This document shows positions 1 to 52,972 of a stretch of DNA of 52,972 nucleotides, piece after piece (the stretch's first letter is position 1; each line of letters begins with the position of its first letter). The notes below the pieces were generated by a model, which saw only the letters and a program-made list of their open reading frames with translations, did not search any database and had not been told where the DNA came from. Location: positions 1-52,972 of IMG/VR virus record IMGVR_UViG_3300031688_000024, one strand, 5' to 3'. This DNA comes from a virus. A program made the position numbers and the translations under genes.

Positions 1-1
1 C

Positions 2-1252
2 CAATCAGACGAGGAGTACACATTAACCTTTAAGGACATATCTTTATCGGATTTCATTTCTAACTATTACTCATCATTTGAGTTGTTTAACTCTAAGGAG
101 TTAATGACCGACATTATCGATATGTTATTCGGAGTTTTCTCTGTAGACGTATCGAACAAAAGAGTTAACTCTTTTGAGGAGTTAAATCAGTTTATGAAAG
201 CTATCTCAGCATTATGTAGTGACTTCTATGAGTCTGACTCACTAATTAAGGAGGGTTTAATTGATAGAGTTTCTACTCAGGATGAAGAGTTATCGTTCAC
301 TTTTGACGATGAAGACACGAGATACATTGAAGAAAATTTTAACCTAAAAATTAATAAACTTTATCGTTTATCTGATTGTGGTAATTATGAGGCAGAAATG
401 AATCCTGAAATGTTAATTGATACGTTAATGGACTTAGACTCCGGGATACCTGAAAATGAGGTTATCGATAATTTCTTAAATAATATCGGGTCTCACGTAC
501 AGGATAGTGGTTTTGACGTACCAAACGTTAATCTTAACTTTAATACCGACATATTCAAACAAATACCAAAAGTAATTGTAAGTAAAATTTTAGGACCTAA
601 GTCGTTACTACCATTTGTGGTCTTGACCAGTGCTATAGACTCGACTAAAGAAGGGTCAAAAGACATTAAAGGTTTCGTTAACAGTAATAATTCATTCGTT
701 ACTCGAATAACAAAAAGAGTGTTCGATATGTATAAAGAAGAGTTATTTAAGGAAATTAAAAAACGGTTAACCGTCCTAATCACAGAATTAGTGATGAAGA
801 TTGTATCACAACAATTAAAGGGGAGATACGCAATAATACTATCATTATTATCCGCGTTAGGTAAATTAAAGTCTATGGACTTAACGTCCTGTATCGGGAT
901 TCTGAACGGATTAATGTCTTTACTTAAATTGAAAACAGGTATACCATTAGGGATACCAATGCCGATGTTATACGGTGCATATATTAGGGAAGGTGCGAAC
1001 TCAACTAGAGCATTTATCAACGGTGTGGATAATTTACAAAAAATAGGATACAATACGGGGGATTTACCCGATGGGTCCATAAATAAACACGTTTTAGGGC
1101 AAAAATCCTTTTTAGATGGGTTAATGCAAGAAACCGCTGAGAACGGAGCAATACAATTCGTATCGCAACCGGCAAGTGGTGTTCATCCGTTAGGTCCTGT
1201 CGTGACCCCTTTCGTATTAGGTAAGGGAATAATTTTAACATCATTTGATTAA
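2..1252 (+). CDS. Putative virion structural protein, 5' end outside window
   Basis: The reading frame is open from base 2 without a stop, so the gene starts before the window. A TTG at 83 could be read as a start, but nothing supports it. The C-terminal half holds a long helical, fairly hydrophobic stretch rich in Leu, Ile and Lys (bases about 740-960), followed by a Gly/Pro-rich tail. I do not recognise the family. It stands first in a same-strand run with a gp5-like hub protein and an M23 peptidase, and its stop overlaps the next start by one base (TAATG), so a tail or baseplate role is inferred from context only. Confidence 0.7.
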   Translation, partial: QSDEEYTLTFKDISLSDFISNYYSSFELFNSKELMTDIIDMLFGVFSVDVSNKRVNSFEELNQFMKAISALCSDFYESDSLIKEGLIDRVSTQDEELSFTFDDEDTRYIEENFNLKINKLYRLSDCGNYEAEMNPEMLIDTLMDLDSGIPENEVIDNFLNNIGSHVQDSGFDVPNVNLNFNTDIFKQIPKVIVSKILGPKSLLPFVVLTSAIDSTKEGSKDIKGFVNSNNSFVTRITKRVFDMYKEELFKEIKKRLTVLITELVMKIVSQQLKGRYAIILSLLSALGKLKSMDLTSCIGILNGLMSLLKLKTGIPLGIPMPMLYGAYIREGANSTRAFINGVDNLQKIGYNTGDLPDGSINKHVLGQKSFLDGLMQETAENGAIQFVSQPASGVHPLGPVVTPFVLGKGIILTSFD

Positions 1253-1461
1253 TGGACATTAGAGAATTGATAGAGTTAGGTGAGAACGCATCTAAGAAGG
1301 GAAACAAGGACCTCATTGAGGGTGCCAGCATCTTAACTAAAGAATTTGAAGATACTAAATCTCTGATTATTCAACTTTCACATCACTTAGATAACGTAGA
1401 AAAATGTTACTACCAAATCTCAGATGAGATTAAAAGTAGAAAAACGAATATAGATGGATAA
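1252..1461 (+). CDS. Small helical protein in tail operon
   Basis: The product is 69 residues, acidic to neutral, and predicted mostly helical with a coiled-coil-like pattern (repeated Leu, Ile, Glu, Lys). Its ATG overlaps the upstream stop by one base, and its end overlaps the next gene start at 1454 by 8 bases, so it is translationally coupled inside the tail operon. I do not recognise a family. It may be a small chaperone or baseplate component. Confidence 0.6.
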   Translation: MDIRELIELGENASKKGNKDLIEGASILTKEFEDTKSLIIQLSHHLDNVEKCYYQISDEIKSRKTNIDG

Positions 1462-2959
1462 GAGAATATTTTATAAAGGAGTCGTCATTGATAATTCCGA
1501 CCCACTAAGACTGGGTCGTATAATTGTTGAGGCGTCTAATTTTAGGGTTTCTGATAAAAAGTATATTGCGGAATATGAAGGCACTAAATCTATAGAGGGT
1601 AAGGATAAGTGGGATATTACGGTAAACCCTTTCATACTTAAACCGTTAATACCGAACAACTTCAGTTTTGTACCTAAAATCGGAGAAATGGTTAATATTA
1701 TTTATACCGACCTATCTAGAGATTTCGTTGATGGATTTTATATACCAACCTCATCAGTAGATAGGGGGTTTTTTGATGGTAATAGTGCCGAACATAGTCA
1801 ATCTCAATCGAGAGAAGGGTTACGTTATAAAAAGGGTAAGGAATTAGTAAAAGAAAACGGAGAATACGTTAAGAAGAAATATGATGGAGCATTACCAAAA
1901 CTTGAAGATTATTCGATTTCTGGTCGTATAAATTCAGATGTTGTTTGGTCCGACAATGCCGTGGTAATTAGAGCCGGTAAAATTAACGAGACAATATCTA
2001 GTAAACAAAACGAGGTAATTAGGGACGAAAATCCCGCTATGGTTCAAGTATCAAAATACGACACCACACAAGAATTCGGAGAACCTAAGAAAACCCAAAC
2101 AACCGAATCTGAGATACGTCATGTGGAAATTTTAGTAGAGTATAGTATCGAGGACATTGAAACGTCTACAGGTACGTTCTACATATATAAGTTATCTAAA
2201 AATGAGGGGACCACAGAAACAATTTATTTTAATAACATTACGGAAGTAAGTGATGACGATAAGGAGTTAATTTATTCGGTACAGATAACGGAACCGACAT
2301 TAGTGGATTTAGGATTAAAGTTAAGACATACTATAAAATCCTTTTTCGTGGACGGTCAGTCAGGTATTGGGAATTTAGACGGATTTATTAAGCATCCGTC
2401 CAATGTGAGTCCTGATAGTTTATCGTCTATATATCCAGTTTATTTTAGACCTAGTCCGTCACAATTTAATGAATTAAAAAGTAATGCGACATATACGAAT
2501 TTTATTGATTTTATCAGAGTTAGGAGTCGTAAGTCACATGGATTATTATTTAGTGATAATGAGGACAATACACCAACTAAAACTACGGAAGTTGAGATTA
2601 ATACAATCATTACGAAATCGGTGCCCTCTAAAAATGTGATTATCCTTTCGGATACTAACTTCCAATTAGCGTATGGTAATAATATACCAACGTCTAAAGT
2701 GGGGATTGATTTTAATAAGGTTTCCAATTATAGAATCACCCAACAAGAATTAGTTAAGGGTATTTTACCTGAGACCTTTGCGTTAGTTAGAGGTGAACAA
2801 TTACAGAACTTATTAGACGTGATTTATTTGTTTTTAACTACTCACGTACATAACCCTGCAGAGCCTGCAGTGGTACTCCCATCGGTTAAACAGGAACTAG
2901 AACAACAATTCCAAGACTTTAAACAGAATATCCTTTCTCAGAAAAATAGAATTAACTAA
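1454..2959 (+). CDS. Baseplate hub/spike protein with gp5-like OB fold
   Basis: The first 100 residues match the OB-fold module at the start of T4 gp5 and VgrG-type spike proteins: a short strand (FYKGVVIDN), the turn DPLRLGRI, and later PKIGEMVNIIYTD. This module normally sits at the tail tip and trimerises the central spike. The rest of the 501 residues is long and strand-rich with no motif I can name. No lysozyme domain is visible inside it, unlike T4 gp5; cell-wall activity may come from the M23 protein two genes downstream. It is co-directional and overlapping with the preceding small gene. Confidence 0.65.
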   Translation: MDKRIFYKGVVIDNSDPLRLGRIIVEASNFRVSDKKYIAEYEGTKSIEGKDKWDITVNPFILKPLIPNNFSFVPKIGEMVNIIYTDLSRDFVDGFYIPTSSVDRGFFDGNSAEHSQSQSREGLRYKKGKELVKENGEYVKKKYDGALPKLEDYSISGRINSDVVWSDNAVVIRAGKINETISSKQNEVIRDENPAMVQVSKYDTTQEFGEPKKTQTTESEIRHVEILVEYSIEDIETSTGTFYIYKLSKNEGTTETIYFNNITEVSDDDKELIYSVQITEPTLVDLGLKLRHTIKSFFVDGQSGIGNLDGFIKHPSNVSPDSLSSIYPVYFRPSPSQFNELKSNATYTNFIDFIRVRSRKSHGLLFSDNEDNTPTKTTEVEINTIITKSVPSKNVIILSDTNFQLAYGNNIPTSKVGIDFNKVSNYRITQQELVKGILPETFALVRGEQLQNLLDVIYLFLTTHVHNPAEPAVVLPSVKQELEQQFQDFKQNILSQKNRIN

Positions 2960-2965
2960 TTATTA

Positions 2966-2980
2966 GATATTTATTATAAA
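2966..2980 (+). promoter_or_regulatory. Late-type motif GATATTTATTATAAA
   Basis: The motif lies 10 to 25 bases before the ATG at 2991. The TATTTAT core recurs in front of most structural genes of this window, so this is a likely late promoter. That role is inferred. Confidence 0.5.
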
Positions 2981-2990
2981 AACAATATAA

Positions 2991-4364
2991 ATGTCTGTAT
3001 TCAAATCATATTTTAGTAAGAACAATACAATCATCAGTGAAACATATAGTAATACGGCGAAAAATCCGGTTACTGAGATTTTCTATGGTGGTAGTTTTAG
3101 TAGATTTTTACTGCAAGTGGACTTATCGGAATTAATCGGAAGAATATCTGAAGGTTATATTAATAGAGGTAGAATCCAAAAACACGTATTAAAATTAACA
3201 AATACAATCAACCCAGACGAGTCTTCGTTTTTTAACGGAGAAACTACGGTAGGGTTTAAAAGAGCCACATCATTTGATTTGGTCGCTTATAAATTAACCG
3301 AACAATGGGACGAGGGTATTGGTCACGATTATACTAACACGTCTTCGAATTTCGTGGGGCAAAATACTTACTCTGAAAATCCATCCAATTGGTTTTATAA
3401 AGACACTGTTAGTCAGTGGGATGTTGTGGGGTCTAAGGATGATTCATTAGTTATATCCACCCAACACTTTGATAGTGGCGCGGAAAACTTAGAAATTGAC
3501 ATTACAAGTTATGTTAATAACATATTAGACGGTAATGAAACAAATTACGGAATTGGTATTTGTTTTGACTTACCTTACGAATCAATTGACACTGCCGGTT
3601 CATACCAAAGTATTGGTTTTTATTCAAAATATACTCAAACATTTTTCGAACCATTTTTGGAAACAACATTTAATGACCATTTTATTGATAATAGAAATGA
3701 TTTTTATGAGGGGACCACGAGAAATCTAATCCTATATGTTAACCAAGGAAACGAACCTACGAACTTAGATGTTAATCCATCGGTGGATATCTACGACGGA
3801 GATGAATTAATAATGTCAGATATTGGGACGACCCACATAACCAAAGGGGTGTATCAGGCGACATTTATGATTGGTTCTCAGAGTTGTAAGGCACCTAAAA
3901 TATTGTCAGACCATTGGAAAGGACTGGTAATCGGTGGGTATGAAATACCCGTAAACACTCAAGAGTTCACATTAAGACCTTCTTCAGAATTTTTTAATAT
4001 AGGTGCCGATGAGTTAGTACCTAACGAATATGGGTTCTCATTCATGGGAATACAAAGAGATGAGAAAATATCGAGAGGTGATATACGTAAAGTTTATGTT
4101 GAGGTGAAAGTACCGTTCATGTATGAACCATCAGTTCAAATCGACAACTTAAAATATATGGTATACGTAAAAGAAGGTTCTACCTCTGTTGGGGTTATTG
4201 AGTGGACAGATATTAGTCGTTCGTTCAATAGTAATTTCTTTCTACTGGACACTTCAATGTTAATACCAAATAAGGAGTACTATTTGGACTTACAGTTAAA
4301 AACGAACCGAGAAATTAATACAGTTAAAAAGGGGATAAGTTTTTACATTATAAATGAAAAATAA
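2991..4364 (+). CDS. Tail-associated protein with DNRLRE-like domain
   Basis: Residues about 30-240 have the layout of DNRLRE-type beta domains: SRFLLQVDLSEL near the start, then a strand with AYKLTEQWDEG, an IDITSYVNNILDG segment, and a closing FYSKYTQTFFEPFLET. Such domains occur in secreted and phage surface proteins. The second half looks Ig-like and strand-rich. The start is preceded by a late-type motif and an A-rich leader, and the gene overlaps the M23 peptidase gene by 11 bases. A neck, fibre or baseplate decoration protein is a reasonable guess; the exact role is unknown. Confidence 0.55.
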   Translation: MSVFKSYFSKNNTIISETYSNTAKNPVTEIFYGGSFSRFLLQVDLSELIGRISEGYINRGRIQKHVLKLTNTINPDESSFFNGETTVGFKRATSFDLVAYKLTEQWDEGIGHDYTNTSSNFVGQNTYSENPSNWFYKDTVSQWDVVGSKDDSLVISTQHFDSGAENLEIDITSYVNNILDGNETNYGIGICFDLPYESIDTAGSYQSIGFYSKYTQTFFEPFLETTFNDHFIDNRNDFYEGTTRNLILYVNQGNEPTNLDVNPSVDIYDGDELIMSDIGTTHITKGVYQATFMIGSQSCKAPKILSDHWKGLVIGGYEIPVNTQEFTLRPSSEFFNIGADELVPNEYGFSFMGIQRDEKISRGDIRKVYVEVKVPFMYEPSVQIDNLKYMVYVKEGSTSVGVIEWTDISRSFNSNFFLLDTSMLIPNKEYYLDLQLKTNREINTVKKGISFYIINEK

Positions 4365-5913
4365 TATGGGTAAAAAGAAAGTTTACATTAAAGAGTCGGG
4401 TTTAATCGATTTCTTTAGTGATATGTTAGGAGACTCAATCCCTCAATTAGTTGCCGGTGTTGATGGTGTTGACTTATTAGTTACCGTCCCCGCAATCGCA
4501 AAGAACCTATATGAGTTAAGTAAGACGAATACCGAATTTAATAAGACGATATTACCATCGATAGATGAGGATAATATCAGTAAGGAAGAGTTTGATTCGT
4601 TAGAGGAAATTAAGGATTCCCTATTGACCGATATGGTTGATGTGGTCCAAAGGGTGATTGAATCACTACCCGGCTCATTTGTTGGCTCGGCAGCTTCACT
4701 ATCACTGACATTCCTTAAAGAATTAGCGTTCGAAAAACTTTTAGAGGAGTTAGTTTTACTACAATCAAAATACTTAAAAGATATTAAAATAATTACAACT
4801 CCATGGAACACTTCGATGGATAGTCTAACTGAGATAGATAGGTTAATAACGATTTATAATGAAATGGGTGAGGAACCTACAGAATTGAGTGAATCGACAT
4901 TCGTATCTATGATACCACCATTACGTTATTCTTCGATTACGTCTCCTTTTAATGAGGTAAGAAATAAGGGGACCAAAGGAGTGAGAAGACATTATGGGGT
5001 GGATTTAGGAGTTAGTTCGGGAACACCAATTAAATCACCATTACCGGGTAAAATTATGTCCGGAGGTAAAGGGGACACTAAATACAGTAAGGGGTCTTGT
5101 GGTGGTACAATTAGAATAGACCATGGAGATAATCTTATGTCTCGTTACTGTCACGTTAAGAAAATAAACTTCTTCGACGACGGTCATGTTTTGGCTCAGG
5201 GAGACATTATCGGTTTAAGTGGTGGTGCGAAGAATGACCAACACAGGGGTAGTTCGACGGGAGCTCATCTACACTGGGAAATGAAAGACCATGGGAAATT
5301 AGTAGACCCAATGGATTATCTTAATAAGAAAAGTAAGACGGATTACAGTACTGATGAGTGGGTCTCAAACGATTCGAGTGTTATGGATGATTCGAGTGTT
5401 ATGGATGATTCGTCGACAGGAGGAGAGGCACTAGCCTCATTACTCTCAGAAAACATAATTAGCGATAAACTATCGTATCATATCGACAATAACATACCAT
5501 TACATGAGAGTATATTTCGTGTCAAATCAAATAACTTCTTCACAATCATTAACGAGGCTAGGAAACTACACAATAAGGGTGTAATAACCCTGTCTGAGGA
5601 GGAAACTACGTTAATCGGTACAGATATGGGTAAGAAAGTTAAAACGACCTTAGGGGACGTTTATTTGGATAGTCCATTTATATTGGACGAGTCTAACTAT
5701 ATCGGTAAGGAAATTGACCTTAATAGACCATTTAAACGTGATGGTGGGGTTAATAAGTTCGGAGTGTATGTTATGGACCCTAAAACTAATAACGTTAAGG
5801 TGGTTAGGTTTAGTGAGTCAACAACCATGAATACAACGACAGACAGAACATCGTCAGAATGGTGGTCAAGTAATTGTCATCTTTACAAAAAGCAACTCAG
5901 ACTTAAATCGTAG
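4354..5913 (+). CDS. M23 family metallopeptidase, tail-associated
   Basis: Residues about 195-325 form a LytM/M23 zinc endopeptidase: the HYGVD motif supplies H213 and D217, and HLHWE supplies H305 and H307. M23 enzymes cut peptide bridges in peptidoglycan. The N-terminal 190 residues are helical and the C-terminal 180 are unknown, so the protein (519 residues) is much longer than a bare peptidase. It lies at the end of the tail operon, suggesting a virion enzyme used at entry. A Ser-Val-Met-Asp-Asp linker repeat follows the peptidase domain. Two starts are possible, 4354 and 4366; the second would avoid overlap with the upstream stop. Confidence 0.85.
   Translation: MKNNMGKKKVYIKESGLIDFFSDMLGDSIPQLVAGVDGVDLLVTVPAIAKNLYELSKTNTEFNKTILPSIDEDNISKEEFDSLEEIKDSLLTDMVDVVQRVIESLPGSFVGSAASLSLTFLKELAFEKLLEELVLLQSKYLKDIKIITTPWNTSMDSLTEIDRLITIYNEMGEEPTELSESTFVSMIPPLRYSSITSPFNEVRNKGTKGVRRHYGVDLGVSSGTPIKSPLPGKIMSGGKGDTKYSKGSCGGTIRIDHGDNLMSRYCHVKKINFFDDGHVLAQGDIIGLSGGAKNDQHRGSSTGAHLHWEMKDHGKLVDPMDYLNKKSKTDYSTDEWVSNDSSVMDDSSVMDDSSTGGEALASLLSENIISDKLSYHIDNNIPLHESIFRVKSNNFFTIINEARKLHNKGVITLSEEETTLIGTDMGKKVKTTLGDVYLDSPFILDESNYIGKEIDLNRPFKRDGGVNKFGVYVMDPKTNNVKVVRFSESTTMNTTTDRTSSEWWSSNCHLYKKQLRLKS
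5371..5412 (+). repeat. 18-bp in-frame tandem repeat
   Basis: Two perfect copies of an 18-base unit (5371-5388, 5389-5406) and one third of another encode a repeated Asp-Ser-Ser-Val-Met-Asp linker after the M23 domain. Its length may vary between relatives. Confidence 0.85.
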
Positions 5914-5933
5914 AGTTAATCATTAAAATAATA

Positions 5934-5953
5934 TATCGGGTAATTACCCGATA
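5934..5953. repeat. Perfect 20-bp palindrome
   Basis: TATCGGGTAATTACCCGATA lies between the M23 stop and the terminator. It could be part of the termination region or a protein-binding site; nothing else decides. Confidence 0.6.
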
Positions 5954-5960
5954 ATATCAG

Positions 5961-5987
5961 AATTCGGTTCACAGACCGAATTTTTTT
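5961..5987 (+). terminator. Terminator of tail operon
   Basis: The stem AATTCGGT / ACCGAATT has a 6-nt loop and is followed by a run of T. It faces the opposing terminator of the capsid operon. Confidence 0.85.
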
Positions 5988-6021
5988 ATGCGGTATACTT
6001 AAATACCTAAATTTAAAGCAT

Positions 6022-6048
6022 AAAAAAAGGGACTCCGAAGAGTCCCTT
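6022..6048 (-). terminator. Terminator of capsid gene, UUCG loop
   Basis: On the minus strand AAGGGACTC, loop TTCG, GAGTCCCTT is followed by a T run. The CUUCGG tetraloop is a very stable type also common in T4 terminators. Confidence 0.9.
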
Positions 6049-6073
6049 AATATTATTTCAGTTAATTAAAAGA

Positions 6074-7774
6074 TTATTTTAATTCTGAGATATCAAAAGA
6101 TTGTAATCCTTTTACTGTAATTACACCGTAAAATCTGTTGTTCACCATCTTCTTAGCGTATCTAGTCATGATACCTTTGATTGGAGTGAAGTTGAACGGG
6201 TTATACATTGTAGGAGTTAACTGTAATGGCACGTATGGTGCGTATACATATCCCGTATCTAATAAAGATGTACCTTTATGTCCCATAAGGATTTTTCCTG
6301 CTGGGAAGTAAGGGTCTCTAAAGACTTGGTATCTTCCTGCTAATGTACCTACTTTTTCAATACCCATATTATATGAATCTTGTTCTGGAGATGCGTTAGA
6401 TACGTGGAAGTATTCTAAATCATCAAATATTGCTGATACTTCAGAAGAAACAACAATCCAGTTAGCTCCACCTCTTAAGGTAGATTTGTGAATCTGTGCA
6501 GAAACTTGGTTAACTTTAGTAATTAAAGTTTGGTTCCAATCTTTCTGAGTATAACCTGCGAAAGACGCTCCGTTAGCAGCACCATATTTCCACTCATTAT
6601 AATCCCATTTAAGGTTCCATGCAGCTCCTTTTCTTAAATCTCTTAAGATTTCTCTATCGATTTCAGCAGCAACTTGTTCAGACAATAAAGCCGTTAATTC
6701 AGCCTCAGCATCAATGTTATGAAAAGCAGAAACGTCTTGTGCCAATTCTGGTGACCAAGAAGCTCTTAATTTTCTTTCTGTTACAGAAACAGTAACTGAT
6801 TCTAAGTCAAAAGAAACTTCTCCGATTGAATCTTCAAATTCCATATCGAAATATTGTCTCCATGTTACTACGAAGTCAGCTACAGTATTAGCAGTTAAAT
6901 CAACCGCTGAAAATCCTGTGTTAGCGTCATACGCTTCAACATCAACTTCTAAAAAGATAACTCCGTCAGCATCACAAATACTTGTGTGTCTACCACCTGG
7001 CGTTACACCAGCAGCTGGAGATACTTTCTTAGATAATCCTGTTACGATAGATTTACCATATTTCTGAGTTACAACTCTGAAATCTTTTTCTTCTCCACCT
7101 AAGATTACTTTTAATGAAGCTAAAAATTCTTCCGAATCAACTTCTTGACCATTAGGTCCGTTTAATTTCCCAGAACCTGAGTCTTGGAAACCATTTACTG
7201 ATATAAGAATTCTTGAGTCAGTAGCAGTTAAATCACTAATAAGTGTTACCACTCCTGTGTTCTCTTGGAAATCTCCTTTAGAATAATCATACATCCCTGA
7301 TTCGTTAGAACCATCTTCGTAAAATTTATCGTATAAGTTCTTTGAAGCTGGGTTTTCGTAACCTGCTTGTGAACCTGCAGCGTAATCAGTTGTACCTGGG
7401 TAACCAAATGGTTGTAGGTGTGAACCGTCAGCGTTTCTTTCTTGTACTTTTGGTACAAAGAAGAATAATTTACCAATTGGTAAGTTCATAGCTTGTACCG
7501 AAACGATTTCGTTAGCTAATAATTTCGAGAATACTCTTCTCACGATTGGAAAAACTACAGTTTCGAATGAACCTGCTGAATCCGTGTGAGCCGCCTCGTT
7601 GATTAAATGTGATGCTTGGTTTTCAAATAACTGTGCTACATTTTCTTTTTGGTGACCACTAAGACCTTCTAAAAATCCTAATTTATCCCATTTGTTAATT
7701 GTGTCTTCTTTGATAACTTTAAGGTGTTTTAACCCGATGTTACCAACTAATCCTGATTCTAATAATGCTCCCAT
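6074..7774 (-). CDS. Major capsid protein, gp23-like
   Basis: The product (566 residues) follows the T4 gp23 pattern. After an N-terminal segment with LFENQ comes a stretch equivalent to the start of the mature protein, then FPIVRRVFSKLLANEIVSVQ and the segment MNLPIGKLFFF, the gp23 core with HK97 fold. LINE at residues 57-60 fits the prohead protease consensus (hydrophobic-x-Glu), so the first 60 residues are probably removed during head maturation, close to the 65 removed in T4. It follows the scaffold gene by 23 bases and ends at a strong terminator, which suits the most abundant virion protein. Confidence 0.93.
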   Translation of the reverse strand: MGALLESGLVGNIGLKHLKVIKEDTINKWDKLGFLEGLSGHQKENVAQLFENQASHLINEAAHTDSAGSFETVVFPIVRRVFSKLLANEIVSVQAMNLPIGKLFFFVPKVQERNADGSHLQPFGYPGTTDYAAGSQAGYENPASKNLYDKFYEDGSNESGMYDYSKGDFQENTGVVTLISDLTATDSRILISVNGFQDSGSGKLNGPNGQEVDSEEFLASLKVILGGEEKDFRVVTQKYGKSIVTGLSKKVSPAAGVTPGGRHTSICDADGVIFLEVDVEAYDANTGFSAVDLTANTVADFVVTWRQYFDMEFEDSIGEVSFDLESVTVSVTERKLRASWSPELAQDVSAFHNIDAEAELTALLSEQVAAEIDREILRDLRKGAAWNLKWDYNEWKYGAANGASFAGYTQKDWNQTLITKVNQVSAQIHKSTLRGGANWIVVSSEVSAIFDDLEYFHVSNASPEQDSYNMGIEKVGTLAGRYQVFRDPYFPAGKILMGHKGTSLLDTGYVYAPYVPLQLTPTMYNPFNFTPIKGIMTRYAKKMVNNRFYGVITVKGLQSFDISELK

Positions 7775-7797
7775 TTTGTTGAATATTTAATTTTAAT

Positions 7798-9051
7798 TTA
7801 TTTTGTTATTCCCATCATCTCTTTGATTCTCTTAATTTGTGGATTCTCGTAAGTTTTAGACTCCACTAATTTTTCAGATGAACCAGATTTTGGTGATGAT
7901 GAAATTTTATTAACGACAGTTTCAGTTAACTTAGTATCTGAACCTGTTAGTTCGTTTTTGATTGAGTTGTATAAAGACTTTGATTCTTTCAATGTCTCAA
8001 TACTATCAAATCTCTTTAAGATGTTTAACTTCTCAGATTTCGTAGTAGTGTGTTCTGTAAACAATCTAGTTGCGTAGGCTAAGTTCGCGTTGAATACTCC
8101 AACTTCGTTTAACTTATTTCTAAACAATTTCAATGCTTCAGTTAATTCACCATTCTTAACCGTTAATGTTTCAACCTCTTCAGACAAGTCTTTACGACCA
8201 GCCTTATATTTTTTACCTTGGTTTGAAGGTACTTTCGCGTCTGCCGCGTGAGTTCTTGAAGCTTCCTCCATATCACCTTCAATTGTTTCATCAGACTCTT
8301 CAATCTCCACTTCTTCAGTTTCAACTATTTCGTCATCCAATTCAATTTCGTAAACAACTTCCTCTTCAGTTTCTTCATCCATAATAGAACTAGCGATTTT
8401 ACCACCTGCGTACGATGCGGCACCACCTACTATTGCTCCAACTATTGGATTCTCTTCTAATTCCTCAGTTTCCATAACCTCATCAGTTACTTCTTCTTCG
8501 TCCTCTTCAGTTTCATCAGATTCGTTCATCTCGATTCTGTACTCGTCATCACCGTCCTCTAAGTGGACAGTTCCTTCGTCGTCTTGTGATACGATAATTC
8601 CGTCTTCATCGCCCATTGCTTTGAAAACCTTCAATATCTCTTCGTCAGATGCCCCTGTCATATCAATGACTTCGTTTTCCTCTTCATCACCAAGTGATGG
8701 TAATTCTAACGATGGCATTTCGATATCATCCATATCTAAAGATACGTCGTCTAAGTCAACATCTAAATCAAGTACGTCCTCTTCCGAGTCTTCACTTTCT
8801 TCGTTGTCTTCTAATTCGATGTCTTCTTCATCCGTGTCTGTATCATCAGATTCCTCAAATTGTTCCTCGATTGCTACTTCATCAGTAGTCTCTTCAGTTT
8901 CAATTTCTTTGGTTTCTTCCATAGACTCCTTTACAAGTTCGTCAATTTCTTGCTTCATTGTGTTAGCAAGTATTTCTTTTGCGTTCTTTTTTACCGCTTC
9001 TTCAAGTTGTGTAACCTGAAGTAATGCTTCTTCTAAAATTGATTTAGCCAT
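7798..9051 (-). CDS. Prohead scaffold/core protein (gp22 position)
   Basis: The protein has 417 residues. Roughly residues 40-270 are extremely acidic with Glu/Asp runs and VETEE- or TEE-type repeats; the C-terminal third is helical and more basic. It lies between the gp21-like protease and the gp23-like capsid gene, exactly where T4 encodes the gp22 scaffold. Scaffold proteins form the prohead core and are degraded by the protease; the acidic composition and helical tail fit. One short hydrophobic Gly-rich patch (GAIVGGAASYAGGKIA, about residues 205-220) inside the acidic region is unusual and may be a membrane-touching or assembly segment. Confidence 0.75.
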   Translation of the reverse strand: MAKSILEEALLQVTQLEEAVKKNAKEILANTMKQEIDELVKESMEETKEIETEETTDEVAIEEQFEESDDTDTDEEDIELEDNEESEDSEEDVLDLDVDLDDVSLDMDDIEMPSLELPSLGDEEENEVIDMTGASDEEILKVFKAMGDEDGIIVSQDDEGTVHLEDGDDEYRIEMNESDETEEDEEEVTDEVMETEELEENPIVGAIVGGAASYAGGKIASSIMDEETEEEVVYEIELDDEIVETEEVEIEESDETIEGDMEEASRTHAADAKVPSNQGKKYKAGRKDLSEEVETLTVKNGELTEALKLFRNKLNEVGVFNANLAYATRLFTEHTTTKSEKLNILKRFDSIETLKESKSLYNSIKNELTGSDTKLTETVVNKISSSPKSGSSEKLVESKTYENPQIKRIKEMMGITK

Positions 9052-9091
9052 TTTTCTATGTTAATTTAATGTCAATAATGTTTATTATGTA

Positions 9092-9099
9092 TATAAATA
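9092..9099 (-). promoter_or_regulatory. Late-type motif before scaffold gene
   Basis: The minus strand reads TATTTATA 41 bases upstream of the scaffold start, inside a longer AT stretch. Confidence 0.45.
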
Positions 9100-9153
9100 T
9101 ATTTGTAGTACCAAAAAAGTCCACTACAAGTCAATAAATATCTATTTTTTTTA

Positions 9154-9843
9154 CTATCGCCCCAAAAAAGAGTTAAATTTCTTCATTAAATCCATAGTCT
9201 TAGTGTCTATAGTTTTTTCTTCGGACTCGATAGATTCGGCATAATTCTCTCTTTCTCCTTCCTCTTGGAATAAGTAAGCTCCTGGTGTTGAGGGGGATGA
9301 AACTAAATCGAAACATACCATTTCGTAGTCATCTTGTACCTCATTGAATTCTCCTGATTTTTTTAAAGAACCTACCCCACGAGAAGAAATCCCTAAAACA
9401 ACCCCATGTAATAATAGGTTTGCTGCGATATCTCCCATACACGTTATCTGACCTGTAGTACGAAAAGCCTCAGAAGTAAGTAATTCTACTTTCCCCATTA
9501 GTATTTTCCCGTCCCACCAGCATTCAGTAATTCTGTGTGATGTTCTTTCTAAGTCGACTAAAGATGTCTCAGGGTGATTTAACTCCCCTAATGCTCTTCC
9601 TTGTTCGATAAGTTTTTTGTAATTTTCGGTTTCCCTCTTTAAGATTCGTTCTCCGTATATTCGCCCATTTTTATTTGGGGTATCATATTTCTGTAGAACC
9701 GCATACATAATGAAATTCCCATTCTTATCCATCTCCTTCATTTCTCTAATAACTTCTTTGTTATCATTAGGTGATATATGACCAGCGTCATATTCGATAA
9801 GAATTCCTTTTGTATTTGTATCTGTTGCTTTTAATATTTTCAT
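9154..9843 (-). CDS. Prohead maturation protease, gp21-like
   Basis: The 229-residue protein has the assemblin-type serine protease pattern of T4 gp21: NKNGRIYGERIL (about 57-68), GELNHPE with catalytic His90, and GISSRGVGS with the nucleophile Ser153 or Ser154. It cleaves scaffold and capsid precursors inside the prohead. The position directly upstream of scaffold and capsid genes matches T4. A long poorly ordered C-terminus (from about 195) is likely removed by self-cleavage. A late-type motif lies 22 to 29 bases before the ATG. Confidence 0.9.
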   Translation of the reverse strand: MKILKATDTNTKGILIEYDAGHISPNDNKEVIREMKEMDKNGNFIMYAVLQKYDTPNKNGRIYGERILKRETENYKKLIEQGRALGELNHPETSLVDLERTSHRITECWWDGKILMGKVELLTSEAFRTTGQITCMGDIAANLLLHGVVLGISSRGVGSLKKSGEFNEVQDDYEMVCFDLVSSPSTPGAYLFQEEGERENYAESIESEEKTIDTKTMDLMKKFNSFLGR

Positions 9844-9864
9844 ACCATATAGTGTTAACTCTTA

Positions 9865-9872
9865 TATAAATA
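9865..9872 (-). promoter_or_regulatory. Late-type motif before protease gene
   Basis: TATTTATA on the minus strand lies 22 to 29 bases before the protease ATG. Confidence 0.5.
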
Positions 9873-9910
9873 TATAACTACAAAGAAAAAATAGTGTATG
9901 GTTGTAAATG

Positions 9911-9935
9911 AAAAAAGAGGGGGCTACCCTCTTTT
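9911..9935 (-). terminator. Terminator containing a stop codon in its loop
   Basis: The stem AAAAGAGGG / CCCTCTTTT has a 5-nt loop that contains the TAG stop of the gene ending at 9924. A T run follows on the minus strand, upstream of the protease transcript. Confidence 0.8.
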
Positions 9936-10361
9936 GTTTTTATGATAAGAAAATTTGTCGTATTTGACCACCGATTCGGTGATGATATTACTAAGTAAGT
10001 TAGATATCTCCGTTTTAAATTCGTCGTCTCTAATTTCGTAATTTTTGGTGGTGAATAAGGTTATTTCACAATTCATGAATGATTTCTTATCCTGTTCTAA
10101 CCCACTTGCTCGAATATCTAAGTCCACGATAAACCTATCGTCTTTAAATTTCTCGGTTAGGTTAAGTCTGTCACTTAGGTTGTGTGTTATCTTCCTTTTT
10201 AATGTTCCGATTATCGGACTCCAATTCTCTACCGTTAGGTTTGGGACTACCCAACAAGATATCTTAGAGTATATTGATTTTAAGTTTTTTGAATCAACGG
10301 TACCATATCCACATTTAAAGTTTTCATTAACGTCTATGTGGATGTATTTTCCTGATTTCAT
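9924..10361 (-). CDS. Hypothetical protein between portal and protease genes
   Basis: The product is 145 residues of mixed alpha/beta character with several Cys and Trp residues. No motif is recognised. It lies in the head block and is closed by its own terminator, so it may be transcribed separately. The bases before its ATG carry no clear promoter. A head accessory role is inferred only from position. Confidence 0.6.
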   Translation of the reverse strand: MKSGKYIHIDVNENFKCGYGTVDSKNLKSIYSKISCWVVPNLTVENWSPIIGTLKRKITHNLSDRLNLTEKFKDDRFIVDLDIRASGLEQDKKSFMNCEITLFTTKNYEIRDDEFKTEISNLLSNIITESVVKYDKFSYHKNKRG

Positions 10362-10480
10362 ATATGTTCATAATTCTACTGTCGTTTATTGTTACTTCTT
10401 TAAGTATAATAAACGTTATCTAATGAGTCAAAGAATATGACATAATAAAGTTCGTTTGGGTGTGTCGTTAATTTTTAGTA

Positions 10481-10488
10481 TATTTATA
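10481..10488 (+). promoter_or_regulatory. Late-type motif before bS21 gene
   Basis: TATTTATA on the coding strand lies 34 to 41 bases before the ATG at 10522, the same motif as at the structural genes. Confidence 0.5.
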
Positions 10489-10521
10489 TATTAAATAAAT
10501 GTACTAAAACAAACTAAATTT

Positions 10522-10716
10522 ATGATTATAATTAAAGCTGGTAAGAATGAATCAATAGAAAGACTATTGAAAAGATATAAACGAAAGATTAGAAACGTAA
10601 AACAATTACAATCTATTAGAGATAGGAAAACCTACACTAAACCTTCGGCTACCAAACGGAAACAAAAATCTAAAGCAATATACCTACAACAAAAAAGAAA
10701 TTCTGAGGACTCTTAA
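10522..10716 (+). CDS. rpsU: Ribosomal protein bS21 homologue
   Basis: The 64-residue, strongly basic product matches bS21 along its length: start MIIIKAGKNESIERLLKRYK, then RNVKQLQSIRDRKTYTKPSA, and a Lys/Arg-rich helix at the end. bS21 sits on the 30S platform next to the 16S 3' end; in Flavobacterium it helps hide the anti-Shine-Dalgarno sequence. The leader (AAACAAACTAAATTT) has no Shine-Dalgarno. It is the only + strand gene inside the minus-strand head block and has a late-type motif upstream, so late expression is likely. Its stop overlaps that of the opposing gene by 3 bases. Confidence 0.88.
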   Translation: MIIIKAGKNESIERLLKRYKRKIRNVKQLQSIRDRKTYTKPSATKRKQKSKAIYLQQKRNSEDS

Positions 10717-11438
10717 ATTAAGTTACTATTCAACTCCTCTAATTTAATCAACGATAGTAAATCATTACCCGAATTAGTTACTTTACCTTCAACTTCCGAT
10801 ATCAAAGAAGATAACTCCTTATTGTCTTTTAATGTTGAGATACTTTCACTAATTTGGTTTTTTAAGTCAATAATAGATTCATTAATTTCTAACGTAGTTA
10901 ATTTACGATACTTAAGAAAGGATTCTTTTTCAGATTCAGTCATAACCTCAAACTTGTCGTTAAACTTAGAAGTTAAAACATGATTTAAGATTGATTGAGT
11001 TACCGGTGAGTAATTCTCTGATAGATTTCTCGATTCAGTTAATTTGTCGACGAAAAACCCTTTTGATTCAATCCTTTCGATTAATGTGTCATACCCTGTT
11101 TTATGAACTAAAGTGTCTAAATTTTTAGTATACTCATTTTCATTACAAACAACACTTCCGAAAATAGTTTCTAACTTATTGATGCCTGACATATAATTTT
11201 CAGACATTAACGACTTAATCTCATTAACGGCTTCAGTTATAAATTCAGACGCGACTTCCTCACTGGAAATGTATTTATTTTCCATATCGGTATATATGTT
11301 AAAGACTTTAGATAAGTCTTTATTTTCGTTTAATACCGACATAAACATTTTTAATGTTTTTTTAAACTCCTCTTTGTTAGAGTAAGTCTCCGATAATTTA
11401 GTATAAACTTGATTTCTTAATTTTCCTAAGGTAGTCAT
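10713..11438 (-). CDS. Hypothetical head protein between portal and protease
   Basis: The 241-residue product is helical, rich in Glu, Lys, Ser and Leu, and free of Trp. T4 encodes its minor prohead core proteins (gp67, gp68) in this interval between portal and protease, so a core or scaffold-associated role is plausible. No sequence similarity is claimed. A late-type motif (11454-11461) lies 16 to 23 bases before the ATG. Confidence 0.65.
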   Translation of the reverse strand: MTTLGKLRNQVYTKLSETYSNKEEFKKTLKMFMSVLNENKDLSKVFNIYTDMENKYISSEEVASEFITEAVNEIKSLMSENYMSGINKLETIFGSVVCNENEYTKNLDTLVHKTGYDTLIERIESKGFFVDKLTESRNLSENYSPVTQSILNHVLTSKFNDKFEVMTESEKESFLKYRKLTTLEINESIIDLKNQISESISTLKDNKELSSLISEVEGKVTNSGNDLLSLIKLEELNSNLI

Positions 11439-11453
11439 ATTACAAACTTTTAT

Positions 11454-11461
11454 TATAAATA
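11454..11461 (-). promoter_or_regulatory. Late-type motif
   Basis: The minus strand reads AGATATTTATAATAAA just before the gene starting at 11438. Confidence 0.5.
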
Positions 11462-11478
11462 TCTAAAAAATGAGTTAA

Positions 11479-13308
11479 TTACTCATCTAATAACTTTTTT
11501 AGTTTATTTTCCATTACGGAAATCTCTCTCTGTCCTTTAGAGAGGTCCAGTTTTGTTGGGTGACCGAAATCTTTATGTTCTAATATTAATGAAATGTCGT
11601 CCGTGTTTATAGATTCCCCTAATTCACCCCCCATATCTATAGGTTCATCAGATGTGGTATCGTCCATCGACATATCATTACCCATATCGATATCCCCTTC
11701 AGACTCTTCAGAATTTTCACCATCTTCACCATCTTCTATTTCGGACTCAGGTTCCCCATATAATTCGTCTATATTTGAGAATACCCCTGTGGTCTTAATA
11801 ACCTCCGGTGTTTTTTCTAATTCAGCAGCGATTGCTCGTTCAAAACGTTGTTGTTGTAAGTCTAACTTCACTTCTTCATCGGACATACCTAAAATAGTTT
11901 TCTTAGCCCACGTATGTGAAACTGCTGAAATACCATTCCCTGGGTCACTAACCGCGTCTTTATAAAGTAATATCTTTTCTTTCCACGCCTCAACCTTAAG
12001 TAGTTCCGACTGTGTTGATGGATTAGTTAACCCTAATGTGAAGTTATTCAACTCATCCTCCATACCTAACATATAAAGGTGAATGATTGCGATTTTATTC
12101 AACTCCTGAATCATCGCCTTTTGTATTCTATTTACAGTTCTAGCAAAACGTATATCCTGTAAAGATAAGTTCTTACCATCCGCAACGACATCCTCAAAAC
12201 CTAAAAACGCTTTTGGGATACGAAGAGCCGCTAATAATTTCTTTTGTATGTACTCTATATCTGCAATCTCAGATAAATTCTGAGCTCCTGGTAGAGTATC
12301 TATAGGGTTTGGAGCATTAGGGTCACGAACGGGTATAAAATAATCTTGGTCCACTGCCATTTGATTGTATCGTTGGTCTACATTCCCATTTAATGGGTCA
12401 ACTACGTTATCTCTCTTAAATTTGTTTGCGATTCTATTAACGTATTGGTCAACATCTTTATCGTCCATATTACCTACGAATACCTTAAAAACTCTTCTTT
12501 CAGGTGCTCTCGAAGTTCTATAGATTAACATAGCGTCTTCAGCTAAAACTAATTGTTTCCATATACGTCTAGCCTTTTCTAACATAGAGGTACCGTAAGG
12601 TAGTTTTCTATCATCACCTAATAATCTAAAGTGAGCCACTTCCCATACGTTGAATTCCATCATTTTCTCCTTCCATACATACTTAGTCTCACGGGATTCA
12701 GATGCGTCAGCAGTATTCCCATGTGAACCACTAATATGCATCCCTTTTTCCACTCTTTCGATTTCGATGTTAGGTAATTGATTACAACCGATAATTCCCT
12801 TCTTAGGGTCTAATTTTAGATATACAAAATCATCCCCATATTTACAAGTATTTCTTGTCCACATAGGTAGGTTAGTGTCGATATCTAAAACATTATTAAA
12901 TAAATCCCCTAAAATCGACTTAATTCTCTTACTCTCAGAATAAATATTTAACATAAATCCTTGTTCTGACATTGTAGTTGCTTCTTCAGCGTAGATGTCT
13001 AACGCGGCAGATATTTCAGGAGTGAACTCCATCGACTCATAGTCGTAATATCCCGCCATACGGTTAGGTTCATGATATACCGCTTTCTGATATAACTCAC
13101 TATCCACCTTTTTCCATTGGTTATTAAGAAACATCGACTGTTGAGCCTGTAACTTTTCTTGTTCGTATTCCGCCTTATCGGTAGTACGAAGTAATTCCTT
13201 TTTATCAAAATTATATGTGGGCGTAGGGTCACTCAAGGGTGTCCCACCTTGATTACCATTGAATAGCCCACCTATCCTTTGAAAAACTGTATATTTTTGC
13301 TCAGCCAT
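11479..13308 (-). CDS. Portal protein, gp20-like
   Basis: The 609-residue product carries the T4 gp20 pattern: YYDYESMEFTPEISAALDIY (residues about 82-101), the segment VAHFRLLGDDRKLPYGTSML, RIWKQLVLAEDAMLIYRTSR, and later DTLPGAQNLSEIADIEY followed by KKLLAALRIPKAFLGF. The portal dodecamer forms the DNA entry vertex and docks terminase and neck. It is longer than T4 gp20 (524) because of a C-terminal acidic tail of about 90 residues rich in Glu, Asp, Gly and Met. It lies just downstream of the terminase gene, as in T4. Confidence 0.93.
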   Translation of the reverse strand: MAEQKYTVFQRIGGLFNGNQGGTPLSDPTPTYNFDKKELLRTTDKAEYEQEKLQAQQSMFLNNQWKKVDSELYQKAVYHEPNRMAGYYDYESMEFTPEISAALDIYAEEATTMSEQGFMLNIYSESKRIKSILGDLFNNVLDIDTNLPMWTRNTCKYGDDFVYLKLDPKKGIIGCNQLPNIEIERVEKGMHISGSHGNTADASESRETKYVWKEKMMEFNVWEVAHFRLLGDDRKLPYGTSMLEKARRIWKQLVLAEDAMLIYRTSRAPERRVFKVFVGNMDDKDVDQYVNRIANKFKRDNVVDPLNGNVDQRYNQMAVDQDYFIPVRDPNAPNPIDTLPGAQNLSEIADIEYIQKKLLAALRIPKAFLGFEDVVADGKNLSLQDIRFARTVNRIQKAMIQELNKIAIIHLYMLGMEDELNNFTLGLTNPSTQSELLKVEAWKEKILLYKDAVSDPGNGISAVSHTWAKKTILGMSDEEVKLDLQQQRFERAIAAELEKTPEVIKTTGVFSNIDELYGEPESEIEDGEDGENSEESEGDIDMGNDMSMDDTTSDEPIDMGGELGESINTDDISLILEHKDFGHPTKLDLSKGQREISVMENKLKKLLDE

Positions 13309-13366
13309 TTTGTTATATGTATATTCAAAATAAGAATAGTCCTTATATAATTATAAGTCAATCTTA

Positions 13367-15133
13367 CTATTTTCTTTTTCCACCACCCATTAACCAAGAA
13401 TAGTCCAGATAATCTTGTCTAGTCGCTCCTCCGTTACTTCGGTTATGTCCGTTATTATGTAACCCTCTTAATGGGTCGTATGGGTCAGATGTCGGAGAAA
13501 ATACCCCACCCGGTATCTTTTCCCTACTGGTCACAGTCCAACCTTCTAATAATGCCTTTGTACCTGATTCAGACGCTTTTAATAATGAGAATGAAAATTC
13601 CCCAACGTAAATACACATAGCCATTGCCATGATTAAATCATCGTGTTGTCCTTTCATATGGTCAGCCTTCCCATTTATATAAACAAATGTATTCATTTCA
13701 TTAACTAGTCGACTCGATTTAACCACAAAGTCGTGTCTTAATGCCTCTTCAAATGACGCGACAATTTGAGTTCTTTTAGAATTAAACGATAAACCCGGCA
13801 TTTTATCCTGAGATTTAGGGTTCCACGACCACTTATCAAATGCACTTACTCCGTCAGTATATAAATCCTTATAACCCATTTCCTGTAATTTCCTCACGGT
13901 TGCGACTCCCATCCCACCTGTAATATCGACCACGGTAAATGCGCTATACATCGTACCCCACTTATAACAAATATCCGCCAATTCATCTGGCGGTATTTTA
14001 CCTAAATACTCCATTACCTGTTCTCTTGTGTCGAAATCTATAATACATATAGATGAAAAATCTTCACTATCCCCACGAGAAACGTCAACACCCATAATAT
14101 AACGATGACCTTTGATTGGTTCTTTCCATAACCATATCTGACCCGCCATGTATTTTTCCTTTGGTTCCTCAATCATTGTGGTTTTAATTCTTTCGATTGT
14201 GTCCGATGGTATAACATTATCCCCCGAACCTAAAAAGTTGTTCTCTAACTCCTGTGAAATTTTACGCTTATCGTATTTAAGTTTTTTAGACATAGACTCA
14301 AACCAACTCGAATAAGGTTTATACCCACCAGATACTAACTCAGGGTATTTAGTTTGGTCTAACTCTTTCAATAACACTTCGTTATCATCGTAGTGTTGTC
14401 TATTTAACATATAGTGTACTATGTCCTTACATTTCACCCACATCAAATCTTTAGTGAAACGAGGGTCTTTATACCACACCATTTCAGTTATCTTAAAGTC
14501 ATTCATTCCTGATTGACTCTGAGCGTATATTTCATAATAGATTTTATCAAACCCGTTTGGTGTTGAAACTACTATTACCTTACCACCGGTAGATAACGAA
14601 GCCATACAGGCAGCCCAAAAATCATTACCCGCCTCAATATAAGCCGCTTCATCAAAGATTAATATCGTTGGAGTATACCCCCTCAACGCATCCATAGAGG
14701 TCGCTACCGATTTAACCTCACTACCATTATTTAATCTAAAATGTGATTGAGAGTCCTTATCCTTAGAGAAACCAACATTAATCCATTCTGGCCATTGAAC
14801 TAAAAACCCCCTAACCTTATTGGTCATTTCCTTGGCGGTGTCTAATTTATTAGCGATGATTAATATTTTTTCAGGTTTCTTTGGTGATGCGAATTGTAAT
14901 TTCTTACTGGCCCATGCTGCGGTTGCAGTTGATACACCAGCTTGTCGATACTTTAATGCTAAATTCTCATTGTAGTCGTCATAATCCCGAATTAGTTGTA
15001 ATTGGTCTGGGAATAATTCGAAAGGAACAAACTTTTGTTGCGTATTATCATACGTCTCCAAATACGTCTTTAATGCGTATGGGGTGTCTTTAAGACATTT
15101 AGAATACTCTTGTATTAATTCCTTTTTCGTCAT
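13367..15133 (-). CDS. Terminase large subunit, gp17-like
   Basis: Residues 63-70 (RQAGVSTA) form a variant Walker A, residues 157-165 (ILIFDEAAY) the Walker B and catalytic Glu. The C-terminal RNase-H-like nuclease has YIMGVDVSRGDSEDF with D350, a second acidic strand VVDITGGMG, and HDDLIMAMAMC near residue 500. The enzyme packages DNA into the prohead at the portal. Its 588 residues match the family length. A TATTTATA motif ends only 4 bases before the ATG, so the late transcript may be nearly leaderless. Confidence 0.95.
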   Translation of the reverse strand: MTKKELIQEYSKCLKDTPYALKTYLETYDNTQQKFVPFELFPDQLQLIRDYDDYNENLALKYRQAGVSTATAAWASKKLQFASPKKPEKILIIANKLDTAKEMTNKVRGFLVQWPEWINVGFSKDKDSQSHFRLNNGSEVKSVATSMDALRGYTPTILIFDEAAYIEAGNDFWAACMASLSTGGKVIVVSTPNGFDKIYYEIYAQSQSGMNDFKITEMVWYKDPRFTKDLMWVKCKDIVHYMLNRQHYDDNEVLLKELDQTKYPELVSGGYKPYSSWFESMSKKLKYDKRKISQELENNFLGSGDNVIPSDTIERIKTTMIEEPKEKYMAGQIWLWKEPIKGHRYIMGVDVSRGDSEDFSSICIIDFDTREQVMEYLGKIPPDELADICYKWGTMYSAFTVVDITGGMGVATVRKLQEMGYKDLYTDGVSAFDKWSWNPKSQDKMPGLSFNSKRTQIVASFEEALRHDFVVKSSRLVNEMNTFVYINGKADHMKGQHDDLIMAMAMCIYVGEFSFSLLKASESGTKALLEGWTVTSREKIPGGVFSPTSDPYDPLRGLHNNGHNRSNGGATRQDYLDYSWLMGGGKRK

Positions 15134-15137
15134 ATAA

Positions 15138-15145
15138 TATAAATA
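15138..15145 (-). promoter_or_regulatory. Late-type motif before terminase
   Basis: TATTTATA on the minus strand lies 5 to 12 bases before the terminase ATG. A promoter at this point would give little or no leader. Confidence 0.45.
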
Positions 15146-15183
15146 TGTGGAATTGTCATTTACCCTTAGAAATAGTATAGACC

Positions 15184-15209
15184 AAAAAAAAAGGGAACTA
15201 AGTTCCCTT
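15184..15209 (-). terminator. Terminator of upstream head operon
   Basis: AAGGGAA, a CTTAG loop and TTCCCTT are followed by nine T on the minus strand, closing the transcript 19361 to 15228. Confidence 0.9.
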
Positions 15210-15227
15210 TTTGTTAATTATTTTTCT

Positions 15228-16592
15228 TTAATTTAGACTTATACCTAATCCACTTAAAAAGTCACCTAAATCATCATCATTAAAACCGTCCGAGATGTCT
15301 TCCATACTATCTCTAAAAGATTCCATAGCGTCTTCAGCGTCTTCACCTTTCATTCTTTCGATAATGCCGTCAACTAATTGTTGTAGTGTTTGCCTACCTT
15401 GGTTAGTTCCTTTAATAACTTCATTAGCCAATGACAATAATGTCTTAGCATCTAATATTACAAACTCAGCGTAAAGTGCGTTCTGTAAAAATTTCTTATC
15501 TTCATCGATTAAGATGTCTTGTGGATAAGAGGCTCTAAATCTGTCCCATATTGCAGGTCCTAAACGTAAATCCCATATCTCTTTATCTAAAGTATCCTCC
15601 ATCTCCATAACTTTCTCCGCTTGTTCAGATGATAAGTCGTTCATTGAGTATGACCCTAAATATTCTTTAATTCCTTTAATTAATTCGTGTAGTAATATTG
15701 GGAATGATACTGCGGTTGCTTTGATTGTTGGTGGGTCTGTTTCCATATCCACTTCTTCTCTTCCACCTACAGGTGCTTCACCACCACCAGGTGCTCCACC
15801 CGGTAACATCATACTAGCAGGAACCTGCCAATACAACATATCGTTCGCCGTCATCATTACACCATATTGGTTAAATAATTCGTCTGAACCTGTTAATGCT
15901 CTTAGTTCCTGTTGAACTAACGCGTACATATAATGTCCTCTTTTTGATGAACCTTGCATGATTGAATTAATAAAACGTCTTTTAGCCCTTTCTAATTTTA
16001 AATCGTCGAAAGTTTCAAACGCTTGTTCCTCAACCTCAAAATCTTCTTCTTCTGTTTCCTCAGGTGTTTGTGTGAAATCATCTTGTTTAACTTGACCCAT
16101 TCCCACTAACTTAGCGGATATCATGAATCTTTTCTCAGGATGGGACTTAATACCCCACTCTCCCGGAGCGATTTCTTCTAAACCCTCTTCGGCTATAACT
16201 AAACTGATTGCTAATTTCTCTAACTCAGACTTGTGTTCTGCCTCAGTTCTTTGAATACTAGTAAACGATTGTCCAATCAATGGCATCAATTGCATAACGC
16301 CACTCATACCTGTTCCTACGTTTTCAACTCCCGTAGCGGATTTTAATTTTTCAACCACCTGAGCATATCTCTCAGATGCTAATAATTCTTGAAAATTATC
16401 TGGAATCCCATCTTTGTCAACGTCAACATCTAATGCTGGGTTGTCAGATAATGGGGTTGTTTTGTCAGCTAAAGATTTCTCTATAGATGGGTCGGGTCTC
16501 TGTGGACCGTCAAATTGCATCGGCATCTCGTCTAAGTTTTTCTTGATTTCAGCTAAGATACTGCTTTTTGATATAAATCCTAAATTCTTCAT
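15228..16592 (-). CDS. Putative structural protein with Ca-loop-like segment
   Basis: The 454-residue product is not a family I can name. Near residues 54-66 it contains DVDVDKDGIPDNF, a calcium-binding-loop pattern as in thrombospondin type 3 or dockerin repeats. A Gly/Pro-rich hinge (PGGAPGGGEAPVGG) lies in the middle and the C-terminus is acidic. It belongs to a tightly packed operon with three other unknown proteins, 1 base after the previous stop, upstream of terminase. Neck or tail completion proteins occupy this place in related phages; this is inference. Confidence 0.6.
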   Translation of the reverse strand: MKNLGFISKSSILAEIKKNLDEMPMQFDGPQRPDPSIEKSLADKTTPLSDNPALDVDVDKDGIPDNFQELLASERYAQVVEKLKSATGVENVGTGMSGVMQLMPLIGQSFTSIQRTEAEHKSELEKLAISLVIAEEGLEEIAPGEWGIKSHPEKRFMISAKLVGMGQVKQDDFTQTPEETEEEDFEVEEQAFETFDDLKLERAKRRFINSIMQGSSKRGHYMYALVQQELRALTGSDELFNQYGVMMTANDMLYWQVPASMMLPGGAPGGGEAPVGGREEVDMETDPPTIKATAVSFPILLHELIKGIKEYLGSYSMNDLSSEQAEKVMEMEDTLDKEIWDLRLGPAIWDRFRASYPQDILIDEDKKFLQNALYAEFVILDAKTLLSLANEVIKGTNQGRQTLQQLVDGIIERMKGEDAEDAMESFRDSMEDISDGFNDDDLGDFLSGLGISLN

Positions 16593-16593
16593 C

Positions 16594-17718
16594 TTATTTT
16601 TTCATTTTAGGATGTTTAGACCCTCTTTGTTTTGGTAAACCACCTAATGTTTCATCACCACCAGCAAAAGAACGACCATTTTCTTCTAAGTCTTCCTCTT
16701 CCATTTGTGCCTTTGGTTTCGGCGCGTGTTTAGGTTTAATAATTGGTTTTCCAGGTTTAATACCAGGTATTGTAGTTGGCTTAACAGGTGTCTCTACAGG
16801 TGAATTACCCACTAAAGACCCTAATTTTCCGTCAAATAAATCAAAATTCATAAATTCAGGTAGTGTTTCGGTTTCTATTTCGGCTAAGATAGGTGTTTCT
16901 CCTGTAATCTCACTAAGATATTTTAGTAATTCTTTCTTAGTTGTTTTAGATTCGGACACAGACCCTGACATAGATTTATTACCTTTGGTTTTACCTCCGA
17001 TATTACCTTTCTCATTTGGTTGTGCGAAACCTGTATGTCCTGATTTAGAAACGGCCTTAGATTGTGTTCCTGCCTTTACAAACTTAACACTATTAAGTGT
17101 ACCGTCTGTTTTATCTAAACGGTTATCTGAAACTTTACTAGACTCTACCGTCTTATCCCATCCCTTATCCACTGAAAGTGGTTTTTGGTATTTAGAGTCT
17201 TCGTCTAAATCCGTTTCGATGGTATCTTTATCATCATCTTCTTCAGTTGCCGGAGCGAACATTTGAACCAACATATTGAATTGTTCTTTGAAGTGAGACC
17301 TTAAATATGCTCGTTTTCCGTTATCGATTAAACTATTCTTGTCTATTTGATACTCTTCCCATTCGGACCAGTAGATATCAACCGCACTTTCAACTGCGGA
17401 TTCAAGTTCATCACTAAATGGACTTGGCATTGTTTCAGGTTCCCCTAAATCACTATGGACCGAACGATTAAATGCCGTTTGGTCTGATGAGCCCCACTCA
17501 TTAATTTCACCTTTAGTCGTTTCCTCAGAAACTTCGATAGTGTCGTCAGAGTTAACTTTATCTTTTATCTTATCTACGTTTTCCGCACTTACTTTGAAAG
17601 TAGCCTCACTAAAAATACGGGAATGTAATACATTCACTTGTTTTTTAGTTAATGAAGATAGCGTATTATCTGAAAATCCTTCAGATAATAATTCATTGTA
17701 AAATTTATTATTCTTCAT
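16594..17718 (-). CDS. Putative structural protein, disordered
   Basis: The 374-residue product is polar and likely partly disordered: a Ser/Lys/Gly-rich middle (about 195-265), a Pro/Lys segment (KPTTIPGIKPGKPIIKPKHA) and a C-terminus KHPKMKK. The N-terminal third has helices and the pattern ESAVDIYWSEWEEYQID. No family is recognised. It overlaps the preceding gene by 11 bases and precedes the next by 1 base, so the four-gene unit is translated together. Confidence 0.6.
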   Translation of the reverse strand: MKNNKFYNELLSEGFSDNTLSSLTKKQVNVLHSRIFSEATFKVSAENVDKIKDKVNSDDTIEVSEETTKGEINEWGSSDQTAFNRSVHSDLGEPETMPSPFSDELESAVESAVDIYWSEWEEYQIDKNSLIDNGKRAYLRSHFKEQFNMLVQMFAPATEEDDDKDTIETDLDEDSKYQKPLSVDKGWDKTVESSKVSDNRLDKTDGTLNSVKFVKAGTQSKAVSKSGHTGFAQPNEKGNIGGKTKGNKSMSGSVSESKTTKKELLKYLSEITGETPILAEIETETLPEFMNFDLFDGKLGSLVGNSPVETPVKPTTIPGIKPGKPIIKPKHAPKPKAQMEEEDLEENGRSFAGGDETLGGLPKQRGSKHPKMKK

Positions 17719-18130
17719 TTTCTTTAATTAAATTTGTCATTTTATCGAACTCTAAGATTAAATCACGTTCGTATAATTTATCTATGATGACCTCTAAAGA
17801 TTCACCATATCTAAACACTAACCGTGTTTTATCTTCCTTTAATATCTCATCGGTTTCAGCGTCTTCCCACGAAAGTGCGATTACATCCTCGACCGAGTCA
17901 TACACACAAAAGTAATCAGAGTTTTGAATTAAGTGTAGTTTTAAGTTAGACTCTTTTAATGAGCCGACCTTACTTATGTATTGTAATTCAGGTGGGTGTG
18001 CGTTTCCATATGCGGGTACGGTATCCCATCCATCACCAAAAGGTTCGCAGTCCGAGTACCCGAAGATAAACTCATATACGTTATTACCTAAGTAGTTAGG
18101 CCCTAATTCGTTTACATAAATCAATTTCAT
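17708..18130 (-). CDS. Conserved-looking hypothetical protein in head operon
   Basis: The 140-residue product starts MKLIYVNELGPNYLGNNVYE and contains GYSDCEPFGDGWDTVPAYG. It is strand-rich, acidic and compact, with no known motif. It starts 1 base after the upstream stop and overlaps the next gene by 11 bases. It is probably a small virion or assembly protein. Confidence 0.6.
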   Translation of the reverse strand: MKLIYVNELGPNYLGNNVYEFIFGYSDCEPFGDGWDTVPAYGNAHPPELQYISKVGSLKESNLKLHLIQNSDYFCVYDSVEDVIALSWEDAETDEILKEDKTRLVFRYGESLEVIIDKLYERDLILEFDKMTNLIKENEE

Positions 18131-18131
18131 A

Positions 18132-19361
18132 TTAGTCTACAAAGTATTTACCCAAAACGTTATCAATTTTCGTATCCATGTCAGTCTCATTTAAATCACC
18201 AAAAATCATTTTCCCTAACGCGTCGATATTATCATGTGTCGGGTTAATGTCTTTTAAAACTGATGATAATTTTCCTGTAGTATCTACAGAGTCAGACTTA
18301 TCTAATTCTCCCGCGATTTTATCAGTACCTTTAGATACTGCTTGAGATGCGAACGAATTAATTTGTTTTCTACCTTCAGGGTTTGTTGCGTAATACTTAA
18401 CGAATTTACCACCTAATTTAGAAAGTCCGTCCATAAATGCACCTTCATCTAAATCACTTTCAACGATTTCATCAGATTCTATATCTAATAATTCACCTAA
18501 ATCTGCGATTGGAGTTTCATCCATCTCATCATCTAATCCTTCCATGTCAAAATCCATTTCTTCGTCGTCTAACCCAATCTCTTCAGAGTCCATTGATGAC
18601 TCCTCGTCAGACTCAATTTCGAAATTTTCTAACTCCTCAAAGTTAGTCATCACATCAGATAAATCCTCCTCATCTAACCTAGATAAATCCACGGCAGATA
18701 TGATTGAATTTAAAACATATTTTATGTCAGAAGAATCTAGGTCTACTTTCATCTCTCTAAGAGCTTGACCTAATTTCCCTGTTAATTTTTGTACTTTTTT
18801 TAGTTTACCGTCATCGTCACCGATTCCAAGGTCTTCCGTTGGTTCGTCACCGATTTCAGATTCGTCAGAAACTTCATCACCTAATCCTTCAACATCGAAT
18901 TCCTCTTCACTCCCCATTTCAGGTTCAGTATTCATAGGTTCGATTTCCATCTCAGGTTCGTCAACCATAATTGGTTCCGGTGTTGGTTCCGCAGCTGGTT
19001 TCTTTAATACGAATTTAGTTTCATTTAAAACTGGGTCTTCCTTCCCTTCATTAAATTGTTCGTTTAATGGTTTTAACATTAAGTTAATCTTCTTTAACGC
19101 ACCTGCGTAAGAATTAAATCTATATCTGTTTCTGTTTAACATACCGTCAACGTAATCTAAAGTAGTTTCATTTAGCCCTACCTTAACGTAGTAACCGTCA
19201 TTTTCTTTTACGATTGCGTATGTATTACCGTCTACGGCGTTTTTTGAGTATTCGGTTTTAGTTTCATTTAATTTTGAACTTTTACTTCCGAAGTTAGCGA
19301 TTTCGATAATTCTTTGAATTTTCTCGTCACCTGTAAGTTTTTCACTTCCTAATGGTTTCAT
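18132..19361 (-). CDS. Acidic putative structural or scaffold-like protein
   Basis: The 409-residue product has a basic-polar N-terminus (to about 110), a long acidic region rich in Glu, Asp and Met (about 125-310), and a helical C-terminal 100 residues. The composition resembles the scaffold protein at 7798, so a core or decoration function is possible. It heads the operon 19361 to 15228; a TATTTATA motif lies 45 to 52 bases upstream of the start. Confidence 0.6.
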   Translation of the reverse strand: MKPLGSEKLTGDEKIQRIIEIANFGSKSSKLNETKTEYSKNAVDGNTYAIVKENDGYYVKVGLNETTLDYVDGMLNRNRYRFNSYAGALKKINLMLKPLNEQFNEGKEDPVLNETKFVLKKPAAEPTPEPIMVDEPEMEIEPMNTEPEMGSEEEFDVEGLGDEVSDESEIGDEPTEDLGIGDDDGKLKKVQKLTGKLGQALREMKVDLDSSDIKYVLNSIISAVDLSRLDEEDLSDVMTNFEELENFEIESDEESSMDSEEIGLDDEEMDFDMEGLDDEMDETPIADLGELLDIESDEIVESDLDEGAFMDGLSKLGGKFVKYYATNPEGRKQINSFASQAVSKGTDKIAGELDKSDSVDTTGKLSSVLKDINPTHDNIDALGKMIFGDLNETDMDTKIDNVLGKYFVD

Positions 19362-19405
19362 TATAATGTTTTTTAACTATTAATAGTTTATGTTGTATAT
19401 ACCTC

Positions 19406-19413
19406 TATAAATA
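19406..19413 (-). promoter_or_regulatory. Late-type motif heading the four-gene head operon
   Basis: The minus strand reads TAATATTTATAGAGG upstream of the gene starting at 19361. Confidence 0.5.
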
Positions 19414-19436
19414 TTAAAGAAATAGTAAAATGGTAA

Positions 19437-20195
19437 TTAATCCTCGATATTAATCTCATCTAACGATAAAGACTTATCAACTAAGTCGTTTTTGGTGTCT
19501 AAAAGCTTACCAATATATCCATTTCTTCTAAGGAATTTAAATACTAAATTCTCATATGAGTACTCCCCATATTCTTCAAGACCTGTCGAACGGAATCGTT
19601 TTAATTTTTTTCTAATTTTGTCGATTGATTTGACCACTTCTTCGATGTCAGAACTACCTTTCGATTGTTCGACAACCTCGTCAATGATTGACATCCATTC
19701 GGATACCTTAGACATTAGTTTTTCCTCGTCGGGTTGTCTACCCCCCGGTTTTGGTTCCACTAACCACTTATCTTTTAATACTGAATAAACTCCTGACGAG
19801 AAATGAGCTTCTGTTTCGTCCTGGACATACAGTTCAACCTCAAACCCTTTTACTGTTATATCGTGAGAAGTATTCCAATTGATTTTCTTTGAATTAAAAA
19901 ACTCTTTAATGAATGATACGTTTTCCCCAACCTCTTCAAAATCTAATACTACGTGCAAATCCACATCCGAAAAATCAGACCAATTATAATTAGATAACGA
20001 CCCAGTCATAATGATATCGGCAATCTCTAACTCTATGACTAAGAATTCTATGAAGTCGTCAGAAATAGTTAATAATTGTTGTCTAACGTCTCTTTTCATT
20101 TGAGGGTTTCCTGTCGCTCCGTCCCATACGTCACCACATAACACTTCTTTAGTGTTGAAGGAATGTATTATTCTTTGTTCTCCGTTATTCTCCAT
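19437..20195 (-). CDS. Nucleotidyltransferase-fold protein
   Basis: Residues about 60-85 carry the minimal nucleotidyltransferase signature: GS in MTGSLSNYNWSDFSD followed by DVDLHVVLDF, i.e. the Gly-Ser motif and the metal-binding Asp-x-Asp. Such enzymes transfer nucleoside monophosphates to RNA, proteins or small molecules. The rest of the 252 residues is unassigned. The ATG overlaps the end of the KTSC gene by 11 bases, so both form one late unit. Substrate unknown. Confidence 0.75.
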   Translation of the reverse strand: MENNGEQRIIHSFNTKEVLCGDVWDGATGNPQMKRDVRQQLLTISDDFIEFLVIELEIADIIMTGSLSNYNWSDFSDVDLHVVLDFEEVGENVSFIKEFFNSKKINWNTSHDITVKGFEVELYVQDETEAHFSSGVYSVLKDKWLVEPKPGGRQPDEEKLMSKVSEWMSIIDEVVEQSKGSSDIEEVVKSIDKIRKKLKRFRSTGLEEYGEYSYENLVFKFLRRNGYIGKLLDTKNDLVDKSLSLDEINIED

Positions 20196-20442
20196 CTTCT
20201 TCTATTTTAGTATATTCGAACGCTCGTCCGATATTTTTATTGAAGAAACTTCCTTGGGATTCTGACATTCTTAGTTTAGTGAAAACATCCCACGGTACCT
20301 CAGCGTATTCATACTTCTGTCCGTTTTTAAATTCCATTAACAATGTCTTAGCATCCGTATGATACTCCGCAGACGTTAAATTAGATGATTCGATGAACAC
20401 CTTAATTCTCTTTCCGCTAATTTTTTCTGATATAATAGCCAT
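20185..20442 (-). CDS. KTSC domain protein
   Basis: The 85-residue product matches the KTSC fold: SSNLTSAEYHTDAKTLLMEF (about 18-37), KYEYAEVPWDVFTKL, and the closing SQGSFFNKNIGRAFEYTKI. KTSC proteins are small domains common in phages and plasmids, with unproven nucleic-acid or ribosome-linked roles. It is the first gene of a two-gene unit with the nucleotidyltransferase and has a late-type motif 16 to 24 bases upstream. Confidence 0.85.
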   Translation of the reverse strand: MAIISEKISGKRIKVFIESSNLTSAEYHTDAKTLLMEFKNGQKYEYAEVPWDVFTKLRMSESQGSFFNKNIGRAFEYTKIEEDGE

Positions 20443-20457
20443 ATTCTGTAGTATTTA

Positions 20458-20466
20458 AATAAATAT
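20458..20466 (-). promoter_or_regulatory. Late-type motif before KTSC gene
   Basis: The minus strand reads AGATATTTATTTAAATAC, matching the motif at 2966 and 11454. Confidence 0.5.
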
Positions 20467-20506
20467 CTAAAAATGTAGTAAATAATCGATTATAAATAAC
20501 GGGCAT

Positions 20507-20531
20507 AAAAAAACCCCCATTAAGGGGGTTT
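20507..20531 (-). terminator. Terminator of dnaK
   Basis: AAACCCCC, a 5-nt loop and GGGGGTTT are followed by a T run on the minus strand, 3 bases past the dnaK stop. Confidence 0.92.
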
Positions 20532-20534
20532 TAA

Positions 20535-22382
20535 TTAACTTACATCTTCATAATCAACATCCGTCGTTCCGTCACCCTCTTCTTCGGGGGTCTCATAAAG
20601 TCGAGTGGTGATTTTAGTCCATACCTCTTCTAACTCTGTCTTTTTACTCTTAATGAGTAATATGTCTTTAGAGTCCTTGGCGTCGGTCAAGGATTTATTA
20701 AGTTCGATTAGTAACACTTTTTCTTCATCACTAATTTTATCCCCTAATTCCTCCATTTGTTTTTCAGTAGTGAAAATATAGGAATCCGCTTCGTTAATAG
20801 TGGTAACTTCCTCCTCTTTTTTCTTATCTTCATCTCGATTTAATTCCGCTTCGTCTCTCATTTTTTGAATTTCTTCCTCTGATAAACCGGTAGACGATTC
20901 GATTCTAATTTTTTGTTCTTTACCAGTCCCCTTATCGGTTGCCGATACACTAAGAATCCCATTGGCGTCGATATCGAAAGTTACCTCAATTTGAGGAATA
21001 CCTCTTGGAGCCATTGGAATACTTTCTAATTTGAAAGTACCTAAAGTTCTATTATCCGTGGCCATTGGTCTCTCCCCTTGTAATGCGTGGATTTCAACGA
21101 TTGTCTGGTTGTCCGATGCGGTTGAAAATGATTGAGATTTCTTTGTCGGTATTGTCGTGTTAGATTCGATTAATTTAGTCATTACCCCTCCCATTGTTTC
21201 AATACCCAACGATAATGGGGTGACATCTAATAATAGGACATCGGTTACATCACCGGACAATACACCCCCTTGGATTGCGGCTCCCATAGCGACTACCTCA
21301 TCAGGGTTCACTCCTTTACTCGGAGTTCTTTCGAAGTATTTCTCAACTGCCTCTTGGACTGAAGGAATCCTAGTCGACCCTCCAACTAAGATGACTTCGT
21401 CTATTTCTCCTAATGTAATACCCGCATCAGTCATCGCTTTAATACATGGGTCAATCGACCTCTTTACTAAATTAGATGTTAATCTATCAAAATCAGACCT
21501 TGTGAAGGTTGTCTCAAAATGGATTGGACCATTTGGTCCAACACTAATATACGGTAGGTTAACACTAGTCTGAGTTGCAGATGATAATTCAATCTTCGCC
21601 TTCTCAGCCGATTCACGTACACGTTGTAATGACATAGAGTCTTGTGATACATCAACCCCAGAGTTAGTTTTAATAAGTGAGGTGAAGTGTTTGATAATTG
21701 CTTCGTCAAAATCATCACCACCTAACTGAGTATCACCATTTGTGGATAATACTTCGAAAATTCCGTCACCTAATTCTAAGATGGAGATATCGAATGTACC
21801 ACCACCTAAATCGAAAACGGCAATTTTCATGTCTTTTTCTGTCTTATCTAACCCATACGCTAATGCTGCTGCGGTTGGTTCGTTAATAATACGTAACACC
21901 TCTAACCCCGCAATTTGACCCGCCTCTTTAGTTGCTTGTCGTTGGGAATCATTGAAATACGCGGGTACCGTAATGACTGCCTGTGTTACTTCCTCACCTA
22001 AGTATGCTTCAGCACTCTTACGTAGGTTTTGTAATACCATTGCAGAAATTTCCTGAGGAACATAATCCCTTTCATTTGCAATAATGGATACAGTATCCCC
22101 CTTACCTTTCTTAATTTTATAAACCACGTTTTTGTGATTCTCATTTAACTCCGAATAACGTTTACCGATAAATCTCTTAGCAGAGTATATCGTATTATCG
22201 GGGTTTGTTATCGACCCTCTTTTCGCAGAGTTACCTATATTAATGTTTCCGTCATGAAACGCGACTATTGAAGGTGTCGTTCTCGACCCTTCGGAATTAA
22301 CAACTACTTTAGGTCCTCCAGTCTCCATAACAGAGACACACGAATTTGTCGTTCCTAAATCAATACCAATTACTTTTCCCAT
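20535..22382 (-). CDS. dnaK: Phage-encoded Hsp70 chaperone DnaK
   Basis: The 615-residue product is a full-length Hsp70: ATP-binding start [14 protein letters not shown], phosphate loops ([29 protein letters not shown]), a linker [15 protein letters not shown], substrate-binding domain and a helical lid; the C-terminus ends in an acidic tail (YEDVS). It assists folding and disassembly with DnaJ and GrpE, which are not in this window, so host partners are presumably used. It is divergent from a ClpC-like unfoldase. A TATCTTTG element on the minus strand (22417-22424) lies 35 bases before the start. Confidence 0.97.
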
Positions 22383-22416
22383 ATACTTCTTTTTAGTTTA
22401 CTTATTTAATTAATTG

Positions 22417-22424
22417 CAAAGATA
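22417..22424 (-). promoter_or_regulatory. TATCTTTG promoter of dnaK
   Basis: The minus strand reads TATCTTTG, the Bacteroidota -7 element, upstream of dnaK. No clear -33 TTG is seen. Confidence 0.7.
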
Positions 22425-22473
22425 GGTTTTATTATTGATACTCACAGAATAATTCACTTTTTTTTGTGAAAGT

Positions 22474-22504
22474 TTGTGAGACTAAAACATTATGTCTATC
22501 TTTG
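22474..22504 (+). promoter_or_regulatory. Distal promoter of clpC-like gene
   Basis: TTG at 22474-22476, 20 bases, then TATCTTTG at 22497-22504. It would give a leader of about 145 bases. That leader contains the palindrome AACCAATTTGGTT and three ACTGACA repeats (22543-22580), possible operator sites. Confidence 0.7.
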
Positions 22505-22593
22505 TGGTCAATATAAATCAAATTACGAACCAATTTGGTTAAACTGACAAACTGACATATAATATGGACAAAACACTGACATCACTAATAATG

Positions 22594-22623
22594 TTGTTTT
22601 TTAAAGAAAAAGTATTATATTTG
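22594..22623 (+). promoter_or_regulatory. Proximal promoter of clpC-like gene
   Basis: TTG at 22594-22596, 19 bases, then TATATTTG at 22616-22623, 34 bases before the ATG: a textbook Bacteroidota arrangement. Confidence 0.85.
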
Positions 22624-22657
22624 TAATAGAAATAAAAACGTAAAACTAAAGACATAG

Positions 22658-24685
22658 ATGGATACAGAATACGATGAACAAGGTGGAGGTAGAAAACTCC
22701 CAATAAAAAGACAAAAGAATGATTCTCGTACCCCAGTACTTGATAACTTTTCTAGGGACCTTATTAAATTAGCGGAATTAGGTAAAATAGACCCCGTTAT
22801 TGGTCGGGATTTAGAAATTCGTAGAGTAGCTCAAATTCTTTCGAGACGTAAGAAAAATAACCCAATCATTATCGGGGAACCTGGTTGTGGTAAAACTGCA
22901 TTAGTGGAGGGGTTAGCAATAAAAATTCATGAGGGTGATTGTCCTAAGAACCTTGCGGATAAACGTATTGTATCTTTAGACTTAACATCGATAGTTGCCG
23001 GTACTAAATACCGTGGACAGTTCGAAGAACGTCTAAAAGCAATTTTAGAGGAATTACAGGATAACGATAATGTTATTGTATTCATCGATGAAATTCATAC
23101 AATTATAGGTACCGGTAACTCATCAGGTTCGTTAGATGCGTCTAATATAATTAAACCAGCACTATCTCGTGGTGAGATTCAATGTATTGGTGCTACAACA
23201 TTAGATGAGTATCGTGAGAACATCGAAAAGGATGGGGCATTAGAGCGTAGATTCCAAAAGGTCATGGTGGAAGCGGCGACAATGGAAGAGACACTAATAA
23301 TCCTTAATAACATTAAAGGGAAATATGAGGACCACCATAAAGTGGTTTATACTGATGAGTCATTAAAGGCTTGTGTCGTGTTAGCCGAGAGATATATCAC
23401 CGACCGTGAATTTCCTGATAAGGCTATCGACATTTTAGATGAGGTCGGGGCTAAGGCTCAGGTTGAGGTTAAACTCCCTGAATTTTTGGAGGAATTGAAG
23501 GAAGAGGTCCATGTTATTAAGAAAAAGAAGTTAGACGTGGTTAAGAACCAAAACTATGAAATCGCAGCGGAACTTCGTGACCAAGAGAAGAAACTACTCA
23601 GTAAATTAGATACCGAGAAGACTGAGTGGGAACGTAAACAAAACGAAGATAGGACTAAAATCTATGAGGAGGATGTTTATCAAATAGTCTCAGACATGAC
23701 TAAAATACCAATTACGCGTTTAGATAGTAATGAGTCGGAATCTCTTTTATCGTTAGAAGATAATATTAAACAGAACGTAATTGGTCAGGACGAAGCAGTT
23801 AAGAAAATAGCAAAGGCTATCCGTAGAAATCGAGTGGGAATTAAAGAACCAAACAGACCGATTGGGTCGTTTATATTCTTAGGGTCCACTGGAGTTGGTA
23901 AGACTCACTTAGCAAAGACACTGGCTCGTGAAATATTCGGCGATGAGTCGGCGATGATTCGTGTCGATATGTCGGAGTTAATGGAGAAACATTCTGTCTC
24001 TCGTTTAGTGGGTTCACCCCCAGGATATGTAGGCCACGATGAAGGTGGTCAGTTAACCGAACAGGTTAAGAATAAACCATATTCGGTAATACTTTTCGAT
24101 GAGATTGAGAAAGCACACAAAGACGTGTTTAACATATTACTTCAAGTATTAGATGAGGGTCATTTAACTGACGGATTAGGACGTAAAATTAACTTTAAGA
24201 ATACTCTTATCATTATGACGTCAAACGTAGGAGCACGTAAGCTTCAGGACTTTGGAACGGGAGTTGGATTCACCACAGATTCTTTGGCAACACAACGTGA
24301 GGAATTAACGAAAGGTATCATACAGAAAGCATTGAAAAATGAATTTGCACCTGAATTCCTAAATAGATTAGACGATATAATTGTTTTTAAATCATTAGAG
24401 AAAAAACACGTATCTGATATCGTAAAAATTGAATTAGGAAAATTAACTAAAAGGTTAGTTGAACGAGGTTATCGAATTACGATGGGACCATCAATTGCCG
24501 AACTAATTTCAGATAAAGGGTATGACAGTAAGTTCGGGGCACGTCCTATTCGTAGAGCGATTCAGGACTACTTAGAAGACTTTATCTCAGAAGAGGTACT
24601 TAGACAAAACATAGTGGAAGGTAAAAAATATTCCCTTAAGGTTACTAAAGGTAGTGATAAGATTATTGTGACTGAAAAGTCATAA
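22658..24685 (+). CDS. ClpC-like AAA+ unfoldase without N domain
   Basis: The 675-residue product has two AAA+ modules. Module 1: Walker A GEPGCGKT (73-80), pore loop KYRG (117-120), Walker [10 protein letters not shown] (139-147). A UVR-type helical insert at about 287-318 ([14 protein letters not shown]) marks ClpC rather than ClpB. Module 2: GSTGVGKT (409-416), GYVG pore loop, [13 protein letters not shown] at 536-538 is in the place of the loop that docks ClpP. The N-terminal repeat domain that binds adaptors is missing. It probably unfolds chosen proteins with host ClpP or alone; the target is unknown. Confidence 0.92.
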
Positions 24686-24691
24686 TAATCT

Positions 24692-24721
24692 TTGCCATTC
24701 AAAAATAAAATACTATATTTG
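24692..24721 (+). promoter_or_regulatory. Promoter of peptidase gene
   Basis: TTG at 24692-24694, 19 bases, then TATATTTG at 24714-24721, 22 bases before the ATG. Confidence 0.85.
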
Positions 24722-24743
24722 TAGATAATAAAATCACAAAGAA

Positions 24744-25790
24744 ATGAACAAAGAAAGATTAGACAGATTCAAAGACCTATTATCAGTACCTAGTAAGTCT
24801 GAGCAAGAGCATTTTATGGTTTCACACATCACAGATGTGTTAGATGAGATGATACACTTAGGGTTACAGGTAGATTACTATGTTGATGAAATTTCTAATA
24901 TATATGTAACAAAGGGGGTTAGTGATTTATACCCCTGTTATATATCTCATACCGATACTGTACATCAAATTACCAACATTAACGTTAAACAAGGGGTCTC
25001 TAAGAAACCACCGACATTCGGTAAGAATTTTGGGGATGATGTGTTTGATATCCTTTATGGGTTAGACGATAATGGTGAATTAACTGGTATTGGTGGTGAC
25101 GATAAATGTGGGATTTTCATTTGTTTGGAGATGGTTAGGAACCTAGAGAGATGTAAGGCGGCGTTCTTCGTTTCAGAGGAAATAGGTTGTATCGGGTCAA
25201 ACGGAGCGGATTTAGAGTTCTTTAATGATGTGTCTTTCATATGTGAATATGATGCCCCCGGAGACCACTTAATCTCTGAAATATCGTCAGGGGTTAGATT
25301 ATACGAGTCTAACGGAGACTTTATTAATGATTTAAAACCTGAAATAGAGTCGGCGTTTGGTAATCCACTTATCGAACAATCACACCCATTCACTGACGTA
25401 ATGGTATTATCATCTAAACTACCAATATGTTGTATTAATATATCGTGTGGTTATTATAATATGCATTCAGAAAGAGAATTTGTTGGAATTGATGATGTTG
25501 AAAGAGCAATACAGTCAGGACTGAACATATCCAAATATGGGTATGATGAGAAATACTACTTTGAGGAGTCATCCCCAACTTACGTAAACGACTCATCAGA
25601 CGACTATTATGAATCGGAAAAAACTACATGGTTAAGTGATGACTTAGTAGTGTTCGATGAAGACAACATGGGTATAGTAATCGAACAATACGAATCTAGA
25701 CACCATGTCTCGTTAACTGAGAGAGAAATGAAAAAACTTTATACTCTTCTTAAGGAAAAATACGAAGGAGCTCAACTCAATCTATTTTAA
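24744..25790 (+). CDS. M20/M28-type zinc peptidase
   Basis: The 348-residue product shows the metal-binding pattern of co-catalytic zinc peptidases: ISHTDTVH (H69, D71), GGDDKCG with the bridging Asp near 119, SEEIG with Glu145/146, EYDAPG with D170, and NMHSERE with H241. Family members are aminopeptidases or di/tripeptidases, so it may recycle peptides released by the neighbouring unfoldase; this link is inference. The last 70 residues are acidic and not part of the fold. The gene has its own promoter and overlaps the opposing lysozyme gene by 9 bases. Confidence 0.85.
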   Translation: MNKERLDRFKDLLSVPSKSEQEHFMVSHITDVLDEMIHLGLQVDYYVDEISNIYVTKGVSDLYPCYISHTDTVHQITNINVKQGVSKKPPTFGKNFGDDVFDILYGLDDNGELTGIGGDDKCGIFICLEMVRNLERCKAAFFVSEEIGCIGSNGADLEFFNDVSFICEYDAPGDHLISEISSGVRLYESNGDFINDLKPEIESAFGNPLIEQSHPFTDVMVLSSKLPICCINISCGYYNMHSEREFVGIDDVERAIQSGLNISKYGYDEKYYFEESSPTYVNDSSDDYYESEKTTWLSDDLVVFDEDNMGIVIEQYESRHHVSLTEREMKKLYTLLKEKYEGAQLNLF

Positions 25791-28214
25791 AAACTGTTTC
25801 GATTCTTTTTTTCTACGAGCGGTTAATCCTTTAGTAAACCCACCATGAATCATAGTACTATCTGTTGGTAGTAACTTCGCAGCTTCGGTATGTTTACCCT
25901 TCTTAACTAATTTGATAAATTCTGAACTTCTAAGGTTCGGACAACCAGAATTAAATGATAATGACACTAGTACGTCAAACATATTTTGAGTTATCATATA
26001 TGAATTTAATCCTTGTTTTTTCCACCCCATTAAAAACCTTCTAACACAATTCGCAGCCTCTGTTGCGTCAACATTTAGTAATTCCTGTGCCTGTTCTTTT
26101 GTGATAACATCACCCATTTTCGGCGTCTTACCTGACATCGCTCCTGTATGTCCCCATCCTATTGTTGTTCGACCGTCACCTAAACGATAGGCATTTAAAA
26201 CAGGACTACCATTGGTCCCAATCGCACCTTCAAGGGATTTTAAATCGGTCCAAAACGTTTTAGACGCTCTAAGTTTAGTTCCGTCCAATAATGTACGGTT
26301 ATCCTTATTCAACTTATTAGGTGTTTCTATTTTCGTACTCACCACTTTAGGTATTCTATTTGTGATGTATTTAATTGATGGGTAACTTACGTCTTCACCA
26401 TTAATGTTCGTATTTGAGTACTCTGTAACCTTAACTCGATTAACCTTTCCATCGATAGTCATTAATAAGTCTTTCCCGTCCCACGTTACGATAGATTTAC
26501 TATATATGGTTATTTTTGCCGGGTCACCATTTAGTGAAACATTGTCCTCACCATAGTGACGTACTAACCCCCCCATTATCCCATAATAACTGACAATGTT
26601 CTCTTCTTTTTGTTCTAATAGTCGACCCTCATTCAAGTCTAATGAAAGTTGTTTTAGTAAGTTAACTATCTCACCAATACTAAATAATCGTTTTTCAAAC
26701 TTCTCACTACCCTTCTCGGTTTCTAACCAAACTACGTGACCCTCATGTTGTATTATATACCCATAATAATAAAGGTATCTACCATCCGAAGTCTTTTTAA
26801 CATTTTTATCCGTATACCCATTATTTTCCCCATACTTGAACGAATATCGGTGAAATACGTTTCCATCATTTGCTCTGTCCCATTGTCGACCATATCTATC
26901 AGATTTCGTACTACTATCATTAGTAATCTCTAACCCTAAAGATAAAATGTGTTTTTTATCATTATTAAATTCTTTAATTTCATCTAAATAATTCATTTCG
27001 ATGTCCTCCATCATTTCATCCTTCCATGCTATAATCCACGGTTTAAGTTCACCCCATCTGGTATCGTCACTATAGTCGTATCTGGCCTCGTCGTAACTCC
27101 AAAGGTCCGCACCTGAACCCACCTGACTATTCAGTTTTTTATCCTGTATTAGGTCTAGTACTGTTAGTTCTTTATTTCTAATTTGAATTAGATAACGAAT
27201 TAATTTGTCGACTTGGAAGGTATATTCTTTTTGGTATTCCACCTCTTCGAGTCCGACTAGTCTTTCACCAGCATCTAACCACTCATCGTATGATTTGTTT
27301 AACGCGTCCTTAAACCCTTGTGCGTGTGACTCAACATACGTTTCTTGGTACTCCTCGGATATTTTTTCCTCCCATTTAGGGAAGTGACTCTGTAAAAGGG
27401 ATTTTAATTCGAATGCGAAACCATCATTAATGAAATTATGATTGGATGACCTATCTGCGGACGAGGCTTCATGTTTAAAGGTGAAACCTAATTTAGTGAA
27501 AAACTCATGTAATTCCAATGCGTGGTCCGCACCTATCTGTATAAGATGGTAACACTCGTCTTGGACGTCCTGATACGCGGAATCCGTATAATATTCATAA
27601 TCAGCACCATGACTACCGATATCATATAACGAATAATTCTCGGATTGCTCGGCAAAAAACTCAAGCCATTCTGATTCGCTCTCAAACTCAAAAGTTAAGA
27701 CACCACGTCTACCGATAACCGCAATATTTGTGAGGTATTCCTCACTATATTGAGACTCCATATCGTCCGTCCATTTATTAGTTAATATGTTAAAACACAC
27801 CTCGTAAAGGGTTAATTCCTTAACCTCTACTTCGTCGTTTTCATTTTCACGTAACGTTTTTCGTCTTTTAATGAAAGTGTCGGTCTCATATTGGTTCTTT
27901 TCTGCCCAATCCTTAACGTCCTCTAACTCATCCCCAATCCCGAATGGAACATTCATTTGACCACTAATCCTTTCAACACCCACCACTCTCTCTGACGGAG
28001 TATAATAAACAATTGATGAGCTACTTTGACTCCCGATTGATGGCGGTTTCTTAATAATAAGTTTATTGGAAAGTCCCATCAACAATTCGATTGTGAATCC
28101 GTTTGGTGATTTCTTTCCATCCTCTTTCTTATTTGGTAGTTCCAAAGATGTTGAACTCTCCTTTAAGTATTCCTTAAGGTATTGGTCATATATAATATTT
28201 AAGTTATTTTCCAT
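25782..28214 (-). CDS. Large protein with C-terminal GH24 lysozyme
   Basis: The last 160 of 810 residues are a T4-lysozyme-type (GH24) domain: catalytic Glu662 in KSLEG, Asp680 in RLGDG, Thr683/684 before IGWGHT, then NMFDVLVSLSFNSG. The first 640 residues are unknown; they include an acidic region (about 90-420) and an RNA-polymerase-unlike strand-rich part. At this length it is unlikely to be a free endolysin; a virion-associated or baseplate lysozyme is more likely. Late-type motifs at 28241-28248 and 28261-28268 precede it. Confidence 0.85.
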   Translation of the reverse strand: MENNLNIIYDQYLKEYLKESSTSLELPNKKEDGKKSPNGFTIELLMGLSNKLIIKKPPSIGSQSSSSIVYYTPSERVVGVERISGQMNVPFGIGDELEDVKDWAEKNQYETDTFIKRRKTLRENENDEVEVKELTLYEVCFNILTNKWTDDMESQYSEEYLTNIAVIGRRGVLTFEFESESEWLEFFAEQSENYSLYDIGSHGADYEYYTDSAYQDVQDECYHLIQIGADHALELHEFFTKLGFTFKHEASSADRSSNHNFINDGFAFELKSLLQSHFPKWEEKISEEYQETYVESHAQGFKDALNKSYDEWLDAGERLVGLEEVEYQKEYTFQVDKLIRYLIQIRNKELTVLDLIQDKKLNSQVGSGADLWSYDEARYDYSDDTRWGELKPWIIAWKDEMMEDIEMNYLDEIKEFNNDKKHILSLGLEITNDSSTKSDRYGRQWDRANDGNVFHRYSFKYGENNGYTDKNVKKTSDGRYLYYYGYIIQHEGHVVWLETEKGSEKFEKRLFSIGEIVNLLKQLSLDLNEGRLLEQKEENIVSYYGIMGGLVRHYGEDNVSLNGDPAKITIYSKSIVTWDGKDLLMTIDGKVNRVKVTEYSNTNINGEDVSYPSIKYITNRIPKVVSTKIETPNKLNKDNRTLLDGTKLRASKTFWTDLKSLEGAIGTNGSPVLNAYRLGDGRTTIGWGHTGAMSGKTPKMGDVITKEQAQELLNVDATEAANCVRRFLMGWKKQGLNSYMITQNMFDVLVSLSFNSGCPNLRSSEFIKLVKKGKHTEAAKLLPTDSTMIHGGFTKGLTARRKKESKQFLK

Positions 28215-28503
28215 AATAAAGTAGTTTCCTATGTGTTAAATATAAATATAACCCACATAATATAAATACCTAAGACTATAATCTATTCATCATAAATAAA
28301 TTTAATTGATTTTAACGAATATTTTATTTATAAGACTTTACTTTGATTTCAAATTCGATACTAGTTATTATACCAGTTTTTATAGTGTAATATATAATAC
28401 ATTAATACAATATAAATTAACTATTATTAAATGCGCATAGAGAATTTTTCAACTTTCTTTTAACCCTCCCACATCATTTTCGATATTTTATTACCAATAA
28501 AGG
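28215..28503. other. AT-rich divergent intergenic region
   Basis: Nearly 290 very AT-rich bases separate the late minus-strand GH24 gene from the rightward RNA region. Apart from the two late-type motifs near its left end I see no gene. A replication origin or regulatory region is possible but unsupported. Confidence 0.4.
28241..28248 (-). promoter_or_regulatory. Late-type motif before GH24 gene
   Basis: TATTTATA on the minus strand lies 27 to 34 bases before the ATG; a second copy is at 28261-28268. Confidence 0.5.
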
Positions 28504-28533
28504 TTGACGGTAATCATTAATTACTTACCTTTG
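28504..28533 (+). promoter_or_regulatory. Promoter of the tRNA/ncRNA region
   Basis: TTG at 28504-28506, 19 bases, then TACCTTTG at 28526-28533, driving the noncoding stretch and the first tRNA. Confidence 0.8.
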
Positions 28534-28539
28534 TAGAGT

Positions 28540-28850
28540 CCTAATTTATTAGGGGTTTAATTTATTGTATCGTAGTAATAACCTGACGGGTCAGACAATG
28601 TAGCTGAGACATATAACCGGAGTTAACGCTAACGTGGGAGATAGACCCATCAATGATTAATCATTTTTTAATAGTAAATCTCTCACCGAGGAAAACCTTT
28701 AAAACAGATTCACAACTGCAGAGGTCGCTAGATTAGACAATATGAAATGTGAGTATTGTCCACTATTAAATTAAAAAGTGTCTTGGTCCGCTCTGGAGTA
28801 ATTCAACGACAAGGTCTCGGTAGACAATCGTAATTGATTCTACCCAATCT
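28540..28850 (+). ncRNA. Candidate structured RNA upstream of tRNA-Thr
   Basis: About 310 bases follow the promoter with no ORF of useful length. Several hairpins can be drawn: CCTAAT/ATTAGG (28540-28553), CTGAC/GTCAG, and GACAATA/TATTGTC (28736-28760). It may be a long processed leader, a separate RNA, or decayed tRNA genes. No family recognised. Confidence 0.4.
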
Positions 28851-28924
28851 GCCTCCATAGCTCAGTTGGCTAGAGCAGCTGATTTGTAATCAGCAGGTCG
28901 TAAGTTCGAGTCTTACTGGAGGCT
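28851..28924 (+). tRNA. tRNA-Thr(TGT)
   Basis: The acceptor GCCTCCA/TGGAGGC is perfect. The anticodon loop TTTGTAA gives TGT. No CCA encoded; the trailer is CAAAA. Confidence 0.95.
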
Positions 28925-28940
28925 CAAAATAATTAATAAT

Positions 28941-29126
28941 ATGAAAAAACTATATAGATACCCAGAAAAGGGATACCTTGGTGGAGTTTGTCACGGAATG
29001 GGATTACATACTAATACGGACCCAATTTTATGGAGGTTAATCGCTCTTTTTGGTGGTTTTGGATTAATATACCTTATTTTATGGGTTTTCCTTAAGAAGG
29101 GATACTCAATGAAAGGAGTGATTTAA
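28941..29126 (+). CDS. PspC domain membrane protein
   Basis: The 61-residue product matches the PspC domain: KKLYRYPEKGYLGGVCHGMG, then TDPILWRLIALF, and one hydrophobic helix GGFGLIYLILWVFL. PspC proteins sit in the inner membrane and sense or counter envelope stress. It lies 16 bases after tRNA-Thr and is probably cotranscribed with it. A role in protecting the membrane during infection is inference. Confidence 0.85.
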   Translation: MKKLYRYPEKGYLGGVCHGMGLHTNTDPILWRLIALFGGFGLIYLILWVFLKKGYSMKGVI

Positions 29127-29139
29127 AAAAAATTAATAT

Positions 29140-29268
29140 ATGAGTAGTAAATATTTTAAAAACAAACAAGAAAATAAGACACCTGACAATCAAAAAGGTC
29201 GTGGGGGTAAATCAAATAGTAAAAGTGCAAAACCCAGTCAAGTTAAAAAGGCTGGTAGGGGAAAGTAA
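29140..29268 (+). CDS. Small basic Lys/Gly/Ser-rich protein
   Basis: An ATG at 29140 opens 42 codons: MSSKYFKNKQENKTPDNQ, then a Lys, Gly, Ser-rich tail ending KKAGRGK. It is very basic and disordered, possibly nucleic-acid binding. The spacing to its neighbours (13 and 2 bases) and A-rich leader support a real gene. Confidence 0.6.
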   Translation: MSSKYFKNKQENKTPDNQKGRGGKSNSKSAKPSQVKKAGRGK

Positions 29269-29270
29269 TT

Positions 29271-29657
29271 GTGAAAAAGTTATCTAAGTATTTTGAGTTC
29301 TCAGGAACAATAGGTGGGCTAACATACCTACTTAGAATACTCCTAACGACCTGTTTGATTTCTATTGGTGGAATATTATTTGAAGAACCTATTAGAGGGG
29401 GAAATATACCTCTAACTCTTTTATCGTTCATATTACTACTCCCATTAGTGTGGGTACTACTGTCAACTAAATATAAAAGGGTAAACGCTTTCGATAGGGA
29501 AATGGTTAACATTTATACCATTGGTATTATTACCACTTATGTGGTGTCAAATCTCACATCCGATAGGTTGGTATCAATAATGTTAACGATGTTTTTATTC
29601 GGAATTGATTTGACTATGATACTTAAAGATAGTAACATTAAAAACCATAAGGGATAA
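29271..29657 (+). CDS. Small integral membrane protein (DUF805-like)
   Basis: The 128-residue product starts at GTG, 2 bases after the preceding stop. Four hydrophobic segments are visible (about 14-35, 46-62, 80-94, 97-115). The opening KYFEFSGTIGGLTYLLRILL recalls DUF805 membrane proteins. Function unknown. Confidence 0.65.
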   Translation: MKKLSKYFEFSGTIGGLTYLLRILLTTCLISIGGILFEEPIRGGNIPLTLLSFILLLPLVWVLLSTKYKRVNAFDREMVNIYTIGIITTYVVSNLTSDRLVSIMLTMFLFGIDLTMILKDSNIKNHKG

Positions 29658-29675
29658 TCACCTTAAACAAAGATT

Positions 29676-29760
29676 AGGAGAATTGGCAGAGCGGTCGAAT
29701 GCGGCAGTCTTGAAAACTGTTGAGGGTAAGACCTCCGGGGGTTCGAATCCCTCATTCTCC
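29676..29760 (+). tRNA. tRNA-Ser(TGA)
   Basis: Acceptor GGAGAAT/ATTCTCC, anticodon loop CTTGAAA, long variable arm. No CCA encoded. Confidence 0.95.
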
Positions 29761-29772
29761 GCAGTAAATTAG

Positions 29773-29805
29773 AATGGTTAATCCTCAGGGTTAACCATTT
29801 TTTTT
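29773..29805 (+). terminator. Terminator after tRNA-Ser
   Basis: AATGGTTAA / TTAACCATT with a 9-nt loop and eight T. The stop of the opposing gene lies inside the stem. Confidence 0.85.
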
Positions 29806-30017
29806 GTTACTAACATATAACACCACAATGCAATCATATTTAAGTAGGAAATCGTTTTTAATAATGTTTCCACGTAAAATAAGGTCATTGGGTTGATATT
29901 AGTAGTTGTGAGTAGGGTAACATTAACCCCCCTTAAAAGTCCCACCAACATAATAGTCATGAATATACCCGTCATTGTCATATGTTTAGTATATTTCACA
30001 TTCTCACCTACCCCCAT
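29778..30017 (-). CDS. Small membrane protein, hypothetical
   Basis: The minus-strand ORF of 79 codons predicts two membrane helices (about 13-35 and 45-70). No family recognised and no clear promoter. It is isolated on the opposite strand of the tRNA region, so the call is weaker than for its neighbours. Confidence 0.5.
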   Translation of the reverse strand: MGVGENVKYTKHMTMTGIFMTIMLVGLLRGVNVTLLTTTNINPMTLFYVETLLKTISYLNMIALWCYMLVTKKMVNPED

Positions 30018-30048
30018 AAATTAACCTTTTAAATAAGTATTAATTAAG

Positions 30049-30079
30049 TTGTGCGTATGACAATAAAAATATATCTTTG
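30049..30079 (+). promoter_or_regulatory. Promoter of metzincin gene
   Basis: TTG at 30049-30051, 20 bases, TATCTTTG at 30072-30079. Confidence 0.85.
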
Positions 30080-30105
30080 TTGTTCGAAAACTTAAAAACA
30101 TACCG

Positions 30106-30867
30106 ATGAAACACATTACTAAACTATTACTGGTAGTATTATTATTTTTAACGTCTTGTCAGGAAGACGGAACATGGTTAAACGAGTCAATGTCCGAGGA
30201 GGATTACGACCCTAACCCGAGTACTAGTCGAATCATATCCCATTTTAATGAGATGATACATCATTCCGAAATCGACTTTGATGACATGAATCAAATACCG
30301 ATGGTTATGAAATACATAGATACCGTTAAAGTATATGTACAGGGGAGTGGAGTAAAGGATAGACACCGTAACATAGTTAATAACGTAATTAACGACTTTA
30401 ATGTTCACTCTGAAGGGTCAGAATTCTACGCAATTATAGTGTCGGACTCATTAATCGCAAATAATTACGTCTTTTTTGGGGACCCTCGAGATTGGGTGGA
30501 CCTATGGAGTGCCTACCCGGATAGTATCACTGATACTGAAATATTTAAAAGTACTAATGGGGGTTTGAGTGAGACAGTTTTCAATGGGGAGGAAGAAATC
30601 CAATTCTCAAGATGGTTTGTCAATACCAATAACACTTACACCGATAAGGAATATTGGGTTTCATTACATGAATTCGGTCACTCCATTGGGTTTGGTTTTC
30701 ACACCACAACACCATCAACCATAATGGCGGATGGGTACCTATCCTATTTTAACGATTTTTTACACCCATTAGATAAGTCAGTTTTGAAACTATTATATTC
30801 TGATGAACTACCTCCTGGGACTACGAAATCCGAGACATCTATAATACTACCGACATTACTTAATTGA
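30106..30867 (+). CDS. Lipoprotein with metzincin-type zinc protease motif
   Basis: The N-terminus is a lipoprotein signal (KLLLVVLLFLTSC, lipidated Cys18). The following residues QED resemble the acidic export signal that takes Flavobacterium lipoproteins to the cell surface. HEFGHSIGFGFH at 188-199 is the full metzincin zinc motif HExxHxxGxxH, and Met207 in STIMADG fits the Met-turn. It therefore looks like a secreted or surface protease made by the infected cell. The substrate is unknown. It has its own host-like promoter and is the only gene of its transcript. Confidence 0.85.
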   Translation: MKHITKLLLVVLLFLTSCQEDGTWLNESMSEEDYDPNPSTSRIISHFNEMIHHSEIDFDDMNQIPMVMKYIDTVKVYVQGSGVKDRHRNIVNNVINDFNVHSEGSEFYAIIVSDSLIANNYVFFGDPRDWVDLWSAYPDSITDTEIFKSTNGGLSETVFNGEEEIQFSRWFVNTNNTYTDKEYWVSLHEFGHSIGFGFHTTTPSTIMADGYLSYFNDFLHPLDKSVLKLLYSDELPPGTTKSETSIILPTLLN

Positions 30868-30913
30868 CATTCAACCGATAGTTTACTATCATTACAATAC
30901 GTAAGACAAATAA

Positions 30914-30939
30914 ACGTCTAACTGCGTCAAATCAGACGT
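30914..30939 (+). other. Hairpin in 3' region of metzincin transcript
   Basis: ACGTCT (30914-30919) pairs with AGACGT (30934-30939). The 120 bases between the metzincin stop and the terminator contain no gene; a second hairpin GATAG/CTATC lies near 30878. Their purpose is unknown. Confidence 0.4.
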
Positions 30940-30989
30940 CCCAGAGGATTCTCAACTCACTAAACAGGAGATGGTGGAGCACGATAAAT

Positions 30990-31010
30990 AACCCCATTTT
31001 GGGGTTTTTT
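30990..31010 (+). terminator. Terminator after metzincin gene
   Basis: AACCCC, an ATTTT loop, GGGGTT and a T run. Confidence 0.8.
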
Positions 31011-31041
31011 ATTACTTATTAAACAGTTAAAAATAATACTT

Positions 31042-31275
31042 ATGAAGACAGTTAAGAATAGTAATGGAGACGTTAAGAGGGTTGACGAAGGCACTGCAAC
31101 CAACTTAGTTAATAGTGGTGTGTGGTCCTTTTGTCCTAAATCGGAATATAGGGGTAATAGAAAGAAAACAACACCAAATACAAAATCTGAGGACGACGTG
31201 GATTTACAGTCTAGAGGATTGTCGGACAAAAAATTAAGGAAAGAAAGAAGACTCGCGAAGTCAAATAAGAAATAG
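31042..31275 (+). CDS. Small basic protein, hypothetical
   Basis: The 77-residue product begins MKTVKNSNGDVKRVDEG and contains SGVWSFCPKSEYRG, then a Lys/Arg-rich disordered tail. I do not recognise a characterised family. Its stop is 1 base before the TTG start of the next gene, indicating coupling. Confidence 0.65.
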   Translation: MKTVKNSNGDVKRVDEGTATNLVNSGVWSFCPKSEYRGNRKKTTPNTKSEDDVDLQSRGLSDKKLRKERRLAKSNKK

Positions 31276-31276
31276 G

Positions 31277-32635
31277 TTGAAACGAGTAAAACTAATACTT
31301 TTTAGTTCGGATAGGTTATCATATAACCCACTTTCCGAAAAGATGTTAGAATTCACAGAGTTCTACATCGATAGGATTAGTCAGTCCACTGAATTTCACT
31401 GTGAGACGATTAAAGTCAATACAATTGACGCTGCACTGGAGCATCATATTGATGGGTTTGACTATGCTATATTCATGGCGTCAGGTAACCGAATTTACAA
31501 TTCCAAAGATTTACTTCCTGAATTAATAACACCATTTATCGAAAACCCTAAACTAACGTTAATGGGGCATATATTAGATAGGAAAGAAAAGTGGTACGAA
31601 TTAAATCATCAGTTTTTCACTATTGATGTTAACAATTGGGTGAAATGTGGTCGACCATCATATAATAAAATAGATGTAGGTAAACTAATAGAGGTGAAAA
31701 GAAGTGATGAGAATTTTCACGACGATTATACTCCATTATGGGTTGAAAAAGGAGATACGTTTCGTAATTACGAGAATACCGAGCAGGGGGCTAACTTAAT
31801 AAACCAAATACTTACTAATGATTATGATGTCCAAATATATGGAGGAAACATCAAGTCTAAAAAGGTATATCTATACCCTGAATATAACTCCAAGATATTC
31901 CACCAACTAATTTTAGATAAAGGGGTAACTGAGGACATCGATTATAATAAAAAGACTCACTTAAAGTCCCTATTACACGGTAACTCGACATGGGTTTTCA
32001 ATACGGAAGAAATGGAACTAACTAAGGACCATAAAGGTGAGTCGTTCAATGTGATATCACTACCATCCGCCGGGTTTAAGTTTTTAGACGTGGTTAAGGG
32101 TAATTACCTTTCGGAAGGGGGTAAAATTATTTTTTACGACTTTAATGTTAAAAGTGTTAGGTGGATTAAATATATTTTAGAGAGTAACTATGATACTATT
32201 CATGACTTAGTTCGTAATTTTGACGATAAGTGGGGTCTAATCGGTAAGCGAGGTGAGGGACTTTTAGATGATAATGATGGAATGACAGACTCAATGAGGG
32301 AAAATGTTAATGAGGTTTATGATTATTATGGTGGTATCGATAACTTTAAAGAATACTTAAAAACATTTAAAGGGTACCATATTGAGTACCACGACATTAA
32401 TATTATTGATAACCCTGAGTCTATTTATGGTCTTATGGGTGGGGAGAATAACCTAATAAATGTCTCCAACATATACTCAACAGACTACTCAAATATGTTT
32501 TACGGAAAATCTAAAATGACTAAAATTTTCAATAAATCAGTAACTTACATACAATCACCAACACTGATAGTTGGTAGGGGTGTTGATGTATCATACTCCG
32601 AGACTTTTTACGATAAAACCGAAAAAAATATATAA
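31277..32635 (+). CDS. Hypothetical 452-residue enzyme-like protein
   Basis: A TTG start directly after the preceding stop gives MKRVKLILFSS. The N-terminal 110 residues alternate strands and helices (LILFSSDRLSYN, FDYAIFMASGNRIYN) like a glycosyltransferase or nucleotide-binding fold. The middle contains AGFKFLDVVKGNYLSEGGKI followed by IFYDFN, which resembles a Rossmann-type strand-turn. I cannot assign a family. A sugar or nucleotide transferase is possible but unproven. Confidence 0.6.
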   Translation: MKRVKLILFSSDRLSYNPLSEKMLEFTEFYIDRISQSTEFHCETIKVNTIDAALEHHIDGFDYAIFMASGNRIYNSKDLLPELITPFIENPKLTLMGHILDRKEKWYELNHQFFTIDVNNWVKCGRPSYNKIDVGKLIEVKRSDENFHDDYTPLWVEKGDTFRNYENTEQGANLINQILTNDYDVQIYGGNIKSKKVYLYPEYNSKIFHQLILDKGVTEDIDYNKKTHLKSLLHGNSTWVFNTEEMELTKDHKGESFNVISLPSAGFKFLDVVKGNYLSEGGKIIFYDFNVKSVRWIKYILESNYDTIHDLVRNFDDKWGLIGKRGEGLLDDNDGMTDSMRENVNEVYDYYGGIDNFKEYLKTFKGYHIEYHDINIIDNPESIYGLMGGENNLINVSNIYSTDYSNMFYGKSKMTKIFNKSVTYIQSPTLIVGRGVDVSYSETFYDKTEKNI

Positions 32636-32645
32636 TCAGAGAGGG

Positions 32646-32676
32646 TTGTTAGTTTAACTTTATTAACTTATCTTTG
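32646..32676 (+). promoter_or_regulatory. Promoter of tRNA-Leu
   Basis: TTG at 32646-32648, 20 bases, TATCTTTG at 32669-32676, 21 bases before tRNA-Leu. Confidence 0.85.
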
Positions 32677-32697
32677 TGATGTTAAAAAGTTATAATC

Positions 32698-32779
32698 ACT
32701 TGGGTGGTGGAATTGGTAGACACGTCAGACTTAAAATCTGATTCCTTTTGGAGTGTGGGTTCGATTCCCATCCCGAGTA
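32698..32779 (+). tRNA. tRNA-Leu(TAA)
   Basis: Acceptor ACTTGGG/CCCGAGT, anticodon loop CTTAAAA, class II variable arm. No CCA encoded; trailer CAAAA. Confidence 0.95.
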
Positions 32780-32783
32780 CAAA

Positions 32784-32880
32784 ATAAGAGAAGTAGTAAA
32801 GCTGATTAAATTGAGAAACATAGGTAAAGGTTAACCTCTCATTCACGCAGTAACCTCGAAAGACCCGAACCTTCTCTTAT
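32784..32880 (+). ncRNA. Hairpin-closed spacer RNA
   Basis: ATAAGAGAAG (32784-32793) pairs perfectly with CTTCTCTTAT (32871-32880), enclosing 77 bases with no tRNA features. The box CCTCGAAAGA occurs inside it and again at about 32942. Similar closed spacers follow other tRNAs here. Confidence 0.45.
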
Positions 32881-32998
32881 GTTATTTAAAACCACTCAGG
32901 TTCAGATATAGAAATATATTGAGGATAATTCAGTCACCCGCACCTCGAAAGAGAAAAAACTTTAGACTGACAAGTGAGGAATGTGGGAGCCTTACAAT

Positions 32999-33072
<74 letters not shown>

Positions 33073-33093
33073 CAAATATTAATAAATTGAATT

Positions 33094-33324
33094 ATGGTGG
33101 AATATATTGGGTGGGCTGCGACTGTCGCTATTGTCCTTTCGTTCTTAATGAACGACTTACTTAAATTAAGAGTGACTAGTTTAATCGGGGCTCTATTGTG
33201 GTTATGGTACGGCATTGTAACTAACATACCGTCGATTCTTTTTCTAAATATTATTATCGTAATTATACAAATTTATAAAATATACCAACTAAAAAGGGGT
33301 AAAACTAAAGAGAAACATGATTAA
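33094..33324 (+). CDS. PQ-loop/YgjV-like small membrane protein
   Basis: The 76-residue product has three hydrophobic helices: EYIGWAATVAIVLSFLM, SLIGALLWLWYGIVT and SILFLNIIIVIIQIYKIY, with NDLLKLRVTSL between. This layout is that of small YgjV-type or SemiSWEET-like proteins. Substrate unknown. It follows tRNA-Arg by 21 bases and overlaps the next gene by 8 bases. Confidence 0.7.
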   Translation: MVEYIGWAATVAIVLSFLMNDLLKLRVTSLIGALLWLWYGIVTNIPSILFLNIIIVIIQIYKIYQLKRGKTKEKHD

Positions 33325-33616
33325 AGACCATAAAGAGATACCCGAATTCCAAATAAAGGGGGATATAAGTGAGATAAATGAATCGTTTGACTTCCATAGT
33401 CGTAATGTCGAGTTAATCGAACAGAACCTTAATGGGGGTCCTAAGGAAACAATTCTTTGTTACTTCATAACTGAAGACGGTCGGAGATTGGTTGCGGAAT
33501 TACCCGAGGAGTCATATCTAACGTCAATAAATGAGAGTCTACGATATTTCGTTGGAAAAGAAGAGTATGAGATGTGTGGTAAAATCAATAAAGTCAAAGA
33601 AAAACTATTAAACTAA
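33317..33616 (+). CDS. Small protein with UVR-like C-terminus
   Basis: The 99-residue product ends with KEEYEMCGKINKVKEKLL, close to the UVR helical motif used for protein contacts in UvrB, ClpC and McsA. The N-terminal part is strand-rich and unassigned. A link with the phage ClpC-like protein, which also has a UVR segment, is conceivable but only a guess. Confidence 0.55.
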   Translation: MIKDHKEIPEFQIKGDISEINESFDFHSRNVELIEQNLNGGPKETILCYFITEDGRRLVAELPEESYLTSINESLRYFVGKEEYEMCGKINKVKEKLLN

Positions 33617-33625
33617 TGGTATATT

Positions 33626-33775
33626 ATGGTGAAACGGATTTCATTTTTAAAATATAAGGTAGGACATCAATTCTACATTGTGCCGACAATACAAATCACA
33701 TACGATAAAAGACTAAACGGGAAATACTCAATAGATTTGTTATGGGGTCGATGGGGTATATCAATGGCATGGTAA
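33626..33775 (+). CDS. Small hypothetical protein, 49 residues
   Basis: An ATG 10 bases after the previous stop opens 49 codons: MVKRISFLKYKVGHQFYIVP, ending LLWGRWGISMAW. It is basic and aromatic at the end, with no family recognised. Position and uninterrupted frame support it. Confidence 0.55.
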   Translation: MVKRISFLKYKVGHQFYIVPTIQITYDKRLNGKYSIDLLWGRWGISMAW

Positions 33776-33779
33776 TTGA

Positions 33780-33787
33780 TATTTATT
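33780..33787 (+). promoter_or_regulatory. Late-type motif
   Basis: GATATTTATTAAC on the coding strand lies about 60 bases before the lipoprotein gene at 33847. Confidence 0.35.
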
Positions 33788-33846
33788 AACTATTAGTTGA
33801 GTATCACTTGACGGATAAATAATAACAGACTTAAATTAATCATATT

Positions 33847-34422
33847 ATGAAAAAAATATTATTAGTATTAATCACATTTACTTTAACTTCGTGTGGGACA
33901 TACCAAACATTACGAACCCAAAACAATACGCCATTAAGGATTAACAATTTTAACACAGATAACACATATCAAAATCTAAACTGGTCCCCATATTATTATT
34001 ATGGGACTAATTTTTACGATATGAGTCATCATTTTAATCATGGGGTATGGTGGAACTATAATAGACGAGGTTTTGGTTTTACATATAATTGGAATCACAA
34101 TAGGTGGAGTTCATCGTATTGGCGTGGTGGATGGTATAACACCAATAACCAATATAGGTGGTATGATAACCGTAGGGGTCGAAGAACGAGTAGTACTCGT
34201 CAAAATGTCCGACATATAGTAACGAAACCAATTCGTTTGGTTAGTACTAATACCGTCAGACCCATCCCTATACGGAACGGTAATTCGATAATTAAACGAG
34301 TAAGACGTAACAACGTCAGAACCAACAAAGTCAGGAGAGTAACCCCAATTAGGAGGAATACCCATACTAAATCCCCACGTAGAACCATACAATCAAATAA
34401 GAAAAGAAGAACTAATCAATAA
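33847..34422 (+). CDS. Aromatic/Arg-rich lipoprotein
   Basis: A clear lipoprotein signal (KKILLVLITFTLTSC, Cys16) precedes about 90 residues extremely rich in Tyr, Trp, Asn and Arg, and a C-terminal half dominated by Arg, Asn and Thr. No catalytic motif. Such composition is found in envelope lipoproteins of Bacteroidota, so it may change the cell surface of the infected host. A strong terminator follows at once. Confidence 0.7.
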   Translation: MKKILLVLITFTLTSCGTYQTLRTQNNTPLRINNFNTDNTYQNLNWSPYYYYGTNFYDMSHHFNHGVWWNYNRRGFGFTYNWNHNRWSSSYWRGGWYNTNNQYRWYDNRRGRRTSSTRQNVRHIVTKPIRLVSTNTVRPIPIRNGNSIIKRVRRNNVRTNKVRRVTPIRRNTHTKSPRRTIQSNKKRRTNQ

Positions 34423-34430
34423 TTTAAAAA

Positions 34431-34457
34431 AAACTCTCACCATGGTGAGAGTTTTTT
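34431..34457 (+). terminator. Terminator after lipoprotein gene
   Basis: AAACTCTCAC, loop CATG, GTGAGAGTTT then TTT. Confidence 0.9.
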
Positions 34458-34467
34458 ATTTATATGT

Positions 34468-34498
34468 TTGGTGGTTGTATCTATTTAACTTATCTTTG
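34468..34498 (+). promoter_or_regulatory. Promoter of 34528 operon
   Basis: TTG at 34468-34470, 20 bases, TATCTTTG at 34491-34498. Confidence 0.85.
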
Positions 34499-34527
34499 TA
34501 GTGTTAAATAAATAAAGACATAAAGAT

Positions 34528-34971
34528 ATGGGTACGAACTACAGAAGAATTCCGAAGATAAGTGATATGGTCAGTAAAAGTCAAAAACTTACACTGAGAC
34601 TACAGGAGATGAACCTATATGACGCGTCCATGACGTATAATGGATTTAACTTCATCAAAACCGATGGGTTGAATTCTAACTCACCATGGGATGAATTTAC
34701 CGATGGGATGTCAGTACATATTGGTAAACGTAGTGGTGGTTGGAAATTCTCATGGAACTTCCATAATGGAAAGTTCTATACAAATAAGAAAGAATTGTTC
34801 GACTTCATTAGAAGTGGTCGAATCGTAAATGAATACGGAGAACAAATACCGACGGAGGAGTTCATTCATATGGCAATCGGATGGTGTGTTGACGGATTGG
34901 ACGGAATCGAAGAGGGGTACGAGAAAGAAGTGGACGGATTAAGTGTCTCAACATCAACAGACTTTTCATAA
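34528..34971 (+). CDS. MGTNY-type conserved phage protein
   Basis: The 147-residue product starts MGTNYRRIP and contains SVHIGKRSGGWKFSWNFH, a combination seen in many small phage and plasmid proteins of unknown function. In other members a CxxC-like metal site is often present between the two parts; here it is absent. It is first in a three-gene unit. Confidence 0.65.
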   Translation: MGTNYRRIPKISDMVSKSQKLTLRLQEMNLYDASMTYNGFNFIKTDGLNSNSPWDEFTDGMSVHIGKRSGGWKFSWNFHNGKFYTNKKELFDFIRSGRIVNEYGEQIPTEEFIHMAIGWCVDGLDGIEEGYEKEVDGLSVSTSTDFS

Positions 34972-34972
34972 T

Positions 34973-35209
34973 ATGAGTAATAAAAATAGGTATGACCATT
35001 ACGTAGGTATGGTCGAGAGGTGTGAGAAAATCATTAATAGTTGTATTACGGAAAAACAGTTAGAATCCGCAGATAAGTATTTGGAACTATTTAAGAGACA
35101 GATAAAGAACGCCGAAACGAATAGTATGGAGGGTAAGTTGTTTTACGATAAAGTATCTTCACAACAAAAAGACTTGAGGATTAAAATAAAAACGTTTATT
35201 ATTACATAA
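34973..35209 (+). CDS. Small helical protein
   Basis: The ATG at 34973, 1 base after the upstream stop, is preferred over an in-frame start 30 bases earlier. The 78 residues are charged and helical (coiled-coil-like). The stop overlaps the next ATG (TAATG). Function unknown. Confidence 0.6.
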   Translation: MSNKNRYDHYVGMVERCEKIINSCITEKQLESADKYLELFKRQIKNAETNSMEGKLFYDKVSSQQKDLRIKIKTFIIT

Positions 35210-35457
35210 TGGATAACAGTAGTAATACATTTGACAATCAAAACCAATATGAGCATAATACTACGTTGGATGTTAATTTTAGATACATGATACCTAAGGG
35301 TACTAAAACTATTGAGATTATCGCTGAGATTGAAAACATTGCCGGTGTAGACATATTTTATACAAAATCAGGTAGGTCATTCGCTGAACATCAATTGGAC
35401 GGTGTCGAAGTGACATATAATTACATAATGAAAACATGGCCCGAAGTCGATGCATAG
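35209..35457 (+). CDS. Small hypothetical protein
   Basis: The 82-residue, acidic, strand-rich product starts MDNSSNTFDNQNQYEHN. No motif recognised. It is coupled to the upstream gene through TAATG. Confidence 0.6.
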   Translation: MDNSSNTFDNQNQYEHNTTLDVNFRYMIPKGTKTIEIIAEIENIAGVDIFYTKSGRSFAEHQLDGVEVTYNYIMKTWPEVDA

Positions 35458-35610
35458 ATTAGGGAACGAAGCCCACGGATTACGGGTTTATTTAATATTA
35501 AACCTCAACCACTTTCGAGTTTGTTGAATTGTTAAATAGATTGTCGCGGATGTCGGTCGAATCGTTGGTCGGATTAGTTGGTAACTCTAAGGTGTTTAAA
35601 AGTTACAAAT
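35458..35610 (+). other. Noncoding spacer before tRNA-Val-like gene
   Basis: No ORF. Short helices are possible (ACGGATTACGGGT region, GTCGGTCGAATCG region). It may be leader RNA processed from the tRNA transcript. Confidence 0.3.
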
Positions 35611-35684
35611 ACCCCTATAGCTCAGTTGGTTAGAGCATCTCAATAACATTGAGAATGACGTAAGTTCGATTCTTACTGGTGGTT
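35611..35684 (+). tRNA. tRNA-Val(AAC), atypical
   Basis: A cloverleaf can be drawn: acceptor ACCCCTA/TGGTGGT with one C-U mismatch and G-U pairs, D arm GCTCAGTTGGTTAGAGC, anticodon stem TCTCA/TGAGA, loop ATAACAT (anticodon AAC), T arm GTAAG-TTCGATT-CTTAC. A34 in a bacterial Val tRNA is unusual. Confidence 0.7.
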
Positions 35685-35728
35685 CTAAAAAATAAATGAA
35701 AAGGGTTAGACTATCTCATTTATTTGAG

Positions 35729-35736
35729 TATCTTTG
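35729..35736 (+). promoter_or_regulatory. TATCTTTG promoter
   Basis: A -7 type element without a good -33 TTG, upstream of the small gene at 35843. Confidence 0.55.
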
Positions 35737-35842
35737 TAGAGTCAAAGACGACAAAACAAAAATAAATTAAAAAAAAGGGTACTAAACATATTTTTTATAT
35801 ATGTATATACAGTATCCGACGTAACGGGATAATAATATAATT

Positions 35843-35992
35843 ATGAAAACAAATACTAACATACAACTCTTATCGAATCAGATGTTCCATTTATGGACTG
35901 CGATTACTGTCTCGGTATGTGCGTTTGGCTTTGGACAGGACAGTTATAATGTTAGAGAACCGAAACGATTAATTGGATATTTAAAATGGTGA
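35843..35992 (+). CDS. Small protein, 49 residues, one hydrophobic segment
   Basis: An ATG opens 49 codons: MKTNTNIQLLSNQMFHLW, then TAITVSVCAFGFG (short hydrophobic stretch), ending RLIGYLKW. It lies between a TATCTTTG promoter and a terminator, which supports a real mini-gene. Function unknown. Confidence 0.55.
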   Translation: MKTNTNIQLLSNQMFHLWTAITVSVCAFGFGQDSYNVREPKRLIGYLKW

Positions 35993-36026
35993 TATAGACT
36001 AAACACATATATACTCAGTATTAGAT

Positions 36027-36058
36027 AATCCAATTTCCAAAAGAAGTTGGATTTTTTT
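36027..36058 (+). terminator. Terminator after small gene 35843
   Basis: AATCCAATTT pairs with AAGTTGGATT (one G-U) around a 7-nt loop, then a T run. Confidence 0.85.
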
Positions 36059-36105
36059 GTACCCAATAATTCGGATTCTAACGAATTAAAATAATAGAAA
36101 CAAAT

Positions 36106-36178
36106 GGTGTTCGTAGTTTAATGGCGAGAATGGTGGATTGTGATTCCACAGATGGGAGTTCGATTCTCCTCTTACACC
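36106..36178 (+). tRNA. tRNA-His(GTG)
   Basis: An extra 5' G pairs with C73 as expected for His. Anticodon loop TTGTGAT. The acceptor has two mismatches in the middle (T-T, C-T). Confidence 0.85.
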
Positions 36179-36209
36179 CTAAATGGTTGTTTTTATACCA
36201 TATTAAATA

Positions 36210-36224
36210 GTTCATTGACATATT
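36210..36224 (+). promoter_or_regulatory. boxA-like antitermination site
   Basis: GTTCATTGACATATT resembles bacterial boxA (E. coli GCTCTTTAACA) and the leader box of Bacteroidota rRNA operons. It lies 14 bases before tRNA-Ser; an identical copy is at 39218. Confidence 0.55.
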
Positions 36225-36237
36225 GGATAAAATTAAA

Positions 36238-36324
36238 GGAAGGTTGACAGAGTCTGGCTTATTGTACTAGTCTTGAAAACTAGAGGGTGTAAAAACTCCA
36301 TGGGTTCGAATCCCATACCTTCCT
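36238..36324 (+). tRNA. tRNA-Ser(TGA), second copy
   Basis: Acceptor GGAAGGT/ACCTTCC, loop CTTGAAA, long variable arm. Different in sequence from the copy at 29676. Confidence 0.93.
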
Positions 36325-36329
36325 CTACA

Positions 36330-36403
36330 TTAACTTGTGGTATAACGGTGATTACATTTGACTTTGACTCAAATAATGGAGGTTCGATTCCTCCCAAGTT
36401 AAC
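36330..36403 (+). tRNA. tRNA-Gln(TTG)
   Basis: Acceptor TTAACTT/AAGTTAA, anticodon loop CTTTGAC. Confidence 0.93.
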
Positions 36404-36410
36404 AATAATA

Positions 36411-36482
36411 CGGGTAGTATTCTCGGGGTGAGAAGCTCGCCTTGGACGCGAGAGGTGGTAGGTTCGACTCCTATCTACCCGA
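36411..36482 (+). tRNA. tRNA-Pro(TGG)
   Basis: Acceptor CGGGTAG/CTACCCG, anticodon loop CTTGGAC. Confidence 0.95.
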
Positions 36483-36490
36483 CTAAAGTA

Positions 36491-36562
36491 GCCCTTGTAG
36501 CAAACCGGCGTAGGCAATCGACTTTTAATCGATGGGGTCAGGTTCGACTCCTGACAGGGGCA
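36491..36562 (+). tRNA. tRNA-Lys(TTT)
   Basis: Acceptor GCCCTTG/CAGGGGC, anticodon loop CTTTTAA. Confidence 0.95.
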
Positions 36563-36605
36563 CAAATTGGAATGGTTATGCCAATTAAAGTATATGTAAC
36601 CACCT

Positions 36606-36676
36606 GTTTCGTTGGCGTAATGGTAGCGTATTTCTTTTACATGGAAATGGCAGTGGTTCGATTCCACTACGAAATA
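36606..36676 (+). tRNA. tRNA-Val(TAC)
   Basis: Acceptor GTTTCGT/ACGAAAT, loop TTTACAT, anticodon TAC. The anticodon stem has one T-G pair. Confidence 0.88.
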
Positions 36677-36776
36677 CAAAAATAGTTGGGTGAAAGTGAT
36701 TCATTACTACAATAGTGATAACAACACACGATATTCTATGGGTATTAGGAATTGTAGTTCCAATCGATATAGTTTT

Positions 36777-36848
36777 TGGCGTTAGTGGAATGGTGACCAA
36801 GGCCGGCGATAAGCCGGCAGGAGCAAGTTCGATTCTTGTACGTTGACA
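36777..36848 (+). tRNA. tRNA with aberrant anticodon loop
   Basis: Acceptor TTGGCGT/ACGTTGA (three G-U pairs), D arm and T arm GCAAG-TTCGATT-CTTGT are good. The anticodon stem GCCGG/CCGGC encloses CGATAAG, which lacks the universal T33 and can close to a 5-nt loop. It reads ATA by position, or GAT (Ile) if one base was lost. Confidence 0.7.
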
Positions 36849-36856
36849 AAATAAAT

Positions 36857-36939
36857 GGGATATGAAAGTCGTTCGGATACGGCAGCGAGACTGTAAATCT
36901 CGTCCTTCGGGGAGTGGTTCGAGTCCACCATAACCCACA
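36857..36939 (+). tRNA. tRNA-Tyr(GTA)
   Basis: Anticodon loop CTGTAAA and long variable arm. Acceptor TGGGATA/TAACCCA with one A-A mismatch. Confidence 0.9.
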
Positions 36940-37016
36940 ATTACATAAAATTTGTGTTTAGGATATGTATTTAGATTATATATATTAATATATGACTTAA
37001 CATATAACGTAAATCA

Positions 37017-37493
37017 ATGAACACAGTAATTAACAAGTCAAAATTATCAATTTCAATACTCTCAAATTTAATGGCATTTCACATACCGGTTATATTATGG
37101 TATTCGAGTGGGGGTTTTGAAGAATCGATAAGTAGTTACCATTTAACAGATGCGAAATGGGCATTATTTATAACATTAATAATTACCTCTTTTGGGTTTT
37201 TTATTGGGAAAGTTGAGTATAGACTCTCAGGGGTTCTTTTAATTCTAATTGCGATTTTTAATATTGAATATGAGTTAATTCATAATATAACTGCCGGTTT
37301 GTTTTTTGCGTATACTGCGGTTTTAATGTTCATGGATAAGAGGTTTTGGTTTTTATCGATACCGATATTCATATCGTCATTAACGATACCGTTTATGTCG
37401 TTATACCCCTTTGAGATGATTTCATTATTATGTATTATATCGTTTAATGTTCTATATATTTTAAGATATGTTAGAATTATTAACATAAGATAA
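37017..37493 (+). CDS. Polytopic membrane protein, hypothetical
   Basis: The 158-residue product has about five membrane helices (about 14-30, 46-66, 70-84, 88-106, 112-130, 133-152). No conserved motif recognised. It is embedded between tRNA-Tyr and tRNA-Phe. No clear TAnnTTTG is seen, so it may be read from the tRNA transcript. Confidence 0.65.
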   Translation: MNTVINKSKLSISILSNLMAFHIPVILWYSSGGFEESISSYHLTDAKWALFITLIITSFGFFIGKVEYRLSGVLLILIAIFNIEYELIHNITAGLFFAYTAVLMFMDKRFWFLSIPIFISSLTIPFMSLYPFEMISLLCIISFNVLYILRYVRIINIR

Positions 37494-37511
37494 TACTATT
37501 CAAATTTTAAC

Positions 37512-37584
37512 GGTACTGTAGCTCAAATGGTAGAGCACTTGGTTGAAGCCCAAGGTGTAGTTGGTTCGATACCAATCAGTACCA
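37512..37584 (+). tRNA. tRNA-Phe(GAA)
   Basis: Acceptor GGTACTG/CAGTACC, anticodon loop TTGAAGC. Confidence 0.94.
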
Positions 37585-37592
37585 CAATTAAA

Positions 37593-37673
37593 TTACGATG
37601 CAGGTGCATTAACTGTCTCATGAGCAGTATCGGTAGATATACCTAATGGAGGTTCGAGTCCTCTAATCGTAAC
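37593..37673 (+). tRNA. tRNA-like gene, CAT anticodon, reduced D arm, long variable arm
   Basis: Acceptor TTACGAT/ATCGTAA is perfect, anticodon stem ACTGT/GCAGT with loop CTCATGA gives CAT, and the T arm GGAGG-TTCGAGT-CCTCT is good. Only about 12 bases separate acceptor and anticodon arms, so the D arm is almost missing. A 4-bp variable arm GGTA/TACC is present, as in class II tRNAs, and one extra A precedes the 3' acceptor strand. Confidence 0.65.
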
Positions 37674-37676
37674 TAT

Positions 37677-37748
37677 GGACCTGTAGCTCAGAGGAAGAGC
37701 ATTCGCCTGTTAAGTGAAATGTCGAGATTTCGAAATTCTCCGGGTCCT
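37677..37748 (+). tRNA. tRNA-Asn(GTT)
   Basis: Acceptor GGACCTG/CGGGTCC, anticodon loop CTGTTAA. T stem has one mismatch. Confidence 0.92.
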
Positions 37749-37752
37749 CAAA

Positions 37753-37814
37753 TTGATTACAAAGAATGAATGATACGAGCCTTGAAAGTTCGAAAGGAGT
37801 CAGGTTGTAATCAA
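37753..37814 (+). ncRNA. Hairpin-closed spacer
   Basis: TTGATTACAA (37753-37762) pairs perfectly with TTGTAATCAA (37805-37814) around 42 bases; an inner CCTT/AAGG helix is possible. No tRNA fold fits. Confidence 0.45.
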
Positions 37815-37817
37815 CTT

Positions 37818-37890
37818 CGGAGTGTAGCTCAATCGGTAGAGCATTGTCCTGATACGACAAAGGTAGTTGGTTCGATACCAACCATTCCGA
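37818..37890 (+). tRNA. tRNA-Ile(GAT)
   Basis: Acceptor CGGAGTG/CATTCCG, anticodon loop CTGATAC. Confidence 0.94.
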
Positions 37891-37904
37891 CTTTACTTAC
37901 AAAA

Positions 37905-37988
37905 GGAAGATAAACTATGATGGTGACTAGGATATCCTGCTAAGATAATCGTACTTAACGGTATTCGGTTCGATTCCGATTTCTTCCT
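37905..37988 (+). tRNA. tRNA-Ser(GCT)
   Basis: Acceptor GGAAGAT/TTCTTCC (last pair mismatched), anticodon loop CTGCTAA, long variable arm. Confidence 0.88.
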
Positions 37989-37994
37989 CAAAAT

Positions 37995-38066
37995 GCCAAT
38001 ATAGCTCAGAGGTAGAGCACCTCTTTCATACGGAGTAGGTCGATGGTTCAATTCCGTCTATTGGTA
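37995..38066 (+). tRNA. tRNA-Met(CAT)
   Basis: Acceptor GCCAATA/TATTGGT, loop TTCATAC. Elongator Met or Ile2 (lysidine) cannot be separated by eye. Confidence 0.88.
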
Positions 38067-38070
38067 CAAA

Positions 38071-38123
38071 AGGGGGGTGAGACAATGGTGGTCAACGTAG
38101 GTTCGAATCCTTCCATTCCCCTG
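38071..38123 (+). pseudogene. Truncated tRNA lacking anticodon arm
   Basis: AGGGGGG pairs with the 3' strand ending CCCCT and a T arm with loop TTCGAAT is present, but only about 20 bases stand where D and anticodon arms should be. Total 53 bases. Confidence 0.55.
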
Positions 38124-38219
38124 AATTAACGCCCAAAGGGTGATTGAATTGGTCAGAGATGAAATTCTTGCAAAGACGTTACCTAAAGATGTCCTGTCAA
38201 CCTACGGGGTTGGCTATAT
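38124..38219 (+). other. Noncoding spacer between tRNAs
   Basis: Helices CCC/GGG, GAC/GTC and CAACC/GGTTG can form. A TTGCAA stretch recalls an Ala anticodon loop, but no T arm exists, so no tRNA is called. Confidence 0.3.
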
Positions 38220-38299
38220 GCCCGTGTGATGAAATTGGTAAACATATTCGGTTTAAGCCCGAAGGCTACGGCTTGTAGGTTCGAATCCTATCACGGGTA
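38220..38299 (+). tRNA. tRNA-Leu(TAA), second copy
   Basis: Acceptor GCCCGTG/CACGGGT, loop TTTAAGC, class II variable arm. Confidence 0.92.
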
Positions 38300-38304
38300 C
38301 AATT

Positions 38305-38376
38305 ACCTTTATAGTTTAATTGGAAGAACTTATCGCTACGAACGATAGAACGGGGGTTCGACTCCCTCTAAAGGTA
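38305..38376 (+). tRNA. tRNA-Arg(ACG)
   Basis: Acceptor ACCTTTA/TAAAGGT, loop CTACGAA; A34 is normally changed to inosine. Confidence 0.93.
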
Positions 38377-38382
38377 CAAATT

Positions 38383-38454
38383 ACCTCCATAGTTTAATTG
38401 GAAGAATAAAACGCTTCTAACGTTTTGGTACTGGTTCGAGTCCAGTTGGGGGTT
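38383..38454 (+). tRNA. tRNA-Arg(TCT), second copy
   Basis: Acceptor ACCTCCA/TGGGGGT, loop CTTCTAA. Confidence 0.93.
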
Positions 38455-38459
38455 CAAAA

Positions 38460-38528
38460 GCGTCATAGGTTAAGGTAACCAAACGGATTCCAAACTCGTA
38501 GGACAAAGTTCGATTCTTTGATGACGCG
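38460..38528 (+). tRNA. tRNA-Trp(CCA)
   Basis: Acceptor GCGTCAT/ATGACGC, loop TTCCAAA. Short (69 nt). Confidence 0.88.
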
Positions 38529-38563
38529 CAAATTAAGAATATAAATCATTAACAATTTAAATC

Positions 38564-39073
38564 ATGAAAAATCGTTATGCTAAAACACTTGTGGTGGATT
38601 CAAGTTACACGGCACGTAGTATTATAACCACTGAAAGAGCATTTGTAATATCCTATAAGGGTAATGCAGATATATTAGTAGAGTATCCTGAAACGTTTGG
38701 ACTTGTTAATCCTAAGTTAGTCATTAACAAACCGTCAATAATTCGGGTTTACACTTACGTAAGGAAGGAATTTGATAAAGTACCATTAACACGTGAAAAC
38801 ATATTCAAACGTGATGGATACGAATGTGTGTATTGTGGTAATGATAATAGAAAGACATTAACATTGGACCATGTTGTCCCACAATCTAAAGGGGGACCTA
38901 ACAAATGGGATAACTTGGTCACGGCATGTAAACGATGTAATAATGAAAAGGCGGATTTAACGTTAAAGGAATATGGGAAACCTATTCCCAAACCACAGAG
39001 ACCACATTATTTAATGTTATTAAAACAGACAACATATATACCAGATGAGTGGAAACCATACTTAGGTATGTAA
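38564..39073 (+). CDS. HNH endonuclease
   Basis: The 169-residue product has a zinc-ribbon HNH domain at about 85-140: CVYCGN, LDHVVPQSKGG (the HNH His), WDNLVTACKRCNNEKADL. The N-terminal 80 residues are strand-rich. Free-standing HNH nucleases in phages often act as homing enzymes or in DNA processing. The gene is inside the tRNA array and its stop is one base from the 5' end of tRNA-Cys. Confidence 0.9.
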   Translation: MKNRYAKTLVVDSSYTARSIITTERAFVISYKGNADILVEYPETFGLVNPKLVINKPSIIRVYTYVRKEFDKVPLTRENIFKRDGYECVYCGNDNRKTLTLDHVVPQSKGGPNKWDNLVTACKRCNNEKADLTLKEYGKPIPKPQRPHYLMLLKQTTYIPDEWKPYLGM

Positions 39074-39074
39074 T

Positions 39075-39144
39075 GAGTGAGTTGTTCTTGGAGAACGGTT
39101 GGTCTGCAAAATCAACAGAGTGAGTTCGATTCTCACCTTACTCT
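39075..39144 (+). tRNA. tRNA-Cys(GCA)
   Basis: Acceptor GAGTGAG/CTTACTC, loop CTGCAAA. Starts 1 base after the HNH stop. Confidence 0.92.
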
Positions 39145-39160
39145 CAAATTAAGTTAATGA

Positions 39161-39194
39161 GGTAGATTAGGATACGTGAAATAAAATATCTACC
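39161..39194 (+). other. Spacer hairpin after tRNA-Cys
   Basis: GGTAGAT (39161-39167) pairs with ATCTACC (39188-39194). Confidence 0.4.
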
Positions 39195-39217
39195 TTTACC
39201 AAGTAGAAAGTACTACT

Positions 39218-39232
39218 GTTCATTGACATATT
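39218..39232 (+). promoter_or_regulatory. boxA-like antitermination site
   Basis: GTTCATTGACATATT, identical to 36210-36224, 13 bases before tRNA-Leu. Confidence 0.55.
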
Positions 39233-39244
39233 AAAAGATAAATT

Positions 39245-39318
39245 ACCCTTATGGCGGAATTGGTATACGCGGCCGTCTTAGACACGGTGTATTGTAGGTT
39301 CGAGTCCTACTAAGGGTA
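39245..39318 (+). tRNA. tRNA-Leu(TAG)
   Basis: Acceptor ACCCTTA/TAAGGGT, loop CTTAGAC. Confidence 0.92.
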
Positions 39319-39327
39319 CATAATATA

Positions 39328-39381
39328 AGGTTAGACGTTCGTTGGAGAACTTAAAAGAGATACAAAACCTCATTCTAACTT
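39328..39381 (+). other. Spacer hairpin after tRNA-Leu
   Basis: AGGTTAGA pairs with TCTAACTT (one G-U) around 38 bases; inner GTTC/GAAC helix. Confidence 0.4.
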
Positions 39382-39385
39382 AACC

Positions 39386-39457
39386 GCCTCCAAAGCATAA
39401 ATGGTAATGTACTCGGTTTGTACCCGAAAGAACGGAGTTCGATTCTTCGTGGAGGCT
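39386..39457 (+). tRNA. tRNA-Thr(TGT), second copy
   Basis: Acceptor GCCTCCA/TGGAGGC, loop TTTGTAC; one mismatch in the anticodon stem. Confidence 0.88.
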
Positions 39458-39655
39458 CAAATTAAATGACGACTATGGTGTAACCCCATGGTATATGAAT
39501 CTCAGATAACTAGGTGAATTTCGAAACAGAGACTAGGGCGAGTAATATTTGATATAATCCATTCAACCATGTGCACATAAAGGGAAAATGTAGAAAGTCG
39601 AATTACGAGTGAAATCGGCATGATGTATAAATGGATACAAAAAATTTAATTTAAT
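39458..39655 (+). other. Noncoding spacer with tRNA-like fragments
   Basis: About 200 bases without ORF or complete cloverleaf. The start (ACTATGGTGTAACC) recalls the D arm of the Gln tRNA at 40963, suggesting a decayed tRNA gene. Confidence 0.35.
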
Positions 39656-39727
39656 GCGAATGTAGCATAGTGGTTAATGTTCTAGGCTTCCACCCTTGAG
39701 ACGAGAGTTCGATTCTCTCCATTCGCT
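39656..39727 (+). tRNA. tRNA-Gly(TCC)
   Basis: Acceptor GCGAATG/CATTCGC, loop CTTCCAC; one mismatch in the anticodon stem. Confidence 0.9.
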
Positions 39728-39859
39728 CCGCCGTTGATTGATTCCTGGTAGTACATCAACAGTCATTAGGGTATTCGGGAAAATCCCATGAATGATACGT
39801 CATTAACGCTCAGTTTAATGGTAGGTACGTTGTTAACATCATGTTAAAACCTACAACCT
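39728..39859 (+). other. Noncoding spacer
   Basis: Contains GTTGAT/ATCAAC and GGG/CCC hairpins and a GTTAAC-rich stretch near 39830. No cloverleaf with a T loop. Confidence 0.3.
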
Positions 39860-39931
39860 GTTCCCATCGTCTAACGGTCAGGACCTATGGTTTTCATCCA
39901 TAAAATCGGAGTTCGATTCTCCGTGGGAATA
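39860..39931 (+). tRNA. tRNA-Glu(TTC)
   Basis: Acceptor GTTCCCA/TGGGAAT, loop TTTTCAT. Confidence 0.93.
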
Positions 39932-39937
39932 CAATTT

Positions 39938-40010
39938 GGCCCTGTAGCTAAACTGGCTTAGCACCTCCCTTGCACGGAGAAGTATGTGGGTTCGAGTCCC
40001 ATCAGGCCCA
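39938..40010 (+). tRNA. tRNA-Ala(TGC) without G3-U70
   Basis: Anticodon loop CTTGCAC gives TGC. Acceptor GGCCCTG/CAGGCCC places C3 against C70 instead of the G-U pair that AlaRS reads. Confidence 0.88.
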
Positions 40011-40083
40011 CAATGATAAAACACCCACCTTTGGTTGGTTTTTGTTAAGGTTTTTAAGGTTGAACCACTAATCAACCTTAAAT

Positions 40084-40155
40084 AGCTCCATAGTTAAACG
40101 GCTATAATGTCGCCCTGTCACGGCGAAGTTCGGAGTTCGATTCTCCGTGGAGCTG
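40084..40155 (+). tRNA. tRNA-Asp(GTC)
   Basis: Acceptor AGCTCCA/TGGAGCT, loop CTGTCAC. Confidence 0.94.
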
Positions 40156-40161
40156 CACATC

Positions 40162-40234
40162 GCGAGGGGGAGGTAAGGTATCTCACTGGTCTCATAAGCC
40201 GGAATAGAAGTAGGTTCAATTCCTACCCTACGCT
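40162..40234 (+). tRNA. tRNA-Met(CAT), possibly initiator-like
   Basis: Loop CTCATAA; anticodon stem CTGGT/GCCGG; T loop TTCAATT. Acceptor GCGAGGG/CCTACGC has one A-A mismatch. Initiator identity is not proven. Confidence 0.8.
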
Positions 40235-40344
40235 ACTAAGACCACTGTGGGTCTCTAATTACACAGAGAACTTTTGGGGTAAAAGTCATGTAGGTAATAA
40301 AATTTATACTATCTTAGCATAAATATTTTTACAAAACCCCACAC

Positions 40345-40416
40345 GGTCCGTTAACTCAGAGGTAGAGTAGTTCGCTCATAACGAAAAGGTCATAGGTTCA
40401 AATCCTGTACGGACCA
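40345..40416 (+). tRNA. tRNA-Met(CAT), third regular copy
   Basis: Acceptor GGTCCGT/ACGGACC, loop CTCATAA. Could be Ile2. Confidence 0.9.
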
Positions 40417-40489
40417 CAGTAATTTTATCCAATATGTGAAGAACCGGCAATACTTGTCAAACTTCCTTAAATTAAAACAAAAATACAAT

Positions 40490-40738
40490 ATGAGTAAAGA
40501 AAACGAAAGTATGAAACTAAAGAGAGGTTTTTGGGCCGGATTATTATCATTTGTGATAGCCAAAGTAGCACATCTATTAATAACATTCTCATTTGGTTTA
40601 TTTATCGGATTGATATCGGGAGGGGAAATAAGTGAGGATATGTGGACATTCATTAGAGCGATTGACCACCCAATTACAGGTCTTATCTTTTTAATATTCG
40701 CGACTAGGTACGTATATAAATTAATTACAGTACGGTAA
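40490..40738 (+). CDS. Small membrane protein
   Basis: The ATG at 40490 is preferred to an upstream GTG at 40436 that lies just past the tRNA. The 82 residues have two to three hydrophobic segments (GFWAGLLSFVIAKVAHLLI, FSFGLFIGLISG, ITGLIFLIFATRYVY). Function unknown. Confidence 0.6.
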   Translation: MSKENESMKLKRGFWAGLLSFVIAKVAHLLITFSFGLFIGLISGGEISEDMWTFIRAIDHPITGLIFLIFATRYVYKLITVR

Positions 40739-40933
40739 ACGTAAAATAAGTAAGGGGTACTTAAACAGACATCCATGGAGTCTATAAATTAAATGGGGGT
40801 AATAGAACGGACATCCTGAATGCCGCTCTCTGAGGAATAAAGACAGGTGATAGAGTCTCCCAGTAATTTGACTTTTTTTAATGTGGTAAGACACTAATGT
40901 GTTTGTTTGAAAGTAAATAAAACCGTTAAAATC
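40739..40933 (+). other. Noncoding region before tRNA-Gln
   Basis: No ORF. Around 40793-40866 the ends TGGGGG and CTCCCA can pair and a loop with CCTGAA occurs, but no T loop exists; probably a decayed tRNA. A T run at 40873 has no strong stem before it. Confidence 0.3.
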
Positions 40934-40941
40934 TAAGTTTG
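40934..40941 (+). promoter_or_regulatory. Possible TAAGTTTG promoter
   Basis: It fits TAnnTTTG and lies 22 bases before tRNA-Gln; the -33 element is not well placed. Confidence 0.4.
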
Positions 40942-40962
40942 GTAAATCTCGCTAAACTATAC

Positions 40963-41035
40963 TGTCCTATGGTGTAACTGGCAACACGTCTCGTTTTGGT
41001 CGAGAAGAGTCGAGGTTCGAGCCCTTGTGGGACAA
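40963..41035 (+). tRNA. tRNA-Gln(TTG), second copy
   Basis: Acceptor TGTCCTA/TGGGACA, loop TTTTGGT. Last tRNA of the array. Confidence 0.9.
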
Positions 41036-41070
41036 CAATAAAATTAATTAAAACAGTTAAAACTAAAAGT

Positions 41071-41187
41071 ATGAAAGGTATTATAATGTTAATGGTCGTT
41101 TCCGGAATTATATGGGGAGCATGGATGAGTTATCAATGGTTAAGAAATCCTGAAAATAGGAAAACCAAAACTAAAAAGGAAGAGTAA
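41071..41187 (+). CDS. Single-span membrane peptide, 38 residues
   Basis: An ATG 35 bases after tRNA-Gln opens MKGIIMLMVVSGIIWGAWMS, one membrane helix, then a Lys/Glu-rich tail. The stop overlaps the next ATG (TAATG). A reading beginning inside the tRNA was rejected. Confidence 0.6.
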   Translation: MKGIIMLMVVSGIIWGAWMSYQWLRNPENRKTKTKKEE

Positions 41188-41519
41188 TGGATTATTTCGA
41201 AGTAGGTACCTTTTTAGGTATTATCGTATCGATAACGTTCTTAGTTACCACATTAAGGAACCGACGTTTCGAATCGTCGTTTTTAGAAGACGTAATTCGA
41301 TGGTGGGATGGTAATGTCCTAGGGTTCGATTTGGTTGGTGTTTTCATAGGGGTGTTTACGCTGGCACTAATGACGTTGGCAATACATTTATTGATTGTCG
41401 TTGGGTGGCTCATCATAATACCATGTTATTGTGTTGGTTTCGTCATAGTGAAAATTAGAAATAGGAGAATATCAAAATTAAAAAAAGCTGCAGTAGAAAA
41501 AACTTATGGTAAAAAGTAA
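41187..41519 (+). CDS. Two-span membrane protein
   Basis: The 110-residue product has a hydrophobic N-terminus (EVGTFLGIIVSITFLVTT) and a long central hydrophobic part (VGVFIGVFTLALMTLAIHLLI and IPCYCVGFVIV), ending basic. Coupled to the preceding peptide. Function unknown. Confidence 0.6.
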   Translation: MDYFEVGTFLGIIVSITFLVTTLRNRRFESSFLEDVIRWWDGNVLGFDLVGVFIGVFTLALMTLAIHLLIVVGWLIIIPCYCVGFVIVKIRNRRISKLKKAAVEKTYGKK

Positions 41520-41563
41520 GTGGGTAAACAATTATAAATAAATAGCAATTAAAACAAGTAAAG

Positions 41564-42364
41564 ATGAAGAAAGTATTATTAGTATTATTAGTGGGATTAT
41601 TTGGTTTCACATCGTGTGAAACAGTAGACAGTGGACATAAAGGTGTTAGAGTCTCATGGGGTGGAGAAACAGACATGAATACAATCTACAATGAGGGGAT
41701 GCACAACGGATTAGGGTTTCTATTTGATGATATGATTGAGTATGATGTTAGAGAGAAAACAACAGTACAGAGATTCGAATTTAATGATAAGAATAACATG
41801 GCGACAGTTGTCGAATTGGCATTAGACTATAGTTTAAATCCGAACAAGGTAAATCTATTACACACTAAAATTACGGATGTGGAGGTTAAGATACTAAAGA
41901 CGTTGAAATCAGCGGGTAAGGAAGTGGTACCACAATACTCGGCAATCGAATTAAACATCTCAAAAAGAAACGAAGCAGAAGCGAAACTCGCCCAAATCAT
42001 TAAAGATGAGTTACCAGAATTCTATATTGAATTTAAGAGATTACAGATGACGGATGTGGATATCCCAAAGGCGGTGGCGAATTTGGCTGAGGAAACTGCG
42101 GTACAATTAGGTCGTAATGAATTGGCTAAGAAAAAAGAGGCGGAACAAACGGCATTAGCAAAGGCAGCAGTAGCGAAATCTAAAGGGTTGTTTGAGGCGG
42201 CAGAATATGACGTAAAGACTAAGAAATTAATGTCACAACCGGCAGTATTGAAATTATATGAGGCGGAAACAAATAGACAGTGGGCAATACAAGGTAAATC
42301 TAAGTATGGTAACAACAACGTATTTGGTGCCGGAGTTGGCATCTTGAAAGGATTAAATAAATAA
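41564..42364 (+). CDS. SPFH/Band 7 lipoprotein
   Basis: The lipoprotein signal KKVLLVLLVGLFGFTSC (Cys18) is followed by an SPFH/prohibitin domain: DSGHKGVRVSWGGE, NEGMHNGLGF, VREKTTVQRFEFNDKN, VVELALDYSLNP, then VPQYSAIELNISKRNEAEAK and a long Ala/Glu/Lys coiled coil. SPFH proteins form ring-like membrane scaffolds and can control FtsH or membrane domains. Unlike HflK/HflC it is lipid-anchored, as in some Bacteroidota and phage homologues. Holding the envelope or blocking superinfection are possible roles; not shown. Confidence 0.82.
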   Translation: MKKVLLVLLVGLFGFTSCETVDSGHKGVRVSWGGETDMNTIYNEGMHNGLGFLFDDMIEYDVREKTTVQRFEFNDKNNMATVVELALDYSLNPNKVNLLHTKITDVEVKILKTLKSAGKEVVPQYSAIELNISKRNEAEAKLAQIIKDELPEFYIEFKRLQMTDVDIPKAVANLAEETAVQLGRNELAKKKEAEQTALAKAAVAKSKGLFEAAEYDVKTKKLMSQPAVLKLYEAETNRQWAIQGKSKYGNNNVFGAGVGILKGLNK

Positions 42365-42439
42365 ATAGAATTAAAGAGTGGACATTTATAGGGAAACTGA
42401 AACCACATGGAGAAAAGACCTTCGTTAACAAATTCAGTA

Positions 42440-43131
42440 AACAATATAAAGAGAACTTATGAATAATAGTAATAAGAAGTGTCACTCTTTTATAATATTA
42501 GTCCAATCTACGATGGACTCGGGGATACTTGATATCAGGTAATAGAGATGATAGGAAATGATGACCGGAAAACTGATAGTAGAACAAAAAAAGGTTAAAC
42601 CTATGACCTGGTAATTACCTTTACATTGATAAGTGAAATATATTATCGTAGAGGTATTACTAAATAAAGGTGGGATATAAGTTGTTATACGTCAAGTTAG
42701 TGTCGTATTTAAAATTAGGTTTGGAAATAATATCGCTTAGATTCCTATAACATATTAAACCCACCAAGAGTACCAACTGTATTGTAATATGTTGGAAGTA
42801 AGTGGGCATAATTGTAACATCACCGTAATAGGCGTTACCGATACTGAAAAACTAAATACACTTAGGAGTTTACAACAAGAGATAATGAGGTAAAGGTGTA
42901 GACGCCTTAATCAGGGGTAAGAAGAAACTAGATTGTCTTACCGGGAAATTGGGGATGTAACACAATAGGCTAGATTAAAAGGTTACATTCGGTAATTATC
43001 TTGAGACCATTTATAAACGTGATAACCATAACAAAGCTAAATGACGCATAAGGTTATAGGAGACGTCAGCGATAATAGATGGTGCTAATATCAAATAAAC
43101 CCATATATGTGATGCATATATGGGTTTATTT
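42440..43131 (+). ncRNA. Candidate large ornate noncoding RNA
   Basis: About 650 bases lack any useful ORF and contain many helices in order: AGTCCA/TGGACT (42500-42519), GTAAT-ACCT/AGGT-ATTAC with inner GATAA/TTATC (42611-42660), GGTGGG/CCCACC with inner GTTATA/TATAAC (42669-42765), AAGGTG/CGCCTT (42893-42908), GGTAAGA/TCTTACC (42916-42942), GATGTAAC/GTTACATT (42954-42989), ATAACC/GGTTAT (43022-43057). It ends at a 17-bp terminator. Size, setting beside a phage tRNA array and density of helices resemble the ROOL/GOLLD class of large phage RNAs. The 5' end is a guess; no own promoter is seen. Confidence 0.55.
43093..43131 (+). terminator. 17-bp terminator of ncRNA
   Basis: AAATAAACCCATATATG (43093-43109), TGATG loop, and the perfect complement (43115-43131). 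Confidence 0.85.
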
Positions 43132-43133
43132 AT

Positions 43134-43141
43134 TATCTTTG
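43134..43141 (+). promoter_or_regulatory. TATCTTTG promoter of NAGPA-like gene
   Basis: The -7 element begins 2 bases past the terminator stem. Transcription would start about 43147, which rules out an ATG at 43146 and favours 43164. Confidence 0.7.
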
Positions 43142-43163
43142 TTGTATGGAAACTCTAAAACAT

Positions 43164-43862
43164 ATGAAATATAAATTACTACTTATTCTAATACCCACAC
43201 TTTTTTTAAGTCTTAAATTGCCGATTAACCAACTAATCGGGGACAAAAAAACTAAAATATTTCAAACTTCCACGTATAATGTATATGTAATTAAGAAAGG
43301 TGAGATGAACTTCAAAGTTAGTGAGTCAAAACCCACCAATTCCGATTTTTATATTAATAGTAATTTTTTCACTAAAAGTGGTAATCCGATAGGGTTAGTG
43401 GTTATTGATGGTAAGAGAAAGAATCGTAGAGTGAAAGGTGGTGGGTTCTTTTACGTTAAGAACGGTAAACCATACGTTAGGAGTAAGAATAGTCCTAAAA
43501 TGACCCAACACTCGTCTCAGACGATTTTATGGGGTATTGATAATGGTATTATGAATGTACGACTTTTTACCATGAACCATGCGAATCTTAAAAGACATCG
43601 TACCTTAATGGGTCAAACCCGTGATGGGGATATAGTCGTTGTGTCCTCCAGAATAGTCGGGAGAGTTACGATTAAAGAGATTGTTACTTTTTCAAGTAAG
43701 TATGATATCGTGGATGGAATTCTACTTGACGGTGGTACCTCTGTAGATTACAAATTCACAGATAAAAACGGGACAACATCTGTCATGTCGGTACCATTAG
43801 GGTTAAAAGGTCCTTTAAATATTAAAGAACCAACGACATATATAACGGGGAACTTTAATTAA
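43164..43862 (+). CDS. Secreted phosphodiester glycosidase (NAGPA) domain protein
   Basis: From the ATG at 43164 the product (232 residues) begins with a signal peptide KYKLLLILIPTLFLS; an upstream in-frame ATG at 43146 is too close to the promoter. The rest fits NAGPA-type domains: NSNFFTKSGNPIGLVVIDGK, GGGFFYVKNGKPYV, QTRDGDIVVVSS, and the signature GILLDGGTSVDYKF. Family members cleave sugar phosphodiesters in exopolysaccharides or glycans. In the infected cell it may act in the periplasm or outside. The end overlaps the opposing lysin gene by 4 bases. Confidence 0.82.
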   Translation: MKYKLLLILIPTLFLSLKLPINQLIGDKKTKIFQTSTYNVYVIKKGEMNFKVSESKPTNSDFYINSNFFTKSGNPIGLVVIDGKRKNRRVKGGGFFYVKNGKPYVRSKNSPKMTQHSSQTILWGIDNGIMNVRLFTMNHANLKRHRTLMGQTRDGDIVVVSSRIVGRVTIKEIVTFSSKYDIVDGILLDGGTSVDYKFTDKNGTTSVMSVPLGLKGPLNIKEPTTYITGNFN

Positions 43863-45814
43863 ATGCACTTAATACCCTTAAAACGTTCAGCGACTTCTTT
43901 AATGTATCCGTGAGTGGAAGTTTTAACTCCGTCCCATCTTTCAGACTTAAAATTGGGGATGTAGTTCTTCACTTCCTCACCTTTACCGTCAACCTGACCA
44001 TTACACTTATCCTTTAAGTTTTTTAGATTTCGATTAGTATCTTTTGAGTCACACCATTTAGTTATTGATGTTCTACCTATATTGTAAGATGCAATTGATA
44101 TATCATACATTGCGTTTCCTGTTCCTATATCACCTATACTGGATGGAGTTTCCCCATACCCTTCGGTTCGAGCTTTTTTAATTGACTTATGAAGGTATTG
44201 GTACACCCCTGACAATGCTCCGACATTAGTTAGGATGTAAGATAGGTCTAACCCTAATTCCTCCGCAGTCTCCGTCTTCATTTGTGCCGGTCCAACTGAG
44301 GTGTCAGCACCTAAATAAGCTCCAATAATTTTAATGGGACTTATAGTATTATACCTTAATCCTGATGCGAATGTACTCTCCCTTCCAATAATACCTAATG
44401 AAAGTTTTAATATGTCAGTGTCGTATCCTTCCTCAATTAAGGTATCTAATGGAACTCTAAAGTCCTCATTTACGCAGTTATATTTCTCGTTTACCGATTT
44501 TATTTTTTGTTTGGTTTCTTCTTTTACCTTAAACACTACACTATTAGGGTTGGTTTCAGGTTGACCCGGCATTAAGTGGTCCGGTCTTTGTTCATTAATG
44601 TCGTTATACTCAGAAAGATTTTTCTTAGAGACTTTGACTTGTTTTGTTGTTGTACCACTTCTTTTAATCCAACATATTGTAGGGGATAACTCTGAGACTG
44701 GTTGACTAATAACATTACCACTCACATTATGAAATATAAGAGGAATGCCATCCTGTATTGCACCAACAATACCTAAGTGGGTATTCATACCCCATCCATC
44801 TCCATTACTTATCGTTTTACCTGGTTTTCCGTCTACGAACCAAGCTACCCCACCGTGGTAGAATGCCTCTTCGTGATGACTTGAACCATCATAGTATAAT
44901 CCAATAATGTCGTCAATCTGTAAATCGGTAGGTGAACTTTCACCACCATTCACGAGACCCTTAACGAATGATTTAACCTTACCACCGGTAACGTTACCAC
45001 CTTCTTTTCCACCACCATTCTCATCTAATTCTTGCCATAACGATATCGCAGTTTTTATTTGTGTATCGTCTAATTGTTTAAATTTTGAGAATATTGTCGG
45101 ACCTAAAATCGAATCATTCCTATATGATAACCACGCGTTACCTACAGAGTCAAACTTATCTGAGAAATCATTGATAAATTGAGCACATTCTTTAGTGCCT
45201 GGGTTTGATATAAGGTGGTCTATTTTACCTGAGGAAGATTCTAACTTCTTAAAGTTTATCTTTTGTAGGAAGTTAGAGTTTATAGTGTCACTAACAAAAA
45301 GATTTGGTATCGTACTCTTTCGTTTATTCAAGGGATTACCTTTAGAAACCTCACGATTTGAGTTCTTCTCTTGGTAATACTCACCAAACGTCTTCCCCGA
45401 TTTGAGTTTCGAATTATACGCTTTCCTAATGTATGAATTAGTGTGACTACCTGATACGTCTAGGTTGATTCGTTTAGAGAATGACTTATAGTACTTATTC
45501 ATCCATGTACGGAACCTATCACCTTCTTCTTTTGTTTTAAAAGGTTCACCGGTCTTAGTGGTCTCACCTTTAGTCGTATCGGGAGAATTAAACACCTTAG
45601 ATTTAATCGCGTCTAATACTTTACCGGTAGCTTTAATCCACTTATCTGACGTTTTCTTTTTAGTGAAGTATAGATTACCCTCCTTTTTATAGTCATAGAC
45701 TGAGTCGTAGTTAGTAACTTCTTGTTCGATTAATGTGTTAATCGATTTCTCCGCACTATGTAGATTTAGGATTCTAGACATCTCACTCTCTTTTATATTA
45801 TATATATTTTTCAT
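43859..45814 (-). CDS. Bifunctional lysin: CHAP/NlpC-like and transglycosylase domains
   Basis: The 651-residue product has two likely peptidoglycan-active parts. The middle region (about 208-385) has a Cys-centred start GTKECAQFINDFSDKF and later YHGGVAWFVDGK and GMNTHLGIVGAIQDG, like NlpC/P60 or CHAP amidases. The C-terminal part carries IIGRESTFASG (catalytic Glu), ADTSVGPAQMKTETAEELG and ALSGVYQYLHKSI, a lytic transglycosylase pattern. The N-terminus NIKESEMSRILNLHSAEK may be a targeting segment. With the holin-like gene just upstream it is the best endolysin candidate. Confidence 0.75.
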   Translation of the reverse strand: MKNIYNIKESEMSRILNLHSAEKSINTLIEQEVTNYDSVYDYKKEGNLYFTKKKTSDKWIKATGKVLDAIKSKVFNSPDTTKGETTKTGEPFKTKEEGDRFRTWMNKYYKSFSKRINLDVSGSHTNSYIRKAYNSKLKSGKTFGEYYQEKNSNREVSKGNPLNKRKSTIPNLFVSDTINSNFLQKINFKKLESSSGKIDHLISNPGTKECAQFINDFSDKFDSVGNAWLSYRNDSILGPTIFSKFKQLDDTQIKTAISLWQELDENGGGKEGGNVTGGKVKSFVKGLVNGGESSPTDLQIDDIIGLYYDGSSHHEEAFYHGGVAWFVDGKPGKTISNGDGWGMNTHLGIVGAIQDGIPLIFHNVSGNVISQPVSELSPTICWIKRSGTTTKQVKVSKKNLSEYNDINEQRPDHLMPGQPETNPNSVVFKVKEETKQKIKSVNEKYNCVNEDFRVPLDTLIEEGYDTDILKLSLGIIGRESTFASGLRYNTISPIKIIGAYLGADTSVGPAQMKTETAEELGLDLSYILTNVGALSGVYQYLHKSIKKARTEGYGETPSSIGDIGTGNAMYDISIASYNIGRTSITKWCDSKDTNRNLKNLKDKCNGQVDGKGEEVKNYIPNFKSERWDGVKTSTHGYIKEVAERFKGIKCI

Positions 45815-45889
45815 AATTTCACTTTAGTCTCTTCTTTTAAGCACCCCCTTTAATTTCATTAAACAGTTCGTCTGCGTAACCATATGGGT

Positions 45890-46096
45890 TTAGGTGTCAT
45901 TATTTTGATTGGATTTACTACCAAAGTAGGTACCGATAATCCCAATCAGTCCGGTGATGGTAATTTGTAATAATTGTATTATGGATTCGTTAATAGGTCT
46001 ATTATCCTCATACGAGATTATAAAATCACCTATAACGATAAACCCTAATAATAATAGGATACCAACAACTAAAACAAATACTATCTTATTAACCAT
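45890..46096 (-). CDS. Holin-like small membrane protein
   Basis: From the second in-frame ATG (46096) the product has 68 residues: MVNKIVFVLVVGILLLLGF (helix 1), a charged loop SYEDNRPINES, helix 2 QLLQITITGLIGIIGTYFG and a polar tail. Two helices, size and position upstream of the lysin gene suit a class II holin. A late-type motif lies 6 to 14 bases before this ATG, inside the longer reading from 46135, which argues for the shorter form. Confidence 0.65.
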   Translation of the reverse strand: MVNKIVFVLVVGILLLLGFIVIGDFIISYEDNRPINESIIQLLQITITGLIGIIGTYFGSKSNQNNDT

Positions 46097-46101
46097 TACT
46101 A

Positions 46102-46110
46102 ATAAATATA
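46102..46110 (-). promoter_or_regulatory. Late-type motif of lysis genes
   Basis: The minus strand reads TATATTTATTAG just before the holin-like ATG. Confidence 0.5.
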
Positions 46111-46162
46111 ATAAACCAGTAAAAAACATCCACACTTACACTTAAGAGTGGTACATTTTCAC

Positions 46163-46170
46163 TATATTTG
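46163..46170 (+). promoter_or_regulatory. TATATTTG promoter
   Basis: -7 element 20 bases before the small gene at 46191; no good -33 TTG. Confidence 0.6.
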
Positions 46171-46190
46171 TGAAGAATAAAATAAAAGGT

Positions 46191-46346
46191 ATGTCAATGA
46201 CTAGTACAACAATAGACGGTTCGAAGTTTCTAAAATTAAAAATGGGTAACCAGCTAACCGATATGGAGAAAAAGAAAATCCTTATGAAGGAAATCGTAAT
46301 GTCACACTATGCCAGTGATTATTTTTTCTATAAAATAATAAAATAA
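46191..46346 (+). CDS. Small hypothetical protein, 51 residues
   Basis: MSMTSTTIDGSKFLKLKMG, then a Lys-rich helix and an aromatic end (HYASDYFFYKIIK). It follows a promoter directly and precedes the next gene by 8 bases. Function unknown. Confidence 0.6.
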   Translation: MSMTSTTIDGSKFLKLKMGNQLTDMEKKKILMKEIVMSHYASDYFFYKIIK

Positions 46347-46354
46347 AATAAATA

Positions 46355-46576
46355 ATGATTTCAGAATTTGAGGTATTAAATACTTACAGTCAATTAAAGA
46401 GGGGTAAGTTTGGTGAATTAGGTAGTTTTGCTCACCATAAAACGTGTAGTTATATTTGTGTTGGTTCATTACTAACGGAAATGGATGACTTTCGGAAAGA
46501 TTTTAAGGGGGAGTTATGGGAATGGTTTTTACTTACTAAAGATTTTTACTATAATTCATTACATAAGAACCTATAG
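46355..46576 (+). CDS. Small hypothetical protein, 73 residues
   Basis: The product is mixed helical with a His/Cys pair (AHHKTCSYICVG) and an aromatic C-terminal half. No family recognised. Probably cotranscribed with the preceding gene. Confidence 0.6.
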   Translation: MISEFEVLNTYSQLKRGKFGELGSFAHHKTCSYICVGSLLTEMDDFRKDFKGELWEWFLLTKDFYYNSLHKNL

Positions 46577-46581
46577 AGCAT

Positions 46582-46604
46582 AAAAAAGGTCACGTAATGT
46601 GACC
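46582..46604 (-). terminator. Terminator of small minus-strand gene
   Basis: GGTCAC/GTGACC with a 5-nt loop followed by a T run on the minus strand. Confidence 0.8.
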
Positions 46605-46612
46605 TAAGAGTT

Positions 46613-46762
46613 TTAGATGAATAACGGATATTCGTCGTCGGAGACTTCGTCCTCTACAACGGTTTCGTCATTTGTTTCTTCGTCATATACTAAGGAATTC
46701 AAAAAGAAATAGTAGTATGGTAACTTTGTTGGTTCGATAAGAGCTGCTCTATCCAGGGACAT
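46613..46762 (-). CDS. Small acidic protein, 49 residues
   Basis: A minus-strand ATG at 46762 opens MSLDRAALIEPTKLPYYYFF, continuing with a strongly acidic tail (DEETNDETVVEDEVSDDEY). The terminator 9 bases past the stop supports it. Acidic mini-proteins of phages often bind host proteins; the target is unknown. Confidence 0.6.
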   Translation of the reverse strand: MSLDRAALIEPTKLPYYYFFLNSLVYDEETNDETVVEDEVSDDEYPLFI

Positions 46763-46854
46763 AATGATTTAATGGTTTAAAAGTTTATTGGGTTTGTATT
46801 ACTACCCCCATAAGTATTAAAAAAGTGTAAAAAACTACCTTAGAAACGTAAAAA

Positions 46855-48543
46855 ATGAAAATATTATCAATTAACTTAGGAATTAATGGTGGAATCGCAT
46901 TTATGGAGAATGGGAAGATATTAAAACACACCTCGTTCCATAAAATAAATGTTGGGACGAGCATAGGTAAGTTAAGTTCCGACACTTTGACGAATTTCCT
47001 TGGTGGGACGGAGATTAGAGTGGATGAATTGGATTATATTGTCTTCGCTGGGTACGATAAGGATATGATTGGATTACCCCATTTTGACTTTGTGGTGGAC
47101 CCTGAATTTCGGTTAACCCCTCTTTCCGCATTCCAAGAACACGGAAAGGAAAGAAAGACAGTTTTCCATTTACCTTCCTTATTACCACCATACACTGATA
47201 GACCATATAATTACGTAACCGGTTATGTGATTTACAATCAATTAGTGGTACCATCACTAATTGTTAGTCCCGATATGTGTCATTCATCTATTGGATATTT
47301 CACGTCCGAGTTCGTCAATTCAATCAATATTACGGTATCATATAATGATTATACGATTTATGATGGTTCGTCAGTAAGTGTGTCAGAGTCAAATGAAATG
47401 ACCGTGGTCAATCGACCTAAAATCAGCGTGGGGAAACTATACCCTAAGATGACCGAACTATTGGGGTTTGGTTCGGGATACTTCAACCACACAACAATCT
47501 CGGATATTTCACCTAGGTATAATGACGAAGAATATAATGGGGTAATAGATGAAGGGGTAAATAATCATTTGTCCGACATTAGGGATAATTATGAGTTAAC
47601 CCTTTTCAATGAGGTTACCAAACATAAAGTGATACAAAAATTAGATAAATTCCGAATGTTACCGTACTACTCTTACGACGAAGAGTCTTTTGGTAATAAA
47701 TTCGTACTTAAAATGGCGTCGATATGTCAGAAAGTAATCGAAAATACGGTAATCGATTTAATAACAAATAGTATAAAAAATTACTCACCCAACTTTACTC
47801 GAAATATTACCTTAAGTGGGGAGACTTTTTTGAATCGTAGATTAAATACTAAAATACTTAATAAATTTAAAGATTATAATATTCATATATCACCACTGAC
47901 AGAGTCTCAATCAATGTCGTTAGGGGGCGCATTGTACGTTAACTCACTTTACGGTACTCGTAGAAGATACCATAGAGATTTTTTATTATCTAATTCTCAC
48001 TATATTAATGACATGATTAATAATGGGCCGGAAATTAACTACGAAGAGTTAAGTGATGTGTTAGATGGGAATATGATTTCATTTCACTATAAATCGCCTG
48101 AGTGTACGAAAAAAAGTATGGGACATACTGGGTTTATATTTGATGTATCTAATGATGAATATAGTAAGAGAAAAGATAAACTATGTAAGGAATTATTTAG
48201 TAAACCGTGTGTGGTCGTATTAGAGGAGTCATATGGTAAACACTTTATCGTTGACGAATATACGTTTAACAATAATACCATATCAAAACCTAATTTACCT
48301 CATCTTTTTAAGGACTTCATACATGATGACGGATATGTTAATATATTTGTAATTAATGAAGTGACTAACCCATCATTATTTAATATCATTAAAAAAACGG
48401 GTCGGGAATATATCGGGTTATGTGATTACAATACCGATAAGTTTAGGTCTATTTATCATAATGATACCCTTTTTACTTTATCCTCCGATGTTGAGGTAAA
48501 ATTCATAATAATTGACGATAAATTACATAAAATAGAGGAATAG
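46855..48543 (+). CDS. Divergent carbamoyltransferase (NodU/TobZ family)
   Basis: The 562-residue product matches the two-domain layout of O-carbamoyltransferases: N-terminal ASKHA start MKILSINLGINGGIAFMENG, TRNITLSGETFLNRRLNTKI (the usual GG-ALN segment), PLTESQSMSLGGALYVNS, and a C-terminal YrdC-like part from about 390 (KKSMGHTGFIFDVSN). The usual metal-binding HxxxH is reduced to one His (SPDMCHSSIGYF), so activity may be altered. Family members carbamoylate sugars or antibiotics; phage versions may modify DNA or surface sugars. Substrate unknown. Confidence 0.72.
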   Translation: MKILSINLGINGGIAFMENGKILKHTSFHKINVGTSIGKLSSDTLTNFLGGTEIRVDELDYIVFAGYDKDMIGLPHFDFVVDPEFRLTPLSAFQEHGKERKTVFHLPSLLPPYTDRPYNYVTGYVIYNQLVVPSLIVSPDMCHSSIGYFTSEFVNSINITVSYNDYTIYDGSSVSVSESNEMTVVNRPKISVGKLYPKMTELLGFGSGYFNHTTISDISPRYNDEEYNGVIDEGVNNHLSDIRDNYELTLFNEVTKHKVIQKLDKFRMLPYYSYDEESFGNKFVLKMASICQKVIENTVIDLITNSIKNYSPNFTRNITLSGETFLNRRLNTKILNKFKDYNIHISPLTESQSMSLGGALYVNSLYGTRRRYHRDFLLSNSHYINDMINNGPEINYEELSDVLDGNMISFHYKSPECTKKSMGHTGFIFDVSNDEYSKRKDKLCKELFSKPCVVVLEESYGKHFIVDEYTFNNNTISKPNLPHLFKDFIHDDGYVNIFVINEVTNPSLFNIIKKTGREYIGLCDYNTDKFRSIYHNDTLFTLSSDVEVKFIIIDDKLHKIEE

Positions 48544-48547
48544 TGGT

Positions 48548-48796
48548 ATGGGAATAATAATAGACTTACTTTTATGGATTGGTCTCGTGGTGACCACAAT
48601 AACGTTCATATTTAATATCACTGGAATCTTCCCCAAAATCATGGATATTGACCCCACAGACCCATTATCGTTATTAGATATAACGGATAAGGAAGTTGAA
48701 AAGGTTGATTGTGATGTGTGTGGTCGGGAAAAGGGGTGTGAGCCCTTAATCGTTTGTCAAGATGAAATGTGCGTTAACAATAATGATAAACACTAA
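48548..48796 (+). CDS. Membrane-anchored Cys-rich small protein
   Basis: The 82-residue product has one helix (IDLLLWIGLVVTTITFIFN), then an acidic linker and a Cys-rich end (CDVCGREKGCEPLIVCQDEM) that could bind zinc. It follows the carbamoyltransferase by 4 bases and overlaps the opposing gene by 23 bases. Function unknown. Confidence 0.6.
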   Translation: MGIIIDLLLWIGLVVTTITFIFNITGIFPKIMDIDPTDPLSLLDITDKEVEKVDCDVCGREKGCEPLIVCQDEMCVNNNDKH

Positions 48797-49184
48797 AAAT
48801 CTCATTTCGGTACGTAACTGAGTACTTTCCTTCAGAAATTGTATCGGTTTTTAATTTCATAAATTCTCCCCTATTGATTGTAAAGAATTTGTCACCCCTC
48901 AACTCAAAAGACTTAATGTTTTCTGAGTCGCAACGGTCGTTAATTACTACCCATTCGTCATATTCCATTTTACGTCGATTATCTGTGTCCTCATTCCTCT
49001 TGATGGAAACGAGCATTTCAATCTCATCGGTAGTCATTTCTCTAACGGTAAAATCGTTATACGAAAATGGGTTACCCCCAGAAAAGAATTCTGGGGATGT
49101 CACATTTACTATATTACCGTAAGGTATAACTTCGTGTATGTGAGACGGGTCTTCCCTTCTAACAATCGCGTATCTTATAACCAT
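48774..49184 (-). CDS. Hypothetical protein, 136 residues
   Basis: Strand-rich acidic-neutral protein beginning MVIRYAIVRREDPSHIHEV. No family recognised. It starts 1 base after the upstream stop (49186), so both minus-strand genes form one unit. Confidence 0.6.
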   Translation of the reverse strand: MVIRYAIVRREDPSHIHEVIPYGNIVNVTSPEFFSGGNPFSYNDFTVREMTTDEIEMLVSIKRNEDTDNRRKMEYDEWVVINDRCDSENIKSFELRGDKFFTINRGEFMKLKTDTISEGKYSVTYRNEIFSVYHYC

Positions 49185-49185
49185 A

Positions 49186-49413
49186 TTATTTTATGAATGT
49201 TCCGTTTTCGAAATTGTATGGGACTGAACCGTAATCGTCAGGTATTTCACCATTAAACTCATAAACGTTATGTGTTTCTGATGTTATTTCAGAAAATTCA
49301 TTTACGTCCTCCTCATATTGACAGATTAAGACTCCGTCAGTTAATTCGTATTTATCACATAACCAAACTAAGTCGATTATTGATGATTCTTTTTTTGTTA
49401 TAATTGCGTACAT
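49186..49413 (-). CDS. Small acidic hypothetical protein, 75 residues
   Basis: MYAIITKKESSIIDLVWLCD, acidic thereafter. A late-type motif lies 33 to 40 bases upstream. Function unknown. Confidence 0.6.
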   Translation of the reverse strand: MYAIITKKESSIIDLVWLCDKYELTDGVLICQYEEDVNEFSEITSETHNVYEFNGEIPDDYGSVPYNFENGTFIK

Positions 49414-49445
49414 ATCTTTGTATTTTATTTTATTATTAATTACAT

Positions 49446-49453
49446 TATAAATA
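49446..49453 (-). promoter_or_regulatory. Late-type motif
   Basis: TATTTATA on the minus strand upstream of the two-gene unit 49413 to 48774. Confidence 0.45.
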
Positions 49454-49461
49454 CCATAATA

Positions 49462-50046
49462 TTATGGTTTCTCTCCGATTTCTGTCTGCCATTCTTTAAA
49501 GTTAGTCCTTTCACTTCTAGGTACCCATTTCCAATGATTTGATAATGAACTATGGTCTGTCTCAATCCAGTTAGGTATTAACTTTCTTTGGTAGTTTTCC
49601 CACAATCCGTAAGTAACCTCCTCTAGTCCATCCTCAATCCCATATCCTAATTCAGGAACTTCGTCAATGAGTTGTTCGTATATTGGTGTCTCATATGAAT
49701 CAATTCCGTCCTTTATATTGTTTCTTTCTCGATAAGACTTAATCTCCCTGATATCTTTATAGGTTACGATTACTAGTACATCATCTAGTAGGTCGGTAAC
49801 CGTATGTAGTAGTCCTGAACACGACGGACAGAACGTCACATATGAATTGTTCTTATTCTCTAATATAATCTCTCTAAGAGTCTCTTCTGACGTAATTAAG
49901 TCCTCCCAACGTTGGTGGGTTAAATGTTCGTTATCACTGTCAATAATATATGCGGTTATTTTATTACCCGCCCCGTGTGGTCCGGTAACTATAACCTTAT
50001 TAAAATTACCGATTGTCTCTTTATGTTCGAAGTAGTCTTTACTCAT
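49462..50046 (-). CDS. P-loop kinase-like protein
   Basis: The N-terminus KVIVTGPHGAGNKITAYIID (about 17-36) is a Walker A-like loop with Lys and Thr in place. A CPSCSG pair occurs near 73 and DVLVIVTYKD may be the Walker B strand. The C-terminus is Trp-rich. A nucleoside, nucleotide or polynucleotide kinase is possible; no substrate motif is seen. 194 residues fits a small kinase. Confidence 0.55.
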   Translation of the reverse strand: MSKDYFEHKETIGNFNKVIVTGPHGAGNKITAYIIDSDNEHLTHQRWEDLITSEETLREIILENKNNSYVTFCPSCSGLLHTVTDLLDDVLVIVTYKDIREIKSYRERNNIKDGIDSYETPIYEQLIDEVPELGYGIEDGLEEVTYGLWENYQRKLIPNWIETDHSSLSNHWKWVPRSERTNFKEWQTEIGEKP

Positions 50047-50144
50047 TTAGTATTTATTTACTCTTAAATGATAGGTTTTTATTGGAAGTAGTAAATAAAT
50101 TATGATTTAAGTTGTTTTGTGGTGTATAATACAAACTTAATCAC

Positions 50145-50152
50145 TATCTTTG
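50145..50152 (+). promoter_or_regulatory. TATCTTTG promoter of GPx operon
   Basis: -7 element 21 bases before the ATG at 50174; TTG copies upstream are at imperfect distance. Confidence 0.7.
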
Positions 50153-50173
50153 TTGGAGATAAAGAACATAGAT

Positions 50174-50551
50174 ATGACAAAATACGAAAAAACACAGGAA
50201 CAGTACGAAACCATTAGACGACCAAACAACGCATTGGATAATCTATTAAGTGGGAGAACGTATGAACATATTTTTGAAGAAAGAGGTGGACAATATAATT
50301 CCTTTAGAGTGGAATTTAAGATATTAAACACTTATATTTTCTCTAAGGAATTGGTTAGTGTTGACGTGGAAGTCCTAACGGTAGGTACTATGGAGTATAG
50401 TAGGTGGATTACATACCAAGAAAAGTGTATGACTAATAAGTTAATTAAGACCATTAAATCTGATTTCGATAGGTTCGTAAAACTAAATTCATTTACAAAA
50501 GTGGCGTTATACAATTTTAAGACTATATTTCCAAACACAATTAAATTATGA
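50174..50551 (+). CDS. Hypothetical protein, 125 residues
   Basis: The ATG at 50174 is used because a TTG at 50150 overlaps the promoter. The product is basic with RRPNNALDNLLSGRTYEHIF near the start. No family recognised. It overlaps the GPx-like gene by 4 bases (ATGA). Confidence 0.6.
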   Translation: MTKYEKTQEQYETIRRPNNALDNLLSGRTYEHIFEERGGQYNSFRVEFKILNTYIFSKELVSVDVEVLTVGTMEYSRWITYQEKCMTNKLIKTIKSDFDRFVKLNSFTKVALYNFKTIFPNTIKL

Positions 50552-51081
50552 TAAAAGAAAATTTTAACCAATTCGTACAAACTACTTCAGATGGTAAGGT
50601 AATTGACCCATCATACGTTAGATTTAGAGGTATGAAATCTATTGTTATCAATACGGCATCTAAGTGTGGGTATACGGATAGTGATATGAAAGATATTGCG
50701 AAATTTGCGGAACTAATGAAAGATAAGGTATCGATTTATTTATACCCTTCCGATGATTTTAATCAGGAACCAAACACGGACGAAGAGAATGAAGTGTTTT
50801 GTGACGGATATGGATTAGTAGACCTATATCCGACAGTAAAAATAATGTCTAAGTCTTCTGTGATAAGTAAAGAAAATGAACTATACCAATGGTTACAAAA
50901 CGGACAGACACATTATATTGTGGATAACCAAATAGATGGGAACCCATTTGAACTTAAATGGAATTTCCATAAGTATTTAATTAATACTGATGGGACCATG
51001 TGGGGAACACTATTCCCCGGTGAGAGTTTGATAAGTGAGGACATTGAAGAGTGGTGTAATATACAAGAAATACAAGCGTAG
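50548..51081 (+). CDS. Glutathione/thiol peroxidase-like protein
   Basis: The 177-residue product has the GPx thioredoxin fold and catalytic set: Cys40 in INTASKCGYT, Gln73 in DDFNQEPNTDEE, and Trp138-Asn139 in ELKWNFHKYLINTDGT. GPx enzymes reduce peroxides with thioredoxin or glutathione. An insertion and acidic changes make it diverged from cellular copies. It may protect the infected cell from oxidative stress. Coupled to the preceding gene. Confidence 0.8.
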   Translation: MIKENFNQFVQTTSDGKVIDPSYVRFRGMKSIVINTASKCGYTDSDMKDIAKFAELMKDKVSIYLYPSDDFNQEPNTDEENEVFCDGYGLVDLYPTVKIMSKSSVISKENELYQWLQNGQTHYIVDNQIDGNPFELKWNFHKYLINTDGTMWGTLFPGESLISEDIEEWCNIQEIQA

Positions 51082-51122
51082 TAATTAGGTGGGTTCTTTC
51101 GTGTATAAATAAAAAAGAAATT

Positions 51123-51371
51123 ATGGAACTAACATCATTTGTTTTAGGTGTATGTGCGGTCATTATGTTAATAGTGGTTGTGGGTACGTTTGGGAATTAT
51201 AGGTTAATAAATGCCTTAATGAAAGACAACGACCAACTCCAAAAGGATTTGGTAAACTCATACTCGGAAATGAGTAAAATTGAGTCTAAGCTTTACCGTC
51301 ACATTGACAGTAGGGTGGATAAGGTTAATGATATTTTAACCCGTGAGATGACGGAGTTAAAAAATAAGTAA
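51123..51371 (+). CDS. Membrane-anchored coiled-coil protein
   Basis: The 82-residue product has one N-terminal helix (SFVLGVCAVIMLIVVVGTFG) and a long coiled coil to the end. Layout like spanins or small membrane scaffolds; no function is assigned. Confidence 0.65.
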   Translation: MELTSFVLGVCAVIMLIVVVGTFGNYRLINALMKDNDQLQKDLVNSYSEMSKIESKLYRHIDSRVDKVNDILTREMTELKNK

Positions 51372-51400
51372 ATAAACAGTTAAGGAATCCATTTATTACT

Positions 51401-51408
51401 TATATTTG
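51401..51408 (+). promoter_or_regulatory. TATATTTG promoter of tmRNA
   Basis: -7 element 30 bases before the tmRNA 5' end. A -33 TTG is not well placed. Confidence 0.65.
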
Positions 51409-51423
51409 TATTTACATTGAAAG

Positions 51424-51438
51424 GTTCTTTGAAATAAT
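51424..51438 (+). promoter_or_regulatory. boxA-like site abutting tmRNA
   Basis: GTTCTTTGAAATAAT ends exactly before the first G of the tmRNA and resembles the boxA-like sites at 36210 and 39218. Confidence 0.45.
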
Positions 51439-51529
51439 GGGGGTGACTGGCATTGATTGGCAGGATTACTTACACGGGGCACGTAGTCAAACTTCATCTA
51501 TGACTTTAATCTATGATGGACATTTTTTA

Positions 51530-51598
51530 GACGGAAACGTTTATAACGAGATGGCAATGTTCGGATTAGTTTCTGAAACTGCTATCGTTAACGCATAA
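51530..51598 (+). other. tmRNA tag reading frame, 22 residues
   Basis: Eleven bases after PK1 the frame reads D-GNVYNEMAMFGLVSETAIVNA then TAA. Bacteroidota tags are short and end ALAA; this one is long, uncharged at the end and finishes AIVNA. The exact resume codon (GAC or the next GGA) is inferred from spacing in E. coli. Confidence 0.7.
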
Positions 51599-51835
51599 TT
51601 ATTTATGAAGTTAACCGTAACTCACTCTAAGAGTGAGTTACATGGGGTCGGTCAGGACATATACCTTGCAACAGAAGTCCGTTGTTGTGGTGGAAAAACG
51701 ACTAAACCCTAAATTGGGTCGTCCATTGGTTGTTGACTTACGATGGTGAAGAACAGGTCAACGAATTTCGGAGTATTAGAAAATACTGTACTAAACGTGT
51801 AGTCCTTTGTGAGTGGACTGAGCAAGACCCGGGTT

Positions 51836-52061
51836 TAATAGGGGACCCATTTAACAGTGATGTTAAATTAAAAATTGGATGAATTGCTGGAACGCTAAGT
51901 CGGAAACGATAAGCCAATCAGCAGCCAAGCTTAAGATACATCTTAAGAAGGTTCAGAGACTAGTGGAGAGGTAGAGTCTTCTTAATAACCACATTAGCGT
52001 CCGACATCTCGTTTGAGATGATGATATAGTCCGTACAGTGTAGAAATACATTGAGTATATG
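51836..52061 (+). other. Group I intron in the tmRNA T-loop
   Basis: The 226-nt intron has the catalytic core: P element AATTGCTGGAACGC, Q element CAATCAGCAGCCAAGC, R element GTTCAGAGACTAG, S element GATATAGTCC; P3 CGCTAA/TTAGCG, P8 CATCTC/GAGATG, and extra helices between R and P3' closed by GTGG/CCAC, as in subgroup IA. The 5' exon end GGGTT pairs with GACCC inside the intron, leaving the required U-G at the splice site, and the intron ends with G 52061. Joining gives stem CCGGG/CCCGG and T loop TTCGAAA. No endonuclease ORF. Confidence 0.92.
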
Positions 52062-52088
52062 CGAAACCCGGCACCTCCACCATTACGT

Positions 52089-52119
52089 AAACCACCTCTT
52101 AATCGGGGTGGTTTATTTT
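52089..52119 (+). terminator. Terminator of tmRNA
   Basis: AAACCACC/GGTGGTTT with a 10-nt loop and ATTTTT, 7 bases past the tmRNA 3' end. Confidence 0.88.
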
Positions 52120-52143
52120 TGCGCTATAAAACCATATTTATTT

Positions 52144-52172
52144 TTGTATTGTCAAAATAAGTCGTATCTTTG
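52144..52172 (+). promoter_or_regulatory. Promoter of CCA-adding enzyme gene
   Basis: TTG at 52144-52146, 18 bases, TATCTTTG at 52165-52172, 28 bases before the ATG. Confidence 0.8.
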
Positions 52173-52199
52173 TATTAAGAAAAATAAAACAATAGAATT

Positions 52200-52934
52200 A
52201 TGGCAAAGATATTCAAAGTAGGTGGTTGTATAAGAGATAAGTTTCTTGGAGTAGATTCCAAAGATATTGATTTCACATTCGTATGTGAGAACTCTAAGAC
52301 AATCGAAGAAGGTTGGGCGGAAATGGTTAACTGGATGACTGAAAGAAAATACGAAATATTTTTAGAAACTCCTGACTGTTTTACAATTAGAGCGAAGTTT
52401 CCAAAAGGAGATACTAACGAAGGTTTAGTTGCAGATTTTGTAATGGCAAGAAAGGAAATCGGTTACATTGAAGGAACTAGAAAACCTATCTTAGAATTAG
52501 GAACATTAGAAGATGATTTACTAAGAAGAGATTTCACAGTTAATGCACTCGCAGAAGATATTGAAGGAAATATCATTGATATCTTTGATGGAATTGCTGA
52601 TTTAAAGAAAGGGATATTACGAACACCTATGGATGCCACTCAAACTATGATGGATGACCCACTTAGAATCTTAAGAGCATTGAGATTTACAATCACAAAG
52701 GATTTCACAATGTCTATAGATTTATGGGATGCAATGCAACAACCAAATATCTTACAGAAATTAGAGTTAACTGTGAGTGGTGAAAGAATCAGAGAAGAAA
52801 TCGCAAAGATGTTCCAATTTGATACTGTTAGAAGTTTTAGATTATTAATGGATGTAGATAACGTTATCCCAGGATTTTTAGATTTAATCTTTAAGAATGG
52901 TATGTGGTTAGTTCCAACATTCAAAAAACAATAA
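52200..52934 (+). CDS. tRNA CCA-adding nucleotidyltransferase, short form
   Basis: Class II tRNA nucleotidyltransferase motifs are in order: VGGCIRDKFLG (7-17), DIDF with the metal-binding Asp22/Asp24, RRDFTVNA (109-116), DDPLRILRALRF (152-163), and the neck motif SGERIREEIAKMF. It adds or repairs the 3' CCA of tRNAs. At 244 residues it keeps head and neck but lacks most of the body and tail of bacterial enzymes (about 400 or more). It matches the array of tRNAs without encoded CCA in this window. A poly(A) polymerase cannot be fully excluded. Confidence 0.85.
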   Translation: MAKIFKVGGCIRDKFLGVDSKDIDFTFVCENSKTIEEGWAEMVNWMTERKYEIFLETPDCFTIRAKFPKGDTNEGLVADFVMARKEIGYIEGTRKPILELGTLEDDLLRRDFTVNALAEDIEGNIIDIFDGIADLKKGILRTPMDATQTMMDDPLRILRALRFTITKDFTMSIDLWDAMQQPNILQKLELTVSGERIREEIAKMFQFDTVRSFRLLMDVDNVIPGFLDLIFKNGMWLVPTFKKQ

Positions 52935-52937
52935 GAC

Positions 52938-52972
52938 ATGGAAAAACAAAATAAAATAGTAATATTCGATTT
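52938..52972 (+). CDS. Start of next gene, cut by window end
   Basis: An ATG 3 bases after the previous stop reads MEKQNKIVIFD before the window ends. The strand IVIFD would fit a HAD phosphatase or similar Rossmann-type start, but 11 residues do not allow a call. Confidence 0.5.
   Translation, partial: MEKQNKIVIFD

Follow-up and report, generated by a model that had tools for sequence, protein, structure and literature searches.

A phage tmRNA gene split in its T-loop by a mobile, ORF-less group I intron, and endonuclease genes beside the tmRNA genes of its relatives

The window analysed here is a stretch of viral DNA of 52,972 nt (IMG/VR record IMGVR_UViG_3300031688_000024), and the term always denotes the whole of that stretch. 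At 51439-52082 on its plus strand, the sequence reads as a complete, one-piece phage tmRNA gene that harbors a group I intron (Table 1). A preliminary description had given these limits, with the intron at 51836-52061, and a check against the sequence found coordinates and splice sites exact to the base. The tRNA-like ends comprise a 7-bp acceptor with a G3.U70 pair, a CCA terminus, and a T arm that forms on removal of the intron. Both the PK1 pseudoknot and the P2 closing helix are present, with covariation over 87 family members, and the tag GNVYNEMAMFGLVSETAIVNA terminates in a small hydrophobic C terminus and a stop, its V-x-A or V-A-A type of ending being conserved at the protein level among relatives. 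Judging by its sequence, the gene encodes a phage tmRNA of the working type, with a mobile group I intron that has no ORF of its own inserted in the T-loop. Upstream, the motif TTCTTTGA is found within 25 nt of the tmRNA in 24 of the 87 family members.

Table 1. Features of the window tmRNA gene and its immediate surroundings (positions are those of the window)
Feature	Position	Strand	Remarks
boxA-like leader motif GTTCTTTGAAA	51424..51434	+	directly before the mature 5' end; presumed function
tmRNA 5' acceptor strand GGGGGTG	51439..51445	+	pairs with 52072-52078; G3.U70 alanine identity pair
tmRNA 5' exon	51439..51835	+	homologous to L040 and to intron-free tmRNAs matched by RF00023
P2 upper strand GCACGT	51479..51484	+	partner ACGTGT 51795-51800
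PK1 pseudoknot	51485..51520	+	covariation across the family
PK1 stem 1	AGTCA 51485-51489 : TGACT 51501-51505	+	
PK1 stem 2	TTCATC 51493-51498 : GATGGA 51515-51520	+	
Tag reading frame GNVYNEMAMFGLVSETAIVNA, then TAA	51533..51598	+	21 aa; aligned tags in relatives
T-stem 5' strand CCGGG	51829..51833	+	partner 52067-52071
Intron P1	GGGTTT 51831-51836 : GGACCC 51843-51848	+	-1U = T51835, omega G = G52061
T-loop 5' part TT	51834-51835	+	read from sequence
Group I intron, 226 nt	51836..52061	+	RF00028 100.7 bits
tmRNA 3' exon	52062..52082	+	identical intron-free allele in L163, L212
T-loop CGAAA	52062-52066	+	within 3' exon
T-stem 3' strand CCCGG	52067-52071	+	within 3' exon
Acceptor 3' strand CACCTCC	52072-52078	+	within 3' exon
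A and CCA end	52079-52082	+	within 3' exon
Probable intrinsic terminator AAACCACCTC-TTAATC-GGGGTGGTTT-ATTTT, 10 bp	52089..52119	+	read from sequence; missed by a simple scan
Poly(A) polymerase/CCA-adding enzyme head domain gene	52200..52934	+	PF01743 E 5e-19

In relatives, the position taken here by the poly(A) polymerase-like gene holds a homing endonuclease gene; no endonuclease homologue adjoins the window tmRNA. Among other phages, only L040 has a tmRNA next to a poly(A) polymerase gene, so this neighborhood is not conserved. A search of the window for a freestanding endonuclease that might act on its tmRNA yielded no candidate; the HNH gene at 38564-39073 lies inside a tRNA array (28851-41036, 31 tRNA genes) on what is a fragment of a T4-like (Gp23) phage. 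Elsewhere in the window (20535-25790), a phage Hsp70 gene (DnaK-like, 615 aa) has as neighbors a peptidase-like gene and one for an AAA+ unfoldase of the ClpB/ClpC type that contains a UVR motif, which are possible partners for tmRNA-tagged proteins.

Standard tools overlook this gene. Neither the Rfam tmRNA models nor ARAGORN match the unspliced window, and ARAGORN makes no call on the spliced copy. The Rfam models miss the window because its intron disrupts the match, and they do recognize intron-free relatives. An intron-free version of the window RNA was first seen in L040, reached through a relative of the neighboring gene, and two pattern scans extended the family to more than 110 loci and 87 distinct complete tmRNA genes. 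Intron-free members match RF00023 with 62-90 bits (L208 89.6, L209 82.5, L212 82.5, L090 80.2, L174 77.7, L098 66.3; L107, L182, L215, and L155 are also matched). Of the two Rfam checks that the preliminary description had proposed, the intron model thus gave a clear match (100.7 bits, above the gathering score of 50), and the tmRNA model failed on the window itself while succeeding on its intron-free siblings. ARAGORN calls a tmRNA in 49 of the 87 spliced copies, in many of which it independently places the homologous tag; its tags in relatives, such as GNVYNNMEVAGLLATSNVAVA, stand in the same place as that of the window. In the alignment, most members have tags of 20-22 aa, longer than the usual tmRNA tag length of 10 given in a recent survey (PMC11915505).

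The secondary structure covaries across the family. Over the 87 members, PK1 stem 1 is paired in 98% of cells and stem 2 in 93%, compared with 81% and 78% for shuffles, and both partners have changed in four of the five pairs of stem 1 and five of the six pairs of stem 2. P2 is paired to 99.8%, and nine members replace GCACGT:ACGTGT by GCAAGT:ACTTGT, a C-G to A-U exchange. Both elements are as the preliminary description had drawn them, although it had left the tag unidentified. The acceptor displays double changes at positions 4-7, and G3.U70 is found in all 87 distinct members, a supportive but not independent count because the tmRNA ends were picked by complementarity. It is the recognition of intron-free homologues by RF00023, together with this covariation, that establishes the tmRNA identity of the window gene. 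Several alternative readings of the 5' region were discarded. TAGTC (51484-51488) is not a resume signal, because AGTCA:TGACT and NTCATC:GRTGRN covary as PK1; in relatives, stops or shifts appear in its frames. A programmed frameshift at CTA-TGA-C was dropped along with it, and an apparent one-base frameshift between the window and L040 is merely a change in spacer length ahead of the resume codon.

Could the gene be dead, either a pseudogene or a decoy serving only to titrate SmpB, its intron having lost the ability to splice? The window has no SmpB gene, and its tag and pseudoknot regions are divergent enough to go unrecognized by Rfam and ARAGORN. We nevertheless regard this as very unlikely, given that the acceptor, G3.U70, CCA, PK1, P2, and tag are all retained and covarying and that the intron core and splice sites are intact. 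Moreover, SmpB is encoded by the phage records L247 (142 kb), L208 (311 kb), and LR756501, all of which have a tmRNA and two of which have a T-loop intron. Two further observations concern the family at large. L088 and L097 share near-identical tmRNA 5' ends and identical introns, but some 100 nt from the central part of the tmRNA are missing in L088. GOLLD RNAs lie within a few kilobases of the tmRNA at L098:9798-10203 and L155:5084-5493 (303 and 327 bits, respectively).

The intron possesses the hallmarks of its class. It matches RF00028 with an E value of 5.5e-25, contains the conserved P3-P8 core, P7, and P1, has a T51835.G pair at its 5' splice site, and ends in G52061, so that the -1U and terminal G noted earlier are both in place. 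Its minimum free energy fold is 4.0 s.d. better than those of shuffled sequences (z -4.0), and it contains no homing ORF, again as first described. The insertion site lies after U55 and splits the T-loop as TT|CGAAA. Excision of 51836-52061 yields CCGGG-TTCGAAA-CCCGG with the 7-nt loop restored, as expected for an intron-form tmRNA of the T-loop type. This predicted spliced arm, which the preliminary description had called perfect, stands uninterrupted, letter for letter, in L163, L195, and L212. Because the core is intact and the T arm is exactly restored, the intron very probably self-splices. Splicing would follow the two-step guanosine pathway, with attack after U51835 and subsequent exon ligation at G52061. 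The unspliced RNA has no T arm, and splicing must therefore come before charging, as had been supposed; intron removal would precede folding of the T arm, RNase P processing, function of the CCA end, and charging with alanine by AlaRS.

The dependence of charging on splicing lends itself to a regulatory reading, in which GTP or the stage of infection would adjust splicing and so set the time at which the phage tmRNA becomes active. The preliminary description leaned this way in suggesting that the intron could time ribosome rescue during infection. The distribution of the intron speaks for an optional mobile element instead. L152 and L209 have exons that are 99.2% identical (three differences), yet L152 carries a 225-nt intron and L209 does not. 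T-loop introns occur in only 10 of the 87 distinct phage tmRNAs, leaving 77 without, and on an exon tree built without the T-arm columns, on which L163 is the sister of the window (SH-aLRT 99), the intron state switches at least eight times. An extra conserved domain or ligand-binding element was not noted in the intron. Since the intron is optional between near-identical genes, a regulatory clock is very unlikely, although splicing must still gate charging.

Comparison of introns with exons leads to the same picture of an optional, mobile intron. Two subsites are in use: subsite 3, after U55, in two members including the window, and subsite 2, after U54, in the other eight, whose introns are of a second type with a different guide sequence. 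The introns of the window and L152 are 91% identical, compared with 0.63 for their exons; the corresponding values are 0.94 and 0.55 for L088 and L192, and 0.87 and 0.48 for L088 and L156. With at least eight state changes and introns far more alike than the exons that surround them, the introns move horizontally, and we read them as optional mobile elements that spread between phage tmRNA genes, presumably by DNA recombination.

The lineage extends beyond this phage family. A Bacteroidia chromosomal tmRNA (L262) bears a subsite-3 intron that is 73% identical to that of the window over 161 nt, and sequence likeness points to the two as kin. It was the one true tmRNA intron recovered by a DNA search of 395 Bacteroidia genomes, which also returned one anticodon-loop tRNA intron; a genome-wide pattern for bacterial position-3 introns gave nine matches, all of them chance. 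A related intron interrupts the tmRNA-like gene of phage LR756501 (735 kb); the final base of this T-loop intron (L146, ~1190) appears to be A, not G. Group I introns of bacterial tRNAs usually reside in the anticodon loop. At L332:2976-3305, a tRNA-Pro(TGG) gene has its T-loop interrupted at the same subsite by a 227-nt group I intron of the window type (76% identical to the window intron, RF00028 121 bits), and ARAGORN calls the tRNA only once this intron is spliced out. An HNH-like ORF lies immediately upstream of the interrupted tRNA.

Several intron carriers have a convergent gene immediately 3' of the tmRNA, and an endonuclease gene adjoins the tmRNA in L152, L247, L185, L192, L234, and L307. 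In L152, the closest intron carrier to the window, this neighbor is a LAGLIDADG protein (PF14528, PF00961); it is absent in L209, and L262 retains a fragment that resembles its C-terminal part (41 residues, 46% identity, E 1e-5). A second kind, a protein of 172-180 aa found in L088, L097, L185, L192, L234, and L247, matches PHROG endonuclease, HNH, and Endo VII families and has a zinc finger motif at its N terminus. Its structural model gives weak matches, with HNH enzymes among the best and none below E 0.001. Downstream sequence of 500 nt or more is available for 76 members, 12 of which have an endonuclease gene 3' of the tmRNA, namely 6 of the 10 intron carriers and 6 of the 66 intron-less members (Fisher p 0.0007, kinship ignored).

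These genes and an intact T arm seem to avoid each other. None of the 12 endonuclease carriers has an intact canonical T arm, as opposed to 39 of the 60 intron-less non-carriers; all six intron-less carriers have a changed arm (p 0.003 against the same 39 of 60, kinship ignored). The arm is also altered in 21 of the 60 non-carriers, and T-arm changes have other sources besides the endonuclease. A search by the endonuclease alone recovered 38 close homologues (at least 49% identity), and all 38, which include loci known from the family search, lie 3' of a tmRNA; 17 of these tmRNAs have introns, 21 have rewritten T arms, and none is intact and canonical. More distant homologues (at most 46% identity) are located elsewhere. 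On 14 distinct intron-less endonuclease loci, the exclusion has a p of 5e-6 with kinship ignored; eight tree-independent pairs give about three in its direction and none against (median p 0.25), too few pairs for significance, and the pattern is not phylogeny-proof. Not all nuclease neighbors conform: of the four loci with GIY-YIG-like ones (L198, L206, L214, L239), three have retained a canonical T arm.

By their sequences, the rewritten arms comprise 6-nt loops, GGCRGWG loops, and changed stems. In L175, L230, L231, L237, L300, and L310, the loop reads GGCRGWR in place of TTCRANN, with T54 and U55 lost and the 5-bp stem and 7-nt loop kept. In L294, L304, and L324, an intact rewritten T arm and acceptor are followed by a second copy of the T-stem/acceptor 3' end (CCCGTCATCTCCA), which may be left over from an event that replaced the tmRNA 3' end; the copy is also part of a terminator-like hairpin.

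We consider it likely that the window holds a phage tmRNA with an ORF-less mobile T-loop intron, very probably self-splicing, that spreads by collaborative homing through endonucleases now seen in relatives, the window copy being an orphan. The endonuclease would most likely target the intact T arm, and either an intron or a rewritten arm would block cutting. Repair would then copy the flanking unit into new phages with the intron riding along. The window intron is termed an orphan because it is present without an endonuclease, and for the same reason the homing part of the explanation draws on the relatives; this intron may have outlived its partner or become separated from it. The broader proposition, that T arms are the homing site of the endonuclease families encoded 3' of the tmRNA, with immunity gained through an intron or a rewritten arm, and that the same intron lineage enters tRNA T-loops, is one we favor more cautiously as somewhat probable.

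An alternative account would make the intron a neutral orphan, a passenger of ordinary homologous recombination between phages, and the endonuclease genes unrelated neighbors. Such recombination is common in phages, and the introns of the window, L156, and L224 do lack an adjacent endonuclease. Unrelated neighbors would hardly account for 38 of 38 close homologues lying 3' of a tmRNA, none with an intact canonical T arm. Moreover, in the crAss-like phage cr128_1, a homologous endonuclease gene lies inside the tmRNA intron itself, in antisense, followed by the 3' exon CGAATCCCTC-ATGCTCC. We therefore judge the passenger account unlikely and retain collaborative homing. The tag of the cr128_1 tmRNA is probably GNTYRAAA. 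At the crAss-like loci L272 (NC_055885.1 7600-9300) and L274 (NC_055894.1), group I introns and this endonuclease family accompany divergent tmRNA-like genes or tmRNA-like ends. Rfam's RAGATH-20, RAGATH-7-assoc, and RAGATH-9 match immediately upstream of tmRNA-like 3' ends in L273, L274, and L275, and these RAGATH RNAs could belong to phage tmRNAs of divergent sequence.

The arrangement is of a known kind. Intron-form tmRNAs, which have group I introns in the T-loop with a -1U and a terminal G, have been catalogued in bacteria (Nawrocki, Petrov and Williams 2025, PMC11915505). The preliminary description placed them in a few bacteria; their existence there stands, but the catalogue counts 883 unique cases. 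The bacterial introns it describes are, like ours, short and mostly ORF-less, with a homing gene in 36 of the 883. They share position 3, which on our reading of its numbering falls after U55 and is reported there only from the class Bacteroidia, and our searches recovered a chromosomal case of this type in L262. The same catalogue lists 79 phage tmRNAs and reports intron positions 2 and 3 solely from bacteria. Unlike those bacterial cases, the introns described here are phage-borne, use both subsites within one family, segregate as plus and minus alleles, and have endonuclease genes on the 3' flank. Phages including Melnitz, Bacillus phage G, mycobacteriophages, and Chryseobacterium phage MA9V-3 also carry ssrA, in standard, permuted, or tRNA-like-domain-only form, and none of these is described as intron-containing (PMC9004378, PMC4131195, PMC13120357). 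The open-access literature contained neither a phage tmRNA intron nor a tmRNA homing endonuclease, with the proviso that the supplementary tables of PMC11915505 may include a phage case. What sets the present variant apart is the phage setting, the two subsites in one family, the plus/minus alleles, the invasion of a tRNA T-loop, and the 3'-flanking endonuclease genes.

For the proposed mode of spread, the closest parallel is the psbA intron of cyanophage S-PM2 and its endonuclease F-CphI, where an ORF-less group I intron likewise occurs with a free-standing endonuclease gene adjoining the interrupted gene, and where the intron blocks self-cleavage (PMC6083498, PMC3984707). The S-PM2 intron aligns with that of the window (72% over ~160 nt). 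Collaborative homing is known for this pair, for a T3-like DNA polymerase, and for ICP1 terL (PMC6083498, PMC3984707, PMC10448857). The present system differs in several respects from S-PM2: its target is a non-coding RNA gene, the tmRNA; the endonuclease gene is convergent and encodes an HNH-like protein with an N-terminal zinc finger (LAGLIDADG in L152) that is predicted to cleave; rewritten T arms form a second apparent route to immunity; and a free-standing endonuclease gene adjoins the tmRNA in relatives but not in the window itself.

Intron-form phage tmRNAs escape standard tools, with the Rfam tmRNA models missing the window and L152 and ARAGORN missing the window. Bacterial T-loop tmRNA introns rarely have a homing gene, and a phage family with plus/minus alleles and endonuclease genes at the side of the tmRNA offers a direct, testable route for their spread and a link from phage to bacterium. 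If the interpretation is correct, collaborative homing would here act on the gene of a non-coding RNA that serves ribosome rescue, and homing into the T arm would explain the spread of ORF-less tmRNA T-loop introns in phages and bacteria.
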